DNA of 64,000 nucleotides from Nocardiopsis sp. CC223A (lineage in GTDB: Bacteria; Actinomycetota; Actinomycetes; Streptosporangiales; Streptosporangiaceae). Positions 1 to 64,000 of this stretch are shown one piece after another. The translations under genes were made by a program, and so were the position numbers. The notes under the pieces were generated by a model, which had not been told where the DNA came from, searched no databases, and was given only the letters and a program-made list of their open reading frames with translations. Within the stretch, counting starts at the first letter, position 1. Each line of letters begins with the position of its first letter. The DNA lies in assembly GCF_030766825.1 (NCBI RefSeq), contig NZ_JASFDV010000022.1, forward strand, positions 1 through 64,000. Direction: 5' to 3'.

Positions 1-52
1 GCCCCCGCCGCTCCGGGGGTCGGCGGCGGACCGGACCCGGCCCGCCCGCGGA

Positions 53-1084
53 TCAGGCGGAGGTCTCCTCGTGGACGAACTCCGTCAGGCGCTGGAGCAT
101 GTCCGGGTCGGTCTCCGGCAGGACACCGTGGCCGAGGTTGAAGATGTGGCCGTCGGCGGTGCGGCCGCGGGACAGGATGTCGCGGGTGCGCTCGGCGACG
201 ACCTCCCACGGGGCGAACAGGGTCGCCGGGTCCAGGTTGCCCTGGAGCGCCGTGCCCGGCTGGACGCGCTGCACGGCCTTGTCCAGCGGTACCCGCCAGT
301 CGACGCCCACGACGTCGGCGCCCGCCTCGCTGAGCAGGCCCAGCAGTTCACCGGTGCCCACGCCGAAGTGGATGCGCGGCACTTCGTACTCGCTGAGCCG
401 GCCGAAGATCCAGGACGTGTAGGGCAGTACCGAGGCGCGGTAGTCCTCGGCGCTGAGCGCGCCCACCCAGGAGTCGAACAGCTGGATCGCGCTGGCACCC
501 GCGTCGATCTGGGTGCGCAGGAAGCCGAGCGTGATGGCCGACAGGCGGCGCATGAGCTCGTCCCACAGCTCCGGCTCGCCGTACATGAGCGCCTTGGTGT
601 GCTCGTGGTTCTTGGAGGGCCCGCCCTCGATGAGGTAGGAGGCCAGTGTGAACGGGGCGCCCGCGAAGCCGATGAGCGGCTTGTCGCCGAGCTCGCCGGT
701 GAGCATGCCCACGGCCTCGGTCACGTAGGACAGGTCGCCGGGCTCGATGTCGCGCAACCGTTTGACCCCGTCCGCGTCGCGGATCGGGTCGGCCACCACC
801 GGGCCCACACCGGCCTTGATGTCGAGGTCGATGCCGATCGCCTTGAGCGGGACGACGATGTCGCTGAAGAAGATGGCGGCGTCGACGTCGTACCGGCGGA
901 CCGGTTGCATCGTGATCTCGGTGATCATGTCGGGACGGGCGCAGGCCTCCAGCATCGGCACGTCGGCGCGGACCCGTCGGTACTCGGGCAGGGAGCGCCC
1001 GGCCTGGCGCATGAACCACACCGGGGTGTGGTCCACGGGCAGGCGCCGGCAGGCGCGAAGGAAGGGAGAATCTTGCAGCGTCAC
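53..1084 (-). CDS. hemE: Uroporphyrinogen decarboxylase
   Basis: Decarboxylates the four acetate side chains of uroporphyrinogen III to give coproporphyrinogen III in cytosolic heme synthesis. The 343-residue product has the family signature RQAGRSLPEYR near residue 26 (substrate-binding arginines), the FFSDIVVP segment carrying the catalytic Asp, and GFAGAPFTLASYL in the middle. The frame is open to an ATG at 1120, but the GTG at 1084 (VTLQDSPFL) matches the usual N-terminus and is chosen. It is divergent from the DUF3000 gene across about 240 bp, an arrangement seen in many actinobacteria. Nothing unusual; the family assignment is secure and only the start is uncertain by 12 codons. Confidence 0.96.
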   Translation of the reverse strand: MTLQDSPFLRACRRLPVDHTPVWFMRQAGRSLPEYRRVRADVPMLEACARPDMITEITMQPVRRYDVDAAIFFSDIVVPLKAIGIDLDIKAGVGPVVADPIRDADGVKRLRDIEPGDLSYVTEAVGMLTGELGDKPLIGFAGAPFTLASYLIEGGPSKNHEHTKALMYGEPELWDELMRRLSAITLGFLRTQIDAGASAIQLFDSWVGALSAEDYRASVLPYTSWIFGRLSEYEVPRIHFGVGTGELLGLLSEAGADVVGVDWRVPLDKAVQRVQPGTALQGNLDPATLFAPWEVVAERTRDILSRGRTADGHIFNLGHGVLPETDPDMLQRLTEFVHEETSA

Positions 1085-1322
1085 CCTTCGATCGTGCCAT
1101 GCTCCGCCCGGTGCTCTCACGCGGATCGCCCCGAACGGTGACCGTGCGCAGCACCCCGGGGGTGCCGCCCGGTCCCAAGATCATCACAAAACCCCGACAC
1201 GCCGGGGGATCTACGCCCCGGGGGTGATGACTCGTGCCACGGTCATTGGCGTGCCCACCCTCCTGAGCCGGGGGGAACCGCCCCCTGTCGGGCGACACCC
1301 CGCCTGCACGCGATCCCACTCA

Positions 1323-1919
1323 ATGAAGGCTGACTTTTCCACCATGCCCGATGTCGGTAGCGCCGCGGACGCCGGCGAGACGTTCCGGCGAGCGGTCGAG
1401 GCCCTGAACGGCCCCTCCCTCAGGTCAGAGATCACCGTCCGGGAGATCCCCGCCCCGGGTCGGCTGGCCCCTCACACCGCCGCCGTGTCGGCGCAGGTCA
1501 CCGTGCACGGCGAGGAGATCGCCTGGGGTCGCCTCATCGTTCTGTACGACCCCGAGGGGACCCGGGACTGGCCCGGCCCGTTCCGGGTCGTCTGCCAGGT
1601 CAACTCCGAACTGGAGTCGGACATCGCCACCGACCCGCTGCTGGGCCCGGTCGCCTGGAGCTGGCTGACCGACGCCCTGGCCTCGTGCGGGGCCGCCCAC
1701 CACACGCTGAGCGGCACGGTCACCCGCGCCACCACCGAGGGTTTCGGGACCAAGGCGGGCGAGGGGTCCACCACGGAGGTGGAGATGCGCGCCTCCTGGA
1801 CCCCCGAGGACGACGACCTGACCGCGCACGCGGCGGCCTGGCAGACCCTGCTGGCTTCGGCCGCCGGGCTGCCGCCGACCGATGTCGCGGACATCGCCCG
1901 GCAGCGTGCGCGGCCCTGA
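1323..1919 (+). CDS. DUF3000 family protein
   Basis: A 198-residue actinobacterial protein of unknown function. It matches the DUF3000 family I know by the segments RSEITVREIPAPGRLAP, FRVVCQVNSELESDIATDP and LGPVAWSWLTDAL, and covers the full family length. There is no signal peptide or membrane span, so it should be cytosolic. The ATG at 1323 is used; an in-frame ATG at 1344 is possible. It lies between hemE (divergent) and the RNase D gene (same strand, 84 bp downstream), a neighbourhood also found in mycobacteria and Streptomyces, which suggests a housekeeping role, but none can be stated. Confidence 0.9.
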   Translation: MKADFSTMPDVGSAADAGETFRRAVEALNGPSLRSEITVREIPAPGRLAPHTAAVSAQVTVHGEEIAWGRLIVLYDPEGTRDWPGPFRVVCQVNSELESDIATDPLLGPVAWSWLTDALASCGAAHHTLSGTVTRATTEGFGTKAGEGSTTEVEMRASWTPEDDDLTAHAAAWQTLLASAAGLPPTDVADIARQRARP

Positions 1920-2003
1920 GACCTCCCGTCCGCAGGGGTTCACACGCTCGGCGAGGTCAGGTCCGGATCCGCGCGCGGTGTCGGCAGCGCATACCGTAGT
2001 GGT

Positions 2004-3266
2004 GTGGCGAACGCGTTGAACTCGAAGACAGAACCCCGTGAACCAGGTGACGACGACGCCGAGAAGGCGCCGCTGCTGCGGGAACCGCGCGAAGGTCTAC
2101 CGGAGGTCACCTCCGACGCCGACGCCCTGGCCGGAGTCGTCGCCGCCGTCGCCGCCGGCAGCGGACCGGTCGCGGTCGACGCCGAGCGCGCGTCGGGCTA
2201 CCGCTACGGACAGCGCGCCTACCTGGTCCAGCTGCGCCGGGAGGGTTCGGGCTCGGCGCTGATCGACCCGATCGCCTGCCCCGACCTGAGCGGCCTGGAC
2301 GAGGTCGTCGGCGACGCCGAGGTGGTGCTGCACGCCGCGCACCAGGACCTGCCGTGCCTGAGCGAGGTCAACCTGCGCCCGCGGCGGCTGTTCGACACCG
2401 AGCTGGCCGGTCGTCTGCTCGGGTACCAGCGGGTGGGGCTGGGCTTCATGGTGGAGCGGATGCTCCACGTGCGCCTGGCCAAGGAGCACTCCGCCGTGGA
2501 CTGGTCGCAGCGCCCGCTGCCGGAGGACTGGCTGCGGTACGCGGCGCTGGACGTGGAGATCCTCATCGAACTCCGCGACGCGCTGGAGACGGAGCTGGAG
2601 GAGGCCGGGAAGCTGGGGTGGGCGCGGGAGGAGTTCGCGTCCGTGCTGGCCGCGCCGCCCAAGGAGCCGCGCGCCGATCCCTGGCGCCGGACCTCGGGCA
2701 TCCACCGGGTGCGCAACCAGCGGTCCCTGGCCGCGGTGCGGGAGCTGTGGTACGAGCGCGACCGGATCGCGCAGGAGCGCGACATCTCCCCCGGCCGGGT
2801 GCTGCCGGACGCGGCGATCGTGGAGGCCGCCTCCACCATGCCCAAGAACGCGACGGAGCTGAACCGCATCCGCCAGTTCGGGATCAAACTGGCGCGCCGG
2901 TACCCGGGGACGTGGATGAAGGCGATCGACCGGGCCCGGGAGATGGCCCAGGCCGACCTGCCCCGGCCCAACGCGCCCGGTGACGGGCCGCCTCCGGTGA
3001 ACCGGTGGGCCGACCGCGCCCCGGAGGCGGCACGGCGGCTGGAGGCGGCGCGGGCGACGGTCACGGGCATCGCCGAGGACGTCGTGATGCCGACCGAGAA
3101 CCTGCTGCTGCCGGACACCGTGCGGCGGCTGGCGTGGGCCCCGCCGGCGGCGGTGGACCCCGACTCGGTGGGGGCGTTCCTGCGCGAGCGCGGGGCCCGG
3201 GAATGGCAGATCGGCCTGACCGCGGAGCCCCTCGCGACGGCCCTGAAAACAGCCGAGGACGGGTAA
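2004..3266 (+). CDS. rnd: Ribonuclease D-like 3'-5' exonuclease with HRDC domain
   Basis: Cytosolic 3'-5' exoribonuclease of the DEDD superfamily, expected to trim tRNA or other structured RNA ends. The 420-residue product has Exo I with Asp59 and Glu61 (VDAERASG), Exo II with Asp115 (AAHQDLPCL) and Exo III (YAALDVEIL). An HRDC nucleic-acid-binding domain follows at roughly 230-320 (RNQRSLAAVRELWYERD through LARRYPG). A C-terminal second helical region completes the actinobacterial form. The GTG at 2004 starts the frame and lies 84 bp after the DUF3000 gene, with which it may be cotranscribed. Length and all catalytic motifs are intact. Confidence 0.93.
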   Translation: MANALNSKTEPREPGDDDAEKAPLLREPREGLPEVTSDADALAGVVAAVAAGSGPVAVDAERASGYRYGQRAYLVQLRREGSGSALIDPIACPDLSGLDEVVGDAEVVLHAAHQDLPCLSEVNLRPRRLFDTELAGRLLGYQRVGLGFMVERMLHVRLAKEHSAVDWSQRPLPEDWLRYAALDVEILIELRDALETELEEAGKLGWAREEFASVLAAPPKEPRADPWRRTSGIHRVRNQRSLAAVRELWYERDRIAQERDISPGRVLPDAAIVEAASTMPKNATELNRIRQFGIKLARRYPGTWMKAIDRAREMAQADLPRPNAPGDGPPPVNRWADRAPEAARRLEAARATVTGIAEDVVMPTENLLLPDTVRRLAWAPPAAVDPDSVGAFLRERGAREWQIGLTAEPLATALKTAEDG

Positions 3267-3513
3267 ACCTTTACCCCCCTCTCACGTCCTCAATCTCAGT
3301 GTGTCCGAAGTCACCCCATATAGGGGGCCTGGACCGCCTGTTCCATGACCTCCTGTCCGTTTAAGTTATGGAACTGTGCCTTGGAATTTCAGTGCACCGT
3401 GACCTCTTGACGGTGAAGAGGGAACGTTGCGACGGTGTGGGTGCACACCGCGCGAAGAGCACCGGCGGTCCGGCCCGGTGTGCGCTTTCAGAGGATGCGG
3501 TCAGGGAAAAGAG

Positions 3514-4572
3514 GTGAGTCCGCTGTCGTTCTGGCGTTCGCTGTTCGGTGGAACCGGACGTACGCGTGCCGACCGGGTGCGCGTCGTCGATGAGGGTGTC
3601 CCCGTGTCCGACGGAACCCGGGCGCGGGCGGACGTCCGGGGCGTGGATCCCGCCGACGCCCTTCCCTCCCGGATCACCGCCCCGGCCGCCGTGATCACCG
3701 AACCCTCCCGCGGGGCCCCCGCTCCCGTGGCCGGGTCCGCGCCCGGTTCCGGCCCCGTCGACTCCGGGTCCGGTGCGACCGGACGGCCCGCCCCCACCGC
3801 CGGGATGCGCGCCGCCTCCCTGGAGCGCACCCTGCGGTCCCTGGTGGAGCGCCTGGGCACCGAGCACCCCGACACCATCACCGCCCGCAACAACCTGGCG
3901 ACCAAGTACGCGCAGATGGGCCGTCGCCAGGCCGCGGTGCAGCAGTTCGAGCTGGCCCTGGCCGAGGCCGTCGCGGTCTTCGGCACCGAGCACCCGCGCA
4001 CCGAGATCATCCGGGAGAACCTCGCCTGGGCGTTCGAGGACGCGGGCCGCCCCGCCGACGCCGCCGCCCAGTGGGAGGTGCTGCTGCGGGACCGGGAGAG
4101 CGCCTTCGGGCCCAGCGACGAGGACACCGTGGAGGCGCGCAGCCGGCTGGCCGTGTGCTACCGGCGCAGCGGACGGCTGGACGCGGCGATAGCGCACTAC
4201 GAGCGGGCACTGGCGGACGTGCAGGACGCCGAGCGCGGCGAGGACCTGCGGCTGGGGCTGAGCGCCGCGCAGAACATGGCGGGCCGCCACGACGAGGCCA
4301 TCCGCCAGTTGCGGACGGTCCTGGCCGGACGGCGCCGCCGGATGGGCAAGGGCCACCTGGAGACCCTGACCGTGCACCACCGGCTGGGCCGCGCCTACAC
4401 CCAGGCGGGGCGCACCGACGAGGCGGTGGAGACGCTGCGCGACGCCTACCGGGTGGCGCTCAACTCCTCCGGTGACCCGGAGGTGCGCCGGCTGACTCTG
4501 CGGCTGCGCCGCGACCTGGCGGGCGCCTACAGCGCCGCGGGCCGTCACCGCGAGGCCGACGCCCTGTTCTGA
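3514..4572 (+). CDS. Tetratricopeptide-repeat protein
   Basis: About 352 residues. An N-terminal segment (SFWRSLFGG then a Pro/Ala/Gly-rich linker to about residue 90) precedes at least five TPR units of the Clr5/NB-ARC-associated type, with recurring patterns such as TEHPDTITARNNLA, TEHPRTEIIRENLA, DEDTVEARSRLA and HLETLTVHHRLG. Such domains bind peptides or proteins; no catalytic domain is attached, so the role is unknown. The GTG at 3514 follows the purine stretch GGGAAAAGAG and is chosen over an ATG at 3427 with no ribosome site. It sits between rnd and a strong hairpin. It is not part of the usual hemE-rnd neighbourhood that I know. Confidence 0.8.
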   Translation: MSPLSFWRSLFGGTGRTRADRVRVVDEGVPVSDGTRARADVRGVDPADALPSRITAPAAVITEPSRGAPAPVAGSAPGSGPVDSGSGATGRPAPTAGMRAASLERTLRSLVERLGTEHPDTITARNNLATKYAQMGRRQAAVQQFELALAEAVAVFGTEHPRTEIIRENLAWAFEDAGRPADAAAQWEVLLRDRESAFGPSDEDTVEARSRLAVCYRRSGRLDAAIAHYERALADVQDAERGEDLRLGLSAAQNMAGRHDEAIRQLRTVLAGRRRRMGKGHLETLTVHHRLGRAYTQAGRTDEAVETLRDAYRVALNSSGDPEVRRLTLRLRRDLAGAYSAAGRHREADALF

Positions 4573-4587
4573 GCCCGGTCCGCCCGA

Positions 4588-4623
4588 GCGGCGGTGCGCC
4601 CCTCCGGAGGGGCGCACCGCCGC
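4588..4623 (+). terminator. Hairpin terminator after the TPR gene
   Basis: A 36-bp perfect inverted repeat with 18-bp arms centred at 4605/4606, 15 bp after the TPR stop codon, followed by a short T run (CATTTT). It fits the U-poor intrinsic terminators common in high-GC actinomycetes. Confidence 0.7.
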
Positions 4624-4758
4624 CGTCATTTTCCCCGGGCGGGGGACGGCGGCCGGGTCGCGGCACAGGTCGTCGGCCTCCAGGAGTCCGGCGCGGGTGC
4701 CCACCGCCCGGACCCGCGGATGTGGGCGGGCGCGGGAGGGCGAGCCGGTGCACGGGGG

Positions 4759-4972
4759 GCGCGCTGCGGTGCGCGACACCTCCCGGCGTTCGCGGTCGTC
4801 GGCCAAGGGCCGCCTCCCCGCCCGTGTCGGTTTCCCACCACAAACCCCGAACCGTGCGAAAACAGGGACGCGCGCTGCGGTGCGCGACACCTCCCGGCGT
4901 TCACGGCCGTCGGCCAAGGGCCGCCTCCCCGCCCGTGTCGGTTTCCCACCACAAACCCCGAACCGTGCGAAA
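4759..4972. repeat. Pair of 103-bp intergenic direct repeats
   Basis: Two direct copies (4759-4861 and 4870-4972, period 111 bp, 8-bp spacer) differing at two positions seen by eye. Each copy ends in the segment TTTCCCACCACAAACCCC followed by GAACCGTGCGAAA. They fill most of the 617-bp gap between the TPR gene and fadA. No frame across them looks like a protein; the reverse frames give low-complexity Arg/Gly-rich peptides. Copies this alike suggest a dispersed repeat family or a recent duplication rather than a gene. There is no transposase nearby and no terminal inverted repeat was recognised. Confidence 0.85.
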
Positions 4973-5189
4973 GTAGGCGCGGCGGGACGTCGCGGGCCGT
5001 CGCGGGCCGTTCCGGTCGACCGGCTCGGATCGCCCCGCGCATCGGCCGAGAGTTCTGCCCCGGGCCCGTCGATCGTCGGTGCGCGGCCACCGCTCGGGAG
5101 CCGGGGAATGCGGCACTCGCGCAATTTGTTACCGGCGAGTAGCATGGGCTCGAAAGTCCACCCATCACCTTGGAGAAGGAGGGGCCATC

Positions 5190-6389
5190 GTGCCGCGAAC
5201 CGCCCGCGATGTCGTATTCGTCGACGGGGTCCGCACCCCGTTCGGCAAGTCAGGCAAGGGCCTCTACGCCGAGACGCGCGCCGACGACATGGTCGTCCGC
5301 GTCATTCGCGAACTGATGCGCCGCAACCCGGGTCTGCCCCCGGAGCGCATCGACGAGGTGGCCATCGCCGCCACCACCCAGATCGGCGACCAGGGCCTGA
5401 CCATCGGGCGCACCGCCGCGATCCTGGCCGGACTCCCCCGCAGCGTCCCCGGCTACGCCATCGACCGCATGTGCGCCGGCGCCCTCACCGCCGTGACCAC
5501 CTCCGGCGCGGGCATCGCCTTCGGCGCCTACGACGTGGTGATCGCCGGCGGTGTCGAGCACATGGGCCGCCACCCGATGGGCGAGGGCGTCGACCCCAAC
5601 CCGCGCTTCCTCTCCGAGAAGCTGGTCGACCCGACCGCGCTGGTCATGGGCAACACCGCCGAGAACCTGCACGACCGGTACCCCTCCATCACCAAGGAGC
5701 GCGCCGACGCCTACGCGGTGCGCAGCCAGGAGAAGGTCGCCAAGGCCTACGCCGACGGCAGGATCCAGCCCGACCTGGTCGAGGTCGTCGTCCGCTCCCT
5801 GGAGCAGGGTTACGGTCTGGCCACCAAGGACGAGCCGCCGCGGCCGGGCACCACCATGGAGTCCCTGGCCGGCCTCAAGACCCCGTTCCGCGCGCACGGC
5901 AACGTGACGCCCGGCAACGCCGCCGGCCTCAACGACGGCGCCACCGGCGCCATCCTGGCCGCGGAGGAGGTCGCGCAGGAGCTGGGCCTGGACGCCAGGA
6001 TGCGCCTCGTGGACTTCTCCTTCGCCGGTGTCGAGCCCGAGGTCATGGGTGTCGGCCCGGTCCCGGCCACCGAGAAGCTGCTGGCCCGCCAGGGCATCAC
6101 GATGGACGAGATCGGCCTCATCGAGATCAACGAGGCCTTCGCCGTCCAGGTGCTCGCCTTCCTGGAGCACTTCGGCATCGCCGACGACGACGCCCGCGTC
6201 AACCCGTGGGGCGGCGCCATCGCACTGGGCCACCCGCTGGCCTCCTCCGGCGTGCGGCTGATGATGCAGCTCGCCCGCCAGTTCGCCGAGCGTCCCGACG
6301 TCCGCTACGGCATCACCACCATGTGCGTCGGCATGGGCATGGGCGGCACCGTGCTCTGGGAGAACACCAACTACGAGGGGGGCAAGTGA
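5190..6389 (+). CDS. fadA: Acetyl-CoA C-acyltransferase (thiolase)
   Basis: Thiolase that releases acetyl-CoA from 3-ketoacyl-CoA in fatty acid beta-oxidation. The 399-residue product has the active-site Cys95 (IDRMCAGALTA), the NEAF motif, GHPLASSG with the catalytic His, and the C-terminal Cys motif TTMCVGMGMGG. The GTG at 5190 is preceded by GGAGAAGGAGG with ideal spacing. Its stop overlaps the next gene's GTG by 4 bp, so translation is probably coupled and the two products should form the trifunctional beta-oxidation complex. Family length and catalytic residues are complete. Confidence 0.95.
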   Translation: MPRTARDVVFVDGVRTPFGKSGKGLYAETRADDMVVRVIRELMRRNPGLPPERIDEVAIAATTQIGDQGLTIGRTAAILAGLPRSVPGYAIDRMCAGALTAVTTSGAGIAFGAYDVVIAGGVEHMGRHPMGEGVDPNPRFLSEKLVDPTALVMGNTAENLHDRYPSITKERADAYAVRSQEKVAKAYADGRIQPDLVEVVVRSLEQGYGLATKDEPPRPGTTMESLAGLKTPFRAHGNVTPGNAAGLNDGATGAILAAEEVAQELGLDARMRLVDFSFAGVEPEVMGVGPVPATEKLLARQGITMDEIGLIEINEAFAVQVLAFLEHFGIADDDARVNPWGGAIALGHPLASSGVRLMMQLARQFAERPDVRYGITTMCVGMGMGGTVLWENTNYEGGK

Positions 6390-8479
6390 GCACCGCACTC
6401 GACGAAGCGCGCGAACTGTTCAAGGACGAGGTCGTCACCAAGGCGATCTCCCGTGACATCGAGCTCCCCTACGGCGCCGGCACCGCCGTCCTGATCACCC
6501 TGGACAACGGCCACGACCACACCCGGCCCAACACCTTCGGCCCCGGCGGCCTGCTCGCCCTGGACGCCGAGATCGAGGCCGCCCGCGCCCGCAAGGACAT
6601 CGTGGCGGTGGCCGTCACCGGCAAGCCGTTCATCTTCGCCGTCGGCGCCGACCTCAGCGGCGTGCCCGCGATCCGGAACCGCGAGCAGGCGCTGGCCATC
6701 GGCAGGCTCGGCCACGACGTGTTCCGCAAGCTCGGCGAGCTGGACGTGCCGACCTTCGCGCTCATCAACGGCGCGGCCATGGGCGGCGGGGTCGAGGTCG
6801 GCCTGCACTGCACCTACCGCACCATCTCCTCGGGTGTCCCGGCGCTGGCCCTGCCCGAGACCTTCCTGGGCCTGGTGCCCGGCTGGGGCGGCACCTACCT
6901 GCTGCCGAACCTGATCGGCGCGGAGAAGGCCCTCAAGGTCATCATCGAGAACCCGCTGGCCCAGAACAAGATGCTCAAGGGCACGCAGGCGTTCGAGCTG
7001 GGCATCGCCGACGCGATCTTCGAGCCCGCCGACTTCGTCGAGGAGTCCCTGCGCTGGGCGGCCAAGGTCGTCAAGGGCGAGGTCACCGTCGAGCGCCCCG
7101 CCGTCGACAAGGGCGAGGCCTGGGACAACGCGGTCAACATGGCCCGGTTCGTGGTCGAGGGCAAGCTGCACGGCGCCGCCCCGGCCCCGGCCCGCGCCGT
7201 CGAGCTGGTGGCCGAGGCCAAGACCCGCACCCGTGACGAGGGCTTCGCCGCCGAGGACGAGGCGCTGGCCGACCTCATCATGAGCCCCGAGCTCAAGGCC
7301 GGCCTGTACGCCTTCGACCTGGTGCAGAAGCGCGCCAAGCGGCCCGCGGGCGCCCCGGACAAGTCGCTGGCCCGCAAGGTCACGAAGGTCGGCGTCGTCG
7401 GCGCCGGCCTGATGGCCGGCCAGCTGGCCCTGCTGTTCGCCCGCCGCCTGGACGTGCCGGTCGTCATGACCGACCTGGACCAGGCGCGCCTGGACAAGGG
7501 CGTCGCCTACGTCCACGGCGAGGTCGACAAGCTCCTGAAGAAGGGGCGCGTCAACCAGGACAAGGCCAACCACCTCAAGGCCCTGGTCACGGGTTCGCTG
7601 ACCAAGGACGCCTTCGCGGACGCCGACTTCGTCATCGAGGCCGTGTTCGAGAAGATGGAGGTCAAGCAGCAGGTGTTCGCCGAGGTGGAGGCCGTGGTCT
7701 CCCCCGAGGCGATCCTGGCCACCAACACCTCCTCGCTGTCCATCACCGAGATGGCCTCGAAGCTGGAGCACCCCGAGCGGGTCGTCGGCTTCCACTTCTT
7801 CAACCCCGTCGCCGTGCTGCCGCTGCTGGAGATCATCCGCGGCGAGAAGACCGACGACGCCGCCCTGGCCACGGCGTTCGCCGTCGCCAAGAAGCTGAAG
7901 AAGACCGCCGTCCTGTGCAAGGACGCCCCGGCGTTCGTGGTCAACCGCCTGCTCACCCTGTTCATGGGCGAGGTTCTGGGCGCGGTGTCCGAGGGCACCG
8001 AGCCCGAGGTGGCCGACCGCGCGGTGGCCCCGCTGGGCCTGCCGATGTCGCCGCTGATGCTGCTCCAGCTGGTCGGCCCGGCCGTGGCGCTGCACGTGTC
8101 GGAGACCCTGCACGAGGCCTTCCCGGACCGCTTCGCGGTCTCGCCGGAGCTGGGCGAGATCGTCAAGGAGGGCAAGACCGCGATCTTCGCCCCCGACTTC
8201 AGCATCGACCCCGAGGTGAAGAAGCTGTTCGCGGGCGGCGACGCCCCGTCCACCGAGCCGGAGATCCTGGACCGCGCGCTGCGCGCGCTGGCCCGGGAGA
8301 TCGGGATCATGCTGGACGAGGGTGTCGTGGCCGAGGCCGCCGACATCGACCTGTGCCTGATCACGGGTGCGGGCTGGCCGTTCCACACCGGCGGTATCAC
8401 CCCCTACCTGGACAAGGTCGGGGTGTCCGAGGCCGTCAACGGCAAGCGGTTCCACGAGGGCGACCCGAAGGCCGTCTGA
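6386..8479 (+). CDS. fadB: Multifunctional enoyl-CoA hydratase / 3-hydroxyacyl-CoA dehydrogenase
   Basis: Alpha subunit of the fatty acid oxidation complex: hydrates enoyl-CoA and oxidises L-3-hydroxyacyl-CoA. The 697-residue protein has an N-terminal crotonase domain (about 15-230; oxyanion-hole segments AVGADLSG and NGAAMGGGVE). A NAD-binding domain follows from about residue 330 (VGVVGAGLMAGQLA), and 3HCDH C-terminal domains from about 500 (GFHFFNPV, APAFVVNRLL). The dinucleotide motif ends in MAG rather than the common MGG/MGS. The GTG start overlaps the thiolase stop (GTGA). A strong hairpin follows. A much longer open frame runs upstream of 6386 but has no support. Confidence 0.94.
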   Translation: MSTALDEARELFKDEVVTKAISRDIELPYGAGTAVLITLDNGHDHTRPNTFGPGGLLALDAEIEAARARKDIVAVAVTGKPFIFAVGADLSGVPAIRNREQALAIGRLGHDVFRKLGELDVPTFALINGAAMGGGVEVGLHCTYRTISSGVPALALPETFLGLVPGWGGTYLLPNLIGAEKALKVIIENPLAQNKMLKGTQAFELGIADAIFEPADFVEESLRWAAKVVKGEVTVERPAVDKGEAWDNAVNMARFVVEGKLHGAAPAPARAVELVAEAKTRTRDEGFAAEDEALADLIMSPELKAGLYAFDLVQKRAKRPAGAPDKSLARKVTKVGVVGAGLMAGQLALLFARRLDVPVVMTDLDQARLDKGVAYVHGEVDKLLKKGRVNQDKANHLKALVTGSLTKDAFADADFVIEAVFEKMEVKQQVFAEVEAVVSPEAILATNTSSLSITEMASKLEHPERVVGFHFFNPVAVLPLLEIIRGEKTDDAALATAFAVAKKLKKTAVLCKDAPAFVVNRLLTLFMGEVLGAVSEGTEPEVADRAVAPLGLPMSPLMLLQLVGPAVALHVSETLHEAFPDRFAVSPELGEIVKEGKTAIFAPDFSIDPEVKKLFAGGDAPSTEPEILDRALRALAREIGIMLDEGVVAEAADIDLCLITGAGWPFHTGGITPYLDKVGVSEAVNGKRFHEGDPKAV

Positions 8480-8505
8480 CCGACCGGGACGACCTCCTGA
8501 AAGTT

Positions 8506-8542
8506 CGACGGGCCCGGCCCCCGGTGGGGGTCGGGCCCGTCG
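8506..8542. terminator. Bidirectional hairpin terminator
   Basis: Inverted repeat with 17-bp arms (CGACGGGCCCGGCCCCC against its complement with one G-T pair) and a 3-nt loop. It lies between the convergent fadB and SDR genes and can serve both. Confidence 0.75.
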
Positions 8543-8553
8543 TGCGTCCGGGG

Positions 8554-9645
8554 TCAGCGGACGGATCCGGCGCGCGCCTGCCCGGCGGGCAGCATGCCGT
8601 GGGTCCGGTACCAGGCGCCCATGGCGGTGACCGTCTCGGCGACGGGACGGAACTCCACGCCCAGTTCACGGCGGGCCAGGTCGGAGCTGATGTTGCGCGC
8701 GTCCCCCTCGCGCAGTACCCGAACGCCCTCGCGGGTGGCCGTGGGCTCCCCGCCGCGGATGCGGGCGCTGAGCTCCATGAGGGTCGCGGCCGCGGTGGCC
8801 AGGCCGGCGGGGACCGACCGGGGCGCCCGGACACCGGTCTCCGCCGCGACGGTGTCGGTCAGTGCGGGCAGCGACCGCTTCTCCCCGGCCACCACGTAGC
8901 GGTCGGCGGTGCCCACGCGGGCCGCGGCGACGCAGGCGTAGGCGACGTCGCGGGCGTCCACCACGTAGTTGCGCAGGCGCGGGATGGCCCGGACCCGCCC
9001 CTTGGCCACGTCGAGGAAGAGGCGGCCCGCGGAGGTCGGGCCGGCGTCGCCCGGACCCCACATCCAACCGGGCAGCACCGTGGCGACCCGGGTGGTGCCG
9101 GTCTTGCCGGAGCGGACCATGGCGGCGACCGCCCGGTCGGCGCGCACCTTGCTGGTGGGGTAGGTGTCCGACACCGCGGGCCGCGCGTACTTCTCCGGGG
9201 GCGGGGTGCTCTCGTCGGCGGGGCGCTCGGGCCCGCGCAGGGCCATGGTGTTGATGGACCCGGTGTGCAGGAACACGGGGACCCCGGAGGTGGCGGACGC
9301 GCTCAGGACCTGCTCGGTACCCTGCACGTTGATCCTCTCCAGGGGCCCGGTGCGGGTGGGGTCCTGGAAGTACTCGCGGAAGTAGGCGGCGGTGTGGAAG
9401 ACCTCGTCGATCCCGGTCAGGTGGCCCCGGTAGGTGGCCGGCTCGGTGACGTCGCCGCGGACCAGGTGCAGGCGGGGGTCGTCGGGCAGCAGGCGGCGCG
9501 CCCGCTCCAGGTCCCGGACCAGCGCGACCACCTCCTGGTCCAGGCCGAGGAGGAGTCGGACGATGTTGCCGCCCAGCAGGCCGGTGGCCCCGGTCACCAG
9601 GGAGCGGTCCCGCTTCGGAAGTCGTGGCGTTTCCGTGTCCGCCAT
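8554..9645 (-). CDS. NAD(P)-dependent epimerase/dehydratase family protein (extended SDR)
   Basis: A 363-residue cytosolic extended short-chain dehydrogenase of the dihydroflavonol-reductase/3-beta-HSD type. Visible are the Rossmann motif GATGLLGG near residue 20, the segment VRGDVTEP, and the catalytic YPTSK (YxxxK). The C-terminal part defines the substrate, which cannot be inferred. ATG at 9645 is used. It is divergent from a MarR gene across 69 bp containing an AT-rich imperfect palindrome, so MarR control is likely. It marks the left edge of the accessory stretch after the fadAB pair. Confidence 0.86.
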   Translation of the reverse strand: MADTETPRLPKRDRSLVTGATGLLGGNIVRLLLGLDQEVVALVRDLERARRLLPDDPRLHLVRGDVTEPATYRGHLTGIDEVFHTAAYFREYFQDPTRTGPLERINVQGTEQVLSASATSGVPVFLHTGSINTMALRGPERPADESTPPPEKYARPAVSDTYPTSKVRADRAVAAMVRSGKTGTTRVATVLPGWMWGPGDAGPTSAGRLFLDVAKGRVRAIPRLRNYVVDARDVAYACVAAARVGTADRYVVAGEKRSLPALTDTVAAETGVRAPRSVPAGLATAAATLMELSARIRGGEPTATREGVRVLREGDARNISSDLARRELGVEFRPVAETVTAMGAWYRTHGMLPAGQARAGSVR

Positions 9646-9661
9646 GATGTCACATCCCAAC

Positions 9662-9681
9662 TATCATGTATGCAGATAATA
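9662..9681. promoter_or_regulatory. Imperfect palindrome in the SDR/MarR divergent promoter
   Basis: TATCATGTATGCAGATAATA is an imperfect 20-bp palindrome (outer bases TAT-AT-T and complements pair) in the AT-rich gap between the divergent SDR and marR genes. Size and place suit a MarR dimer operator; binding is inferred. Confidence 0.45.
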
Positions 9682-9714
9682 TTTTCGGCTTATGAATTTC
9701 TAAGGCGGTCCGGT

Positions 9715-10176
9715 ATGGAGAACGCGTCGGGTTGGGGGACACCCCTGTGGCACACGACCGGCTACCGACTGATCAAGTTGGGCGAACTGGTCCAGGCCGT
9801 CACCCTCGACATCTTCGGACCGCAGGAGATCACGGCCCGCCAGTTCCACGTGCTGGCCGCGGCGGAGGAGATGTCCGACCCCTCCCAGAAGGAACTGAGC
9901 CGGGCCCTGGGGGTGGACCCCAACGTGATGGTCGGCCTCATCGACGATCTGGAATCCCGCGGGCTGGCCGAACGCAAGCGCAACCCGAAGGACCGCAGGC
10001 GCTACATCGTGACGCCCACCCCCGAGTCCGCCCTGCTGCTACAGAAGGCCCGTGAGGCGGTGTCCACCGCCGAGGAGGAGTTCTTCGCCCCCCTCTCGCA
10101 GGAGGAGCGCACGGTCCTGCACGCACTCTCGGGGCGGCTGCTGGACTCCCACCCCCGGGTCACCAAACACGAGTGA
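9715..10176 (+). CDS. MarR family transcriptional regulator
   Basis: A 153-residue dimeric winged-helix regulator. The recognition region reads TARQFHVLAAAEE, QKELSRALGVDPNVMVGLIDDLESRGLAERKRNPKDRRRYIVTPT, in which the wing motif DRRRY is typical of MarR. The ATG at 9715 is the first clear start after the palindrome at 9662-9681. It is divergent from the SDR gene, its most likely target. No ligand can be predicted. It ends in a hairpin shared with the convergent MMPL gene. Confidence 0.9.
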   Translation: MENASGWGTPLWHTTGYRLIKLGELVQAVTLDIFGPQEITARQFHVLAAAEEMSDPSQKELSRALGVDPNVMVGLIDDLESRGLAERKRNPKDRRRYIVTPTPESALLLQKAREAVSTAEEEFFAPLSQEERTVLHALSGRLLDSHPRVTKHE

Positions 10177-10183
10177 CCCGGGG

Positions 10184-10211
10184 CCGCCGGGGGCGGGACG
10201 GCCCCCGGCGG
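10184..10211. terminator. Hairpin between marR and the MMPL operon
   Basis: An 11-bp perfect stem (CCGCCGGGGGC and its complement) with a 6-nt loop, between convergent genes. Confidence 0.65.
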
Positions 10212-10220
10212 TGCGTCCGG

Positions 10221-12449
10221 CTACTCCGAGATGCCGAACCGGGCGTGCAGCCTCTTGAGCGGCGCGGGCGCCCACCAGTTGGCGTCGCCCGCCAGGCGCA
10301 TGAACACCGGCACCAGCACCCCGCGGATCAGCGTGGCGTCCACGATGATCACCACCGCCATCCCGATCGCCAGCATCATCAGGTAGAGCACGTCGGACAC
10401 CGCGTAGGTGGCGAACGACGCGGCCAGGATGACCGCCGCCGCCGTGACCAGCGGACCGCTGCGCTGTAGCCCGGCCGCGACCGCGCGGGTGTTGTCCCCG
10501 GTCAGGTCGTACTCCTCCTTGATCCGGGACATCATGAACACCTCGTAGTCCATGGAGAGCCCGAACGCGATGCAGAACATCAGGATCGGGAAGGTCGTCT
10601 CCAGGGTCCCGTTGGCGGTGAACCCGAGCAGCCCGGACAGGTTGCCCTCCTGGAAGATCCAGACCATCACGCCGAACATCACCGCGAGGCTGAGCACGTT
10701 GAGCACGATCGCCTTGGCCGGCAGCAGCAGGCTCCCGGTCATGAGGAACAGCAGGACGAACGTGATGGCCAGGATGAGCCCGAACACCAGGGGCACCTGT
10801 CCCAGCAGCGCCGCACGGAAGTCGGCGAGGTCGGCCGGGTAGCCGCCGATCTCGGCGGCGGCCGGTGCGGGCACGTCCCGGATGCGCTCGATCAGGTCGG
10901 CGCCGTCGGAGATCGCCTCGGTCTCGGGCACCACGGAGAACCATGTGGCCTCGGCCGAACCGAACCGTTCCTGAGCGCCCGGCTCGGCGTCCGCCACCTG
11001 CTGCCCGTCCACGTACCGCCCGGTGAGGGCGTCCACCTGGTAGACGCCCTCCACCCGGGACAGCTCGGCCGCGTAGTCGCTCGCGGACGCGCCCTCGGCC
11101 TCGGCGGCCGGCAGGTCGACGATCACCTGGACCGCGTCCATCTCCTCCTGGGCGAACCCGGTCTCGATCTGGTCCTGCACGTCGCGGCTGGAGTTGCCCT
11201 GGGGCAGCACCCGGGCGTCGGGCAGGCCGAAGTTCAGCCCCAGGGCCGGGGCGGCCAGCACCAGGACGACGATCAGGGCGGGCAGTCCCCACAGCACGGG
11301 GCGGCGCATCATCCGCAGGGCGGTGTCGTGCCACCAGCCGCGGTCGGGGTCGGGCTCGCGCTTGGGCCGGACCCGGTGCCCGATCTTGGCCAGCGCCGCG
11401 GGCAGGATGACCAGGGAGGCGAACACCGAGGTCACCACCGTGCCCATGCCGGAGTAGGCGAAGGACTGTAGGAACGGGAACGGGAAGAGCATCAGGCACG
11501 ACAGCGCGACGGCGACGGTCAGGCCGCTGAACGCGACGGTGCGCCCGGCCTTGGCGACCGCGGTCGCGACGGCGTCGGGGACCTCCCGGCCGCGGGCCAG
11601 CTCCTCCCGGAACCGGTTGATGATGAAGAGGCTGTAGTCGACGCCCAGGCCCACGCCCATGACCAGGGTGAGGTTGGCGGCGAAGGTGGACACGTCGGTG
11701 ATGTAGGTGACCCCGCGCAGCAGGGCCAGCGTGGTGATCACCGAGAACAGGCCCATGCCCAGGGTGAGCGCGGCCACCGAGAACCGCCGGTAGATGACGA
11801 ACAGCAGCACGAACACCAGCGGGAAGATGATCGCCTCGGCGAGCAGGAAGTCCGCCTGGGCCTGTTGGGCGGCCTGGCGGAAGATCTCGTCGCCGCCGCC
11901 GACCTCCACCCGCAGGATGTCGTCCTCACGGGTGAAGTCCGGGGAGATCTCGCCCAGCGCGGTGCGGGCCTCGGTGACGCTCCCCTCCATGCGCACGGTG
12001 ATGAGCGCCTGGGAGCCGTCCTCGGAGCGCATCGCCGGGGAGTCGCCGCGGCCCCAGTAGGAGGCGGTCTCGGCGACGCCCTCCCGGGCGGCCAGTTCGT
12101 CCTCCAGGGCGGTGGCGGCCTCGACCACGGCCGGGTCGTCCACGTCGCCGTCCTGGGCGGTCACCAGGAGCAGGAAGTGGTGCTTGCCGGTGCCGAAACC
12201 CTCCTCCAGACGCTGTTCCACCAGTGCCGACTCCGAGCCCGGGCTCTCGAAGCGGCTCAGCAGCAGCCGGTCCATCGTGCCCGCGGCCAGGAACACCCCC
12301 AGCAACGTCAGGACGATCGCCAGGATGATGACCCGGCCCGGGCGACGGGCCAGGCCCTCCCCCAGGCGGGCCAGCAGGGGCGGGCGCTCCGGCGGGCCGC
12401 CGGTGCCGCCGGCGCCCGGGGGTGAGGCGGTGGTCGATGAGGTTGCCAT
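10221..12449 (-). CDS. MMPL family RND transporter (second of the operon)
   Basis: A 742-residue inner-membrane transporter of the MMPL branch of the RND superfamily, likely exporting a lipid or hydrophobic metabolite with proton motive force. There are two homologous halves, each with one membrane span, a large extracytoplasmic domain and five further spans. Marker segments are LVMGVGLGVDYSLFIINRFREE in half one and FCIAFGLSMDYEVFMMSRIKEE in half two (the Asp-Tyr proton relay region). ATG at 12449 follows GGAAGGCGAGAG. It starts 20 bp after the upstream hydrolase, so it is the last gene of a four-gene operon beginning at 17134. Substrate unknown. Confidence 0.92.
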   Translation of the reverse strand: MATSSTTASPPGAGGTGGPPERPPLLARLGEGLARRPGRVIILAIVLTLLGVFLAAGTMDRLLLSRFESPGSESALVEQRLEEGFGTGKHHFLLLVTAQDGDVDDPAVVEAATALEDELAAREGVAETASYWGRGDSPAMRSEDGSQALITVRMEGSVTEARTALGEISPDFTREDDILRVEVGGGDEIFRQAAQQAQADFLLAEAIIFPLVFVLLFVIYRRFSVAALTLGMGLFSVITTLALLRGVTYITDVSTFAANLTLVMGVGLGVDYSLFIINRFREELARGREVPDAVATAVAKAGRTVAFSGLTVAVALSCLMLFPFPFLQSFAYSGMGTVVTSVFASLVILPAALAKIGHRVRPKREPDPDRGWWHDTALRMMRRPVLWGLPALIVVLVLAAPALGLNFGLPDARVLPQGNSSRDVQDQIETGFAQEEMDAVQVIVDLPAAEAEGASASDYAAELSRVEGVYQVDALTGRYVDGQQVADAEPGAQERFGSAEATWFSVVPETEAISDGADLIERIRDVPAPAAAEIGGYPADLADFRAALLGQVPLVFGLILAITFVLLFLMTGSLLLPAKAIVLNVLSLAVMFGVMVWIFQEGNLSGLLGFTANGTLETTFPILMFCIAFGLSMDYEVFMMSRIKEEYDLTGDNTRAVAAGLQRSGPLVTAAAVILAASFATYAVSDVLYLMMLAIGMAVVIIVDATLIRGVLVPVFMRLAGDANWWAPAPLKRLHARFGISE

Positions 12450-12469
12450 GGTGCTCTCGCCTTCCAGGG

Positions 12470-13645
12470 TCAGGACGTGGGGGCGTGCCGGTCCATCCAC
12501 TCGGCCGCCGTGTCGTACAGGAGTTCCGCGCCGGCGTCGATGGTGACGAAGTGCCCGGCGTCGGTGAGGGTCGTCTCGGTGACCTCGGGGCTGGAGGTGA
12601 ACAGACCCGGGTAGCCCTCGACCCCCTGGCGCAGCACGTCGTGGGCGCCGAAGACCAGGTGGACGGGGACGTCGATCTCACCGATCAGGTCGAGGTCGTA
12701 GAGGATCGCCATGGGCTCGGAGACCATGACCCCGCACGGGTTGCGGCCCCACAGCCCTTCGATCTGGGCGACGACGGCCGGGTCGGCGTGCGGGCCGAGC
12801 CCGCCCTCGGTGAAGTCCTCCAGGGTGGGGTCGAAGTACACGTAGCCGCGGGGGTCGCCCGGGGACTCGTGCTCCTCGCCGCCCTCCAGGCAGGTGCGGT
12901 AGGCGGTGAGGAACCGGCGGTTGGTGTCGTCGGTGATGCCGACGGCGGCCCAGCCGGTGAGCAGCAGCCCGTCCACGCCGCCGAAGGAGACCGCCACGCT
13001 CTCGGCGACCAGGGCGCCGCTGGAGTGGCCGCCCAGGACGACGGTGTCGAAGGACACCGGGTCCTCGCCCTCGACCTCGTAGTCGCCCGCGCGCAGCTGT
13101 TCGACCACTTGGTGGGCGATGTCGGCGTGGGCGCCGCTACAGCTGGCGAACCCCTCGGGGATGTCGCTGGAGCCGTAGCCGAGGCGGTCGATGGTGACCG
13201 AGGCGTGCCCGCGTGCGGCGAGTTCGTTGACGTAGTTGCGGCCCTCGACGTCCAGGCGCCAGATCCATTCGCCGGTGTTGGTGCCGTGGACGAGCAGGGC
13301 GACGGCGGGCGCGTCGGCGGACAGGGCCGCTTCGGGGGCGGTCAGGTGTCCCCGGACCGTGTACTCCTCGCCGTCGGCGGAGCACTGGCCGCGGGTGCGG
13401 TTGACGTTGTCGACGGTGAACTCGACGGCCAGGTCCACGACGCCGGGCGGGGTCACGGCCGGTTCGCGGGGGGTCTCGGGGGCGGCCGGGGCCGCGGCGG
13501 CGGGTGCCGCGGCCGCGGGTGCGGCGGTGTGCTCCGCGGCGGCCGCGCTCGTGGCCACCGCGGCGGTGAGCAGGAGGGAGGCCGCCAGGGCCGCGGCGCG
13601 CAGGCGGCGGGACGGGCGGCGCGGGGGCGCTCCGGTGGTGTTCAC
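12470..13645 (-). CDS. Secreted alpha/beta hydrolase (active-site triad intact)
   Basis: A 391-residue exported alpha/beta hydrolase. The N-terminus (RRLRAAALAASLLLTAAVATSAAAA) is a signal peptide, followed by an Ala/Pro-rich linker. The fold shows LLVHGTNTG (oxyanion region, about 118), the nucleophile elbow GGHSSGAL with Ser208, an acid near Asp336 (FGAHDVL) and His365 (DAGHF). Several Cys residues suggest disulfides. The GTG start overlaps the upstream paralog's stop by 4 bp (GTGA), so the two are translationally coupled; an MMPL gene follows 20 bp later. It probably acts outside the cell on an ester or lipid linked to the flanking exporters, but this is inference. Confidence 0.87.
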   Translation of the reverse strand: MNTTGAPPRRPSRRLRAAALAASLLLTAAVATSAAAAEHTAAPAAAAPAAAAPAAPETPREPAVTPPGVVDLAVEFTVDNVNRTRGQCSADGEEYTVRGHLTAPEAALSADAPAVALLVHGTNTGEWIWRLDVEGRNYVNELAARGHASVTIDRLGYGSSDIPEGFASCSGAHADIAHQVVEQLRAGDYEVEGEDPVSFDTVVLGGHSSGALVAESVAVSFGGVDGLLLTGWAAVGITDDTNRRFLTAYRTCLEGGEEHESPGDPRGYVYFDPTLEDFTEGGLGPHADPAVVAQIEGLWGRNPCGVMVSEPMAILYDLDLIGEIDVPVHLVFGAHDVLRQGVEGYPGLFTSSPEVTETTLTDAGHFVTIDAGAELLYDTAAEWMDRHAPTS

Positions 13646-14820
13646 CGCTGTTCCTCCAGCCAGTCGGCCAGGGCCGTGCGCAGTTCGGCCGCCCCGGGTT
13701 CGAGGACGAGGTAGTGGCCCGCGTCGGCCACGGTGACGGTCTCGGTGTCGGATGCCCCGGTGAAGAGCCCGACGTGGTCGGCGCCGTCGGACACGCGCGT
13801 GTCGGCGTCGGCGAAGGCGAACAGCACGGGCACCTCGATGCGGTGGAGGTTGCGGGTGTCGGTGGCCAGCGCCTCGACCTGGGTGCCCAGGTCGCCGCAG
13901 GGCGTGCGGGACTGGAGGTCGGCGGCCAGGGCGGCGACCGGGGTCGCGGGGTCGCTGAAGTTGGCCCGGGTGTAGGAGGTGCGGCCGACGTCCACGTAGG
14001 TGTATCCGGCCGCGTCCGCACCGTCCGGGTCGGGCGGTCCGGCCTCGGCGTCGGCGGGCACGCCGCCCTGCATGCAGGAGGCCAGGCCGCCGAAGAAGCG
14101 GGCGTTGGCGCGGTCGGTCACCCCGGTGCCGCTCCAGCCCAGGAGGGCCAGGGCGTCGGGGGCCGCCGGGCCGTCGAACGAGTAGGCGGTGATCTGCGCG
14201 ATCTGGGCGCCGCTGTGGTGCCCGGCCAGGACGACGGTGTCGAAGGCGGGGGGCTCGTCGGGCCCCGGGCCGGTGGCGCCGCCCTCCCCCAGGGTGTAGT
14301 CGCCCGTGCGGACCTGCTCGATGACCTGCGCGGTCATGTCGGCCTGCGAGCCCAGGCACATGGCCAGGCCGTCGGGCCGCTCCCCGCCGTAGCCGAGCCG
14401 GTCCAGGGTCAGGGAGACGCCGCCCAGCAGCGCCATCTCCTCGGTGTGGTGGTATCCGGGCTCGTCCAGCCGCCAGAACCACTCCCCCGCCGCCTGTCCG
14501 TGCTGGTAGACGGTGACGGCGGGGTCGTCCTGCTCCAGTGCCTCGGCGGGGCCGGTGAGGTGTCCCCGGAGGGTGTACTCCTCGCCGTCGCTGTTGCAGG
14601 GCAGCCGCGAGTCGTTGCGGTTGACGACGGTGAAGCTCACCGGGACGTCGACGATGCCCGCGTCGGCCATGCGCTCGGCGGTGGCCTGCGCCCGCTCCCG
14701 GGCGGTGGGCTCGGGTGCGGCGGCCGGCCCGTCCTCTCCCGAGGGGAGCAGGACCAGCGCGGCGGCGACCGACGCGGCGACCGCGCCCACGGCGATCAGG
14801 GTGTTCCTAGTCCCGGGCAC
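13642..14820 (-). CDS. Membrane-anchored or secreted alpha/beta hydrolase paralog with altered nucleophile
   Basis: A 392-residue paralog of the next gene (shared SDGEEYTxRGHLT, GEWxWRLD, LDRLGYG and DTVVLxGHxSGA). Residues 7-26 form a signal anchor or signal peptide. Where the paralog has GHSSG, this protein has GHHSG: the nucleophile Ser is His202, with a Ser one place later. The His of the triad (DAGHY) and an Asp-rich segment (ADADTRVSD) remain. It may therefore be inactive, or use a shifted Ser. The GTG at 14820 follows GGAGGTGGCCC and overlaps the MMPL stop by 14 bp; an ATG at 14856 is less likely. Part of the MMPL-hydrolase-hydrolase-MMPL operon. Confidence 0.85.
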   Translation of the reverse strand: MPGTRNTLIAVGAVAASVAAALVLLPSGEDGPAAAPEPTARERAQATAERMADAGIVDVPVSFTVVNRNDSRLPCNSDGEEYTLRGHLTGPAEALEQDDPAVTVYQHGQAAGEWFWRLDEPGYHHTEEMALLGGVSLTLDRLGYGGERPDGLAMCLGSQADMTAQVIEQVRTGDYTLGEGGATGPGPDEPPAFDTVVLAGHHSGAQIAQITAYSFDGPAAPDALALLGWSGTGVTDRANARFFGGLASCMQGGVPADAEAGPPDPDGADAAGYTYVDVGRTSYTRANFSDPATPVAALAADLQSRTPCGDLGTQVEALATDTRNLHRIEVPVLFAFADADTRVSDGADHVGLFTGASDTETVTVADAGHYLVLEPGAAELRTALADWLEEQR

Positions 14821-17134
14821 GGGCCACCTCCGCGGTCTCTCGGGCGGGTTCGGCACCGTGTCCGGGTACCGGGGTCCGCGCGGGCTCCTCGGGAGTCCGC
14901 GGGTCAGCGGGGGCGCGGCCGGGTTCGGCGGCGTTCTCGCCCAGGGTGGCGTCGAAGATCCGGTGGAGCCGGCGCAGCGGTCCGGGCGCCCACCAGGTGG
15001 CGCGGCCGGTCATGCGCAGGACCGAGGGCACCAGGAGGCAGCGCACGACGGTCGCGTCGGCGATGACGGCCAGGGCCACGCCCCAGCCGAGCATCATCGT
15101 GTTGGTCACCCGGGAGGCGCCGATGACGATGAGGACGACCGCCAGGGCGACCGCGGCGGCGGTGATGATGCCGCCGGTGCGCCGGAGCCCGAGTTCGACG
15201 GCCGTGCGGTGGTCGCCGGTGCGGTCGTACTCCTCGCGCATCCGGGACAGCAGGAAGACCCCGTAGTCCATGGACAGTCCGAAGGCGATGCAGAACATGA
15301 GCACCGGCAGGGCCGTGTCGATGAACCCCGTCGGGGTGAACCCGAGCAGTCCGGAGAGGTTGCCGTCCTGGAACACCCAGACGACGGCTCCGAACATGGC
15401 GGTCAGGCTGAGCGCGTTGAACAGCACCGACAGCAGGGGCAGGAGAACGCTTCCGGTGAGCAGGTAGACCAGGACCAGCATGCCGACGACGACCACGGCC
15501 AGGGTGGCCGGGACGCGCTCGGCGATGGCCGCCTGGGCGTCCACGACCGCGGCGGCCTGGCCGGTGACCGAGACCTCCAGGGACGTGTCGACCGCGCGGA
15601 TGTCGCGGACCAGGTTCTGGCTCTCCAGGGAGATGTCCTCGACCTCCGCGTCCGGGACGACCTGGATGTAGGCCAGGTCCTCGGACTCGCGCAGGGCGTC
15701 CACGGGGGTGCGCTCGCGCAGGTGGGCGCCGTCGATGTGGACGCCCAGCGGGGAGCGGACCTCCGCGACGTGGTCCAGGCGCGAGAGGGCGGCGGCGTAG
15801 TCGTCCAGCAGTCCGGTGTCGGTGTCCTGCGGGGCCTGGTGGACGAGCACGTCGACGGCGCCGGTGGCGGTGGAGCCGAAGTCCGTGCGGATGGTGTCCA
15901 TGACCTCGCGCGACTCGACCCCGGCGGGCAGTTGGCGGTCGTCGGCCATGCCGAACTCCACCCGCAGGAAGGGCAGCCCGACCGCGATCAGCAGGGCCAG
16001 GGCGATCAGGGCGAACACCGGTGCCCGCCCCATGACCGCCCGGGTCAGCCGGCCCCAGCGCCGGTCGGCGGCCTCCTCCGGGGAGAGGGCCGAGCCCCGG
16101 CGCAGCAGGCGGCGGGGGTCCAGCGCGTTGACGCGCGGGCCCAGCAGGGTGAGCACGGCCGGCAGGACGACCAGGGAGGTCAGGGCGGCCAGCAGCACCA
16201 CGGTCACGCCGGAGTAGGCGAAGGAGCGCAGGAAGTACAGGGGGAAGAACAGCATCGCGGCCAGGGCGGCCGAGATGGCCAGGGCGGAGAAGACGACGGT
16301 GCGCCCCGCGGTGCGGACGGTGGTGAGCGTGGCCTGCGCCGGCGGGGCGCCGGTCGCGAGTTCGGCCCGGAAGCGGCGGACCATGAGCAGGGCGTAGTCG
16401 ATGGACAGGCCCAGGCCGAGCGCGATGGTGAGGTTCTGAGCGAAGACCGATACGTCGGTGAATCCGGCGATCGCCCACAGCACCGCGTTGGTGCCGATGA
16501 TGGACACCACCCCGACCAGCAGGGGCAGGGACGCCGAGACGACGCTGCCGTAGACCCACACGAGGATGAGCAGCGTCAGGGGCAGGGCGATCATCTCCGA
16601 GCGGACCAGGTCCTCGGCGATGGTGGTCTCGATGTCGTTGAGGACGGCGGTCTGTCCGCCGACGCCGACGGTGAGGGGCCCGTGGTCGCCGCCGTAGCGT
16701 TCGGCGAGGTCGGCCACGGCCGCGCCCGCCTCGGCCTCGGTGCCGGACACGTGCGCGGCGATGAGCGCGCGGGTGCCGTCGTCGGACTTCAGTTCCTCGG
16801 AGCCGGTCTGCCAGTAGGAGGTGACCCCGGCGACACCGTCCTCGTAGGCCAGCCCCTCGGCCAGGCCCAGGGCGCGGGCGGCGGCCTCGCGGTCGTCCAC
16901 CCCGGCCTCGGCGGTCACCAGGAGGATCAGGTTGGGCCGGCTGTCGGGGAAGTGCTCCTCCAGGATCTCGGCGGCCCGGGCCGATTCCGAGGAGGGGTCC
17001 TCGGTGCCCTGGCCCGCCCGGAGGCGGTCGGCGACACCGGAGCCCAGGACCACCGCGCCGATCACGGCGAGGAGTGCGGTCGCCAGGACCCACCAGGGCC
17101 TGCGCGTGGTGAGCCGGGTCAGTGCGTCGAGCAT
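14807..17134 (-). CDS. MMPL family RND transporter (first of the operon)
   Basis: A 775-residue MMPL/RND inner-membrane exporter with two repeated halves. The first span starts at WWVLATALLAVIGAVVL; half one carries TIALGLGLSIDYALLMVRRF and half two FCIAFGLSMDYGVFLLSRMREE. Extracytoplasmic domains lie between spans 1-2 and 7-8. The C-terminus ends in a charged Pro/Glu-rich cytosolic tail (about the last 45 residues). ATG at 17134. It leads a four-gene operon with two hydrolases and a second MMPL gene. The upstream 144-bp gap has its own promoter-like sequence, so it need not depend on readthrough from the FAD monooxygenase gene. Substrate unknown. Confidence 0.92.
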   Translation of the reverse strand: MLDALTRLTTRRPWWVLATALLAVIGAVVLGSGVADRLRAGQGTEDPSSESARAAEILEEHFPDSRPNLILLVTAEAGVDDREAAARALGLAEGLAYEDGVAGVTSYWQTGSEELKSDDGTRALIAAHVSGTEAEAGAAVADLAERYGGDHGPLTVGVGGQTAVLNDIETTIAEDLVRSEMIALPLTLLILVWVYGSVVSASLPLLVGVVSIIGTNAVLWAIAGFTDVSVFAQNLTIALGLGLSIDYALLMVRRFRAELATGAPPAQATLTTVRTAGRTVVFSALAISAALAAMLFFPLYFLRSFAYSGVTVVLLAALTSLVVLPAVLTLLGPRVNALDPRRLLRRGSALSPEEAADRRWGRLTRAVMGRAPVFALIALALLIAVGLPFLRVEFGMADDRQLPAGVESREVMDTIRTDFGSTATGAVDVLVHQAPQDTDTGLLDDYAAALSRLDHVAEVRSPLGVHIDGAHLRERTPVDALRESEDLAYIQVVPDAEVEDISLESQNLVRDIRAVDTSLEVSVTGQAAAVVDAQAAIAERVPATLAVVVVGMLVLVYLLTGSVLLPLLSVLFNALSLTAMFGAVVWVFQDGNLSGLLGFTPTGFIDTALPVLMFCIAFGLSMDYGVFLLSRMREEYDRTGDHRTAVELGLRRTGGIITAAAVALAVVLIVIGASRVTNTMMLGWGVALAVIADATVVRCLLVPSVLRMTGRATWWAPGPLRRLHRIFDATLGENAAEPGRAPADPRTPEEPARTPVPGHGAEPARETAEVARARD

Positions 17135-17220
17135 CGTGTCACCCCCGTTCGTCGTTCGCGGGCGGAACCGCCGATGGCGACCGGAGTCCTCCGGCCGCCA
17201 TCACGGGTGCCGTCGCCGCC

Positions 17221-17257
17221 ACAGTACTGTATAAACATGCGACGATCATCAACCTAA
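17221..17257 (-). promoter_or_regulatory. Probable promoter/operator of the MMPL-hydrolase operon
   Basis: On the minus strand TTAGGT and TATACA are separated by 18 bp, an acceptable -35/-10 pair. The spacer holds CGATCATC in plus-strand sense (17243-17250), the same 8-mer found in the afsA/SARP gap. A perfect 10-bp palindrome ACAGTACTGT (17221-17230) overlaps the -10 and start region. Regulation here is inferred. Confidence 0.45.
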
Positions 17258-17278
17258 ACGATAGGATTCACATATCAT

Positions 17279-18907
17279 TTACCTGAGGGACCGCTCGGCA
17301 CCGGGCAGTAGGACCCCGCCCAGGAACACCCCCGGCCGCCAGTGCGCGTCCAGGGGGGCGACCGAGGAGACGACCGCGTCCGGTCGGACGTGGATCACCC
17401 ACCCGGCCCCGTCCCTGGCGCCCTCGGTGAGGCGGGCGACGTCGTGGTCGCCCTCCGGTTCCGCCGACGCGGTGGTGAGCAGCAGCACGTCCACGTCGTC
17501 GGGGACCTGCTCGCGAAGCCCGGCCGCCGCCTCCCGGACGCGCTCCGCGGGACCGCCGCCCACCAGCAGCGTGTGCCGCCCGGAGGCGAGGTACGCGTGC
17601 AGGCTCCGGGCGTCGGTGCCCCGGAGCGGGGACAGCGGGGCGTCGCCGATGCGCCGCCCGGGCAGGGCGCCGCCCACCGCGTCGCGGGCCCGCCATCCGG
17701 CAGGGGGCGCCGTGACGGCGGGGCTCTCCGACAGGTCCGGGGAGATCTGCGCCAGCTGCGGCACCAGACGCTTCTCCAGCAGCCCCGAGGCCGACAGGGT
17801 GCGCATCAGGGTGTCGCGCACCAGCCGGGCCAGCGGAGCCCGCACCATCCAGGTGCGGGTCTGCTGGTCGGCGCTGCGCACCACCGCCTTGGCGGTGGGG
17901 CGGCGCTCCAGCGGATAGCTGTCCAGCAGCTCCTCCGGCGCGCCCCGCAGTACCGTGGCGAGCTTCCAGGCCAGGTCGAACCCGTCCTGGATGCCCGTGT
18001 TGAGGCCCTGGCCGCCGGCCGGGCTGTGCAGGTGGGCGGCGTCCCCGGCGATGAGGACCCGGCCGCGGCGGAACTCGCGGGCCACCCGGGCGTGCACCCG
18101 GAAGCGGCTGCGCCACCACACGGTGTCCACGCGCAGGCCCCGCGGACCGCGTTCGGCCAGCAGACGGGCGATCAACGCGTCGTCGGGCGGGGCGGTCTCC
18201 CCGTCCGGGGCGATGTCGAAGAACACCCGGTGCCCGCCGCCGGGCAGCGGCACCACCACGAGCACCCCGTCGGGGGTCAGGTGGTACTGGGCCTCCCTGT
18301 CCGGGGTCGGGCCGCTCACGACACCGTCCGCCAGCAGGAACACCCGGTCGTAGGTGTCGCCCTCGAAGGCCACTCCCAGGGACTCGCGGACGGTGCTGCG
18401 GCTGCCGTCGGCGGCCACCACCCAGGGGACGGTGACCTCCTCCGCGGCCTCCGGGTCGCCCTCGGGGCCCAGGGCGACCCGGACCCCGCCCTCGACGGGC
18501 TCCACCGCGTGGACCCGGGTGGACCACTCGACGGAGCCGCCCAGGGCGAGCAGGCGGTCGTACAGGGCCTGCTCCACTCCGGGCTGGGGCAGGCAGATCG
18601 GGCCGGGGAAGGCCGTGTCGCGCAGTCCGCCGAAGCGGACCCCGCCGATGCGCCTGCCGGCGGAGAAGTAGGACGCCGACTCCAGCGGCAGGGAGCGGTC
18701 GACCACCTCCCGGTCCACACCCAGGCGGCGCAGGACCTCCAGGGCCCCGCTCCACAGGATGAGGGCCTTGGGCTCCTCGGCCACCCCCGCCCGGCGCTCG
18801 ACCACGCGGCACGGCACACCGTTCTGCATCAGGGTGCAGGCGGCGGCCAGCCCCGTGGGGCCGGCGCCGACCACGAGCACCGGGGGGTGCGGATCGGGAG
18901 TGCTCAC
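17279..18907 (-). CDS. FAD-dependent monooxygenase (PheA/TfdB, aromatic-hydroxylase type)
   Basis: A 542-residue group A flavoprotein monooxygenase. It has the FAD-binding GxGxxG (VVGAGPTGLAAACTL, about 11), the DG motif (AADGSRSTVRESLG, near 170) and the GD motif (VLIAGDAAHLHSPAGGQGLNTGIQD, near 290). A C-terminal thioredoxin-like domain follows, as in polyketide-tailoring hydroxylases. The GTG start overlaps the HAD gene stop by 4 bp, which is itself coupled to the AfsA-type gene. Its likely substrate is therefore the product of that pathway. From memory, mmf furan loci of Streptomyces also pair an AfsA homolog with a flavin-type oxidoreductase and a HAD protein; whether the flavoproteins are the same family needs checking. 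Confidence 0.88.
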   Translation of the reverse strand: MSTPDPHPPVLVVGAGPTGLAAACTLMQNGVPCRVVERRAGVAEEPKALILWSGALEVLRRLGVDREVVDRSLPLESASYFSAGRRIGGVRFGGLRDTAFPGPICLPQPGVEQALYDRLLALGGSVEWSTRVHAVEPVEGGVRVALGPEGDPEAAEEVTVPWVVAADGSRSTVRESLGVAFEGDTYDRVFLLADGVVSGPTPDREAQYHLTPDGVLVVVPLPGGGHRVFFDIAPDGETAPPDDALIARLLAERGPRGLRVDTVWWRSRFRVHARVAREFRRGRVLIAGDAAHLHSPAGGQGLNTGIQDGFDLAWKLATVLRGAPEELLDSYPLERRPTAKAVVRSADQQTRTWMVRAPLARLVRDTLMRTLSASGLLEKRLVPQLAQISPDLSESPAVTAPPAGWRARDAVGGALPGRRIGDAPLSPLRGTDARSLHAYLASGRHTLLVGGGPAERVREAAAGLREQVPDDVDVLLLTTASAEPEGDHDVARLTEGARDGAGWVIHVRPDAVVSSVAPLDAHWRPGVFLGGVLLPGAERSLR

Positions 18908-19572
18908 CGCGCCCCCTCGGCCTTCGACGGAGCGCCCGAGACCTTCAGGACCGAGGTGATCTCCTCGACCGCCTGCGCGTTGTTCTGGAAGCGGACGGTC
19001 GCCATGCCCAGCTCCGCCGCGGGCTTGAGGTTGTCCTCCAGGTCGTCCACGAACAGGCACCGGTCCGGGGTCAGGCCCAGCCGGGCCAGGAGGCGCTCGT
19101 AGATCTCGGTGTCGGGCTTGCGCACGCCCTCGTGCGCGGAGTTCACCACGACCTCGAACAGTTCGTCGGCGGGCACGGTGGCCCGCCACAGGCTCTCCCA
19201 CTCCACGACGTTGTTGGTGAGCAGGGCCAGCCGGTAACCGTCCATGCTCAGGCCGCGCAGGAAGTCGGCGAACTCGTGGTTGCCGGTGCGTCCGGCGAAC
19301 CACAGCTCGCCGAAGGTGCGGTCCTCGGGCAAGGCCCATCCCCCCTCGGGCAGTTCGGCGGTGATGGAGGCGACCATCTCCGCCTCGGTGATGGCCCCGA
19401 TCTCCAGCAGCGCCATGGGATCGGCGCCGACCTTGGCCGCGGCGGCGCCCATCGCCGTGAGAATGGCGTCGGCGGTCAGGTCGACCGTGCGCGCGAAGTG
19501 CTCCAAGGTCTCGTGGAGCGGGTTGGTGAGCACGCCGCCGTAGTCGCACACGACGGCCTCGATGCGGTTCAC
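18904..19572 (-). CDS. HAD-superfamily hydrolase, candidate signal-precursor phosphatase
   Basis: A 222-residue cytosolic HAD protein. Motif I is VVCDYGGVLTNP (nucleophile Asp10), motif II LLTNN, motif III Lys in VRKPDTEIYERLL, motif IV CLFVDDLEDN. The position two after Asp10, usually the general acid Asp in phosphatases, is Gly12; some phosphatases (YihX type) share this, so activity is uncertain. The GTG at 19572 overlaps the AfsA-type stop by 4 bp and is preferred to a GTG at 19578. Coupling to a butenolide-phosphate-forming synthase suggests it removes the phosphate left from dihydroxyacetone phosphate. That role is inferred from context. Confidence 0.85.
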   Translation of the reverse strand: MNRIEAVVCDYGGVLTNPLHETLEHFARTVDLTADAILTAMGAAAAKVGADPMALLEIGAITEAEMVASITAELPEGGWALPEDRTFGELWFAGRTGNHEFADFLRGLSMDGYRLALLTNNVVEWESLWRATVPADELFEVVVNSAHEGVRKPDTEIYERLLARLGLTPDRCLFVDDLEDNLKPAAELGMATVRFQNNAQAVEEITSVLKVSGAPSKAEGAR

Positions 19573-20606
19573 ACCCACTGGGCCACCTCGATCCGGAACG
19601 AGCTGTTGGTGGTGCCCTGCTGGTTGACGCGGACGTCCACGCCGACGACCGGGCCGAACCGCTCGTCGGAGCGGAAGGGGGCCAGGTCGGCCTCCACCGT
19701 GGTGGGCAGGTCGTTCTCGCAGAAGGACGAGAAGGACGCGTCCACCGACACCGGGACCAGGGTCACCGGGTCCAGGCCCGCGGAGCGGGCCACGGCGGCC
19801 ACCGCCACCTGGCGGGCGGCCTCGATGAGGAGGTTGCCGGGCAGGTGGTCCAGCGGGTGGTCGAACAGGTGCGGGTGGTCGTGGTCGGGGACCACGGTGG
19901 CCCGCCAGCCCTCGTCCCCGCGCTGGACCGGGTCGGTGATGACGACGTTGCGCGGGTCGCGGCGGCCCACCACGGCGGGCGAGGCCGGGATCGCGCGGGG
20001 CGCGGCCGCGTCGCTCCAGTCCAGGGCGTCCCGGCCCTTGGTGCGCAGCGCCTGGTACGCGGGGCGGCCCAGGAAGATGAGCGCCCCGGTGGCCTTGGCG
20101 ACCTCGGTGCCGTTGATGAAGACGTCACCGCGGAAGTCGTAGCCGCGCAGCTTGCCCGCCTGGTTGCGGTACAGGTCCGCGTCGGTGCGGATCAGCGCGC
20201 GGCCGGGCTCGGGCCCCTGGCGCAGGCCGTCCAGGTCGCTGATGTGCAGGGACATGCGGTGCATGATGAACGCCCGGTCCAGGGGGACGTCCAGGTGCCG
20301 GTGTGAGATGAGCACCCCGGTCTGCCGGCAGGCCTCCAGGATCAGCGGGAGGTCGTAGGTGGGCGTCTCCAGCATGACGTGCCCGCGGGGCAGCTGGGCG
20401 GCGACGTCGAACGTGTTCTCGCCGGTCTGCCTGGAGTCGGTGACGAACACCTCCGAGACGGCGTTGCGGTGGACCAGCCCCCGGGGGACGGTCGCGTCGT
20501 AGTCGAGCTCCCTGGTCTCCCCGAAGTCGGGGTCCAGGTGGGCCAGGTCCCGGTCGTCGGTGTCGGCCGTCGCGGTGGCCTGCGGCCCGGTGGTCGTGCG
20601 GTTCAT
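19569..20606 (-). CDS. AfsA-type gamma-butyrolactone/butenolide synthase
   Basis: A 345-residue double hot-dog protein of the AfsA/ScbA family, which joins a 3-ketoacyl thioester to dihydroxyacetone phosphate to start synthesis of actinomycete autoregulators. The first AfsA repeat begins near LVHRNAVSEVFVTDSRQTG. The second contains DPVQRGDEGWRATVVPDHDH and the hallmark DHPLDHLPGNLLIEAARQ. The ATG at 20606 follows AAAGGGAAGAC. It heads a three-gene operon with 4-bp overlaps (HAD protein, FAD monooxygenase), unlike simple scbA/barX loci. It is divergent from a SARP gene across 558 bp. The family is clear; whether the product is a butyrolactone, butenolide or furan cannot be told. Confidence 0.93.
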   Translation of the reverse strand: MNRTTTGPQATATADTDDRDLAHLDPDFGETRELDYDATVPRGLVHRNAVSEVFVTDSRQTGENTFDVAAQLPRGHVMLETPTYDLPLILEACRQTGVLISHRHLDVPLDRAFIMHRMSLHISDLDGLRQGPEPGRALIRTDADLYRNQAGKLRGYDFRGDVFINGTEVAKATGALIFLGRPAYQALRTKGRDALDWSDAAAPRAIPASPAVVGRRDPRNVVITDPVQRGDEGWRATVVPDHDHPHLFDHPLDHLPGNLLIEAARQVAVAAVARSAGLDPVTLVPVSVDASFSSFCENDLPTTVEADLAPFRSDERFGPVVGVDVRVNQQGTTNSSFRIEVAQWV

Positions 20607-20860
20607 GTCTTCCCTTTCGTTCACATCCCCCTCGACGGGTGTTCCGCGGAGAGGACACGGACTTCGGAACGGTGAGGAGGGCGACCCCCGTAACGGAGGC
20701 GGACGGGGAACGGTCCGCCTCCGCCACGGAACCGAGTATTCGGAGGCGACCTGAAGACGACCTGGAGCGCGACCTGAAGGCCCAGCGTGAAAAAAACTCA
20801 CTTCTGACTCCGCGCAAGGCTTCCACGTGGGGGAATGAACGCTCAATTGATCATTCACAC

Positions 20861-20886
20861 CGATCATCTGCTTTTTGTGATGATCG
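20861..20886. promoter_or_regulatory. Inverted repeat CGATCATC-N10-GATGATCG
   Basis: Perfect 8-bp arms separated by 10 bp, with a further GATCAT 13 bp upstream at 20849. The same 8-mer occurs at 17243 before the MMPL operon. Position between afsA-type and SARP genes suggests a shared regulator site; inferred. Confidence 0.45.
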
Positions 20887-21010
20887 ACACAGGAGATGAC
20901 TTCGGGACCTGTGGCCCACGGTCCCGCCTGCGAAGGCCCGCACCTTGATGGCACAGGGAGATTTATCCATTACTTACAGGCACTGGTCACGTGCTTATGA
21001 TCGGCTCACC

Positions 21011-21027
21011 GCATACCGACGGTGTGC
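21011..21027. promoter_or_regulatory. ARE-like palindrome
   Basis: GCATACCG-A-CGGTGTGC pairs at 7 of 8 positions. The ACC-N-CGGT core recalls autoregulatory elements bound by ArpA-type butyrolactone receptors. It lies about 140 bp before the SARP start. The resemblance is by eye only. Confidence 0.4.
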
Positions 21028-21164
21028 ACAAGCCGTCGCAGAGCGGTACTCCGGACCGATTCGGAGCAAGGCCTCCGCCACCGATGCCGGAGAGCACCGC
21101 ACGGGATCGGAGTGCACGAGAAGCTGGAGACGGGTAACGCAAGAATCGCCGGAAGGGCTCCGGA

Positions 21165-21971
21165 ATGATCAGAACCACGCAGGCGGCACCGACGACCATT
21201 TCCGTCCTGGGGGAGCTGGAGGTCGTCGGAGAGCACGGTCCCCTGCCCCTGGGCGCCCCCCGACAACGCGCCGTGTTCGCGGCACTCACGCTCAACGCCG
21301 AGCGCGCCGTGACCACGCAGCGCATCATCACGATGGTGTGGGGTCCGAGCCACCCGACCCACGCCGTCAACCTGGTCCACAAGTACGTTTCCGGGCTGCG
21401 CCGTGCGCTCTCCGCCCTGCCCCCGCACAGGAGCGTCACCATCGAGAGCGGTCCCTCGGGTTACCGGCTCGTGCCCCCGGCCGGTCAGATGGACCTGCTC
21501 CTGTTCCAGACCTGGATCCAGACCGCACGCGCGATGCGCGACAGCGGTGAGGAGGTGGGGGCCGCCGACCTGTTCGGCCGCGCCCTGGCCCTGTGGCGGG
21601 GCCCCTTCCTGGGCGAGCTGTCCGGACCCGCGTTCGACGACGAGCGGGAGTTCATGGAGACCGTCCGCCTGGTGGTGCTGGAGGAGTACGCCGCCGTCGG
21701 CCTCCGGACCGGTCGCCGGGCCGAGGTGCTGGAACCGCTGCGCGACGCACTGCGGCACCACCCGCTGGAGGAGAACCTGGCCCGGCTCCTCATCCTGGCC
21801 CTGTACGAGGAGGGCCGCACGGCCGAGGCGGTCCGCGTGTACCAGATGCTGGCCACACGGATGCTGGGGGAGCTCAACGTTCCGCCCCGCCCCGAACTGC
21901 ACGACCTCTACCAGGCCATCCGCCGCCACCAGCCGCTCTCCGGCGCACGGCGGTTGCAGAACACCCCCTGA
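21165..21971 (+). CDS. SARP family transcriptional activator
   Basis: A 268-residue Streptomyces antibiotic regulatory protein. It has an N-terminal OmpR-type winged helix (about 10-100: LGELEVVGEHGPLPLGAPRQRAVFAALTL through VTIESGPSGYRLV) and a bacterial transcriptional activation domain (about 110-255: MDLLLFQTWIQTARAM, EENLARLLILALYEEGRTAEAVRVYQ). This is the small AfsR/DnrI/RedD form with no ATPase. ATG at 21165 with GGAAGG upstream. It is divergent from the AfsA-type operon, so it is the probable output regulator of that signal and may activate the nearby operons; targets are not proven. It ends in a 16-bp-stem hairpin. Confidence 0.93.
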   Translation: MIRTTQAAPTTISVLGELEVVGEHGPLPLGAPRQRAVFAALTLNAERAVTTQRIITMVWGPSHPTHAVNLVHKYVSGLRRALSALPPHRSVTIESGPSGYRLVPPAGQMDLLLFQTWIQTARAMRDSGEEVGAADLFGRALALWRGPFLGELSGPAFDDEREFMETVRLVVLEEYAAVGLRTGRRAEVLEPLRDALRHHPLEENLARLLILALYEEGRTAEAVRVYQMLATRMLGELNVPPRPELHDLYQAIRRHQPLSGARRLQNTP

Positions 21972-21982
21972 TCCGCCCACGG

Positions 21983-22021
21983 CCGGGGCCGCCGGGAGAC
22001 CTCTCCTCCCGGCGGCCCCGG
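21983..22021. terminator. Bidirectional hairpin between SARP and MMPL genes
   Basis: A 16-bp perfect stem (CCGGGGCCGCCGGGAG and complement) with a 7-nt loop, 11 bp after the SARP stop and 7 bp from the convergent MMPL stop. Confidence 0.75.
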
Positions 22022-22028
22022 TCCCGAC

Positions 22029-24239
22029 TCAGACCCCCGCGGGCACGCGCTCGCTCCCGGCCTGCGCCGGGGCCGCGGGCTCCTCGCCGCCGCCCTCGGA
22101 GATGCCGATGCGGTCGTGCAGCCACCGCAGCGGCCGGGGCAGCCACCAGTTCACCCCGCCCAGCAGGCGCATCGCGGCCGGGACCATGATCGCGCGGACC
22201 AGGGTGGCGTCCACGAACACCGCGATCGCCAGGCCGATGCCGATGATCTTCAGGAACAGCAGGCCCGAGGTGCCCATCGCCAGGAGCACCACCACGAGCA
22301 GGACCGCCGCGCTGGTGATGATCCGACCCGTGTGCTGGAGCCCCGCCGCCACCGAGCGGGTGTTGTCCCCGGTGCGCAGGAACTCCTCGCGGACCCGGCT
22401 GAGCAGGAACAACTCGTAGTCCATGGCCAGACCGAACGCCACGATGGTGATGAGCACCAGGTAGGTGGGGTCGATCGTGCCGACCGGCTCGAACCCGAGC
22501 AGCCCGGCGAAGGCGCCCTCCTGGAAGCCCCAGACCACCACTCCCAGCGAGGCGCCCAGGGACAGCGCGCCCATGAGGATCGCCTTGAGGGGCAGGACGA
22601 CCGAGCCGAAGGCCAGGAAGAGCAGGAACAGGGTGGCGCCCGCGATGAACGCGACGGTGACCGGGGCCGCCTCCACGATCGCGGCCACGTTGTCCTGCTG
22701 CATCGCCGCGACACCCCCCACCAGGGTCTCCTGCGCCCCCGCCGGGGCGGGCTCGGCGCGCACGTCGGCGACCAGGCCCTTGACCTCGTCGGAGTCGGTC
22801 GCGCCCTGGTAGGCGACCAGGACGTGGGCGACGCCCTCGCCGGTGCGCTCCACCCGGGCCAGGGAGACCTCCGGCAGGTCCTCCAGACGTTCGACGTACT
22901 CGTCCAGCGCCTCGTCGGAGGGGTCGCCGGCCACCGCCACGTGCAGGCGGCCCAGGCCGCCCGCCGGGAAGTCCTCGGCGACCGACTCGGTGGCGATCCG
23001 GCTGCCCGCCTCCTCGGGCAGGTAGCGCTGGTCCGTGGTGCCCAGGTGGGTGGCGGCCAGGCCCGAACTGAAGACCACCAGGACGCTGAGGACCGCGACC
23101 AGCGCCACCGCCGGGCCGCGCATCACGGTGCGGGCCAGCCGTGTCCAGCCGCCCTCCTGGAGGGTCCCGGTGACGGTGCGGCGGGGCAGCGGCAGTCGGA
23201 GCCGGTCGATGCGCCGGCCCACCACCGACAGCAGCGCCGGGAGGAACACCAGGGCGGCCAGCAGGTCGAACAGGACCACGGCGATGCCGCCGAAGCCGAT
23301 GGACTTCAGGATCGGCTGGGGGAAGAAGAGCAGGCCGGCGAAGGCGATGCCGACGGTGACCCCGGAGAAGGCGACCGTACGTCCCGCGGTGTCGACGGTG
23401 CGGCCGACCGCGGCGGCCACCCCCCGGCCCCGGTCCAGCTCCTCGCGGAACCGGCTCACCATGAACAGGCCGTAGTCGATGGCCAGCCCCAGGCCCAGGA
23501 TGGTGGCGACGTTGACCGCGAACACCGAGACGTCGGTGACGTGGGTGAGGGCGCGCAGCACCGTGAGGGAGCCCAGGATGGCCAGGCCGCCCACCGCCAG
23601 GGGGACCACGCCCGCGATGAGGCCGCCGAAGATCAGCACCAGCAGGAACAGCAACAGGGGCATGGTGATGAGCTCGGCGCGGACGATGTCGGACTCGGCG
23701 GTCTCGGAGAGCTCGTGCTCGACCGCGACGGGACCGCCCAGGTGGGTCTCCAGCGGGCCCGACTCCAGGTGTTCGGCGGCGGCCTCGTACCGGTCCAGGC
23801 GGTCGGTGTGGCCCTCCCCGGTGAGGGTGACGGGGATGTAGGTCGCGTGCATGTCCTCGGAGACGAGCATGCCGCGTTCGATGTCGGAGAGGTCCTCGTC
23901 GAGGTAGACGTCGAAGTCGGCGACGACGTCCGCGGGCATGCCGTCGGCGATGCGCTGGACGGCCGCGGCGAAGGTGGGGTTGTCGACCTTCATCTCGTCG
24001 CTGCGGTAGACGGCGACGATGTCGATGTCGTCGTGGCCCAGCTCGCCCTCGATGAGGTCCATGGCCTGGGAGGACTCTGCGCCGGGGTCCTCGAAACCGC
24101 TTTCGCTGACGTCGGAGAAGACACCCGAGCCCCAGACCGCGGCGAAGACGGCGAAGAGCGCGGTGGCGACCAGCACCGCCCACCGGAAGCGGTGGGCGCC
24201 GAGCCCGAGACGACCGAAAAGCCCCGTGTGCGTTGGCAT
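22029..24239 (-). CDS. MMPL family RND transporter (TetR-linked)
   Basis: A 736-residue MMPL exporter with the usual two-half architecture. Half one has ATILGLGLAIDYGLFMVSRFREE and half two TIVAFGLAMDYELFLLSRVREE. The first span is FRWAVLVATALFAVFAAVWGS. The ATG at 24239 follows GAAAGGG at good spacing; an upstream in-frame ATG at 24257 is less likely. It is divergent from a TetR gene with a palindrome in the 117-bp gap, the standard layout of a repressor controlling its exporter. It is not obviously a recent copy of the two MMPL proteins at 10-17 kb. Substrate unknown. Confidence 0.92.
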   Translation of the reverse strand: MPTHTGLFGRLGLGAHRFRWAVLVATALFAVFAAVWGSGVFSDVSESGFEDPGAESSQAMDLIEGELGHDDIDIVAVYRSDEMKVDNPTFAAAVQRIADGMPADVVADFDVYLDEDLSDIERGMLVSEDMHATYIPVTLTGEGHTDRLDRYEAAAEHLESGPLETHLGGPVAVEHELSETAESDIVRAELITMPLLLFLLVLIFGGLIAGVVPLAVGGLAILGSLTVLRALTHVTDVSVFAVNVATILGLGLAIDYGLFMVSRFREELDRGRGVAAAVGRTVDTAGRTVAFSGVTVGIAFAGLLFFPQPILKSIGFGGIAVVLFDLLAALVFLPALLSVVGRRIDRLRLPLPRRTVTGTLQEGGWTRLARTVMRGPAVALVAVLSVLVVFSSGLAATHLGTTDQRYLPEEAGSRIATESVAEDFPAGGLGRLHVAVAGDPSDEALDEYVERLEDLPEVSLARVERTGEGVAHVLVAYQGATDSDEVKGLVADVRAEPAPAGAQETLVGGVAAMQQDNVAAIVEAAPVTVAFIAGATLFLLFLAFGSVVLPLKAILMGALSLGASLGVVVWGFQEGAFAGLLGFEPVGTIDPTYLVLITIVAFGLAMDYELFLLSRVREEFLRTGDNTRSVAAGLQHTGRIITSAAVLLVVVLLAMGTSGLLFLKIIGIGLAIAVFVDATLVRAIMVPAAMRLLGGVNWWLPRPLRWLHDRIGISEGGGEEPAAPAQAGSERVPAGV

Positions 24240-24271
24240 GAGCAGCCCTTTCGGCAAACGGTCTTTATGCC

Positions 24272-24288
24272 AGTTAACGGTGTTTACT
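24272..24288. promoter_or_regulatory. TetR-type operator candidate
   Basis: AGTTAACGGTGTTTACT reads as AGT-AAC-N3-GTT-ACT, an imperfect 17-bp palindrome in the AT-rich gap between the divergent MMPL and tetR genes. Confidence 0.45.
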
Positions 24289-24356
24289 AAAGCGTGCAGG
24301 CATTACGATGTCAATATCACCGACGATCGACCACAAACCGGGGTGTACCGCAGCAG

Positions 24357-25139
24357 ATGACGAAGCCGCAGCTGGAACAGGGCGAGCGGGCACCGAGCCG
24401 ACGGGAGCGTGTGCGCGAAGCCACACTCGCCGAGATCAAGGGCATCGCCCGCCGCCACCTCGTCGAGCAGGGGGCGGCGGGGGTGTCCCTGCGCGCGATC
24501 GCCCGCGAGATGGGGATGACCGCGCCGGGGCTGTACCGCTACGTGTCGGGCATCGACTCGCTGCTGGTGCTCATCACCGCGGACATGTTCGACGAGCTGG
24601 CCGCCGCGGTGGCCGCGGCCGACGCCGGCGTTCCGGCCCGGGACACCGACCGGCGCATCGTCACCTCGCTCCGGGCGTTCCGAAGGTGGGCGCTGGAGCA
24701 CCGGGCGGAGTTCGCCGTCATGTTCGGGCCGCGCGCCCGGCTGGAGCCGGGGGTGGACCTGACGCCCGCGGTGGAGGCGGGCAAGCGGTTCGGGGCGACC
24801 TTCTTCACGCTGTTCGAGCGGCTGGTCCGGGAGAAGAGGTTCGAGCTGCCCGACGGGCGGTCGATCACACCCGAACTGGAGCGGGAGCTGCGGTCCTTCG
24901 CGGACCTGTGCGGGTTCGGGGACTCGCGCACGCCGGTCGAGGCCGTGATGGTGCTCAGCTCGTGCTGGGTGCGGCTGTACGGAGTGGTGTGCATGGAGAT
25001 CTTCCAGCACCTGGATTTCGTGATGCAGGACATGGAACCACTCTTCGAGTCCGAGCTTCAGAACATACTGACAGGCCTGGGCGTTCAGTACGAATCACCC
25101 GAAAGCAGCAATGTAGTTACTATGGGTAAGTCCGATTAA
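24357..25139 (+). CDS. TetR/AcrR family transcriptional regulator
   Basis: A 260-residue TetR regulator. The N-terminal helix-turn-helix spans about residues 18-65 (EIKGIARRHLVEQGAAGVSLRAIAREMGMTAPGLYRYV). The C-terminal ligand domain contains RRWALEHRAEFAVMFGP, typical of the TetR_C_33 (WHG) group. The ATG at 24357 has no clear ribosome site, so a leaderless message is possible; the frame is open further upstream to 24294. It is divergent from an MMPL exporter, its probable target. It does not look like an ArpA/ScbR butyrolactone receptor. Confidence 0.88.
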   Translation: MTKPQLEQGERAPSRRERVREATLAEIKGIARRHLVEQGAAGVSLRAIAREMGMTAPGLYRYVSGIDSLLVLITADMFDELAAAVAAADAGVPARDTDRRIVTSLRAFRRWALEHRAEFAVMFGPRARLEPGVDLTPAVEAGKRFGATFFTLFERLVREKRFELPDGRSITPELERELRSFADLCGFGDSRTPVEAVMVLSSCWVRLYGVVCMEIFQHLDFVMQDMEPLFESELQNILTGLGVQYESPESSNVVTMGKSD

Positions 25140-25214
25140 GCCCCATACTTAGAGGTCTGTGGCACTTGCCGGATTCGCCCCGGGTGGATTCGGCCCTGGC
25201 CGGCGCGCCATGGC

Positions 25215-26948
25215 ATGAGAGCGAGGACCGACCCCGTGGAGAACCGACCCGGCGATGAGCGCTTCCGCCCGTCCACCGGCACCCCCTGGGTCCCCGGCAC
25301 CACCGTCCACGCCTCCCCGCAGGACACTCCCGCCGCAGACATGCCACCGCACCCGGCGGCACCGCGCACGGGCCGCGCACAGAACGCACCCGCCCCGGGC
25401 ATGCCGCCTGGCCCCGCCGTAGACGCACCACCGCACAGGGCGGCACCAGGCGACCCGCAGAGCACACCGGACCGTGCACAGGCACACGGCCCCGCCCCCC
25501 ACACCCCGGGAGCGCCCCAGAGCACACAGACCCCGGGCACGGCACCGCGCACGGGCCGCGCACAGAACACACCCGCCCCGGGCAGGCCCCCTGGCCCCGC
25601 CGTAGGCGCACCACCGCACCCGGCGGCACCAGGCGACCCGCAGAGCACACCGGACCGTGCACAGGCACACGGCCCCGCCCCCCACACCCCGGGAGCACCC
25701 CAGAGCACACAGACCCCGGGCACGGCACCACACCCGAACCACGCACAGAACACACCCGCCCAAGGCAGGCCGCCGTATCCGGCGGCCCCGGAAGGCGCAC
25801 AGGGCACCTCCGCGGAGGCACCGCCGTACGCGGACACCCCGCGCGGCGTACCGGGTGCGCCGCCGTACGCGGGCGGTCCGCGCGCTCACGGCGCACCCGT
25901 CACGGGCGCATCGCCGTACGCGGGCGGTGCGCAGGGGGCGCCCGGCATGCCGCCGTACCCCGGGGCACCCGTTCCCGGCGGGCCGTGGCAGGGCGCGGGA
26001 ACGGCGCCGTACGCGCCGGGACACACCGGGCAGTACGGGGGGTGGGCCGCGCCGCAGTACTGGGGACCGCCGCCCGCGCCGCCTCGGCGGCGCGGGCTCA
26101 GGGTGTTGGCGGCGTCCGCGGTGGCGGCGACCGTCGCACTGGCGGCGCTGGTGGCCAGCGTGGTCATCGTTTCCACCACGCCGCAGCCCGAGCCGACGCC
26201 CACCGGTGAGAACCTCGCCGCCCACTACGACGACCGGTTGTTCGAGCCGCCCGCCCAGGTCGCCGTCGACATCGCCGACCACCCCCTGTACGACGCCGCC
26301 ACCCCCCAGGACATCGCCTGCGACGTACCCGAGCTGGACTCCGGATCCGACGACTCCTGGGAGGAGTTCGCCACCGCGACCGGCCACTGCCTGGACGAGC
26401 TGTGGGCACCCGTCTTCGACGACCTCGGCCTGAGCGTGGACACCCCCGAGATCACCGTCACCCGGGAGTCCCCCGACTCCGGCGACGAGGAGGGGTACAC
26501 CCTGGCCTACTACGAGAGCGACTTCGAGCGCATCACCGTGGTCCTGCCCAACGTTCGCACGCTCGGCGGACAGATCCCCGAGCAGGCGCACGAGGACGTG
26601 TGGATCGCCCTCATGGGCCACGAGTACGGCCACCACGTGCAGTACGTGACCGGCATCCTCGACATCTCCCACGACCTGCGCCGCAAGTCGTCCAGCGAGG
26701 AGGAGGAGCTGGACACGCTGCGCCGCACCGAGCTCCAGGCCGAGTGCATGGCCGGGATCGGGCTGCGCGCCATCACCGACGCCGACGAGCGGTCCCTGCG
26801 GTGGGTCAACGACAACTTCAACGGCGGCGGCGACCTACCGACCCACGGCACCGCGACCAACCGGGCCCACTGGCTGGAGCAGGGCTGGAACGACGCCACC
26901 GTGGGCGGCTGCAACACCTACGGCGCGGCCTCCGGCGAGGTCACCTGA
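25215..26948 (+). CDS. Membrane-anchored neutral zinc metallopeptidase with Pro-rich repeat region
   Basis: A 577-residue protein with three parts. The N-terminal cytosolic region to about 295 is Pro/Gly/Ala-rich and contains a 61-residue tandem repeat. One membrane span follows (about 302-322, LAASAVAATVALAALVASVVIV). The extracytoplasmic domain is of the YpfJ-like neutral zinc metallopeptidase family (PF04228), with HEYGH as the HExxH zinc motif near 472 and a downstream conserved RRTELQAECMAGI segment carrying the third ligand Glu. ATG at 25215 is given; GTG at 25236 has a better ribosome site (GCGAGG). Substrate unknown. Its stop overlaps the convergent fprA stop by 8 bp. Confidence 0.88.
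   Translation: MRARTDPVENRPGDERFRPSTGTPWVPGTTVHASPQDTPAADMPPHPAAPRTGRAQNAPAPGMPPGPAVDAPPHRAAPGDPQSTPDRAQAHGPAPHTPGAPQSTQTPGTAPRTGRAQNTPAPGRPPGPAVGAPPHPAAPGDPQSTPDRAQAHGPAPHTPGAPQSTQTPGTAPHPNHAQNTPAQGRPPYPAAPEGAQGTSAEAPPYADTPRGVPGAPPYAGGPRAHGAPVTGASPYAGGAQGAPGMPPYPGAPVPGGPWQGAGTAPYAPGHTGQYGGWAAPQYWGPPPAPPRRRGLRVLAASAVAATVALAALVASVVIVSTTPQPEPTPTGENLAAHYDDRLFEPPAQVAVDIADHPLYDAATPQDIACDVPELDSGSDDSWEEFATATGHCLDELWAPVFDDLGLSVDTPEITVTRESPDSGDEEGYTLAYYESDFERITVVLPNVRTLGGQIPEQAHEDVWIALMGHEYGHHVQYVTGILDISHDLRRKSSSEEEELDTLRRTELQAECMAGIGLRAITDADERSLRWVNDNFNGGGDLPTHGTATNRAHWLEQGWNDATVGGCNTYGAASGEVT
25361..25770 (+). repeat. 183-bp in-frame tandem repeat (2.2 copies)
   Basis: Copies at 25361-25543 and 25544-25726, exact period 183 bp (61 codons), and a partial third to about 25770. 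They are nearly identical at DNA level, including synonymous sites, so the expansion is recent or homogenised. They encode Pro/Gly/Ala-rich linker ahead of the membrane span. Confidence 0.85.
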
Positions 26949-28299
26949 TGGCGTCCCGGTGGGCCGCCCAGCCGTGGAGTTTGACCCGCTCGCCGCGGTT
27001 CAGCTCCGCGGCCCGGCGGGCCTCGGCGGCGTCGATGCGCAGCCAGGCGTCGTAGTCGCTGCCCTTGACCACCTCGGCGAGGTCCACCAGGTCGGGGGCG
27101 TCCGCCAGCAGGGCCGGCGCGTCGTCGAGCAGGGAGCGCACGGTCGCCGCGGCGTCGGACTTGTTGGTGCCGATCACTCCCGTGGCGCCCCGTTTGGCCC
27201 AGCCCGCCACGTAGTCCCCCGGCACGACGCGGCCCCGGGTGTCGAGCACCCGGCCGTCACGGTGGGGCACGGTGCGGGACGCCTCGTCGAAGGGCACACC
27301 CGGGATCGGCACGCCCGCGTAGCCGACGGAGCGCAGCACCATGCCCGCGGGCAGGTCGACGGTCTCCCCCGTGCCGACCAGGTGTTCGCCGTCCAGGCGG
27401 GTGCGCTCCACCCGTACACCGGTCACCCGGTCCGCGCCCAGGATCTCCCGGGGCCGGGACCAGAAGTGCAGGTGGACGGCGCGCGGGTGCCCCTTGGGCG
27501 GCAGGGCGGCGCGCTCGCGCAGCAGGCGCAGGTTGGTGCGGGCGGCACGGGCGACCTCGCCGCGGATCCGCGTCAGGTCGATGTCGACCTGGGCGGGGTC
27601 CACCACGAGGTCGACGTCGGGCAGTTCGAGCAGGTCGCGCAGCTCGGGCGCGGTGAACCTGGCCTGGAGCGGACCGCGCCGGGCCAGCAGGTGGACGGTG
27701 CGCACCCGGCTGGCCGCCAGCGCCTCCAGGACGGGCTGGGGGATGTCGGTGTGCCGCAGCTCGTCGGCGGTCTTGACGAGGATGCGGGCCACGTCCAGGG
27801 CGACGTTCCCGGCGCCCACCACCACGACCTCTTCGCTGTCCAGGACGAACCGGAGCATCTCGCTGTCGGGGTGCCCGCAGTACCAGTTGACGAAGTCGGT
27901 GGCGGCGACGCTGCCGGGCAGGTCCTCCCCCGGCACACCCATGTGCCGGTCCGTGGCGGCCCCGGTGGCGTACACGACGGCGTTGTGCGTGCGGGCCAGG
28001 TCGTCCCGGGTGACGTCGACGCCGAACTCCACACCCCCCACGAAGCGCACGCCGGGGTGCTCCAGGATGCGCCGCAGCGCGCGGGCCACGCCCTTGATCT
28101 TGGTGTGGTCGGGGGCCACCCCGTACCGCACCAGCCCGTACGGGGTGTGCAGGCGGTCGATGACATCGACGCGGACCGGCACCCTCCGCTGCCGTGTCAG
28201 GGAGTCGGCCGTGTACAGACCGGCCGGCCCGGAGCCGATGACGGCCACCTTGAGCGGTGCGGGTTCTTCCTCGGCGCGGGGATCGTCGGGAGAGGTCAT
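26941..28299 (-). CDS. fprA: Ferredoxin-NADP+ reductase, FprA/adrenodoxin-reductase type
   Basis: A 452-residue cytosolic FAD enzyme moving electrons between NADPH and ferredoxin. The FAD motif is VIGSGPAGLYTAD (about 20) and the NADPH motif VVGAGNVALDVARIL (about 160). HTPYGLVRYGVAPDH and GWAKRGATGVIGTNK are hallmarks of the mycobacterial FprA and mammalian adrenodoxin reductase group. It lies 40 bp downstream of dxs on the same strand, so cotranscription is likely. IspG and IspH of the same isoprenoid pathway need reduced ferredoxin or flavodoxin, which gives the pairing sense. The ATG at 28299 is the natural start. Confidence 0.92.
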   Translation of the reverse strand: MTSPDDPRAEEEPAPLKVAVIGSGPAGLYTADSLTRQRRVPVRVDVIDRLHTPYGLVRYGVAPDHTKIKGVARALRRILEHPGVRFVGGVEFGVDVTRDDLARTHNAVVYATGAATDRHMGVPGEDLPGSVAATDFVNWYCGHPDSEMLRFVLDSEEVVVVGAGNVALDVARILVKTADELRHTDIPQPVLEALAASRVRTVHLLARRGPLQARFTAPELRDLLELPDVDLVVDPAQVDIDLTRIRGEVARAARTNLRLLRERAALPPKGHPRAVHLHFWSRPREILGADRVTGVRVERTRLDGEHLVGTGETVDLPAGMVLRSVGYAGVPIPGVPFDEASRTVPHRDGRVLDTRGRVVPGDYVAGWAKRGATGVIGTNKSDAAATVRSLLDDAPALLADAPDLVDLAEVVKGSDYDAWLRIDAAEARRAAELNRGERVKLHGWAAHRDAIR

Positions 28300-28339
28300 G
28301 CCCCCATTCTGGCAGCAGGACCCCTCCCGTCCAGGACGG

Positions 28340-30265
28340 TCAGACCGTCTTGTCGGCCAGGGCCGGGTCGCCGGCGCCCTCGGTGCGGCGTGAGACCGTC
28401 TCGGTGAGCTTGCGCGAGAGCTCCTGCGGGGTCAGGCCCTGCTCCCGGAGGATGGTGTCGCGCTTGGCGTGGTCCAGGAACTCCTGGGCGATGCCGAAGG
28501 TGCGCACCGGCACGTCCACGTCGTTGTCGCGCAGCAGGCGGGCCACGGCGTCGCCGACGGCACCCGTGCGGCCGTTGTCCTCGACCACGGCGACGACGCT
28601 GTGCCGGGCGGCCTCGGCGACCAGCGCCTCGTCCAGGGGCTTGACCCACAGCGGGTCGATGACGGTGACGCCGATGCCCTGGTCGGCCATCCGGTCGGCG
28701 ACCTCGCAGGCCACCTGGGCCATGGTGCCCACGCCCACGATGAGCAGGTCCTCGGAGCGGCCGCCGTCGGCGGCGCTGCGCAGCAGGTCCATGGACCCGA
28801 CCTTGCCCAGGGCGGGCAGGTGCTCGGCGACGGCGCCCTTGGGGTAACGGACGACGGTGGGGGCGTCCTCGACCGCCACGGCCTCGCGCAGCAGGGTGCG
28901 CAGGCGCTCGGCGTCGCGGGGCGCGGCCAGGCGGAGTCCGGGGACCACCTGGAGGATGGACATGTCCCACATGCCGTTGTGGCTGGCGCCGTCGTTGCCG
29001 GTGACGCCGGCCCGGTCCAGGCAGAAGGTGACGCCCTGGCGGTGCAGGGCGGCGTCCATGAGCACCTGGTCGAAACAGCGGTTGAGGAAGGTCGCGTACA
29101 CGGCGACGACCGGGTGCAGGCCGTTCATGGCCATGCCGGTGGCGGCGGTGGCGGCGTGCTGCTCGGCGATGCCGACGTCGAAGGTGCGCTCGGGGTAGGC
29201 GTCGGCGAACCTGTTCAGGCCGGTGGGGTGGAGCATGGCGGCGGTGATGGCCACCACGTCCTCGCGCTCGGCGCCGATCTCGACCATGGCGTCGGCGAAC
29301 ACCGACGTCCACTTGAGGGCCTTGGAGCCGGGCTTGGCCCGGCCGGTGGCGACGTCGAAGGGGCCGGGGGCGTGGAACTGGTCCTCGTCGTGGTTCTCGG
29401 CGGGGGCGTACCCCTTGCCCTTCTGGGTGATGACGTGGACGATCACCGGGCCGCCGAAGTCGCGGGCGCGGCGCAGCGCCTTCTCCAGCGCGGGCTCGTC
29501 GTGGCCGTCGATCGGGCCCAGGTACTTCAGGCCCAGGTCCTCGAACATCATCTGGGGCTGGATGGCGTCCTTGATGCCCTTCTTGAGGCCGTGCAGGGCC
29601 TCGTAGAGGGGCTGGCCGACCACCGGGGTGCGGTTGAGGGTGCTCTTGGCCAGGCCCAGCGCCTGCTCGTAGCCGGGGGCCATGCGCAGGGAGGCCAGGT
29701 GGTCGGCGAGGCCGCCCCTGGTCGGGGAGTAGGAGCGCCCGTTGTCGTTGACGACGATGACGAGGCGGCGGTCCTTCTTCTCCGCGATGTTGTTGAGCGC
29801 CTCCCAGGCCATGCCGCCGGTGAGGGCCCCGTCGCCGATGACGGCGACGACGGTGCGGTCGCGCACGCCGCGGACCTCGTTGGCCTTGGCCATACCGTCG
29901 GCGTAGGACAGCGCGGTGGAGGCGTGGGAGTTCTCGATGAAGTCGTGCTCGGACTCGGCCCGGGAGGGGTAGCCGGACAGGCCGCCCTCGGACTTCAGGT
30001 TGCTGAAGTCGTGCCTGCCCGTGAGGATCTTGTGCGCGTAGGCCTGGTGGCCCGTGTCGAACAGGATGGGGTCCTCGGGGGACTCGAAGACCCGGTGCAG
30101 CGCGATCGTGAGCTCGACGACGCCGAGGCTGGGGCCGAGGTGACCGCCGGTCTGCGAGCAGGAGTCGACCAGGAAGTCCCTGACCTCCTGCGCCAGGACC
30201 GGGAGCTGATCGGCCGGAAGCCGCTTGAGAGCTTCCGGATTGTGCATCGACTCGAACAGTGTCAC
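28340..30265 (-). CDS. dxs: 1-deoxy-D-xylulose-5-phosphate synthase
   Basis: First enzyme of the MEP isoprenoid pathway: condenses pyruvate and glyceraldehyde 3-phosphate using thiamine diphosphate. The 641-residue product shows [18 protein letters not shown] near 40-57, the diphosphate/Mg motif GDGALTGG at 144-151 with the downstream VVNDN, the transketolase central domain ([18 protein letters not shown]) and [15 protein letters not shown]. The GTG at 30265 ([13 protein letters not shown]) matches the family start; the frame extends artificially to 30487. Upstream on the minus strand, TATGTATACC near 30350-30360 could be the -10 region. Forms a probable pair with fprA. Confidence 0.96.
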
Positions 30266-30549
30266 TGTCTCGTCAGTCCCCTCGTCCAGCGTGTCGGTTG
30301 AATTTGCCGCACCGGGCCCCTGACGTGGGCCGGGTTCGGCTACCGGCAGGTATACATACCCGAGTTTATGGTGCGGCGTCCACGGGTTCCGCCCGACACC
30401 GGTCATGGCGGTGCAACAAGGAGGACACGCGTGTCGCGCGTCCCCCCGTCGGGCGGACCTCGAACCGCGGGAACGCCGCCCCGGCACGGTTTCCGGGGTA
30501 CATTACCCGCTCTGGGGAGCGTCTTCGCCGTCCGGCCGCCCCGCCGAGG

Positions 30550-31374
30550 TTATCCGAGAACGGCCTGGACCAGCAGGGCGATCGCCGAGGTCGCCACCAC
30601 GGCGAGCATGCCCAGGCGCAGGGGGCCGGCCTTGACCCGGCTGCGCAGGGCGACGCCCGCCGCGAAGCCCAGGACGACCAGCGGGATCCCCGCCGCCCCG
30701 ACCACCAGGATCCGGGTGTCGAGCTGCCCGCCGACCCCCAGGGCGACCAGTGAGAGGGCGCCGCCGAACAGGAAGAACGCGGCCAGGGTCGCGCGCACCC
30801 GGGCGGGTTCCTCGTACTGGTAGAGCAGGGCCATGGGCGGCCCGCCGATGGAGGTGGCGGTGCCCGCGAACCCGGACAGGGTGCCCGCGGCGACCAGGGA
30901 GACCGGGGTGATGCGCACCCGGAAGGACCGCAGGGACAGGGCGACGGCGATGAGCACCATGGCGCCGACCGCCCCGGCCAGCGCCCGGGGCGGCAGGACG
31001 GCGACCACCCAGACCCCCAGGACCGTTCCGGGCAGGCGGGCGGGCAGGCCCCAGGCGATGCCCCGCCAGTCGATGTGGCGGCGTTCCTGGAGCAGGGTCA
31101 GGACCGGCAGGACGATGACGGTGACCAGGAGCGCGCCCGGCATGAGGGTGGGGTCGAGCAGGGACAGGACGGGGGCGCCGACCAGACCGAGGCCCAGGCC
31201 GACGGTGCTCTGCACCACGGCCCCGGCGACGACGGCGAGTGCGGCGACGGCGACGAAGGTCCAGACGTCGCCCGCTGGGAGCAGCCCGTGTCCGGTGGGC
31301 GAGAAGAATTCCGAGAGCACGGGGTGCGACGCTACATCCTCACCTTCCCGGTCGGGTTCGGGAGGTGGGGACAT
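30550..31374 (-). CDS. Sulfite exporter TauE/SafE family permease
   Basis: A 274-residue membrane protein with about eight spans. The TauE/SafE pattern appears twice: GAVVQSTVGLGLGLVGAPVLSLLDP in the first half and GTLSGFAGTATSIGGPPMALLYQ in the second. Members move sulfite, sulfoacetate or other organic anions; the substrate here is unknown. ATG at 31374 is given, but a GTG at 31320 (VLSEFFSPTG) is possible, since residues 1-18 are hydrophilic and neither start has a clear ribosome site. It follows the StyA-like gene by 67 bp on the same strand. Confidence 0.86.
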   Translation of the reverse strand: MSPPPEPDREGEDVASHPVLSEFFSPTGHGLLPAGDVWTFVAVAALAVVAGAVVQSTVGLGLGLVGAPVLSLLDPTLMPGALLVTVIVLPVLTLLQERRHIDWRGIAWGLPARLPGTVLGVWVVAVLPPRALAGAVGAMVLIAVALSLRSFRVRITPVSLVAAGTLSGFAGTATSIGGPPMALLYQYEEPARVRATLAAFFLFGGALSLVALGVGGQLDTRILVVGAAGIPLVVLGFAAGVALRSRVKAGPLRLGMLAVVATSAIALLVQAVLG

Positions 31375-31441
31375 GGGATGTGATCACGCCCGGTCCGGTC
31401 CCCGGGCGGTGCCCCGCCGGTGGGTGCGGCGCCCGTCGGGG

Positions 31442-32695
31442 TCAGCGGGAGCGGCCGCCCACGGGCGCGGGCCGGGACAACCCGTCGATGTACTCCAGGG
31501 CCCGTTCCGGGTGCAGGAACCACTCGATGAGCCCGGTCGGGTCGGCGAAGGAGTTCGCGAACCGGTCGGCGGTCCCCTGGTGGCGGGCCGCCAGCCGGTA
31601 CAGCTCCCACACGTGCGGCGGCCCCGAGAGCATCACCCGGCTCCATGCGGTGACCTGGCGTGCCCGCCGCCAGTACTCGGCGAACGCCCCGCGCATGAAG
31701 TGCTCGTCGAAGGGGCGCGTCCCGTGGTCGACGATGGCGCGCCGGTAGACGTCGGCGGCCAGCGAGGCCATGTTGGCCCCCTGGGCGGTGATGGGGTCGT
31801 TGGCGACCACGGTGTCGGCCATGCCCAGGACCGGTGCGCCCCCGCCGGGGCGGGCGACGGGTTCGCGGACCGCGGGCGCGTACCCGCCGGTGAGGGCGGC
31901 CATGGGGTCGGCCGGGCGGGCTCCGGCGAACCGCTCGTACTCCCAGGGCGCGTGGCGGCGCACCACCCGCAGCACCCGGTCCAGGACGTCCCCGGCGTGT
32001 GCGGTGGCGGGCAGCGGGTCGTCCAGGGGGCCTCGGGGCACCGCCTCGACCATGAGCGCGTCGCAGGGGCCGTTCAGGGACAGCACGGGCAGGCTGAACA
32101 CCTCGCCCGCACCCGGGACGGCGGTGCGGGAGAGCGCGGGCCCGTCGGGGTGGGGGTCCGCCCCCGAGGCGTAGACCAGGGCCAGCGAGCGCTGGGGGGC
32201 GTCGTACCGGGAACGGGCCGTGTTCCGGGGGAAGACCTCGGCGAGACCGCCCCGGCCCGCGGCCACCACGACCAGCTCGTACTCGGCGGCGAGCCCGGGC
32301 AGTTCGGCCGGGCGCACCCGGTGGCGGATCAGGCGGCCGCCGCCCCGGACGAAGAGGTCCAGCCAGGCGGAGAGCTTGAGGCGCTGGTCGACGGAGCGGG
32401 CGGGCTCCTCCAGGCGTCCGAGCCAGGAGGGCCCCGGCGCGTCTCCCTCCCGGGGGGCGACGCGCAGGCCGACACCGCGGATCTGCGGGGCCCGGTCCTC
32501 CCAGAGGGAGAGTCCGTGCCGCCGCTCGCGGCGCAGGGCGGGCCCGAACAGGCACTGGGTCGAGGTGACGCGGCCCGCGCGGATCTCCTCCGGGCCGTCG
32601 GGGTTGACCAGGGTGACGTCGTAGTCCTCGGCCAGCAGGCCGAGGGCGAGTTGCAGGCCGGACTGCCCGGCGCCGACGACGAGGATGGTGCGCAT
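31442..32695 (-). CDS. StyA-like FAD-dependent (styrene/indole-type) monooxygenase
   Basis: A 417-residue group E-like flavoprotein monooxygenase. The start MRTILVVGAGQSGLQLALGL has the GxGxxG motif at 8-13. The region DTVVANDPITAQGANMASLAADVY (about 300) and the absence of an NAD(P)H-binding motif match styrene monooxygenase StyA and related indole oxygenases. These enzymes need a separate NADH-flavin reductase (StyB), and none is nearby. Substrate unknown. The ATG at 32695 follows GGGAGCAACGGG. The upstream 584 bp holds no gene. Confidence 0.82.
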   Translation of the reverse strand: MRTILVVGAGQSGLQLALGLLAEDYDVTLVNPDGPEEIRAGRVTSTQCLFGPALRRERRHGLSLWEDRAPQIRGVGLRVAPREGDAPGPSWLGRLEEPARSVDQRLKLSAWLDLFVRGGGRLIRHRVRPAELPGLAAEYELVVVAAGRGGLAEVFPRNTARSRYDAPQRSLALVYASGADPHPDGPALSRTAVPGAGEVFSLPVLSLNGPCDALMVEAVPRGPLDDPLPATAHAGDVLDRVLRVVRRHAPWEYERFAGARPADPMAALTGGYAPAVREPVARPGGGAPVLGMADTVVANDPITAQGANMASLAADVYRRAIVDHGTRPFDEHFMRGAFAEYWRRARQVTAWSRVMLSGPPHVWELYRLAARHQGTADRFANSFADPTGLIEWFLHPERALEYIDGLSRPAPVGGRSR

Positions 32696-33279
32696 GCCCG
32701 TTGCTCCCGTGGTTCGTGCCCGCGCGGGGCCCGGGCGGTCCCGGGGCACGGCGAAGAGGGGGCGTGCACGTGGCGAACCGTGTGCGGCCCCGCGCGGGCG
32801 GTGGTTTCACGGCGAACCTAGCAACGCGCCCGCGGGTCCCTCGGGCACCCCCGCCGACCGGGACCTTCGCCTCTGCGCACCCGGGACCTGCGGCCGCACC
32901 GGCCCCCGGGGAGGGCGGAAGGCGTTCACGCCCCCGTCCCGGCGGCCCCGACCGAACGTCCGCGCAGTTCAACGCCGTTGTGCGCCGTTCCCGCCCCGGT
33001 CGCCGCGGTACCGGGCCGCCCCCGCCGACCGCCGCCCCGGTCCCGTCCCCGCGCGCACCGGACCGTCCCGGTGCGCCCTCCACCCGGAGCGACGCACATC
33101 ACAGGCGGACCGCCCGGCGCCGCCGGCCTCGGACCGGAGGCGTCGTCGGGACGGCGGGGGTGGGCGGTGGCGGGCACGGAGAGGCCCCGGTCCGGCTACC
33201 GGGGCCGGACCGGGGCGTGGGGGCGGCGGGGAGTGAGCGCCGCCCCTTTTCCCGGGAGGGAACGGGGGTACTGCGGGTG
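32696..33279. other. 584-bp gap without a recognisable gene
   Basis: Very GC-rich; every frame gives low-complexity Arg/Pro/Gly peptide. The only structure seen is the hairpin at 33184-33216. The promoter of the StyA-like gene should lie near its right of 32695. Confidence 0.6.
33184..33216 (-). terminator. Hairpin after the xylFGH operon
   Basis: A 12-bp perfect stem (GCCCCGGTCCGG and complement) with a 9-nt loop, about 64 bp past the permease stop. Confidence 0.6.
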
Positions 33280-34560
33280 TCAGGCGCCGCCCCGGGCGTT
33301 GGTCTTGCGACCGTTGCGGGAGACGGCGTCGATGATGACCGCGATGAGCAGGACGGCCGCGGTGATCATGAACCGCACCGAGGTGTCCATCTGGAGCAGC
33401 AGCAGACCGGAGGTGATGGCGCCCAGGACCAGGCCGCCCAGCAGCGCGGAGTAGGCGTTGCCGCGGCCGCCGAAGAGGCTGGTGCCGCCGATCACCGCGG
33501 CGGCGATCGCCATCATCAGCTCGGCGCCGCTGCCGGTGGACACGCTCGCCGCGAAGTTGCGGGAGACGAGCATGATGCCGCCCAGCGCCGCCAGGGTGGA
33601 GGCGATGCCGAACACCGAGATGCGGATGAGGTCGACGTTGATGCCGGCGCGGCGGGCCGCCTCGGCGTTGCCGCCGACCGCGTACACCATGCGGCCGTAG
33701 CGGGTCTTGCGCAGGATCAGGTCCAGGACGACCACGAAGCCCACGAAGATGAGGAAGGCCAGCGGCACGCCCTTGTACTGGTTGAGCACCCACACCCCGC
33801 CCAGGATCGGCAGGGCCAGCAGCAGGGCGCGGAACGCGATCTCGCTCAGCGGCTTGTAGGGCAGGCCGGCCTGGCGGCGCCGCCGCTCGACCAGGACCAC
33901 CGACACGACGTACAGGCCCACCGAGACGGCGGCGATGGCCCAGCCCATGAACGACACGAAGTAGGTCTGGGTGAGCATCGCGATCGCCCCGTTGGGGCTG
34001 ATGTTGATGGTGCCGTCGGAGCCCATCAGGTACAGGTGCACACCCTGCCAGCCCAGCAGGCCCGCCAGGGTGACCACGAACGCGGGTACCCCGAGTTTGG
34101 CGAAGACCGTGCCGTGGATCAGGCCGATGAACAGGCCGGCGCCGACCGCGGCGGCGATGGCGCCCCATTCGGGGACGCCCTGTTTGACCGCCAGGACCGC
34201 CAGCACGGCCGCGGACAGGCCGGCGACGGATCCGATGGACAGGTCGATCTCGCCCAGCAGCAGCACCATGATGACACCGGTGGTCATCAGGCCGATGGCG
34301 GCGATCTGAAGGGTCAGGTTGGACAGGTTCTGCGGCGACAGGAAGCGGTCGTTCATCGACTGGAAGACGACGGCGATCAGCAGCAGCCCCACGATGACGG
34401 GGATGGGCCCCAGTTCACCGCTGCGCAGGTTGCGGCGCAGTGCCTGGAGCCAGCCCCTGGGCGAGGCGGCCGTGGTCAGCAGCCGGGGGTCGCGCACGGG
34501 TTCGGCCGGCGCGGTCCCGCCCTTTCCGGGTGCCTTGGAAACCGGGGTCTGCTGGGTCAT
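33280..34560 (-). CDS. xylH: Sugar ABC transporter permease (XylH type)
   Basis: A 426-residue permease of the carbohydrate CUT2 family with about ten or more spans. Marker segments are VIMVLLLGEIDLSIGSVAGLSA, the conserved cytosolic GRMVYAVGGNAEAARRAGI and VIGGTSLFGGRGN. A hydrophilic tail of about 45 residues precedes the first span. The ATG at 34560 overlaps the ATPase stop (ATGA), so translation is coupled. With the ATPase, the binding protein and the ROK regulator downstream it reproduces, from memory, the S. coelicolor SCO6008-SCO6011 xylose locus. The xylose specificity is inferred from that order. Confidence 0.88.
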   Translation of the reverse strand: MTQQTPVSKAPGKGGTAPAEPVRDPRLLTTAASPRGWLQALRRNLRSGELGPIPVIVGLLLIAVVFQSMNDRFLSPQNLSNLTLQIAAIGLMTTGVIMVLLLGEIDLSIGSVAGLSAAVLAVLAVKQGVPEWGAIAAAVGAGLFIGLIHGTVFAKLGVPAFVVTLAGLLGWQGVHLYLMGSDGTINISPNGAIAMLTQTYFVSFMGWAIAAVSVGLYVVSVVLVERRRRQAGLPYKPLSEIAFRALLLALPILGGVWVLNQYKGVPLAFLIFVGFVVVLDLILRKTRYGRMVYAVGGNAEAARRAGINVDLIRISVFGIASTLAALGGIMLVSRNFAASVSTGSGAELMMAIAAAVIGGTSLFGGRGNAYSALLGGLVLGAITSGLLLLQMDTSVRFMITAAVLLIAVIIDAVSRNGRKTNARGGA

Positions 34561-35357
34561 CACTTGTCCTCCGTGGCCAGGGCCGAGGAACCGGTGCGCT
34601 GCGTACGGCGGCTCACCGGGTTGTCGGCGGCACCGGTGATGGCGGCCACGATCTCTTCGTAGCTGGTCTCCGCGATGGGGAAGTCGCCGGCGTTGCGGCC
34701 CAGCCGCAGCACCACGGCGCGGTCGGCGACCGCGCGGACGTCGGCCATGTTGTGGCTGATCAGGACGACGCCGTGGCCCTGGTCGCGCAGACGCTCGATG
34801 AGGTCGAGGACCTGGGCGGTCTGGGCGACGCCCAGGGCGGCGGTGGGCTCGTCGAGCATCACCACGCGGGGCTGGCCCAGCAGGGAGCGGGCGATGGCGA
34901 TGATCTGGCGCTGGCCGCCGGAGAGGGAGGCCACCGGCACGCGCAGGCTGGGGATGCGCACCGACAGGGAGTCGAGGAGCTCCCTGGCCCGGCTCTCCAT
35001 CTCGACCTCGTCGAGGGTGCCGGGGAAGTGCAGTTTCTCGTTGCCCAGGAAGAGGTTGGCGACGATGTCCAGGTTGTCGCACAGGGCGAGGTCCTGGTAG
35101 ATGGTGGCGATGCCCAGGCGCTGGGAGTCGGCGGGCGCCCCGATGGAGACCGGTCGGCCGTCCCAGCGGATCACGCCGCCGCTGTCGGCGGGGTGGGCGC
35201 CGGAGATGACCTTGACCAGCGTGGATTTACCGGCGCCGTTGTCCCCCAGGAGGGCGACGACCTCGCCCTCGGCGACCTGGAAGTCGACTTCGCTGAGCGC
35301 GCGTACCGCCCCGAAGGTCTTGGAGATCCCGGACAGTTCCAGGACTGGTGTACTCAT
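34560..35357 (-). CDS. xylG: Sugar ABC transporter ATP-binding protein (XylG type, single domain)
   Basis: A 265-residue ATPase. Walker A is GDNGAGKST near 38-46, Q-loop in TIYQDLALCDNLD, signature LSGGQRQ near 147, Walker B VVMLDEPTAALG and the H-loop SHN. Many CUT2 importers use a double-length ATPase of about 500 residues; this one has a single cassette, as in the Streptomyces xylose system and FrcA-type proteins, and presumably dimerises. ATG at 35357. It energises uptake with the adjacent XylH and XylF. Confidence 0.9.
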   Translation of the reverse strand: MSTPVLELSGISKTFGAVRALSEVDFQVAEGEVVALLGDNGAGKSTLVKVISGAHPADSGGVIRWDGRPVSIGAPADSQRLGIATIYQDLALCDNLDIVANLFLGNEKLHFPGTLDEVEMESRARELLDSLSVRIPSLRVPVASLSGGQRQIIAIARSLLGQPRVVMLDEPTAALGVAQTAQVLDLIERLRDQGHGVVLISHNMADVRAVADRAVVLRLGRNAGDFPIAETSYEEIVAAITGAADNPVSRRTQRTGSSALATEDK

Positions 35358-35388
35358 GCGTTCGTTATCTCTTCTCTCGTCCCGGAGT

Positions 35389-35421
35389 GGGGCGGGCGGG
35401 CGGCGGGGGCCCGCCCGCCCC
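35389..35421 (-). terminator. Hairpin between xylF and xylG
   Basis: A 12-bp perfect stem (GGGGCGGGCGGG and complement) with a 9-nt loop, 20 bp after the xylF stop. Such structures often limit readthrough so the binding protein is made in excess over the ATPase and permease. Confidence 0.6.
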
Positions 35422-35441
35422 GTCGGGGCGTCGCACCGTGC

Positions 35442-36584
35442 CTAGAGGGCTTCCTGGCAGAACTCGGTGTCGGCGTAGTCGTCGGTGCAGATCTCCTCGA
35501 TCGTGTAGATCCCGTCCGAGACGACGGTGTCGCCGACGTTCTCCTCGGTGACCGCGATCGGTTCGAGCAGGACCGCGGGGACCGTCTCGCCGTTGGCGTC
35601 CTCGACGTCGGTGAGGGTGTACTCGCCGAGCTCGGGGTCGGTGTCGGTGGCCAGGGCCACGGCCATGGCGGCGGCGATCCGGGCCTCCGGCTGGATGGCC
35701 TTGTAGACGGTCATGTACTGCTCACCGGCGATGATGCGCTGGATGCCGGCGAGTTCGGCGTCCTGGCCGGTGACCGGCGGCAGGTCGTCGACCTCCACAC
35801 CGGCGCTGCGCAGCGCGGCGATGATGCCCGAGGCCATGCCGTCGTTGGCGGAGTAGACGCCGATGATCTCGTCGACGCCCAGGGCGGTGATGGCGCCCTC
35901 CATCTGGCTGTTGGCCTGGTCCGGGGACCAGTCCGGGGTGTCGAACTCCTGGCCGATGTCGACCTGGTCCTCGAAGATCTCGTGGGCGCCGGCCTTGAAG
36001 TCCGCGGCGTTGGGGTCGGTGGGCGAGCCGTTGATCATGACGATCTGGCCGTCACCGGCGGTGCCGCTCTCCTCCAGGGCCGCGATCAGGGCCTCGGCCT
36101 GGACCTGGCCGACACGGTGGTTGTCGAAGGAGACGTACATGTCGACGCCGCCCTGCGCGAGGCGGTCGTAGGCGACCACGGGGACGCCCTGGGCCTGGGC
36201 CTCGCTGACGGTGCCGGCCGCGGCCGCGGAGTCGACCGCGTCCAGGACCAGGACGTCCACCCCGTCGGTGAGCATGGCCTGGGCCTGGGTCTGCTGCTCG
36301 TCGACGTCCTGGTCGGCGTTGGCGTAGGACAGCTCGCAGTTGGGGCAGAACTCGTTGAGCGCCTCCTCGAAGAAGGGCTTGTCGAACGCCTCGTAACGGG
36401 CCGTCTGGAGTTCGGGCAGGAGGAGGCCGACGTGGAAGCCCTCCTCGATGCTGTGGACCTCCCTCTCGGCGTCCTCGCCCGAAGTGGTGAGCGAACCACA
36501 GCCGGAAACGAGAAGGGTGAGGGCGGCGCCGGCGGCGGCGAAGCCTCCGACGACCATGCGCTGGTGTGCGGTGCGTGTACTCAA
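35442..36584 (-). CDS. xylF: Sugar-binding lipoprotein (XylF type)
   Basis: A 380-residue periplasmic-binding-protein-fold lipoprotein of the ribose/xylose group. The signal peptide ends in a lipobox LVSGCG (Cys29), so it should be membrane-anchored outside. Conserved segments are VGLLLPELQTARYEAFDKPFF, VLVLDAVDS, VPVVAYDRL, YSANDGMASGIIAAL and VTGQDAELAGIQRII. The start appears to be TTG at 36584 behind AAAGGTG, a rare codon for such a gene; an ATG at 36557 would shorten the signal peptide. It heads the xylFGH operon with a good promoter at 36641-36669. Confidence 0.9.
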   Translation of the reverse strand: MSTRTAHQRMVVGGFAAAGAALTLLVSGCGSLTTSGEDAEREVHSIEEGFHVGLLLPELQTARYEAFDKPFFEEALNEFCPNCELSYANADQDVDEQQTQAQAMLTDGVDVLVLDAVDSAAAAGTVSEAQAQGVPVVAYDRLAQGGVDMYVSFDNHRVGQVQAEALIAALEESGTAGDGQIVMINGSPTDPNAADFKAGAHEIFEDQVDIGQEFDTPDWSPDQANSQMEGAITALGVDEIIGVYSANDGMASGIIAALRSAGVEVDDLPPVTGQDAELAGIQRIIAGEQYMTVYKAIQPEARIAAAMAVALATDTDPELGEYTLTDVEDANGETVPAVLLEPIAVTEENVGDTVVSDGIYTIEEICTDDYADTEFCQEAL

Positions 36585-36620
36585 CGCTGCACCTTTCTGA
36601 CGTGCGGGGGACGGATGTGA

Positions 36621-36669
36621 ACTCGCGAGTGATGTTGTGAAGTAGACCCCGGCGCAGCCTTGTCGTCAA
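36621..36669 (-). promoter_or_regulatory. xylF promoter with palindromic operator candidate
   Basis: On the minus strand TTGACG, 17 bp, TCTACT forms a near-consensus promoter about 57 bp before the xylF start. The perfect palindrome ACTCGCGAGT (36621-36630) lies just downstream of the predicted start site and could be a ROK-repressor roadblock site. Confidence 0.5.
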
Positions 36670-36864
36670 CTCCTGAACACATAACCGAAACATCACGGAT
36701 CTTGCGTTCAGCCGTTAAAAACAAAGAAATCGCAGGTCAGGGCGCATAAGCGAAAGACGACACCCTCCCAGCATGCGCGGAAAGAACACGGACGACCACG
36801 TACGGGCAGCACAAAGCTTCACCACGGGAAGGTCAAGAAAGGGCCTTCGGCGACCGTGCGTCGC

Positions 36865-38040
36865 TCAGCGGACGCTCTGCGCCGCCATGCGCAGGGCTCC
36901 GTACAGGGAGGCATCGCGTCCCAGCGCGCTGGGCAGCAGCTCCAGCCGGGACAGGGCGCTGCCCAGCGCCCCCAGTTCCATGGCCCGCCGCATCGGGTCG
37001 AGCAGCAGCTCACCGGCCTCGGACAGGTCGCCGCCGACGATCACCCGGTCGGGGTTGAACAGGTTGGCCATGATCGCCACGCCCTGGCCCAGCGCCGTGC
37101 CCGCCTCCGCGAGGATGCGCCGGCAGCCCGGGTCGCCCGAGAGGGCGGCGCCCACCAGGTCCCCCACGGCGGCCGGGCCGGGGCCGTGGGAGACATAGGT
37201 GTTCTGCGGCAGCATGTCCAACAGGTACCCGGCGCCCACGAACGTCTCCAGGCAGCCCCGGTTGCCGCAGCGGCACACCTGGCCGCGCGGGTCCAGCGCG
37301 ATGTGCCCGACCTCGCCCGCGGTGCCGCCCGCCCCGCGGAACAACCCGCCCGAGACGATGATGCCCGCGCCCACCCCGTCGCCGATGACCAGGTGGATGA
37401 GGTGTTCGGCGCCCTGGCCCGCCCCCTTGTGGAGCTCCGCCAGGACCGCGAGGTTGGCGTCGTTCTCCGCGATGACCGGGACCCCCAGCCGCTCGGCCAG
37501 CGCCTCGGCGGGCCGGAAGCCCGCCCAACGGGGCAGGCAGGAGATACCGCCGACCTCGCCGCCGTGCGGGTCGATCGGCCCCGGCACCGACGCCACCACC
37601 GAGGCCACCGTGGACAGGTCGATACGGGCCCGCAGCAGTGTGGTCTCGGCGAGCCAGGAGGCCCGGCGCACCCCCCGCTCGGGGTCGGCGGCCACGTCGT
37701 AGTCGATCTCCTCGCGGGCCAGCATGTTGCCCTCGCTGTCCCCGACGGCGACCGTGACCCGTTCGGGGGCGAAGTCGACGGCGACCACCGCCCCCGGCGG
37801 GCGCACCAGGGTGACGGCGCGGGCCCGGCGGCCGTTGGAGGAGGTGTCGTGGACCGAGACCGTGCCCGCGGCGCGCAGGCCGCGCACGATGTTGGAGACG
37901 CTCGCGGCGGACAGACCGGTGGCCCGGGCCAGTTCGGCCTGGGTGCGGGTGCCGTCCCGGCGCAGGACGTCCACGATCCGGCGTTCGTTGGCCTGCCGCA
38001 GGGCGGACTGGGATCCCGGCGTCACTGCGGTGTCGGTCAC
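36865..38040 (-). CDS. ROK family transcriptional regulator (Rok7B7/XylR type)
   Basis: A 391-residue regulator. The N-terminal winged helix (about 10-75) contains QAELARATGLSAASVSNIVRGL. The ROK domain has AVDFAPERVTVAVGD, AENDANLAVLAE, GDGVGAGIIVSGGLFRG and the zinc motif CRCGNRGCLE. The GTG at 38040 follows GAGAGGG and is preferred to a GTG at 38064. It sits next to xylFGH on the same strand, in the position of S. coelicolor rok7B7, a regulator reported to link xylose uptake with carbon control and antibiotic production. Orthology is inferred from order. Two palindromes upstream suggest autoregulation. Confidence 0.9.
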   Translation of the reverse strand: MTDTAVTPGSQSALRQANERRIVDVLRRDGTRTQAELARATGLSAASVSNIVRGLRAAGTVSVHDTSSNGRRARAVTLVRPPGAVVAVDFAPERVTVAVGDSEGNMLAREEIDYDVAADPERGVRRASWLAETTLLRARIDLSTVASVVASVPGPIDPHGGEVGGISCLPRWAGFRPAEALAERLGVPVIAENDANLAVLAELHKGAGQGAEHLIHLVIGDGVGAGIIVSGGLFRGAGGTAGEVGHIALDPRGQVCRCGNRGCLETFVGAGYLLDMLPQNTYVSHGPGPAAVGDLVGAALSGDPGCRRILAEAGTALGQGVAIMANLFNPDRVIVGGDLSEAGELLLDPMRRAMELGALGSALSRLELLPSALGRDASLYGALRMAAQSVR

Positions 38041-38064
38041 CGGGCGTCCCTCTCGATCGGTCAC

Positions 38065-38108
38065 GGCACGGTTCGACCGTGCCCTCTGTGTCGAATGCTA
38101 CAAGCATT
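38065..38108 (-). promoter_or_regulatory. Two palindromes upstream of the ROK gene
   Basis: GGCACGGT-N3-ACCGTGCC (38065-38083) and AATGCT-N3-AGCATT (38094-38108) are both perfect and lie 25-70 bp before the start codon. On the minus strand TAGCAT within the second can act as a -10 element. Operators are inferred. Confidence 0.45.
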
Positions 38109-38153
38109 GAACGCAAGCGGAAACCGCCCACCGGCGCACGTTAGGGTCCGAAC

Positions 38154-38777
38154 GTGACCTCTCTACATGTGGCGACCGACCGGGACGGATGGGACGCCCG
38201 GCTGGCCGCGGCCGTTCCCGGGGACCGCGGGCGCGTGCGCGTCGTCACCGTGGAGGGCCGCTCCGGTTCGGGCAAGAGCACGGTGGCGGAGCGGCTGCGC
38301 GCGACGCTGGCCGCGCGGGGCACGGCGGCCGCGGTGCTGCCGATGGACGACCTGTACCCGGGGTGGCACGGGTTGGCGCGGGCCCCGGAACTGCTGGTGG
38401 CGTGGGTGCTGGAGCCGCTGCGCACCGGGGGCGCGGCGCACTGGCGGCGCTACGACTGGACGCGCGACCGGTTCTCCGAGGAGGAGTGCGCGCTGCCGGG
38501 ACCGGTGGCGGCGGGCGGGGTCCTGGTGGTGGAGGGGTGCGGTTCCGGTGCCCGGATCGTGCGCCCCCACGTGGACCTGTCGGTGTGGGTGGACGCCTCC
38601 GACACGGTGCGCGACCGGCGGCTGGACTCCCGCGGGGACGCGGGGCTGTACGCCCCCTTCCGGCGGGTCTGGGCCGATCAGGAGGCGGTGTTCTACGCTG
38701 CCGAGCGGCCACGGGAGCACGCCGACGTCATCATCGGCAACACCCGGGAGACGGACCTCACCACGCCGCGGCCCTGA
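38154..38777 (+). CDS. P-loop kinase of the uridine kinase-like family
   Basis: A 207-residue cytosolic protein with Walker A GRSGSGKS near residue 35, the DDLYPGWHGL segment that resembles the substrate region of uridine kinase-type enzymes, and a late Walker B-like VLVVEGCGSG. It probably phosphorylates a nucleoside or other small metabolite; the substrate cannot be named. GTG at 38154 opens the frame. It is divergent from the ROK gene, and its 3' end overlaps the convergent hydrolase gene by 20 bp. Confidence 0.83.
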   Translation: MTSLHVATDRDGWDARLAAAVPGDRGRVRVVTVEGRSGSGKSTVAERLRATLAARGTAAAVLPMDDLYPGWHGLARAPELLVAWVLEPLRTGGAAHWRRYDWTRDRFSEEECALPGPVAAGGVLVVEGCGSGARIVRPHVDLSVWVDASDTVRDRRLDSRGDAGLYAPFRRVWADQEAVFYAAERPREHADVIIGNTRETDLTTPRP

Positions 38778-39612
38778 CCGGGGCGACGAACGCGGTGAGC
38801 CGCTCCAGGACGTCAGGATCGGCCAGGATGCGGTTGTGCCCGAGGCCGACGGTGCCGACCATCCTGGCCCCCGCCCCCATCGCGGCGAGGACCCGCACGG
38901 ACTCGGCGTGGGGGACCAGCGGGTCGTCGACGTCGTGGAACAGCAGCACCGGCACCTCCAGGGCGTCGGCGTCGCGGACGGTGGCGTAGCGCTTCCAGAT
39001 GTCCCGGTCCCCGTCGAAGAACGCGTCCTCGATGGCGCGACGCAGGGCCCGGTTCACCCGTGGGCCCCAGCCGTGGGCGGCGACGAAGCCGTCGAGGGTG
39101 CCCTCGAAGTCGGCCATCGCCGACAGCAGGGCCAACCTGTCGGTCCGGATCCCCTCGCGCACCAGGTGGGTGGCGAACAGCGCGCCCAGGGAGTGGCCGA
39201 CCACGGCGGTGAAGTCGCCGTGCTGTTCCTGGAGCCGGCGGGCGATGGCCAGCGCGTCCAGGACGGTACCGGCGGGACCGCCGGTGGCGCCGTGCCCGGG
39301 TGCGTCCCAGGAGACGACGGTGTGCCCGGAGGCGGTGAGGGCACGGACCAGCGGGGCGAGGCGGGCGGCGCGCGAGCCCCAGCCGTGGACCAGCAGGACG
39401 GGGCGCGTGCCCTCCCCCCAGGTGTAGGCGGCGACCCGCCGGCACCGGTGGTCGAGGTGGTCGACGCGGGCGCGTTCGTGCACGTCGCGGTCGCGGTCGA
39501 CGGTGGAGGTATCGCCCGGGTCGCTCCACAGGCGCAGGGCCCGTTCGCCGGCCACGCGCGGGGCGGTGACGGCCAGGACCTCCAGGTCGATCGGGTGGGG
39601 CGCGGTGGTCAT
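38758..39612 (-). CDS. Alpha/beta hydrolase, tandem paralog 1
   Basis: A 284-residue cytosolic alpha/beta hydrolase. It has LLVHGWGSRAAR (oxyanion region, about 73), SWDAPGHGATGG, the nucleophile elbow VVGHSLGAL, an acid in FHDVDDPLVP and the triad His in GLGHNRI. No signal peptide. It is clearly paralogous to the next gene upstream (shared YTWG-xxTRPVLL-HGW-SRAAR and PGHGATGGP). The substrate is unknown; such proteins are often esterases or lactonases. A strong hairpin separates the two copies, so it may have its own promoter or low readthrough expression. Confidence 0.86.
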   Translation of the reverse strand: MTTAPHPIDLEVLAVTAPRVAGERALRLWSDPGDTSTVDRDRDVHERARVDHLDHRCRRVAAYTWGEGTRPVLLVHGWGSRAARLAPLVRALTASGHTVVSWDAPGHGATGGPAGTVLDALAIARRLQEQHGDFTAVVGHSLGALFATHLVREGIRTDRLALLSAMADFEGTLDGFVAAHGWGPRVNRALRRAIEDAFFDGDRDIWKRYATVRDADALEVPVLLFHDVDDPLVPHAESVRVLAAMGAGARMVGTVGLGHNRILADPDVLERLTAFVAPVRAAAW

Positions 39613-39640
39613 GGGGCTCTCCTTGCCTTCTTCGGGTCGG

Positions 39641-39680
39641 CGGGGCGGATCGGGCGGTGCTGGTCCCCCGATCCGCCCCG
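39641..39680 (-). terminator. Hairpin between the two hydrolase paralogs
   Basis: A 14-bp perfect stem (CGGGGCGGATCGGG and complement) with a 12-nt loop, just after the stop of the upstream hydrolase. Confidence 0.65.
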
Positions 39681-39687
39681 CCCCGGA

Positions 39688-40578
39688 TCATGCGGGGCCG
39701 GGCCGGTCCGCGGGGACGGGCAGGTCGGCGCCCTGGACGAAGGAGGTGATGGCGTCCAGATGCTCTTTCTCGAAGAGGGCTCCGCTGTGGCCCAGGCCGG
39801 TGGTGGCGATCATCCGGCCCCGTCCGCCGAGGTGTTCCATGGTGCGCAGGGAGTGCGCGAAGGGCACGACCTCGTCGGTGTCGTCGTGCAGGAGCAGGAA
39901 CGGCTGGTCGAGGGTGTCGATCCGGTGGGTGGTGGAGAAGCGTTCCCACACGGTCGGGTCGGCGTCGAAGTAGTGGCGCTCCACGTCCGAGCGCAGTGCC
40001 CGCAGGACGCGGGGGCTCAGCCGCAGGGCGTCGGAGAACGCGGTGAGGAGGTAGTCGAAGTTCGACACCCCGGCGAGGAGGACCACCCGGTCCGCCTCGA
40101 TGCCTTCGCGCAGGGCGTGCACCGCGAAGGGCGCGCCCATGGAGTGGGCGACGACGGCGTGGAAGCGGCCGTGGCGCTCCTGTAGGTGGCGCTGGATCCG
40201 CAGCGCGTCGAGGATGCTGCCCAGCGGCCCGCCCGTCGCCCCGTGGCCGGGGGCGTCCCAGGACACCGGGCCGTATCCGAGGTCGACCAGGCGGCGGACG
40301 AGCGGGGCGAAGCGCGCGGCGCGCGAGCGCCATCCGTGGGCGAGCAGCACCGGGCGGGTGGTATCGCCCCAGGTGTAGGTGGCCACGTCCCAGCGGCCGA
40401 CGCGGACCGTCCCGGTCTCGGCCGACTCGTGCAGTTCCCGGTCCTCGTCCGGGATCACACGGGGCGGGGCGGGGGCCGCCCACATCCTCCGGGCCAGTGA
40501 CCCGGCCAGGCGCGGGGCGGGTAGTGCCAGCGCGTTGACGGCGGCACCGACGAGGGGGAGTGGCCTGACCGCACCCAT
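39688..40578 (-). CDS. Alpha/beta hydrolase, tandem paralog 2
   Basis: A 296-residue alpha/beta hydrolase with a mildly hydrophobic N-terminus. It has LLAHGWRSRAAR, SWDAPGHGATGG, an elbow AHSMGAP in which the usual first Gly is Ala, an acid in LHDDTDEVVP and His in GLGHSGA. ATG at 40578 follows GAAGGAG. It is divergent from a TetR gene with a palindrome between, so it is probably that regulator's target. It and the downstream paralog arose by tandem duplication and have diverged considerably. Confidence 0.86.
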   Translation of the reverse strand: MGAVRPLPLVGAAVNALALPAPRLAGSLARRMWAAPAPPRVIPDEDRELHESAETGTVRVGRWDVATYTWGDTTRPVLLAHGWRSRAARFAPLVRRLVDLGYGPVSWDAPGHGATGGPLGSILDALRIQRHLQERHGRFHAVVAHSMGAPFAVHALREGIEADRVVLLAGVSNFDYLLTAFSDALRLSPRVLRALRSDVERHYFDADPTVWERFSTTHRIDTLDQPFLLLHDDTDEVVPFAHSLRTMEHLGGRGRMIATTGLGHSGALFEKEHLDAITSFVQGADLPVPADRPGPA

Positions 40579-40602
40579 GGGATCTCCTTCGCTTCACAAA
40601 GT

Positions 40603-40618
40603 ATACGAACGATCGTAT
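40603..40618. promoter_or_regulatory. Palindromic operator candidate for the hydrolase-linked TetR
   Basis: ATACGA-N4-TCGTAT, with a nested ACGATCGT, in an AT-rich stretch 25 bp from the hydrolase start and facing the divergent tetR gene. Confidence 0.55.
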
Positions 40619-40724
40619 TATTTGTTTGAAAGAGGCCTGACGTCAAGTGGCGGCTACTCTTTCCTCGTAACCGACCTGTCGTTCGAACAAGGACCGCCCG
40701 GCGAGGGCGGCGGGAGGTACACGC

Positions 40725-41375
40725 ATGGCGACCCGGACCGACGGCCGCGTCCAGCGGGGCGACCAGACCCGGCGCGCCGTGCTGCGCCGCGCGGTGGACA
40801 TCGCCTCGGTCGAAGGGCTGGAGGGGCTCTCCCTGGGCCGCCTGGCCAAGGAGCTCGACGTCAGCAAGAGCGGGGTGTTCGCCCACTTCGGCTCCAAGGA
40901 GGAGTTGCAGCTGGCCGCGATCCGCGCCGGGCGCCGCATCTTCGCCGACCACGTCGTGAACGGGGCCCTGGAGGTCCGCCCCGGGGTCTCCCGGCTGTGG
41001 CGGCTGTTCGAGAACTGGGTCGGCTACTCGCAGGGGCGGGTGTTCCCGGGCGGCTGCTTCTTCTACACCGTCAACGCCGAGTTCGAGTCCCGCCCCGGCC
41101 GGGTGCGCGACGCCCTGGCGGAGACCCGCCGCGAGTGGCGCGGCCTGCTCACCCGCAACGCCGCCGACGCCGTGCAGCTGGGCGAGCTGTCCGCCGACAC
41201 CGACGTGGACCTGTTGGTGTTCGAGCTGGCCTCGTTCCTGGAGACCGCCAACTCCGACTCCCTGCTGGAGGACGACCCGGAGCGGCCCTACCGGCTGGCG
41301 CGCGCCGCCGTCGTCACCCGCCTGTCGGCCCTGGCCACGACGGGCGCCCCCCGCCCGTGGGAGGCGGAGTCCTGA
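40725..41375 (+). CDS. TetR/AcrR family transcriptional regulator
   Basis: A 216-residue TetR regulator. The helix-turn-helix is at about 18-62 (RRAVDIASVEGLEGLSLGRLAKELDVSKSGVFAHFGSKEEL). The C-terminal domain with WVGYSQGRVFPGGCFFYTVNAEFESRPG is the TetR_C_6-like type often found beside hydrolases and oxidoreductases. The ATG at 40725 follows GGGAGG. It is divergent from alpha/beta hydrolase paralog 2 and likely represses it; the inducer is unknown. Confidence 0.9.
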   Translation: MATRTDGRVQRGDQTRRAVLRRAVDIASVEGLEGLSLGRLAKELDVSKSGVFAHFGSKEELQLAAIRAGRRIFADHVVNGALEVRPGVSRLWRLFENWVGYSQGRVFPGGCFFYTVNAEFESRPGRVRDALAETRREWRGLLTRNAADAVQLGELSADTDVDLLVFELASFLETANSDSLLEDDPERPYRLARAAVVTRLSALATTGAPRPWEAES

Positions 41376-41394
41376 GCGGCCCCACCGCCGCTGT

Positions 41395-41427
41395 GTCACC
41401 GCGGACCGGGACCCGGCCCGCGGTGAC
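41395..41427. terminator. Hairpin between tetR and the kinase gene
   Basis: A 10-bp perfect outer stem (GTCACCGCGG and complement) with an inner GC pairing, between convergent genes. Confidence 0.6.
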
Positions 41428-41450
41428 GCTCCACACGCCCTTCCGGCCGG

Positions 41451-43607
41451 TCAGCCGCCGGTGAGGCGGCGGGCGTGGACCAGGTCGGCGCGGATGCGCT
41501 CCACACCCGAGGTCAGCTCGGGCAGCTGGGCCGCGGCGTTGTTCAGCTCCATCACCCGCTGCCCGCGGCGCACCACGTCGCCGTAGCCGACGCGCAGGAC
41601 CAGCGAGAGCACGAGCGAGGCCGCCAGGGCCAGGACCGACAGCGACACCAGCAGATCGCCCAGCCGTTCGGCCTGGCCGGACATGCCGATGACGATCCCG
41701 ATCGGGAAGCCGAAGAGCGCGTAGTTGCAGTAGCGGCGGATCTGGAAGTAGCGCTGCTGCTGCATGACCTTGTCGTGCAGCGACTCGTGCTCGGTGGCGA
41801 CCCTGGTGTAGCGCTCCTCCCAGTACCGGCGCTGGCGGGAGAGCGCCTGGAGGGTGGGGACGGCACCGTAGATCGCGGCGGCGTACCCCACCCCGGCCGG
41901 GCCGGGGGAGGCCTCCACCCGACGCCACAGGATGTCGATCCACTCCCCCACCCCGGCGTCGCCGCCGTCGTGGGGCGGGACCATCCGCTCGGGGTGGAGC
42001 AGGAAGGTGAGGATCAGCGCCGGGTTCACGTCGGGGCTCGCCGCCCGCCACCCGGCGAGCCGGCCGGACAGCTCCTGGTGGAAGGTGTTCCCGGCGTGCT
42101 CGGCGGCGTTGAGGGAGTCGGCCAGGCGCTGGTACGCGGCCGGGTCGGGACCGTGGTGCAGGCCCATGGTCCGCAGCACCTCGGGGCGGGCCAACAGGGC
42201 CATCTCGTTGGACATCGGCGCCCCGGTGATGACGGGTCGCGGGTCGGAGAACAGCCCGCCGAGCTCGGCCAGGGTGGCGCCGCGGCCGCGGAAGACCGGC
42301 GGCAGGTCGGGCCGGGTCTGGGCGATGAAGGAGGCCAGGGTCAGGTTGGCGTCGTCGGCGTGCCGGCGGAACAGGGAGCGGTCGACGACGGTGTCGCCCA
42401 GGTCGTCCATGAGCCAGGCGCCCAGGAGGGCGCGCTCGGTGGGGTCGCCGAACACGCGGACGGCCGCCGCCCAGTCGCCCTGCATGGCCTCGGCCAGGGC
42501 TCCGGGGTCGGTGAAGCGAATGCCCGCGAAGTGGTACGGGGGGACGCCGCCGACACCGGTGTGGTACCCGGAGGCGCCGGTGTTCCCGGGGCCGGGCCGC
42601 GGGGTGGACGCCGGGCCCGGGGCCGGGGCGGCCGCTCCGGCGGCCGGGGGCCCGACGGGCGCGGCCGGGGGCGGGGCCGATCGGGTGTAGGCGCGGGTGG
42701 GGTCGACGTTGTGCGGCGGCGCCACACGGGTGGGGTCCACACCGGTGGCCGGGGCCACCAGCGTGGGGTTCACGGCGCCGCCGGACGCCGGGGCCGGGCC
42801 CTGGGGGCCGGCGATGAGCAGGTTGAGCAGGGAGGAGGCGTCCGGGCGCCGGTCCGGCTCCTTGTCCAGACAGCGTTCGACGACGCCCCGCAGGGGTTCG
42901 GCGAGGTCGCCCAGGTCGGGGCCGCCGCTGAGGATACGGGCGATGCGCGACGCCTGGGTGGGCGCGTGGAAGGCCTCGCGGCCGGTGGCGGCGTAGACCA
43001 TGACCGCGCCCCAGGAGAACACGTCCACGGCCGAGGTGAGGCGGGCGCCCTCCAGCTGTTCGGGTGCCATGTACCCGATGGTGCCCACCACCCCGCTGGC
43101 GGTCACCGAGGTGGCCTCCACCGCACGGGCGATGCCGAAGTCGATCACCCGCGGACCGTCCGCCGCCAACATGATGTTGTCCGGCTTCAGATCCCGGTGC
43201 ACCACACCGGCGGCGTGGATCGCCGCCAGCGCCGTCGCGGTGTTGACCGCCAACCGCTGCAACTCCACCCCGTGCCGGGGCCCGTCCTCGGCGACCGCGC
43301 GCTGCAACGTCGGCCCGTCGATGAACTCGGTCGCGATCCACGGCTGCGCCGCCTCCGGGTCGGCGTCCAGGATCGCCGCGATGCAGAAACCGCTCACCCG
43401 ACGCGCCTGCTCGACCTCGGCGGCGAACCGGCGCCGCATGTCCGCGTCCCCCGCCCACGAGGCGTGCAGCACCTTCACCGCGGCCCGGGTCCCGTCCTCG
43501 GCCTCACCGAGGAACACCTCGCCGAAACCGCCGCGCCCCAGCGAGCGCACCAAGCGGTAACCGCCCACGGTGCGCGGGGCGGATTCCTCTGCGGGGTCGT
43601 CCAACAT
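41451..43607 (-). CDS. Membrane Ser/Thr protein kinase (Hanks type)
   Basis: A 718-residue receptor-like kinase. The kinase domain spans about 17-270: glycine loop GRGGFGEV, Lys45 in VKVL, HRDLKPDN (Asp139), DFG (156-158) and the activation segment GTIGYMAPEQLEGA. A Pro/Ala-rich linker (about 275-365) follows, then an uncharacterised domain (about 365-600; FTDPGALAEAMQGDWAAAVRVFGDPTERA). Two hydrophobic spans lie near 655-700 (YALFGFPIGIVIGM, LLVSLSVLALAASLVLSLVL), then a short tail. Unlike PknB there are no PASTA repeats. ATG at 43607 follows GAAAGG. Targets are unknown. Confidence 0.9.
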   Translation of the reverse strand: MLDDPAEESAPRTVGGYRLVRSLGRGGFGEVFLGEAEDGTRAAVKVLHASWAGDADMRRRFAAEVEQARRVSGFCIAAILDADPEAAQPWIATEFIDGPTLQRAVAEDGPRHGVELQRLAVNTATALAAIHAAGVVHRDLKPDNIMLAADGPRVIDFGIARAVEATSVTASGVVGTIGYMAPEQLEGARLTSAVDVFSWGAVMVYAATGREAFHAPTQASRIARILSGGPDLGDLAEPLRGVVERCLDKEPDRRPDASSLLNLLIAGPQGPAPASGGAVNPTLVAPATGVDPTRVAPPHNVDPTRAYTRSAPPPAAPVGPPAAGAAAPAPGPASTPRPGPGNTGASGYHTGVGGVPPYHFAGIRFTDPGALAEAMQGDWAAAVRVFGDPTERALLGAWLMDDLGDTVVDRSLFRRHADDANLTLASFIAQTRPDLPPVFRGRGATLAELGGLFSDPRPVITGAPMSNEMALLARPEVLRTMGLHHGPDPAAYQRLADSLNAAEHAGNTFHQELSGRLAGWRAASPDVNPALILTFLLHPERMVPPHDGGDAGVGEWIDILWRRVEASPGPAGVGYAAAIYGAVPTLQALSRQRRYWEERYTRVATEHESLHDKVMQQQRYFQIRRYCNYALFGFPIGIVIGMSGQAERLGDLLVSLSVLALAASLVLSLVLRVGYGDVVRRGQRVMELNNAAAQLPELTSGVERIRADLVHARRLTGG

Positions 43608-43821
43608 CGTGCCTTTCACGGATCTCACGGGGCGGCCGGACAGGGGGCGCCGACAGGATGCGCGGAGCAGGGGCATCCGCGGTCGTGCGCACGGGTCGCG
43701 GCGGCGCGGCGACGGCCCGGGGCCGACGGGGTTCCACCCCGTCCGAATCGACCGCTTTCCATGACCACCTTACGACGGAACGCCACCCCCGCCGCAACAG
43801 AGGTCACCCGTCCCGCCGCCG

Positions 43822-45150
43822 TCAGCGGGCGGGCCGGTGCCCGCCCCGCAGGATCCGCTCGACCAGGTCGTCGGTGAGCGTCCCGTAGCCGGTGGCCGCC
43901 CACACGCTGCGTTCGGCGGGCACCTCGTAGTAGGGGACGGAGCGGCCCTCGTGCTCGGCCGGCAGCACGGTGGGCCGCCGCCGGTCGCGCACGGCGCGGG
44001 CGCACTCGGGGCACAGCGGAACGCGGATGGTGCGCAGCCCGCCGAACTCGCGCCACTGGGTCTGCCGGGTGTCGTTGCCGTGCAACGGGTTGGCGTAGCA
44101 GGGACGGCGCGGGCCGCGCAGCCCGGCCAGGGCGTCCTCGGCCAGGTCCAGCAGCACGAGCACCCCGACCGCGTCGGGCAGTGTGGCGCCCTCCTTCACC
44201 ATCCGGTCGTGGACGCGGGCGGCGGCGTCGCGGGCGTCCAGGGCCGTGGCCAGGTGCCGGGGGTCGACGCCGGTGTCCGAGCTGAGCCGCTCCCCCAGTT
44301 CGATGAGGTCGCGCCCGCCGCGTTCGACCAGCGACTCCAGCTGGGCGCGGTCGGCGTTGTCGAACGCCGCGTGCTGGGCGATCGGTGCGGCCGGGCGGCG
44401 GCCCAGCAGCCCGCCGGGGCGGGACCGGTCCAGGCGCCGGTACAGCGGAACGCCGATCCCGGCCAGCAGGGCGAGCACGAGCGCGCCGATGATCCACGGG
44501 TTCCACCACCGCGCGGGCATGAGGTTCCCCGTCGGGGGTTCGCCCACCCGGTCGTAGTAGGCCTGCTGCGCCGTCTCGTAGGCGGCCTCGGGGTCGTCGG
44601 CCAGGGCGGCCTCCACCGCGGCCTCCACCAGCGTCGGCAGGGTCTGCTGCCCGCCCATGGTCTTGTAGCTCGCGGCCAGGGCCCCGTAGAAGGCGGGTTT
44701 GGACCAGTCGTCGGGGTCGGTGCCCAGGTCGTGGCCCTCCATGTCGCCGCGGCGGTCGTAGATCAGGAAGTGGCGCTCGCCGCCGCCCATGCGATCGTGC
44801 ACGGCCGAGGCCAGCGCCTCGCTCTCCCCGCTCCAGGTGTCGCCCTCGACCAGCGGGACGACGATGACGTACAGGTTCAGGTCGTGCTGCTCGATCGCCG
44901 TCACGACGCGCTCGCGGGCCTCGACCGCGTAGGCGCCGTCATAGGAGGAGTCGACGTAGACGGGGGACTCGGCCAGGGCGTCGGCGATCACCTGCGCCGG
45001 GCTGGCGGTCTCCTCGGCGGCGGTCTCCTCCGCGGTCGGGGAGGCGGTGTCGGCCAGGGCAGGGGCACCGGCCAGGGACGCGGACAGGGCCAGGGTCAGC
45101 GCCGTCGCGCGGGCCCACCGGCGCGCGAGCGTGCGGGGGTCAGTGGACAC
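43822..45150 (-). CDS. Uncharacterised signal-peptide membrane protein with C-terminal Cys domain (smaller paralog)
   Basis: A 442-residue protein with a signal peptide (ATALTLALSASLAGAPALA), an extracellular domain of about 160 residues (ADALAESPVYVDSSY, LYVIVVPLVEGDTWSG, HFLIYDRRGD) somewhat like TPM domains, one span (WIIGALVLALLAGIGVPLY, about 222), and a cytosolic region of about 190 residues with four ordered cysteines ending in VPLCPECAR. The same cysteine arrangement occurs in the next gene. GTG at 45150 follows GAGGAGAACC and overlaps the upstream gene by 11 bp. Function not recognised; a metal-binding cytosolic domain is plausible. Confidence 0.8.
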   Translation of the reverse strand: MSTDPRTLARRWARATALTLALSASLAGAPALADTASPTAEETAAEETASPAQVIADALAESPVYVDSSYDGAYAVEARERVVTAIEQHDLNLYVIVVPLVEGDTWSGESEALASAVHDRMGGGERHFLIYDRRGDMEGHDLGTDPDDWSKPAFYGALAASYKTMGGQQTLPTLVEAAVEAALADDPEAAYETAQQAYYDRVGEPPTGNLMPARWWNPWIIGALVLALLAGIGVPLYRRLDRSRPGGLLGRRPAAPIAQHAAFDNADRAQLESLVERGGRDLIELGERLSSDTGVDPRHLATALDARDAAARVHDRMVKEGATLPDAVGVLVLLDLAEDALAGLRGPRRPCYANPLHGNDTRQTQWREFGGLRTIRVPLCPECARAVRDRRRPTVLPAEHEGRSVPYYEVPAERSVWAATGYGTLTDDLVERILRGGHRPAR

Positions 45151-47101
45151 GGTTCTCCTCGAACAGCTGGTCGACCAGGCGTCGGGGCAGGTGCGCCCCG
45201 AAGGAATGACGGATCCACGGGTCCTCCGGTTTCGCCCGGTAGGAGTGGGCCGTGCCACCGGTGCGCAGCCGCAGGACCCGCCCGGCCCGGGCGGAGTCGT
45301 CCAGCCGCGCGCACTCCGCGCACAGGGGGACCCGGCCGCCCAGGCGCCGGGACTTCACCTGTTCGGCGGCGAAGGGGTGCAGCGGGTCGACGGTGCAGGG
45401 CACGGTGTCGGTGTCGGGGTCCTGCACCGCGGCCAGCACCCGGCGCGACAGCACCGCGGCCCCGAGCAGGTCGAGCCCCCGCGGGTCGCGGTCCATGACC
45501 ATCAGGGCGGCCTCGGCCTGGGGCATGAACTCGCCGGGGATCCGGTCGGGCTCCTTCTCCACCAGCGCGCGGACCCGGTCGGCCTCGCGCACGGCCAGGC
45601 GCCGCAGGGCACGGTCGTTCAGGGCGACGCCCGGGACCCGGTTCCGGGAGAGCGCGAGGAGGAAGACGGCGAGGTGGTAGGCGGCGACCACGGCGGCGGC
45701 CGCCAAGGGGCCCGCCAGGAACAGGCCCCCGAAGAACCCGCCCGACCAGTAGCGCTCCGCGCGGGGGCCGGGCAGGTTCGCCTCGTCGTCGGCGAACAGC
45801 GGCCGGTAGCCGTCGCCGGGGGGAAACTCCAACTCGGACAGGTCGGCCACGGCGGTCTCCAGGGCGGCGGCCGGGGTGGGCTCCTCGTTGAAGGTCATCG
45901 GGAACCACAGCGCGTAGGAGTCGACCTCCAGCCCGCGGGCGGCCGCTCCGACGTGGGGGGTGTCGACTCCGGGTCCCACGACCAGGTAGACGCCGTCCTC
46001 CTCGGCGACGGAGGCCAGGGCCGCGGCCAGGACCTCGGGGTCCCCTCCGGCCTCGTCCTCATGGTGCAGCGGCACCGCCGCCGCGAAAACGGGGACGGGG
46101 GCACCGGTGAGCAGGGCGGGGACGTCCTCCAGGCCCTCCCGGGTCAGGGGCATGATCGGGTCGACGTAGAGCGGGTCCTCGGCCAGGGCGGCGGCGATGT
46201 GCTCGACCCGGCCGGTGGAGACCACGTACGGCGGCTCCAGCCGGACCAGTTCCTCGGGGTCGGCGACCTCGTGCCCGCCGACGGGCGCGTTCACCGTGTG
46301 GGTGTAGGTGGCGGTGACGAGCGCACCGGTCGCCGACAACGCCGCCAGCACCACCACGGCGGGGACGAGGAGGCGCCCGCGCCGTGCCCGGCGCCAGGCG
46401 ATCCAGCCTGCGCCGACCAGCAGGGCGCCGCCCACCGTTCCCACCAGGAAGCCGAGGTTCTCGGGGCCGTTGTAGCGCGTGGGGTCGATGTCGGCGCGGA
46501 ACCCGGCGAGGAACCCGTCCCCGTCGTCCCGCTCGGCGAACTCGGCCGGGGGCTCGGCTCCGGTCAGCCCGGCGACCAGGACCCGGGCCGCCTCGTGGGC
46601 GGGGACGTCGTGGAGTTCGGCGTCGTGGACGGCGTCCCAGGCGCCGTCCACCGACAGGTCGGCCCCGTAGACGCGCAGCTCGGTGAGCCCGCCCGTGGCC
46701 GGGAGGACGGCGTAGACACCGTCGGCGCCGAGCCGGTCGTGGACGGCGGGCATGATCTCGCCCATCCCGGCGTCGCTGCCCACGCCGAGGTAGGGGGTGA
46801 CCACCACGTGGTACGGGACGCCGAGCGGTTCGAAGGCCTCGTGGAGCCCGCGCTCCATCTCCTCGGGCGGGACGGCACCGCCGATCGCGCCGTCCACCAC
46901 GACCGCGGTGCCCTCGGGCTCGGCGGCGAGCAGCCCGGCGAAGTACTCGGCGTAGGTCGGCTGCGGGTCGACCGCGGGGGCGTCGGCGGCGTCCGCCGTA
47001 TCGGCCGCGCCGGGGGCGGGGGCGGACAGGAGCAGCAGGGCCGGGGCCACCGTGAGGAGCAGGGCGCGGAGCGGGCCGCCGGCACGGTGCGGGATGGGCA
47101 T
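45140..47101 (-). CDS. Uncharacterised multi-span membrane protein with C-terminal Cys domain (larger paralog)
   Basis: A 653-residue protein that looks like a duplicated form of its neighbour. It has a signal peptide (LRALLLTVAPALLLLSAPAPGAA), an extracellular domain, two spans (LGFLVGTVGGALLVGAGWIAW and LLVPAVVVLAALSATGALV), a second extracellular domain with AAALAEDPLYVDPIMP, a span (LFLAGPLAAAAVVAAYHLAVFLLAL), and a cytosolic region ending in the Cys motif VPLCAECAR. The ATG at 47101 is chosen because TATGCT sits 6 bp before it, suggesting a leaderless message; the frame extends to a GTG at 47131. Function not recognised. Confidence 0.78.
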   Translation of the reverse strand: MPIPHRAGGPLRALLLTVAPALLLLSAPAPGAADTADAADAPAVDPQPTYAEYFAGLLAAEPEGTAVVVDGAIGGAVPPEEMERGLHEAFEPLGVPYHVVVTPYLGVGSDAGMGEIMPAVHDRLGADGVYAVLPATGGLTELRVYGADLSVDGAWDAVHDAELHDVPAHEAARVLVAGLTGAEPPAEFAERDDGDGFLAGFRADIDPTRYNGPENLGFLVGTVGGALLVGAGWIAWRRARRGRLLVPAVVVLAALSATGALVTATYTHTVNAPVGGHEVADPEELVRLEPPYVVSTGRVEHIAAALAEDPLYVDPIMPLTREGLEDVPALLTGAPVPVFAAAVPLHHEDEAGGDPEVLAAALASVAEEDGVYLVVGPGVDTPHVGAAARGLEVDSYALWFPMTFNEEPTPAAALETAVADLSELEFPPGDGYRPLFADDEANLPGPRAERYWSGGFFGGLFLAGPLAAAAVVAAYHLAVFLLALSRNRVPGVALNDRALRRLAVREADRVRALVEKEPDRIPGEFMPQAEAALMVMDRDPRGLDLLGAAVLSRRVLAAVQDPDTDTVPCTVDPLHPFAAEQVKSRRLGGRVPLCAECARLDDSARAGRVLRLRTGGTAHSYRAKPEDPWIRHSFGAHLPRRLVDQLFEENRVH

Positions 47102-47207
47102 GGGCAGAGCATAGTGCCCCGTCTCGGACACCTTCGACCCGGTACCACCTGCTTCTTCGACGGGCGGCCACCCTTTTCCGGCGGCGCTCCTTCCCTGGAA
47201 AGCGAAG

Positions 47208-47242
47208 GGGGCCGCCGTCGTCGGTCGGACGACGGCGGCCCC
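47208..47242 (-). terminator. Hairpin terminator after acnA
   Basis: A 15-bp perfect stem (GGGGCCGCCGTCGTC and complement) with a 5-nt loop, about 50 bp past the acnA stop. Confidence 0.75.
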
Positions 47243-47290
47243 GTGAACCGCGCGCCGCGCCGGTCGGGCACGGCAGCGGAGTCCAGGTGG

Positions 47291-50182
<2,892 letters not shown>

Positions 50183-50299
50183 TCATCGCAGGCCAGGCGG
50201 TCCGCTGCGCGCGGACGCCCGTGATGCTCGGGGCCGGGAGACGCCGAGAGGTCGACGTCACACACCCGGGCGCGGCCCGGGCCGGGGGGAACCCTCTTT

Positions 50300-50346
50300 T
50301 ATCTTGACATCAAGCTATCCCACTTGTATCTCGATATCAAGTTATC
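50300..50346 (-). promoter_or_regulatory. Paired palindromic boxes over the probable acnA promoter
   Basis: Two 20-bp repeats, TATCTTGACATCAAGCTATC (50300-50319) and TATCTCGATATCAAGTTATC (50327-50346), each a near-palindrome (CTTGA-N2-TCAAG type), 27 bp apart. On the minus strand TTGATA-17-TAGCTT reads as a -35/-10 pair, so one box covers each element. TamR, a MarR/PecS-type regulator, is known to control the S. coelicolor aconitase gene; these are candidate sites for such a protein. Confidence 0.55.
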
Positions 50347-50426
50347 GTGCGGGCGCCTCCCCCCGACCGGCGCCCCCGTGTTCTTCGAACCCCCTCTTCC
50401 CTCGGCCCACCCGCCGTCTTCGGGGA

Positions 50427-50467
50427 GCCGGGGCCTTCGGCTCCTCCGGAGCTCCCGGAACCCCGGC
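50427..50467 (-). terminator. Weak hairpin after the F420-type oxidoreductase gene
   Basis: GCCGGGG and CCCCGGC flank an inner CTCCGGAG palindrome, about 30 bp past the stop. Arms are short, so support is modest. Confidence 0.35.
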
Positions 50468-50497
50468 CTCCAGCACCCCGTCGGCGCCCGGCGCGCC

Positions 50498-51433
50498 TCA
50501 GCCCAGCTGCGGGGCCACCTCGGCGGCCACCAGTTCCAGGTGCTCCAGGTCCGCCATGTCCAGCAGTTGGAGGTACATGCACTCGGCGCCCGACTCCGCG
50601 AACCGGCCGATCTTGTCGACCACCTCGGCGGGCGTCCCGGCCAGGCCGTTGAGCCGCAGCTCGTCCACCTCGCGGCCGATGCGCTTCGCCCGCCGGGCGA
50701 TCTCGGCCTCGTCGCGGCCCACGCACAGCACCTGCGCCGCCGAGTAGACGATCCGATCGGTGCGTCCCACCGCCGCCGCGGCCGCCCGCGTCCGGTCGAA
50801 CGCGGCCCCGGTGTCGGCCACCGACGAGAACGGCACGTTGTACTCGTCGGCGAACGTCGCGGCCAGGCGCGGGGTCCGGCGCGGGCCGGTACCGCCGATG
50901 AGCACCGGCGGCCGCGGGCTCTGCTCCGGCTTGGGCAGCGCGGGCCCCTCCGCCAGCCGGTAGTACTTGCCCTCGTAGCGGAACGTGCCGCCGGCCGGCG
51001 TGGACCACAGGCCGGTGATGATGTCGAGCTGCTCCTCGTAGCGGTCGAAGCGCTCCCGGGCCGTGGTCGGGAAGGGGATGCCGTACGCGGCGTGCTCCTC
51101 CTCGTACCAGCCCGCTCCGAACCCGAACTCCACCCGGCCGCCGCTCATCCGGTCCACCTGCGCGACCGCGATCGCCAGCGGACCCGGGTAGCGGAACGTC
51201 GCCGCCGTCATCAGCGTGCCCAAGCGGATCCGAGACGTCTCCCGGGCCAGCCCGGCCAGGGTGATCCAGGCGTCGGTCGGCCCGGGCAGGCCGGTGGTGC
51301 CGTCCCCCATGTGCAGATAGTGGTCAGAGCGGAAAAGGGCGTCGAATCCGAGCTCCTCGGTGGCCTTGGCCACAGCGAGCTGGTCCTCGTAGGTGGCCCC
51401 CTGTTGGGGCTCAAGGAAGATCCTCAGGCGCAT
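50498..51433 (-). CDS. LLM-class F420-dependent oxidoreductase
   Basis: A 311-residue TIM-barrel flavin/F420 oxidoreductase of the luciferase-like monooxygenase superfamily. The start MRLRIFLEPQQGATYEDQLAVA and the segments LGFDALFRSDHYLHMGD, RLGTLMTAATFRYPGPLAIAVAQVD, RVEFGFGAGWYEEEHAAYGI and PVLIGGTGPRRTPRLAA are typical of F420-dependent actinobacterial members. Substrate unknown. ATG at 51433 matches the family start; another ATG lies three codons upstream. It is divergent from the ECF sigma gene. Confidence 0.9.
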   Translation of the reverse strand: MRLRIFLEPQQGATYEDQLAVAKATEELGFDALFRSDHYLHMGDGTTGLPGPTDAWITLAGLARETSRIRLGTLMTAATFRYPGPLAIAVAQVDRMSGGRVEFGFGAGWYEEEHAAYGIPFPTTARERFDRYEEQLDIITGLWSTPAGGTFRYEGKYYRLAEGPALPKPEQSPRPPVLIGGTGPRRTPRLAATFADEYNVPFSSVADTGAAFDRTRAAAAAVGRTDRIVYSAAQVLCVGRDEAEIARRAKRIGREVDELRLNGLAGTPAEVVDKIGRFAESGAECMYLQLLDMADLEHLELVAAEVAPQLG

Positions 51434-51543
51434 AAACCCCATTTTCGCCCACTCGCGGGGGCGATCTCCCCCCGGCGCGCGGGTAGCGTCGAAAAGGCCG
51501 CACACCGAGAACCGTCCTTCGAGCCCCGAGCGATAACCCGACC

Positions 51544-52134
51544 GTGAAGCTGTTCCGACGCGCGCACCGCCGCGCACCCTCCTACGGCCCCGACAGCACC
51601 GACCCGGTGCTGCTGACCGCCATCGCGGCGGGCGAGGCCGAGGCGCTGGAGATCCTCCACCGCAGGCATGCGCCCTGGCTGCGGGCGCGCCTGAACTACC
51701 GCTGTTCCGACCACGACCAGGTCGACGCCGCACTCCAGGAGACCTTCCTGGCCGTGTGGAAGAACGCGGGCTCCTTCACACCCCGGCCCGGCGACACCGA
51801 CGCCGGGGCCTGGCTGTGGACCATCGCCATCCGCCAGCTCATCTCACAGCTGCGCCGGCGGGCCAACCGGTGGATCTCCGACATCGAGGCCGAACCCTAC
51901 GAGACCATCGGGGACGCCTCTGCCGAGGACACCGTGCTGCTCAACATCGAGCACGGCCCCCTGGGCGCGGCCCTGCACACCCTGTCCCCCGAACTGCGGG
52001 CCGCCATACAGGCGACCGTGCTGGACGGACTCACCGTGCGGGAGGCCGCACAGATTCTCCAGATCCCCGAAGGCACCGTGAAGACACGGGTGATGCGCGC
52101 CAAGGCGCGCCTGCGGGAGGCATTGACGTCATGA
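51544..52134 (+). CDS. ECF RNA polymerase sigma factor
   Basis: A 196-residue group 4 sigma factor. Region 2 lies at about 20-90 (DPVLLTAIAAGEAEALEILHRRHAPWLRARL, DQVDAALQETFLAVWKNAGSF) and region 4 at about 135-190 (LSPELRAAIQATVLDGLTVREAAQILQIPEGTVKTRVMRAKARL). GTG at 51544. Its stop overlaps the ATG of a zinc-finger anti-sigma gene by 4 bp, and two ABC transporter genes follow with the same kind of overlap. It should respond to an envelope or small-molecule stress and drive its own operon; no autogenous promoter was identified with confidence. Confidence 0.93.
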   Translation: MKLFRRAHRRAPSYGPDSTDPVLLTAIAAGEAEALEILHRRHAPWLRARLNYRCSDHDQVDAALQETFLAVWKNAGSFTPRPGDTDAGAWLWTIAIRQLISQLRRRANRWISDIEAEPYETIGDASAEDTVLLNIEHGPLGAALHTLSPELRAAIQATVLDGLTVREAAQILQIPEGTVKTRVMRAKARLREALTS

Positions 52135-52934
52135 GCGGTTGGCACCTGACCCCGGCCCAGGCCCACGACTACGCGGCCCGGAGAAGCGACGAGATCACCG
52201 CGATGTCGGTGGAGGCCCATCTGATGCACTGCGCGCCCTGCCGATCCCTGCTGCCCGCCGACGAATCGTGGCTGGCCGACGGCTGGGCGTCCCTGCGCGA
52301 CGTGGTGGACCGGCCCCGGCGCGGCCCGGTCGAGACCGTGCTGGCCTCCGTCGGCCTGCGCGCGGAGACCGCCAAGCTCCTCGCCGCCACCCCGCGGCTC
52401 TACCAGGCCTGGCTCGGCTCGACCGTGGTGGTCCTGGCGGCCGCCCTGTTCGCCGCGTACCTGCTGCCGCGCGGCTCACTGATGTTCTTCTTCCTGGCGC
52501 CGGTGGTCCCGCTGGTCGGCGTGGCCCTGGCCTACGGGCGCGGGGGCGACCCGGCGCACACCCTGGCCTCGGTCACACCCATGGCCGGGCAGCGGCTGCT
52601 GTTCCTGCGCACCTGCGCGGTCCTGGTCCCGGCCCTGCTGCTGTGCACCGGTGCGGCGCTGCTGCTGCCGCACACCACCACCGCCTGGGACGCGGTCTTC
52701 TGGCTGCTGCCCTCCCTGACCCTGGTCGCGGGCTCGCTCCTGCTGGGCAACTGGATCCACCTGAGCGCGGCCTCGGGGATCGTGGGGGTCCTGTGGCTGG
52801 CGGTCCTGGGCCTGGTGTCCCTGTCCGGGCAGACGGTCCCCGTCGGGGTGTTCGCCCCCCAGGCCCAGGCGTGCTGGGGCGTGGCCCTGGCCGTCCTGGC
52901 CGGCATGCTGCTGCTCCGGGTGAGGATGGCATGA
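52131..52934 (+). CDS. Zinc-finger membrane anti-sigma factor
   Basis: A 267-residue protein. The N-terminal cytosolic ZAS domain has the H-x3-C-x2-C motif (EAHLMHCAPCRSLLP, about 29-43) and probably holds the upstream sigma factor. It is followed by about six spans from residue 103 (LGSTVVVLAAALFAAYLLP, MFFFLAPVVPLVGVALAYG and others). Most ZAS anti-sigma factors have one span; this one resembles a transporter-like membrane domain that could contact the adjacent ABC proteins. ATGA overlap with both neighbours' ends makes translational coupling likely. Confidence 0.85.
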   Translation: MSGWHLTPAQAHDYAARRSDEITAMSVEAHLMHCAPCRSLLPADESWLADGWASLRDVVDRPRRGPVETVLASVGLRAETAKLLAATPRLYQAWLGSTVVVLAAALFAAYLLPRGSLMFFFLAPVVPLVGVALAYGRGGDPAHTLASVTPMAGQRLLFLRTCAVLVPALLLCTGAALLLPHTTTAWDAVFWLLPSLTLVAGSLLLGNWIHLSAASGIVGVLWLAVLGLVSLSGQTVPVGVFAPQAQACWGVALAVLAGMLLLRVRMA

Positions 52935-53827
52935 CCACCGCCCTCACCGGCCGGGTGCACCTGAGCGGGGTGACCCGCAGGTACGGCACCCGGACCGCCC
53001 TGGACGGGGTGGACCTGGAGCTGGGTCCGGGAGTGACCGGCCTGCTGGGCCGCAACGGCGCCGGCAAGACCACCCTGATGCGCTGCCTGGCCACCGACCT
53101 GGACGCCACCTCCGGCCGGATGCGCCTGCTCGGCCTGGACCCGTCCCGGGCTCCCGAGCGCACCGATATCCGGCGGCGGCTGGGCTACCTGCCGCAGAAC
53201 CCCGACTTCTACCCGCACTTCACCGCGTTCGCCCTGCTCGACTACATGGCCGTGCTCAAGGAACTGGGCGGCCGCCGGGCCCGGCACGACGAGGTGCGCC
53301 GGGTGCTGCGGCAGGTCGGGCTGTACGACCGGCGGCACAGCCGGGTGCGCCGCCTGTCCGGTGGCATGCGCCAGCGCCTGGCGCTGGCGTCGGCCCTGAT
53401 GGGCGACCCCGACCTGCTGCTGCTGGACGAGCCGACGGTGGGGCTGGACCCCGAGCAGCGCATCCGGTTCCGCAACCTGGTGTCCCGGCTGGCCGTGGAC
53501 AGCACCGTCGTGCTGTCCACCCACCAGATCGAGGACGTGGCCGCGCTGTGCGGGCACATCGTGTGCCTGGACGGGGGCCGGGTCGTCTTCGACGGGGCTC
53601 CCGGGGACCTGCTGGCCCGCGCCCGCGGGCACGTGTGGGAGGGTCCCGGCGACCCCGGCAGCGGCCTGACCTCCTGGCGGCTGCCCGACGGGCGCCACCG
53701 GGTCCTGACCCCGGGGTCGCCGCTGCCGCCCGGGACGGCCTTCAGAGCGGTGGAACCCACCCTGGAGGACGCCTACCTGCTGCTCGTCGGCGTGTCCGGG
53801 GCCGAACCCGCGGAGGCGGTGCGGTGA
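52931..53827 (+). CDS. ABC transporter ATP-binding protein
   Basis: A 298-residue ATPase of the drug/lantibiotic-export type. Walker A GRNGAGKTT near 39, Q-loop YLPQNPDFYPHFTAF, signature RLSGGMRQR, Walker B LLLLDEPTVGLDPE and H-loop STHQ are all present. A C-terminal extension of about 80 residues follows. ATG at 52931 overlaps the anti-sigma stop (ATGA). It pairs with the next gene's membrane domain. Substrate unknown; linkage to an ECF sigma factor points to a stress or resistance role. Confidence 0.92.
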   Translation: MTTALTGRVHLSGVTRRYGTRTALDGVDLELGPGVTGLLGRNGAGKTTLMRCLATDLDATSGRMRLLGLDPSRAPERTDIRRRLGYLPQNPDFYPHFTAFALLDYMAVLKELGGRRARHDEVRRVLRQVGLYDRRHSRVRRLSGGMRQRLALASALMGDPDLLLLDEPTVGLDPEQRIRFRNLVSRLAVDSTVVLSTHQIEDVAALCGHIVCLDGGRVVFDGAPGDLLARARGHVWEGPGDPGSGLTSWRLPDGRHRVLTPGSPLPPGTAFRAVEPTLEDAYLLLVGVSGAEPAEAVR

Positions 53828-55386
53828 GGCGCACCGCCACCTTCGTCCGACTGACCGTGTTCAACACGGTGCGACTGCTGCGCGGGCCGTTCCTGCTGCC
53901 CGGCTCGGTGCTGTTCCTCCTGTACTCCACGTGGTCGGGCTCCTACCCCGGCCAGTCGGTGGACTCCTGGTACGCCGAGATGTCCACGTCGGCCCTGTTC
54001 CTCGCCGCGATCGGGTTCGGCGCCGTGACCCCCTCCGCCGTACGCGAGGCCCGCCACCCGGTCATCTCCGCGACCCCGCTGGGCCGCACCGGCAGGATCA
54101 CGGCCCTGGCGCTGGCCGCCGTGCTCCTGCTGTGGGCGCTCCTGACCGGGCTGGGGCTGTGGCTGTGGCTGGCCGCCGAACCCCTGCCGCCCGCCGGGAT
54201 CATCGACCCGTTCGCGTTCCCGGTGCCCTTCCTGGTCGCGGCCGCCGGACCGCTCGGGGCACTGCTCCTGGTCCTGTGGACCCGGTCGTACCTGCCGCTG
54301 GTCCTCCTCGCGCTCTGCCTGCCGCTGTACCTGGTCTACAACGGCATCGTGTTCTCGGAGCGGCTCAACAGCGCCGTATCGCGCGCGACCGTGGCCCTGC
54401 AACAGGTCATCAGCCCCTTCCCCGACTTCTCGGTGTCCCTGTCCGCGGTGAACCTGCACTCGCTGGCCTACAGCTGCCTGGTGACGGCCGCACTGCTGGT
54501 GCTGGTGCTGGGCGCCCGGCACCGCGTTCGGGTCCTGGTCGCCACCTCGGCCGCCGCGGCCCTGCTGGCGGCCGGGGCCCTGGGGGTCGCCGTCCACGGC
54601 AACTCGACGGTGTGGCGCGAAGGGGCGTCGGAACCGCGGGAGTACGCCGACGACGAGGTGTACGGGGTGGAGGGCCCCTGGCCCTGCCAGGAGATCGAGG
54701 GCGTGACCTACTGCCCGCTGCCCGGCTACGACTCCTGGGTGCCCTCCTGGCACGCCGCCCTGGACCCGGTCCTGGACGAACTGCCCGAGGCCGCACGGGC
54801 CGACGCCCCGGTGGTGTGGCAGGACGCCAACTGGTACACCCGCGAATTCGACGTCCCCCGGCCCGCGGTGACCGTCCACGACTACATGGACCCGGACTCG
54901 CATCCGTGGTACTCGTACCTGTACTCGTCGTTCGCCCGCAAGACGCTGGGGATGTCCGTCGGCCCGCCCGCCCCCTACGGGCTGGACGACTGCCGGGGCA
55001 CCGGGCAGGCCCGGACCGTCGTGGTCGCCTGGGTCGTGGACCGCGTCGTCGCCTCCCACACCCCGGACGACCTCTACCTGCGGACCGACACGATGGCGAT
55101 CGCCCTGGCCGACCTGGCCCCCTCCCCCGCCGACCTGGTACTGGGGCGGCGGATCGTCTCGGTGCCCCCGGAGCGGATGCACGCGCTGCTGGAGGAGCAC
55201 TGGGAGCGGATCTCCTCCGGTGGGATGGACACCCTGGAACTGGCCGCGCTGCTGGAGGTCCCGATCGCCGAGGACCAGGACCGGATCGCCGAGGCCGCCG
55301 AGTGGAACACCGTGTTCTCCGACATGGAGCCGAACCTGTACGAGGCCTGGAACCCGTACGCTCCGCTGTGCCCGACCGACACCTGA
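53824..55386 (+). CDS. ABC permease-like membrane protein with large C-terminal extracytoplasmic domain
   Basis: A 520-residue protein. About six spans occupy residues 10-260 (FLLPGSVLFLLYST, ALFLAAIGFGAVTPSAV, ITALALAAVLLLWALLTGLGLWLWL, VLVATSAAAALLAAGALGVAV). About 250 mainly hydrophilic residues follow with Cys pairs (PCQEIEGVTYCPLPGYDSW, LDDCRG, PLCPTD), rich in Trp and Tyr. The topology places this domain outside if the sixth span exits. The membrane half is the partner of the ATPase (GTGA overlap). The soluble domain was not recognised and may sense or bind the cargo. It is the last gene of the four-gene operon. Confidence 0.82.
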   Translation: MRRTATFVRLTVFNTVRLLRGPFLLPGSVLFLLYSTWSGSYPGQSVDSWYAEMSTSALFLAAIGFGAVTPSAVREARHPVISATPLGRTGRITALALAAVLLLWALLTGLGLWLWLAAEPLPPAGIIDPFAFPVPFLVAAAGPLGALLLVLWTRSYLPLVLLALCLPLYLVYNGIVFSERLNSAVSRATVALQQVISPFPDFSVSLSAVNLHSLAYSCLVTAALLVLVLGARHRVRVLVATSAAAALLAAGALGVAVHGNSTVWREGASEPREYADDEVYGVEGPWPCQEIEGVTYCPLPGYDSWVPSWHAALDPVLDELPEAARADAPVVWQDANWYTREFDVPRPAVTVHDYMDPDSHPWYSYLYSSFARKTLGMSVGPPAPYGLDDCRGTGQARTVVVAWVVDRVVASHTPDDLYLRTDTMAIALADLAPSPADLVLGRRIVSVPPERMHALLEEHWERISSGGMDTLELAALLEVPIAEDQDRIAEAAEWNTVFSDMEPNLYEAWNPYAPLCPTDT

Positions 55387-55405
55387 CCCCCGCAGACAGG
55401 AAGGA

Positions 55406-55425
55406 CACCGTCCCCGGGGCCGGTG
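55406..55425 (+). terminator. Short hairpin after the ECF-ABC operon
   Basis: CACCG-T-CCCC-GGGG-C-CGGTG, 19 bp after the operon stop. Modest stem with one mismatch. Confidence 0.4.
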
Positions 55426-55521
55426 CGCCCTTTCCCGTCGCTTTGCCGGTCGATACCTAGACTCGCGATCATCCATGGCTTTCCCGGCCGCGCGCCGGGT
55501 CTTTCGCGAGGTGGGCATCCG

Positions 55522-56568
55522 TTGAGTCTTCGCCGTACCGTCTCCTGCGCGGTCGCCCTGGGCATCGCCGCCGTCCCTGTGTCGATCGCACCCGCCCTCG
55601 GCGCGCCGACCTTCCCGGCGACGGCGAGCGCCACCCTGGTCGGCCTGGTCGTGGCCCCCGACGCGGGCGGCGCCGAGGGGCTGTGGGGCACCGTCTACGT
55701 CAGCTCCGAGGTGGGCGAGGAACGGCTCGGCGCCGACACCTCCGGCGACCAGGGCGGGCTGCTCGAACCGGTGTCGGTGGTGGGGCCCGCGCAGGCGACG
55801 GTCAACACCACGGCTCGGGGCGAGGGGCGGGCCGAGGCGATCGCCGAACTGGGCGGACTCACCCTGTCCCTGCCCGGCACCGACACGCCCGCGGTCGAGG
55901 TCGGACCGCTGAGCAACTCGCTCACCTGTGACTTCTCCGGGAACCTCGAATGGGAGAGCGGCCCGGAACCCGAACGGGTCGTCACCGTGTTCGGGACCGC
56001 GATCACCCCCTCCGGCGGCGAGGCCACCGCCGACGTCGAACTGCCCGACGGGAGCACCGCGGAGGTGACGGTGACCGACCACACCCCGGCCGAGGGGGAC
56101 ACCGGCGCGGGTGAGATGTACACCGCTGTCACGGCCACCGTCGACGGCACCGAGCTGTTGGACCTGACGATGGCGGCCGTGTCGGTGGAGTGCCCCGCCG
56201 ACGGCGGCACCGGGGACGCCCCCGCCGCCGGGGAGCAGGGCGACCGGGAGCCGACCGACGGGGCGTCCCCGCGGGAGGACGCGTCCCCGGACCCGGGGGC
56301 CGAGGCCCCCGCCACGGACGGCCCCGACGAGAGCGACCCCGACGAGGGCGCCGACCCCGCGGCGCAGAGCCCCACGCCGACCTCCGCCCCGGCGGCCGAC
56401 GACGGGGACGGCGGGCCGGGTGGCCTGCCCGTCACCGGTGCCGCCCTGGCCGGCCTGGTCACCGCCGGTGTACTGGCGGTCGGCGGCGGCGCGGCCGCGG
56501 TCTACCTGGCCCGCCGCCGCTCCCGCGGCCACGACGACACCCCCGGTCCCGAGGGCCCCGCGGTCTAG
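55522..56568 (+). CDS. LPXTG-type cell-wall-anchored surface protein
   Basis: A 348-residue exported protein with a signal peptide (TVSCAVALGIAAVPVSIAPALGAP), a beta-rich domain of about 200 residues with two cysteines likely to pair (LTCDFSG and VECPADG), an acidic Pro/Asp/Glu/Ala-rich stalk (about 225-300), and a C-terminal sorting signal: LPVTG (302-306), a hydrophobic span and an RRRSRG stop. A sortase should link it to peptidoglycan; none is in the window. The start is taken as TTG at 55522 behind GAGGTGGG; no better start keeps the signal peptide. Function of the domain is unknown. Confidence 0.83.
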   Translation: MSLRRTVSCAVALGIAAVPVSIAPALGAPTFPATASATLVGLVVAPDAGGAEGLWGTVYVSSEVGEERLGADTSGDQGGLLEPVSVVGPAQATVNTTARGEGRAEAIAELGGLTLSLPGTDTPAVEVGPLSNSLTCDFSGNLEWESGPEPERVVTVFGTAITPSGGEATADVELPDGSTAEVTVTDHTPAEGDTGAGEMYTAVTATVDGTELLDLTMAAVSVECPADGGTGDAPAAGEQGDREPTDGASPREDASPDPGAEAPATDGPDESDPDEGADPAAQSPTPTSAPAADDGDGGPGGLPVTGAALAGLVTAGVLAVGGGAAAVYLARRRSRGHDDTPGPEGPAV

Positions 56569-56996
56569 CCGGTGAAGTCCACGACGAAGCGCGCCTGACG
56601 GCGGGTCTCGACGGCGTGCGGGGAGTAGTGCTCGCGCACGTGGGCGACGGCTTCGGCGGCCGGGACCCCGTCCAGGACGGCCAGGCAGGCCAGGGCGGTC
56701 CCGGTGCGGCCGCGGCCGCCCAGGCAGGCGAACTCCACCCGCTCGTCGGCGGCGCGTTCCAGGGCCGCGGCCAGTTCCCGGGCCAGGGCCGCGGGGTCGG
56801 CGGGCAGCCGGAAGTCGGGCCAGCGCACCCAGCGGGACTCCCAGGGGACCGGCGGCGGGGCCTTGCCCAGCAGGTACACGCCCAGGTCGGGCTCCGGGCC
56901 CTCCGGAACGGGCCGGGCGAGCGGGCGGCCGCGGACCAGCCGGCCCGAGGGCAGGCGCAGAACACCCGTGGCGCCGGGGTTCCAGGTGGTGGTCAT
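56565..56996 (-). CDS. Dual-specificity/tyrosine phosphatase family protein
   Basis: A 143-residue small cytosolic phosphatase-fold protein. The P-loop is CLGGRGRTGT (C-x5-R-T), but the residue before Cys is Ala (FACLGG) rather than the usual His, which lowers Cys pKa in classical enzymes. The remaining segments (LACLAVLDGVPAAEAVAHVREHYSPHAVET) fit protein-tyrosine/DSP phosphatases. ATG at 56996. It is convergent with the surface protein gene with a 4-bp stop overlap. Substrate, protein or lipid, unknown. Confidence 0.82.
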   Translation of the reverse strand: MTTTWNPGATGVLRLPSGRLVRGRPLARPVPEGPEPDLGVYLLGKAPPPVPWESRWVRWPDFRLPADPAALARELAAALERAADERVEFACLGGRGRTGTALACLAVLDGVPAAEAVAHVREHYSPHAVETRRQARFVVDFTG

Positions 56997-57067
56997 CCGG
57001 CGAGACTAGCGTCCCCGCCACCGCCCCGGAAGAAGTCCCATGACCGGAGGTGTACTAGGCTGCCCCC

Positions 57068-57115
57068 GTGAAGAACCCGCACTGGCACGTCGTACTGCCA
57101 CCCCCGTGCGCCTGA
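57068..57115 (+). CDS. Putative 15-residue leader peptide
   Basis: GTG opens a 15-codon frame VKNPHWHVVLPPPCA ending in TGA. TAGGCT 6 bp before the GTG is a good -10 hexamer, so the message would be leaderless. The peptide has three consecutive prolines, which slow ribosomes, plus a His-Trp-His cluster. It is followed at once by nested inverted repeats and then, 112 bp on, by the EamA transporter start. The layout is that of a translation-dependent attenuator. Not verified; it could be a chance frame. Confidence 0.5.
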   Translation: MKNPHWHVVLPPPCA

Positions 57116-57116
57116 C

Positions 57117-57184
57117 CGGGCGCACCGCACTCCCGAGCTGAGCGAGTCCCGACCGCACCGCGGTCGGCCGCCGTCGTGCGCCCG
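57117..57184 (+). promoter_or_regulatory. Nested hairpins, candidate attenuator of the EamA gene
   Basis: An outer 9-bp perfect repeat (CGGGCGCAC 57117-57125 and GTGCGCCCG 57176-57184) encloses an 8-bp stem CCGACCGC-ACC-GCGGTCGG (57149-57167). It begins 2 nt after the leader frame stop, so ribosome position could choose between structures. Confidence 0.5.
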
Positions 57185-57227
57185 CACCGGACGTCCCCAG
57201 ACGCACGATGACGGAGAGAACACGACC

Positions 57228-58145
57228 GTGTCACACGACCTTTCTTCACCGACCCCCGCCCTCACCCTGTTCCGGGGCCCGCTGCCGATCCTGGCCGCGG
57301 CCGTCCTGTGGGGCACCACCGGCACCGCCGCCACCCTGGGCGCCTCCCACGCGCCCGCCGCCGCGGTGGGCTCCGCCGGACTCGTCCTGGGCGGGTTCCT
57401 GCTGTTCCTGACCGGCCGGGGCGCCCGGTCGCTCATCGGCCGCTCGGACCCGGCCACCCGTCGCGCACTGGCCCTGGGCGCGGTGGCGGTGGCCGGATAC
57501 CCGCTGACGTTCTACCCGGCCGTGGCCGAGGCCGGGGTGGCGGTCGCCACCGTGATCACCCTGGGCTCCTCGCCGGTGTTCTCCGGGCTGCTCGCCTGGT
57601 GGGCCGACCGGCGGCGGCCCGACCTGCGCTGGACCGTCGCCACCGCCGCGGCCGTGGCCGGCTGCGCGGTACTGGTCCTGGGCTCGGAGGGCGGCGGCGC
57701 CGACCCGGTGCGCCCGCTGGGCGTGCTCGCCGCGCTGGCCGCCGGGTTCTCCTACTCCGCCTACGCCCTCATCGCCGAACGCCTCATCCGGCGCGGCCAC
57801 GGGTCGTCCGCGGTGATGGGGGCCCTGTTCCTGGGCGGCGGGCTGTTGGCGCTGCCGGTGGTCGCCGCCCTGGGCGCGGGCTGGCTGGCCACCGGGAGCG
57901 GCGCGGCGGTCGCCCTGTACCTGGCGGTGTTCACCGTGTTCTGCGCCTACCGGCTGTTCGGGCAGGGGCTGCGGCACACCCCGGCGGTGGTGGCCACCAC
58001 GCTGACCCTGGCCGAACCGGCGGTGGCCGCGCTGCTGGGCGTGCTGGTGCTGCACGAACGCCTGGCCCCGGCCTCCTGGACCGGCCTGGGCGTCCTGGTG
58101 CTGGGTCTGGCGGTGCTGCGTGCCCCGGCCCCCGGGCGCCGCTGA
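57228..58145 (+). CDS. EamA/DMT family transporter
   Basis: A 305-residue inner-membrane protein with ten predicted spans in two EamA repeats (PILAAAVLWGTTGTAATLG through VLVLGSEGG; GVLAALAAGFSYSAYALIAERLI through WTGLGVLVLGLAVL). The second repeat keeps the family TLAEPAVAALLGVLVLHERL motif. Such proteins export amino acids or related metabolites. GTG at 57228 with GGAGAG upstream. A leader peptide and hairpins upstream suggest the gene is induced when translation or an amino acid pool changes. It ends in an exceptionally long palindromic hairpin. Confidence 0.9.
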   Translation: MSHDLSSPTPALTLFRGPLPILAAAVLWGTTGTAATLGASHAPAAAVGSAGLVLGGFLLFLTGRGARSLIGRSDPATRRALALGAVAVAGYPLTFYPAVAEAGVAVATVITLGSSPVFSGLLAWWADRRRPDLRWTVATAAAVAGCAVLVLGSEGGGADPVRPLGVLAALAAGFSYSAYALIAERLIRRGHGSSAVMGALFLGGGLLALPVVAALGAGWLATGSGAAVALYLAVFTVFCAYRLFGQGLRHTPAVVATTLTLAEPAVAALLGVLVLHERLAPASWTGLGVLVLGLAVLRAPAPGRR

Positions 58146-58152
58146 CCACCGG

Positions 58153-58196
58153 CGCGCGGACGGCGGGGCGCACCGGTGCGCCCCGCCGTCCGCGCG
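58153..58196. terminator. 44-bp perfect palindrome, bidirectional terminator
   Basis: Perfect 22-bp arms centred at 58174/58175 (core CACCGGTG), between the convergent EamA and DUF427 stops. The longest perfect palindrome noticed in the window. Confidence 0.75.
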
Positions 58197-58202
58197 TCCG
58201 GG

Positions 58203-58574
58203 TCAGTCCTCGACGGTGACCTCGACCTTGTCGGGGTAGAAGGCGGCGTGTCCGGCGATCTGCGCGACCGCCGGGTAGGGCTCCTCGTAGACCCACAGGG
58301 CGTCGGTCAGTTCGACCCCGTCGACCGTGAGAGTGCGGTAGGCGGCGTCGCCCTTGTAGGGGCAATGGGTGGTGGTCGGGGTGGAGCTCAGCAGCGCCGG
58401 GTCCACGTCGGCCAGCGGGATGTACTGCACCGGCGGGTAGGAGGCCTCCCGCAGGGTCAGCGCGGCCGTGGTGTCGGCGACGATCCGGCCGCCGACCCGC
58501 GCGACCACGCGCGCGCCGGTGGGCTCGATGGTGATGGGGTGGTCGGGTCCGGGGACCCGCATCCGTCCGGTCAT
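58203..58574 (-). CDS. DUF427 domain protein
   Basis: A 123-residue cytosolic protein of the DUF427 beta-barrel family, recognised by ITIEPTGARVVARVGGRIVADT, SYPPVQYIPLADVD, THCPYKGDAAYRTL and AAFYPDKVEV. The family's biochemical role is not established. Full-length single domain; ATG at 58574. It is convergent with the EamA gene across the long palindrome. Confidence 0.92.
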   Translation of the reverse strand: MTGRMRVPGPDHPITIEPTGARVVARVGGRIVADTTAALTLREASYPPVQYIPLADVDPALLSSTPTTTHCPYKGDAAYRTLTVDGVELTDALWVYEEPYPAVAQIAGHAAFYPDKVEVTVED

Positions 58575-58710
58575 GTTGCGTCCTCCCTCTCGCCGCCGAG
58601 ACTACCCGCGGTACGGCCGACGGCGCGGGGGGCGTCGAAACCACCGACGGTCCTGCCCCTGGACCGGCCGGTGCCGGCGTCGGTACGCCGCCGGTCGCCC
58701 CCGCTCCCCC

Positions 58711-58920
58711 GACCGGGAAGGGCTCCTCCCCTCGCGCACTACCCCGGCGGCCGTGGCCGCCCTCCCCCTGCCGACCGCACTGGTCGCCCTCCCCGGCCCC
58801 GCACACGCCTCCCCGCTCCCCGAGGACGGCACCGTCGTCCCGATCCGGGTCACCGGCGGCCCCTCCGAGCGGTTCAAAGGCCGCCGGGGCCTACGCCACC
58901 TTGGAGGCCGACTCAAGGCC
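58711..58920 (+). pseudogene. Probable remnant of a secreted M64-type metallopeptidase gene
   Basis: The plus frame from about 58711 reads as a decayed signal peptide (AAVAALPLPTALVALPGPAHA) followed by PLPEDGTVVPIRVTGGPSERF to 58875. This resembles the mature N-terminus of actinomycete M64 peptidases, which continue with NLVVLGDGYT. Here the match stops after ERF and the frame degenerates, and no start codon precedes the signal-like part. A second protein-like stretch (AYATLEADSRPGG) follows in another frame. Interpreted as the scar of a large internal deletion; family assignment is from memory. Confidence 0.4.
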
Positions 58921-58968
58921 GGGAGGGCTCCCGACGGCGTACCCGGGTGGAGGCCGCCCCCGGCACGG

Positions 58969-60264
58969 CTACTCCTCGCGGGCCTCGCGGTGGCGGCGGG
59001 CCGGGTTGACCGGCTCCAGCACCGCCAGGCACTCGACGTGGTGGGTCATCGGGAAGGCGTCGAAGGCCCGCAGATCGACCAGCCGGTACCCGGCACGGTC
59101 GAACTCGGCGAGGTCGCGGGCCAGGGTGGCCGGGTCGCACGACAGGTAGGCCACCGCCCGCGGCCGGGTCCCGGCGATGGAGCGGACCACCTCGGCGCCG
59201 GCCCCAGCGCGGGGCGGGTCCAGGGCGACCACGTCGGCGCGCACGTCGGCCCACTCGCGCATCTGCGCGGCCACGTCGTGCTGCTCGATGCGCACCTGCT
59301 CCAGGTCGCGCAGGTTGTACCGGGCGTCCCGCACCGACTCGGTGCCGTTCTCCACGCCCAGGGCACGCCCCTCGGGGCCGACGGCCTCGGCCAGGGCGGC
59401 GGTGAACAGGCCCGCACCGCAGTACAGGTCCAGCGCGGTCTCCCCCGGTTTGGGGGCCAGCGCGGCCAGGATCGCCTCGGTGAACACGCGGGCGGCGGCC
59501 GGGTGGACCTGCCAGAACCCGCCCGCGCCCACCCGGAACTCGCGCTCTCCGACGATCTCGCGCACCCCGCGGCGGCCCCGCACCTGCTGGACGCGGCCGC
59601 CCTTGAAGCGGCGCAGCACGGCGCTGGAGGCCTTCAGCTCGGGCAGGGTGCCCAGTTTGGCCCCGGTGGGGGTGACCACGATCGCCCGGTCGGCGCGCTC
59701 GGCGGCGGCCACGGCCTCGACCTCGCGCACGCCCGGCCAGGGCAGCTCGGTCACGCCCAGCTCGGTGACGCCGGGGTGGGCGATGAGGCAGCGGTCCACC
59801 GGCTCGATGTCGTGGGAGCGGTGGCGGCGCAGACCGGGGTTGCCGTCGGCGTCCACCGCGAACCGCACCCGGGTACGCCAGCCCAGGCCGCCGGGGGTGC
59901 CGGGCAGTTCCTCGACGACGACCTCGCGGTCGATCCCGGCGATCCGGCGCAGCTGGTCGGCGACCACCTTGGCCTTGAGCCGCCGCTGGGCCTCGGGGGC
60001 GGCGTGCTGCCAGTCACAGCCGCCGCAGGCGCCCGGCCCGGCGAACCGGCAGGGGGCCTCGACGCGGTCCGGGGAGGCGGTGAGGACCTCGATCGCCTCG
60101 GCGCGCAGCAGGTTGCTGGTGCGTTCGGTGACCCGCACCCGCACCCGCTCGCCGGGCAGGGCGTGGCGGACGAACACCACCTGCCCGTTGTGGCGGCCCA
60201 CGCACCACCCGCCGTGGGCGACGTCGTCGACGGTCAGCTCGAACTCGGTACCGGCACGGGTCAT
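58969..60264 (-). CDS. RNA m5U methyltransferase of the TrmA/RumA family
   Basis: SAM-dependent methyltransferase making 5-methyluridine in rRNA or tRNA. The 431-residue product has an N-terminal TRAM domain (about 1-60), a 4Fe-4S-type cysteine set (Cys72, Cys80, Cys83 in CRFAGPGACGGCDW and the later DRCLIAHPG), SAM motif ALDLYCGAGLFTAAL, DPPRAGAG, and the nucleophile Cys in YLSCDPATL. ATG at 60264 follows GGAGGAAA. It stands next to the TrkA pair as in other actinobacteria, although an APC-type permease found between them in M. tuberculosis (Rv2690c) is absent here. Confidence 0.92.
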   Translation of the reverse strand: MTRAGTEFELTVDDVAHGGWCVGRHNGQVVFVRHALPGERVRVRVTERTSNLLRAEAIEVLTASPDRVEAPCRFAGPGACGGCDWQHAAPEAQRRLKAKVVADQLRRIAGIDREVVVEELPGTPGGLGWRTRVRFAVDADGNPGLRRHRSHDIEPVDRCLIAHPGVTELGVTELPWPGVREVEAVAAAERADRAIVVTPTGAKLGTLPELKASSAVLRRFKGGRVQQVRGRRGVREIVGEREFRVGAGGFWQVHPAAARVFTEAILAALAPKPGETALDLYCGAGLFTAALAEAVGPEGRALGVENGTESVRDARYNLRDLEQVRIEQHDVAAQMREWADVRADVVALDPPRAGAGAEVVRSIAGTRPRAVAYLSCDPATLARDLAEFDRAGYRLVDLRAFDAFPMTHHVECLAVLEPVNPARRHREAREE

Positions 60265-60599
60265 GGCGGATTTCCTCCGGGGATCGCGGATGTGGTGCGG
60301 CGGCGTCCACGGGGCGTCGCCCGTCGCGGGAGGAGGCTGTGGCGGGACGCTGCGGGGCGTCCCGGAGTGCGCGTCGGCGCACGTCCCGCGGGTGACCTGC
60401 ACGCACGGTCACCGACCGCCCCAATCTACCGCCACCGCGGGCCGGGTCCGGTCACGCTCGGCGTCGGAGGGCCGGTGCGGCCCCGCCGGTGTCGGCCCGA
60501 ACGCACGGGACGGTGGCCGATGTGCCAAGGTGTCACTGAGAGGGCACGGGGTGACGCCCCGAGCCCGGGAGGCGCTGTTTCGACGGGAGTGCGGGCGAG
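60265..60599. other. 335-bp divergent gap between the methyltransferase and TrkA genes
   Basis: No gene or clear palindrome seen. It should hold the two divergent promoters. Confidence 0.55.
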
Positions 60600-61271
60600 G
60601 TGCACATCGTGATCATGGGGTGCGGCCGCGTGGGGTCCACGCTGGCGCACACACTGGTGGACCTGGGGCACACGGTGGCGGTGATCGACCAGGACCCCGA
60701 AGCGTTCCGGAGGCTGCGCGGGGACACCGCCAAACACGCGGTCCGGGGGCTCGGGCACGACCGGGAGGTGCTGCTGGCCGCCGGGATCGACCGGGCGCGG
60801 GCGTTCGCCGCGGTGAGCAACGGGGACAACTCCAACATCATCGCGGCCCGGGTGGCGCGCGAGACGTTCGGGGTGGAGCACGTGGTGGCGCGGATCTACG
60901 ACCCGCGCCGCGCGGAGGTGTACCAGCGGCTGGGCATCCCCACCGTGGCGACGGTGCGGTGGACGGCGGACTCGATCCTGCGCCGGATGGTGCCGGGGGA
61001 CGACCGCCTGACCACGGGGCCGGAGTGGCAGGACGCCTCGGGGACGCTGGCGATGACCGACGTCACCCTGCCCGACGGGTGGGCGGGCCGGCCGGTCGCC
61101 GAGGTGGAGGAGCGGGCCCCGCTGCGGGTGGTGTACCTGACCCGCAGCGGTCGGATCGTGCTGGCCGGTGCGGAGGTGGTCCTGGAGGCGGGCGACGTGC
61201 TGCACGCGGTGGCCGACACCCGGGACCTGGACGGCCTGTCCGCACGACTGCACGGTGACGAGGAGGTGTAG
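60600..61271 (+). CDS. TrkA family potassium uptake regulator, first of pair
   Basis: A 223-residue cytosolic regulator with an RCK_N (TrkA-N) NAD-binding fold at 1-120 (VIMGCGRVGSTLAHTLVDLGHTVAVIDQD, with the Asp that binds NAD ribose) and an RCK_C domain from about 135 (LPDGWAGRPVAEVEER). It should gate a Trk/Ktr-type K+ channel, but no TrkH/KtrB gene is in the window. GTG at 60600. It is separated from the second TrkA gene by 2 bp. The M. tuberculosis counterparts are ceoB/ceoC (trkA/trkB). Confidence 0.92.
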   Translation: MHIVIMGCGRVGSTLAHTLVDLGHTVAVIDQDPEAFRRLRGDTAKHAVRGLGHDREVLLAAGIDRARAFAAVSNGDNSNIIAARVARETFGVEHVVARIYDPRRAEVYQRLGIPTVATVRWTADSILRRMVPGDDRLTTGPEWQDASGTLAMTDVTLPDGWAGRPVAEVEERAPLRVVYLTRSGRIVLAGAEVVLEAGDVLHAVADTRDLDGLSARLHGDEEV

Positions 61272-61273
61272 CG

Positions 61274-61957
61274 ATGCGCGTCGCGATCGCGGGTGCCGGG
61301 AGCGTGGGGCGTTCCATCGCCACGGAGCTGGCGGGCAACGGGCACGACGTCCTGCTCATCGACCGGGACACCCGGGCGATCGGGGTGGACGACCTGCCGC
61401 AGGTGGAGTGGCTGCTGGCGGACGCCTGTGAGCTGTCCACGCTGGAGGACGCCCGGTTGGGCGACTTCGACGTGGTGGTCGCGGCCAGCAGCGACGACAA
61501 GGTGAACCTGGTCGTGTCCCTGCTGGCCAAGACCGAGTTCGGGGTGGGCCGGGTGATCGCCCGGATCAACGACCCCGTCAACGAGTGGCTGTTCAACGAC
61601 TCGTGGGGGGTGGACCTGGCGGTGTCGCCGCCGCGGCTGATCGCGGACCTGGTGGAGGACGACCCGGAGGAGGAGCCCTCCGACGAGGACGCCCTGCCGC
61701 CGCTGCCGGGCGCGGAGATCGCCGAGTCGGTGCTGCACGCGCGCAGTCCGTTCGCGGGTCGTCCCGAGAGCGAGCTGACGGCGGTGCTCCCCGAGGGCGT
61801 GGCACTGGTCGCGGTGGTGGGCCCGGGCGGGGTGCGCGCGCCTGAGCCCGAGCGGGTGCTGTCGGTGGGCAACACCGTGGTGTTCCTGGCCGAGCCCGAG
61901 TCGCTGGGTTCGTTGGAGGAGGTCCTGGACCCGGTGGGCGAGGGGTCCGGGGCCTGA
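61274..61957 (+). CDS. TrkA family potassium uptake regulator, second of pair
   Basis: A 227-residue TrkA/RCK protein with MRVAIAGAGSVGRSIATELAGNGHDVLLIDRD at the NAD-binding fold and an RCK_C domain after about 155 (FAGRPESELTAVLPEG). An acidic linker (EDDPEEEPSDED) joins them. ATG at 61274, 2 bp after the first gene, so the two are cotranscribed and probably form a hetero-octameric gating ring. A GC-rich hairpin follows. Confidence 0.92.
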   Translation: MRVAIAGAGSVGRSIATELAGNGHDVLLIDRDTRAIGVDDLPQVEWLLADACELSTLEDARLGDFDVVVAASSDDKVNLVVSLLAKTEFGVGRVIARINDPVNEWLFNDSWGVDLAVSPPRLIADLVEDDPEEEPSDEDALPPLPGAEIAESVLHARSPFAGRPESELTAVLPEGVALVAVVGPGGVRAPEPERVLSVGNTVVFLAEPESLGSLEEVLDPVGEGSGA

Positions 61958-61962
61958 AGGGC

Positions 61963-61989
61963 GGGGGCGCGCCCGGCGGGCGCGCCCCC
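61963..61989. terminator. Hairpin after the trkA pair
   Basis: 13-bp complementary arms (GGGGGCGCGCCCG and complement) about one central base, between convergent trkA and DUF3159 genes. Confidence 0.6.
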
Positions 61990-62019
61990 TGCGGACCCCG
62001 GAGGGTGCGGGGCTCCCGG

Positions 62020-62754
62020 TCAGTCCCGGGCGGCGGGCGGCCCGGCCAGCGGGGTGCGGCCGCGGGCCAGCACCCACACCATCGCCGCGAACGCCGCCAC
62101 CTGGAGCGGCCAGCCCATGGCGACCTTGGACAGGCCCAGCGCCGCGAACGTGTTCGCCCCGCCGTAGGTGGCGGCCGCCCACAGGGGGTACTGCACGATC
62201 ACGCGGATGACGCAGGGCAGGACCAGCAGCCAGGTGAGCCTGGACGCGAGTGAGACCACGGCGGGGTTCTCCCGCCAGGAGGTGAAGTCCTCCTTGTGCC
62301 CGATGAACGGGCCGATCATCAGTCCGATGGCGGGCCAGCGCACCAGCACCGACAGGCTCAGCACCACCGCGTAGACGGCGTTGTAGATGATGCCGGGCAG
62401 GAAGGCGTCGGCGGCGTTGCCGCTGCGCATCGCGAAGACCGCGGCGATGCCGATGCCGAACAGGCTGGTGACGACGTACTGCACCGAGGAGCGCTGGATC
62501 AGCCGCAGCACGCCCAACAGCAGGGCCGCGGCCACCCCCAGGCCGATCGACAGGCGCAGGTCCGAGCCGATGATGTAGGAGACGGTGAAGGTCAGGGTGG
62601 GGACGGCCGCCTCGACCATGCCCCGCTTGCCGCCCAGCGCCTTGGCGAGCTGGGAGCGGACCAGCGCCTCGACGGTCTCCTCGGTCACCTCCGGGGGCCG
62701 CGTCTCCCCGGGCTCCCGGCCGGTCCCCTCATCGGCGCGCTGCTGCTCAGTCAT
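62020..62754 (-). CDS. DUF3159 family membrane protein
   Basis: A 244-residue membrane protein with about six spans after a hydrophilic N-terminus of about 45 residues. The segments KRGMVEAAVPTLTFTVSYII, GVLRLIQRSSVQYVVTSLFGIGIAA and FLPGIIYNAVYAVVLSLSVLVRWPAIGLMIGPFIG identify the actinobacterial DUF3159 family. Function unknown. Its place beside the TrkA pair is conserved (M. tuberculosis Rv2693c region, from memory), which suggests but does not prove a link to ion homeostasis. ATG at 62754. Confidence 0.9.
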   Translation of the reverse strand: MTEQQRADEGTGREPGETRPPEVTEETVEALVRSQLAKALGGKRGMVEAAVPTLTFTVSYIIGSDLRLSIGLGVAAALLLGVLRLIQRSSVQYVVTSLFGIGIAAVFAMRSGNAADAFLPGIIYNAVYAVVLSLSVLVRWPAIGLMIGPFIGHKEDFTSWRENPAVVSLASRLTWLLVLPCVIRVIVQYPLWAAATYGGANTFAALGLSKVAMGWPLQVAAFAAMVWVLARGRTPLAGPPAARD

Positions 62755-63035
62755 CTGCTCCCGGTCCGCTCCGCGTCGTCGGTGCCGCCCCCGGGCGGGG
62801 GGTGCACGGTCTTGATGCCCCAGACTACGCGACCCCTGCCCGGCCTCCCGGCCCCGACCGGAGCGGTATCGGACGGTTCGTCCGTGTGCGCGGCGGATGG
62901 TCCGCAGGGCTTCTCACCGTTTTCTCACCGGCCGGACCGCGGCCGGGTCCGGCCGCGGTCCGGCCGGGTGACCCTGGCCTGCGGCGCCGGTACTCCGTAC
63001 GCTGGCCCCGGAGAACCACCGATCCGAGGAGCCCG

Positions 63036-64000
63036 ATGTCGTCCATCCCCCTCCCCCGGAGGGACCACCTGGAGTTCGCCGCCGCACTGGACCGGGAACT
63101 GATCCATCCCGGTACCTCCCACGTGTGGTCGCCCCACTCCGTCGGCACCGTGCTGGCCCTGTTGGCCTCGGGTGCGTCCCACCGGACCCTGGCCGAGATC
63201 GTCTCCCTGATCGGCCGCGACTTCGCCGGGCAGCTGCTCGACCTGGACTCCTCGGTGGCCCCCGAGCCCGGGCTGGACCTGGCCGTGCTCAACGGCCTGT
63301 ACGTCCCCCGGGACCTGCCGTTGCGCCGGACGTTCGTGGACCACGTGCGCGCCCGGGGCGGCGCGGAGATCGCCAACGTCGACTTCCTGAGCGACACCGA
63401 GGGCGTCCGCCGGTACATCAACGGCCGGGTCGCCCAGGTGACCCGCGGCCTCATCGACCAACTGCTGCCGCCGGGGCTGCCACCGCCCCACGTCCGGCTG
63501 CTGCTGGTCAACGCCCTGTGGGTGAAGATGGTCTGGCAGGAGTCGTTCAAGCCCGCCAACACCAGACCCATGCCGTTCCGGGCGCCGGGCGGGCCCAGAC
63601 CGGTGGCCACCATGCACCGCACCGCCAGGCTGCCGCTGGCCCGCGCGCACGGGTGGAGCCTGCTCACCCTCGCCGGGGGGCACGGTCTGTACCTGGACGT
63701 GCTGCTGCCCGACACCGCCGCCCCCACACCGCCGCCGCTGGCCCCCGAACTGCCGGCCGCCCTGTACCGGGCCCAGGCCCCGACGATGACGAAGCTGGCG
63801 CTGCCCCGGTTCACCGTGCGCACCAGCGTGTCCCTGCTGGGCCCGCTGACCCGGCTGGGCCTGAAGGAGATGGTCGGCGGCCAGGCGCGGTTCGACGCCA
63901 TCAGCCCGCAACCGCTGGCGGTCAGCGAGATCCTGCACCAGGCGGTGCTGCGCGTGGACGAGAAGGGCGCCGAGGGGGCCGCCGCCACCGGTGTGATCAT
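63036..64000 (+). CDS. Serpin family protease inhibitor, cut by the window end
   Basis: The plus frame from ATG 63036 (GAGGAG upstream) stays open to the last base: 321 codons. It matches the serpin fold: WSPHSVGTVLALLASGA (helix B region), LLLVNALWVKMVWQESFKPANT (sheet A/breach), KLALPRFTVRTSVSLLGPLTRLGLKEM, and the reactive-loop hinge HQAVLRVDEKGAEGAAATGVI. The hinge has Gly at P15, Ala instead of Thr/Ser at P14, and small residues at P12-P9, as in inhibitory serpins. The scissile loop and C-terminus (about 60 residues) lie outside. No signal peptide, so it may be cytosolic. Bacterial serpins are rare; Thermobifida has one. Confidence 0.88.
   Translation, partial: MSSIPLPRRDHLEFAAALDRELIHPGTSHVWSPHSVGTVLALLASGASHRTLAEIVSLIGRDFAGQLLDLDSSVAPEPGLDLAVLNGLYVPRDLPLRRTFVDHVRARGGAEIANVDFLSDTEGVRRYINGRVAQVTRGLIDQLLPPGLPPPHVRLLLVNALWVKMVWQESFKPANTRPMPFRAPGGPRPVATMHRTARLPLARAHGWSLLTLAGGHGLYLDVLLPDTAAPTPPPLAPELPAALYRAQAPTMTKLALPRFTVRTSVSLLGPLTRLGLKEMVGGQARFDAISPQPLAVSEILHQAVLRVDEKGAEGAAATGVI

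Follow-up and report, generated by a model that had tools for sequence, protein, structure and literature searches.

Results

Gene content and arrangement of the locus

The DNA analyzed here (the window) is a stretch of 64,000 nucleotides from Nocardiopsis sp. CC223A. On its minus strand the genes for an AfsA/ScbA-type synthase, a HAD hydrolase and a class A FAD monooxygenase form one unit that is divergent from a SARP activator gene. The predicted phosphorylated butenolide synthase (19569..20606, 345 aa) is followed by an HAD-IA hydrolase (18904..19578, with a GTG start at 19578 or 19572), a probable butenolide-phosphate phosphatase, and by the monooxygenase (17279..18907, 542 aa). The SARP gene lies on the plus strand (21165..21971) and encodes a protein of 268 aa with a BTAD (PF03704) and a Trans_reg_C domain (PF00486). 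The arrangement described by an earlier, sequence-only reading is thus real, and Pfam confirmed the domains of all four proteins. That reading had also described the genes as joined by 4-bp overlaps. This holds for the HAD/FAD junction, where the overlap ([AG]TGA) is found in 9 of 9 orthologous loci, while the AfsA/HAD overlap is uncertain, because GTGA is present in 6 of the 9 loci and all 9 have an upstream GTG from which the overlap would be 10 bp. No terminator-like site was found in 17000-22100. As claimed before, PKS and NRPS genes were absent among the 46 larger window proteins scanned with Pfam.

The AfsA protein passes the curated cut-off of the NCBIfam model NF041195 (216.9 bits, cut-off 200), and two PF03756 stretches mark two AfsA hotdog domains. 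Both halves carry an ExxRQ motif (E91/R94 and E262/R265) that is invariant in an alignment of 9 orthologues. By these features the protein belongs with the AfsA/ScbA/BarX synthases, and its catalysis would be that of the family. An AlphaFold model has its elements in an order consistent with two hotdog domains, but the mean pLDDT of only 60.7 makes the model too weak for a structure search, and a sequence search up to E 1 returned no solved relative. The same genome has a second AfsA-domain locus on C10, with a weak TetR-type match to the ScbR model alongside.

The HAD protein matches PF00702 over the cut-off (55.3 bits) and has TIGR02247 as its nearest NCBIfam model, below the cut-off (111.6 bits against 125.4). 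In motif I the nucleophilic Asp is kept and the second Asp is replaced by Gly in 13 of 13 aligned sequences, so that the DxD signature is incomplete and the reaction may differ from plain phosphate hydrolysis. Thr/Ser of motif II, the Lys and the DD are kept in the alignment. YihX, a named phosphatase, is among the PDB matches, and it is not known to have an Asp at this place in motif I either. The FAD protein matches PF01494 (E 7.5e-72) and keeps the GxGxxG, DG and GD motifs of class A flavin monooxygenases in 10 aligned sequences.

A predicted SARP operator upstream of the AfsA operon

Upstream of AfsA, three direct heptamers of the CTTCAGG type, 12 and 11 bp apart (20750..20779, minus strand), form a predicted SARP operator. 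From a script and the alignment, AATACT (20735..20740, minus strand) is predicted to be the -10 for the AfsA operon; 9 nt separate it from the last heptamer upstream. The three-repeat array recurs in all 10 loci compared, namely our own, those of 8 relatives in the genus and one from another genus (G148), with repeats 11 or 12 bp apart and the last heptamer 9 nt (10 in G148) from [AG]ATACT. A TGTG-N8-CACA palindrome (20876..20891), which we take to be a possible CRP-like site, occurs at 9 of 9 loci of the genus and is absent from G148. Before the SARP gene lies a promoter-like pair, CTTACA-17-TATGAT (20973..21001, plus strand; one found against a shuffle mean of 0.1), and TATGATC is invariant in 9 loci. 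In SARP target promoters, direct repeats are reported to be spaced by 11 or 22 bp, with 8 bp between the final repeat and the -10 (PMC10936776), a form that the array fits. The operator is the only site with 1 mismatch in the own genome. A wider SARP regulon did not emerge from the genome: when up to 2 mismatches were allowed, a pair of heptamers matched at 29 sites and the reversed control pattern at 47, and at up to 3 mismatches the window alone held no excess of heptamer matches (6 against a shuffle mean of 3.8).

The trio is part of a larger cassette

The sequence-only reading had the trio right and overlooked the larger cassette, the SARP-type operator and the recurrence outside the genus. 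Next to the FAD gene lies an MMPL transporter gene (MMPL1, 14807..17134; PF03176), which adjoins it in 8 of 8 relatives and in G148. An alpha/beta-hydrolase assigned by homology follows (hydrolase 1, 13642..14856, true start possibly internal), with an N-terminal hydrophobic stretch and a His at the nucleophile position; its GHHSG/GHHNG motif is found in 9 of 9 loci, and it is 42% identical to a Rhodococcus fascians hydrolase and 43% to the G148 counterpart. Hydrolase 2 (12470..13645, PF12697) has a signal-peptide-like N-terminus and a GHSSG nucleophile elbow and occurs in 8 of 8 relatives. Further along are a second transporter (MMPL3, 10221..12500; PF03176) and, about 10 kb from AfsA, an extended SDR of the NAD-dependent epimerase/dehydratase family (8554..9660, PF01370). 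These genes are all on the minus strand; between SDR and MMPL3 a MarR-family regulator lies on the plus strand (9715..10176, start set by eye; PF01047 on frame 9562-10173). AfsA, HAD and SDR share one island. Membership of MMPL3 and SDR is weaker, because both occur without the trio: MMPL3 is found in 8 of 8 relatives and also in 5 of 11 trio-less genomes, and the SDR, present within the genus only in the own genome, the 8 relatives and G031 (10 of 40 genomes) and outside it also in G148, does so once. Two further neighbors, a TetR gene at 24294, which is genus backbone, and MMPL2 at 22029, were rejected as members, since each is present in all 11 trio-less genomes examined.

Conservation within and beyond the genus

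Our genus sample comprised the own genome and 39 others; 8 relatives have an AfsA orthologue and the trio is present in 9 of the 40. Conservation of the trio elsewhere had been named beforehand as a test, and the cassette gene set is kept in 8 of 8 relatives that carry the orthologue. It sits between two backbone genes; of the 31 trio-less genomes 11 were examined, and all 11 have these flanks without the cassette. In the genus the HAD family goes with AfsA: of 16 matches, 13 are no more than 200 bp from an AfsA gene and 15 no more than 12 kb. FAD matches lie within 7.6 kb of AfsA in 14 of 15 cases, and the concern that HAD and FAD belong to an unrelated pathway in relatives is thereby answered.

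In G148 the cassette is rebuilt at another chromosomal place. On plasmid pFiD188 of R. fascians D188 the set recurs rearranged in an uncharacterised locus, with MMPL, hydrolase, AfsA, HAD, MFS, FAD and AKR. Here too MMPL, alpha/beta-hydrolase, AfsA, HAD and FAD are on one strand, and four proteins are 41-49% identical to ours; however, an MFS gene lies inside, an AKR replaces the SDR and there is no SARP within the 11 kb examined. Of 19 AfsA loci taken from other genera in the class, a HAD of one kind or the other is present in 6, a FAD gene in 5 and both in 2, and in Nonomuraea the parts are scattered across 30 kb of a region that carries a ketosynthase. Outside the genus the trio in its exact form is rare.

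Discussion

The closest precedents of the cassette are sabAPD and mmfLHP, and we see it as a variation on known AfsA-type loci. No description of this gene combination was among the matches listed from the open-licence PMC literature. The sabAPD genes of Streptomyces ansochromogenes (AfsA, phosphatase, dehydrogenase) are reported to suffice for making butenolides when expressed in E. coli and Streptomyces (PMC6930871). By gene content, our locus may likewise join an AfsA-type enzyme with a putative phosphatase and a possible dehydrogenase (the SDR), to which it adds a class A flavin monooxygenase, an MMPL pump and secreted hydrolases. The SAB product is described there as a hormone with the receptor SabR1, while no such receptor was found here. 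The sequence-only reading had noted an echo of mmfLHP. An AfsA homologue, a phosphatase/hydrolase and a flavin or oxidoreductase enzyme stand side by side, as in the mmfLHP and ahfaLPH furan cassettes, but the island regulators are SARP and MarR, without MmfR/MmyR-type ArpA-like regulators, whereas the published accounts give two TetR (ArpA-like) genes for the mmf, ahfa and scl cassettes. By published lengths MmfH-type proteins have 378-384 aa against 542 aa for our flavoprotein (PMC7037778, PMC6335953). The srrX-srrP-srrG-srrO genes of S. rochei also combine an AfsA homologue with phosphatase, dehydrogenase and oxygenase; there the oxygenase is described as a P450 and ArpA-type repressors are present, unlike here (PMC7564063). 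In gladiostatin, AfsA chemistry is reported to contribute to an end product that is bioactive; the cluster has putative phosphatases, and a phosphorylated butenolide is demonstrated for the phosphorylated butenolide synthase (PBS) domain, which is part of a PKS (PMC7756379) and not a free enzyme as in our locus. The earlier statement that the phosphatase step is often unassigned holds only in part, for SabP, SrrP, MmfP and AhfaP are named for it in published work, although in vitro proof for MmfP is described as lacking in a review. That the HAD protein is well placed for this step is supported by the conserved unit and by its tie to AfsA. The best reading is that it is probably the dedicated phosphatase of the AfsA product.

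Does the cassette make a hormone? AfsA enzymes with established function are mostly hormone makers, and a butyrolactone, butenolide or furan autoregulator might be sensed outside the ScbR/ArpA family, perhaps by the MarR protein inside the island or by a diverged TetR protein. In the own genome the ScbR model picks up 76 weak matches of the TetR type, one of them beside the second AfsA-domain locus. However, the best of these reaches 72.9 bits against a cut-off of 150 (NF041196), so that the earlier claim of no ArpA-type receptor holds genome-wide at the curated cut-off. At E<=1e-35 the 9 other locus-bearing genomes yielded no ScbR-family receptor, in contrast to 3 of 3 control genomes, which did. 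The cognate receptor of classical gamma-butyrolactone signalling is thus not found in 10 genomes with the locus, and the proposal of a new autoregulator of the classical kind is unsupported. The TetR protein encoded at 24294, being genus backbone, is no better candidate. A dedicated exporter and secreted hydrolases are also unusual for a diffusible hormone. We regard a hormone sensed by another receptor family as unlikely; the compound is best read as an end product and not as a classical autoregulator.

A second question concerns the flavoprotein, which might be a self-protection or detoxifying enzyme and not a biosynthetic one. Rifampin monooxygenase is among its best PDB matches, and NCBIfam lists rif_monoox for it, at 186.9 bits far below the cut-off of 800. 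On the other hand, its top-ranking PDB entry is a polyketide oxygenase/hydroxylase, and the gene, which lies between HAD and MMPL1 and appears to be cotranscribed with them, remains associated with AfsA from genus to genus. A protective role therefore seems rather improbable to us, and the best reading, though among the least certain, is that the flavoprotein oxidises the AfsA product. A third idea is that the product is a cell-envelope lipid: AfsA would attach an acyl chain to a phosphate of the glycerol type, MMPL would flip the lipid and a hydrolase trim it outside. This idea draws on the secreted hydrolases and the MMPL pumps of the set, of which there are one to three, and on MmpL3 as the pumps' best NCBIfam match (well below cut-off), but is very improbable, because SARP control and the patchy presence in 9 of 40 genus genomes suit a secondary metabolite better.

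We consider it likely that the locus is a self-contained cassette, driven by SARP, for the synthesis and export of an oxidised butenolide or butenolide-derived compound. Onto the observed gene set, with its overlaps, co-occurrence, island borders and conserved operator, the protein families and published relatives would project the following steps. SARP would activate the AfsA operon via the three direct repeats. AfsA would take a beta-ketoacyl thioester supplied by fatty acid synthesis and condense it with dihydroxyacetone phosphate, giving a phosphorylated 2-acyl-butenolide from which HAD would strip the phosphate. The SDR may reduce the side-chain ketone and the flavin monooxygenase may put oxygen on the ring or enol; MMPL would export the product and a secreted alpha/beta-hydrolase might act on it outside the cell. 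The roles of monooxygenase, SDR and hydrolases are least certain, and the sequence does not discriminate between a butenolide, a butyrolactone and a furan. More tentatively, and with considerable doubt, we suggest a receptor-less AfsA branch in which dedicated HAD and class A monooxygenase clades would lead to an undescribed oxidised butenolide or furan, exported by MMPL and finished outside by a secreted hydrolase, an end product and not a hormone, common to Nocardiopsis-type bacteria and a Rhodococcus plasmid.

The locus clearly illustrates an AfsA synthase that has no recognisable ScbR/ArpA partner, and it provides candidates for a dedicated phosphatase and for an oxygenase of the AfsA product. 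At 11 of the 14 other AfsA loci examined in the genus, the stretch retrieved also encodes a flavoprotein of the aromatic-hydroxylase type, which suggests that tagging every AfsA locus as gamma-butyrolactone signalling can mislead. The cassette needs few enzymes and could be moved into E. coli or Streptomyces. In Nocardiopsis-type soil bacteria its product is probably an oxidised small lactone that is made and released.

Conservation of the trio within the genus

Gene calls and domain searches confirmed the four genes of the sequence-only reading: the AfsA/ScbA-type synthase (AfsA, 20606-19569, minus strand), the HAD hydrolase (HAD, 19578 or 19572-18904, minus strand, with two candidate starts), the class A FAD monooxygenase (FAD, 18907-17279, minus strand) and the divergent SARP (21165-21971, plus strand). 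The genome comprises 6.9 Mb in 194 contigs, and the window covers bases 1-64000 of contig 22. A serpin-family protein is encoded at 62802-64000 (PF00079, E 5.3e-48).

The view of the trio as a conserved unit was borne out in a genus sample of our genome and 39 others (40 in total). An AfsA orthologue (61-96% identity) occurs in 8 of the 39, and all 8 retain the order SARP, AfsA, HAD, FAD, the transporter gene MMPL1 (14807-17134), the alpha/beta-hydrolase gene hydrolase 1 (13642-14856) and the transporter gene MMPL3 (10221-12500); hydrolase 2 (12470-13645) is likewise kept in all 8. HAD matches (E<=1e-20) were found at 16 places in the 40 genomes, 9 of them orthologues of the window HAD. They lie <200 bp from an AfsA match at 13 of the 16 places and <12 kb at 15; for the sole place beyond 12 kb (in G034), the surrounding 20 kb yielded no AfsA match. 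Two weak HAD matches contain one stop codon each. FAD matches (E<=1e-80) number 15 in these genomes, 14 of them <=7.6 kb from an AfsA match; in the exception, G019, FAD sits close to one end of a 7.7 kb contig, where its neighbourhood is cut off. Among 33 matched stretches, 6 loci of named relatives were confirmed (Nocardiopsis sp. N85, N. flavescens, N. alborubida, Nocardiopsis sp. FR4, Streptomonospora nanhaiensis and, by record title, Glycomyces fuscus), which places the genome in the Nocardiopsis group.

Borders of the island

The trio is absent from 31 genus genomes, and the corresponding place was fetched from 11. In all 11 it is flanked by g6371 (6371-8455) and MMPL2 (22029), and AfsA, HAD, FAD, SARP and both hydrolases are missing between the flanks at E<=1e-15. 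Because the flanks stand without these genes, MMPL2, the genes at 24294 (TetR) and 26941 (a reductase, present in 40/40 genus genomes) and the zinc peptidase gene are genus backbone, and the island spans about 8.5 to 22.0 kb of the window. No match labelled MMPL1 was found in the 11 stretches, overlapping MMPL matches being labelled by best query only, and MMPL3 occurs in 5. The short-chain dehydrogenase/reductase gene (SDR, 8554-9660, minus strand) occurs in one of them, G031, and in 10 of the 40 genus genomes (our own, the 8 relatives and G031). Lacking the trio, the G031 locus (L123) carries MMPL3 and SDR, and two ORFs that by eye resemble transposases lie between MMPL2 and MMPL3; this arrangement is possibly a remnant of the island.

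Recurrence outside the genus

In a family sample of 298 genomes from 68 genera, AfsA matches (E<=1e-45) occur in 17 genomes of 3 genera. The close match of G148, a genome of another genus (388.6 bits), lies in a locus with AfsA, HAD and FAD at 52%, 59% and 56% identity, MMPL1, one hydrolase, MMPL3, SDR and a large SARP (821 aa with TPR). Unlike in the window, MMPL3-SDR stands on the opposite side of SARP. None of the backbone genes occurs in the 34 kb read at this locus, which is therefore another chromosomal place. Plasmid pFiD188 of R. fascians D188 was the first plasmid-collection record for AfsA and HAD and the second for FAD; its annotation lists, on one strand, MMPL, alpha/beta-hydrolase, ScbA/BarX, HAD phosphatase, MFS, FAD monooxygenase and aldo/keto reductase (identities to the window: AfsA 41%, HAD 42%, FAD 49%, hydrolase 1 42%). 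Recurrence of the set at these two loci argues for a functional bond beyond shared descent alone. In Nonomuraea gerenzanensis, the first-listed record for FAD, the genes for FAD, AfsA, HAD and an MMPL transporter are scattered across 30 kb that also hold ketosynthases and a SARP.

Of 394 genomes of the class, 24 have an AfsA match (E<=1e-40), and 19 of these 24 are outside the genus. All 19 loci were fetched (6.9 to 19.9 kb): HAD of either kind is present in 6, FAD in 5 and both in only 2, so the exact trio is rare outside the genus.

Other AfsA loci

The genus sample holds 15 other AfsA places; among the 14 fetched, 11 have FAD and 12 a HAD of either kind. In the one type scanned with Pfam, these genes are joined by KASIII, aldehyde dehydrogenase, AMP-binding-like, aldo/keto reductase and cyclase genes; in others they are accompanied by ketosynthases. 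A second, larger cluster type (L045-L051) combines AfsA, a PF12710-type HAD, MFS, KASIII, aldo/keto reductase and FAD monooxygenase with aldehyde dehydrogenase and AMP-binding-like genes, which we take to be LuxC/LuxE-like. A second AfsA-domain protein of our genome (L044, C10:86385-86780) is 258 aa long; a single PF03756 stretch scored in it, and Asp takes the place of the first ExxR Glu. A PF12710-type HAD adjoins.

Among four HAD-bearing plasmid regions examined, two from Streptomyces (L138, 6036-7660; L139, 7938-9731) place AfsA next to HAD within clusters of ketosynthase and KASIII genes, where AfsA is apparently a core biosynthetic enzyme; this pairing was not seen in the other two (one Streptomyces, one Embleya). 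Both Streptomyces AfsA plasmid regions examined carry annotated ScbR-family receptors, and in one of them a FAD monooxygenase also lies about 1.6 kb away from AfsA. Proximity of a flavoprotein to AfsA therefore does not mark a locus as receptor-less.

Regulation

Three CTTCAGG-type heptamers, 11 or 12 bp apart, precede AfsA in all 10 loci compared (9 genus loci and G148), matching at 19-20 of 21 positions, and [AG]ATACT follows the last by 9 nt (10 nt in G148) in all 10. Their score was reached by 0 of 200 shuffles per locus, with a consensus derived from the same loci; in the fairer, consensus-free repeat test 0 to 6 of 200 shuffles reached it (6 in G016). PMC10936776 describes SARP targets as carrying direct repeats spaced by 11 or 22 bp, with 8 bp between the final repeat and the -10. 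The repeats upstream of AfsA, a predicted operator, come close to this form. A whole-genome pattern search found no second good SARP-type operator in our genome. A TGTG-N8-CACA palindrome (20876-20891) between SARP and AfsA, kept in 9/9 genus loci and absent from the G148 locus, is possibly a CRP-type site.

The sequence-only reading had noted that the window lacks an ArpA-type receptor, and at the curated cut-off this holds for the whole genome: the best match to the NCBIfam ScbR model reached 72.9 bits against a cut-off of 150, with 76 weak matches. At E<=1e-35 the model was positive in 3/3 control genomes of another family and in none of the 9 further genomes that carry the locus. The proposal of a classical autoregulator was not supported, no ScbR-type receptor being found over the cut-off in our genome or at E<=1e-35 in the other 9.

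Enzymes and proposed chemistry

In the HAD, the nucleophile Asp, the motif II Thr (Ser in three distant homologues), the DD pair and the Lys are all kept. Motif I has Gly instead of its second Asp in 13/13 aligned sequences. The flavoprotein carries class A motifs by alignment, and the solved structures that it matches best in the PDB belong to a polyketide oxygenase/hydroxylase and to rifampin monooxygenase; its substrate assignment is one that we infer. Ketone reduction could fall to the SDR, or to the AKR in R. fascians. Hydrolase 2 has an intact GHSSG. In hydrolase 1 the nucleophile Ser is His in 9/9 sequences (GHHSG or GHHNG; window and 8 orthologues); Ser is retained in the R. fascians (GQSNG) and G148 (GHSNG) hydrolases. 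Judged by these motifs, hydrolase 1, in tandem with an intact copy, may be either a conserved pseudo-hydrolase or an enzyme with an unusual active site.

In published work, butenolide phosphate was demonstrated in vitro with a PBS domain and alkaline phosphatase (PMC7756379), phosphatase partners are named for SAB (PMC6930871), SRB (PMC7564063), AHFA and MMF (PMC7037778, PMC6335953), and E. coli with sabAPD yielded butenolides (PMC6930871). The biosynthetic part of the earlier proposal is supported and extended by the conserved trio, the larger island and the recurrence outside the genus. Cassettes of AfsA, phosphatase and oxidoreductase are already known, and the Nocardiopsis locus is a variant of them.
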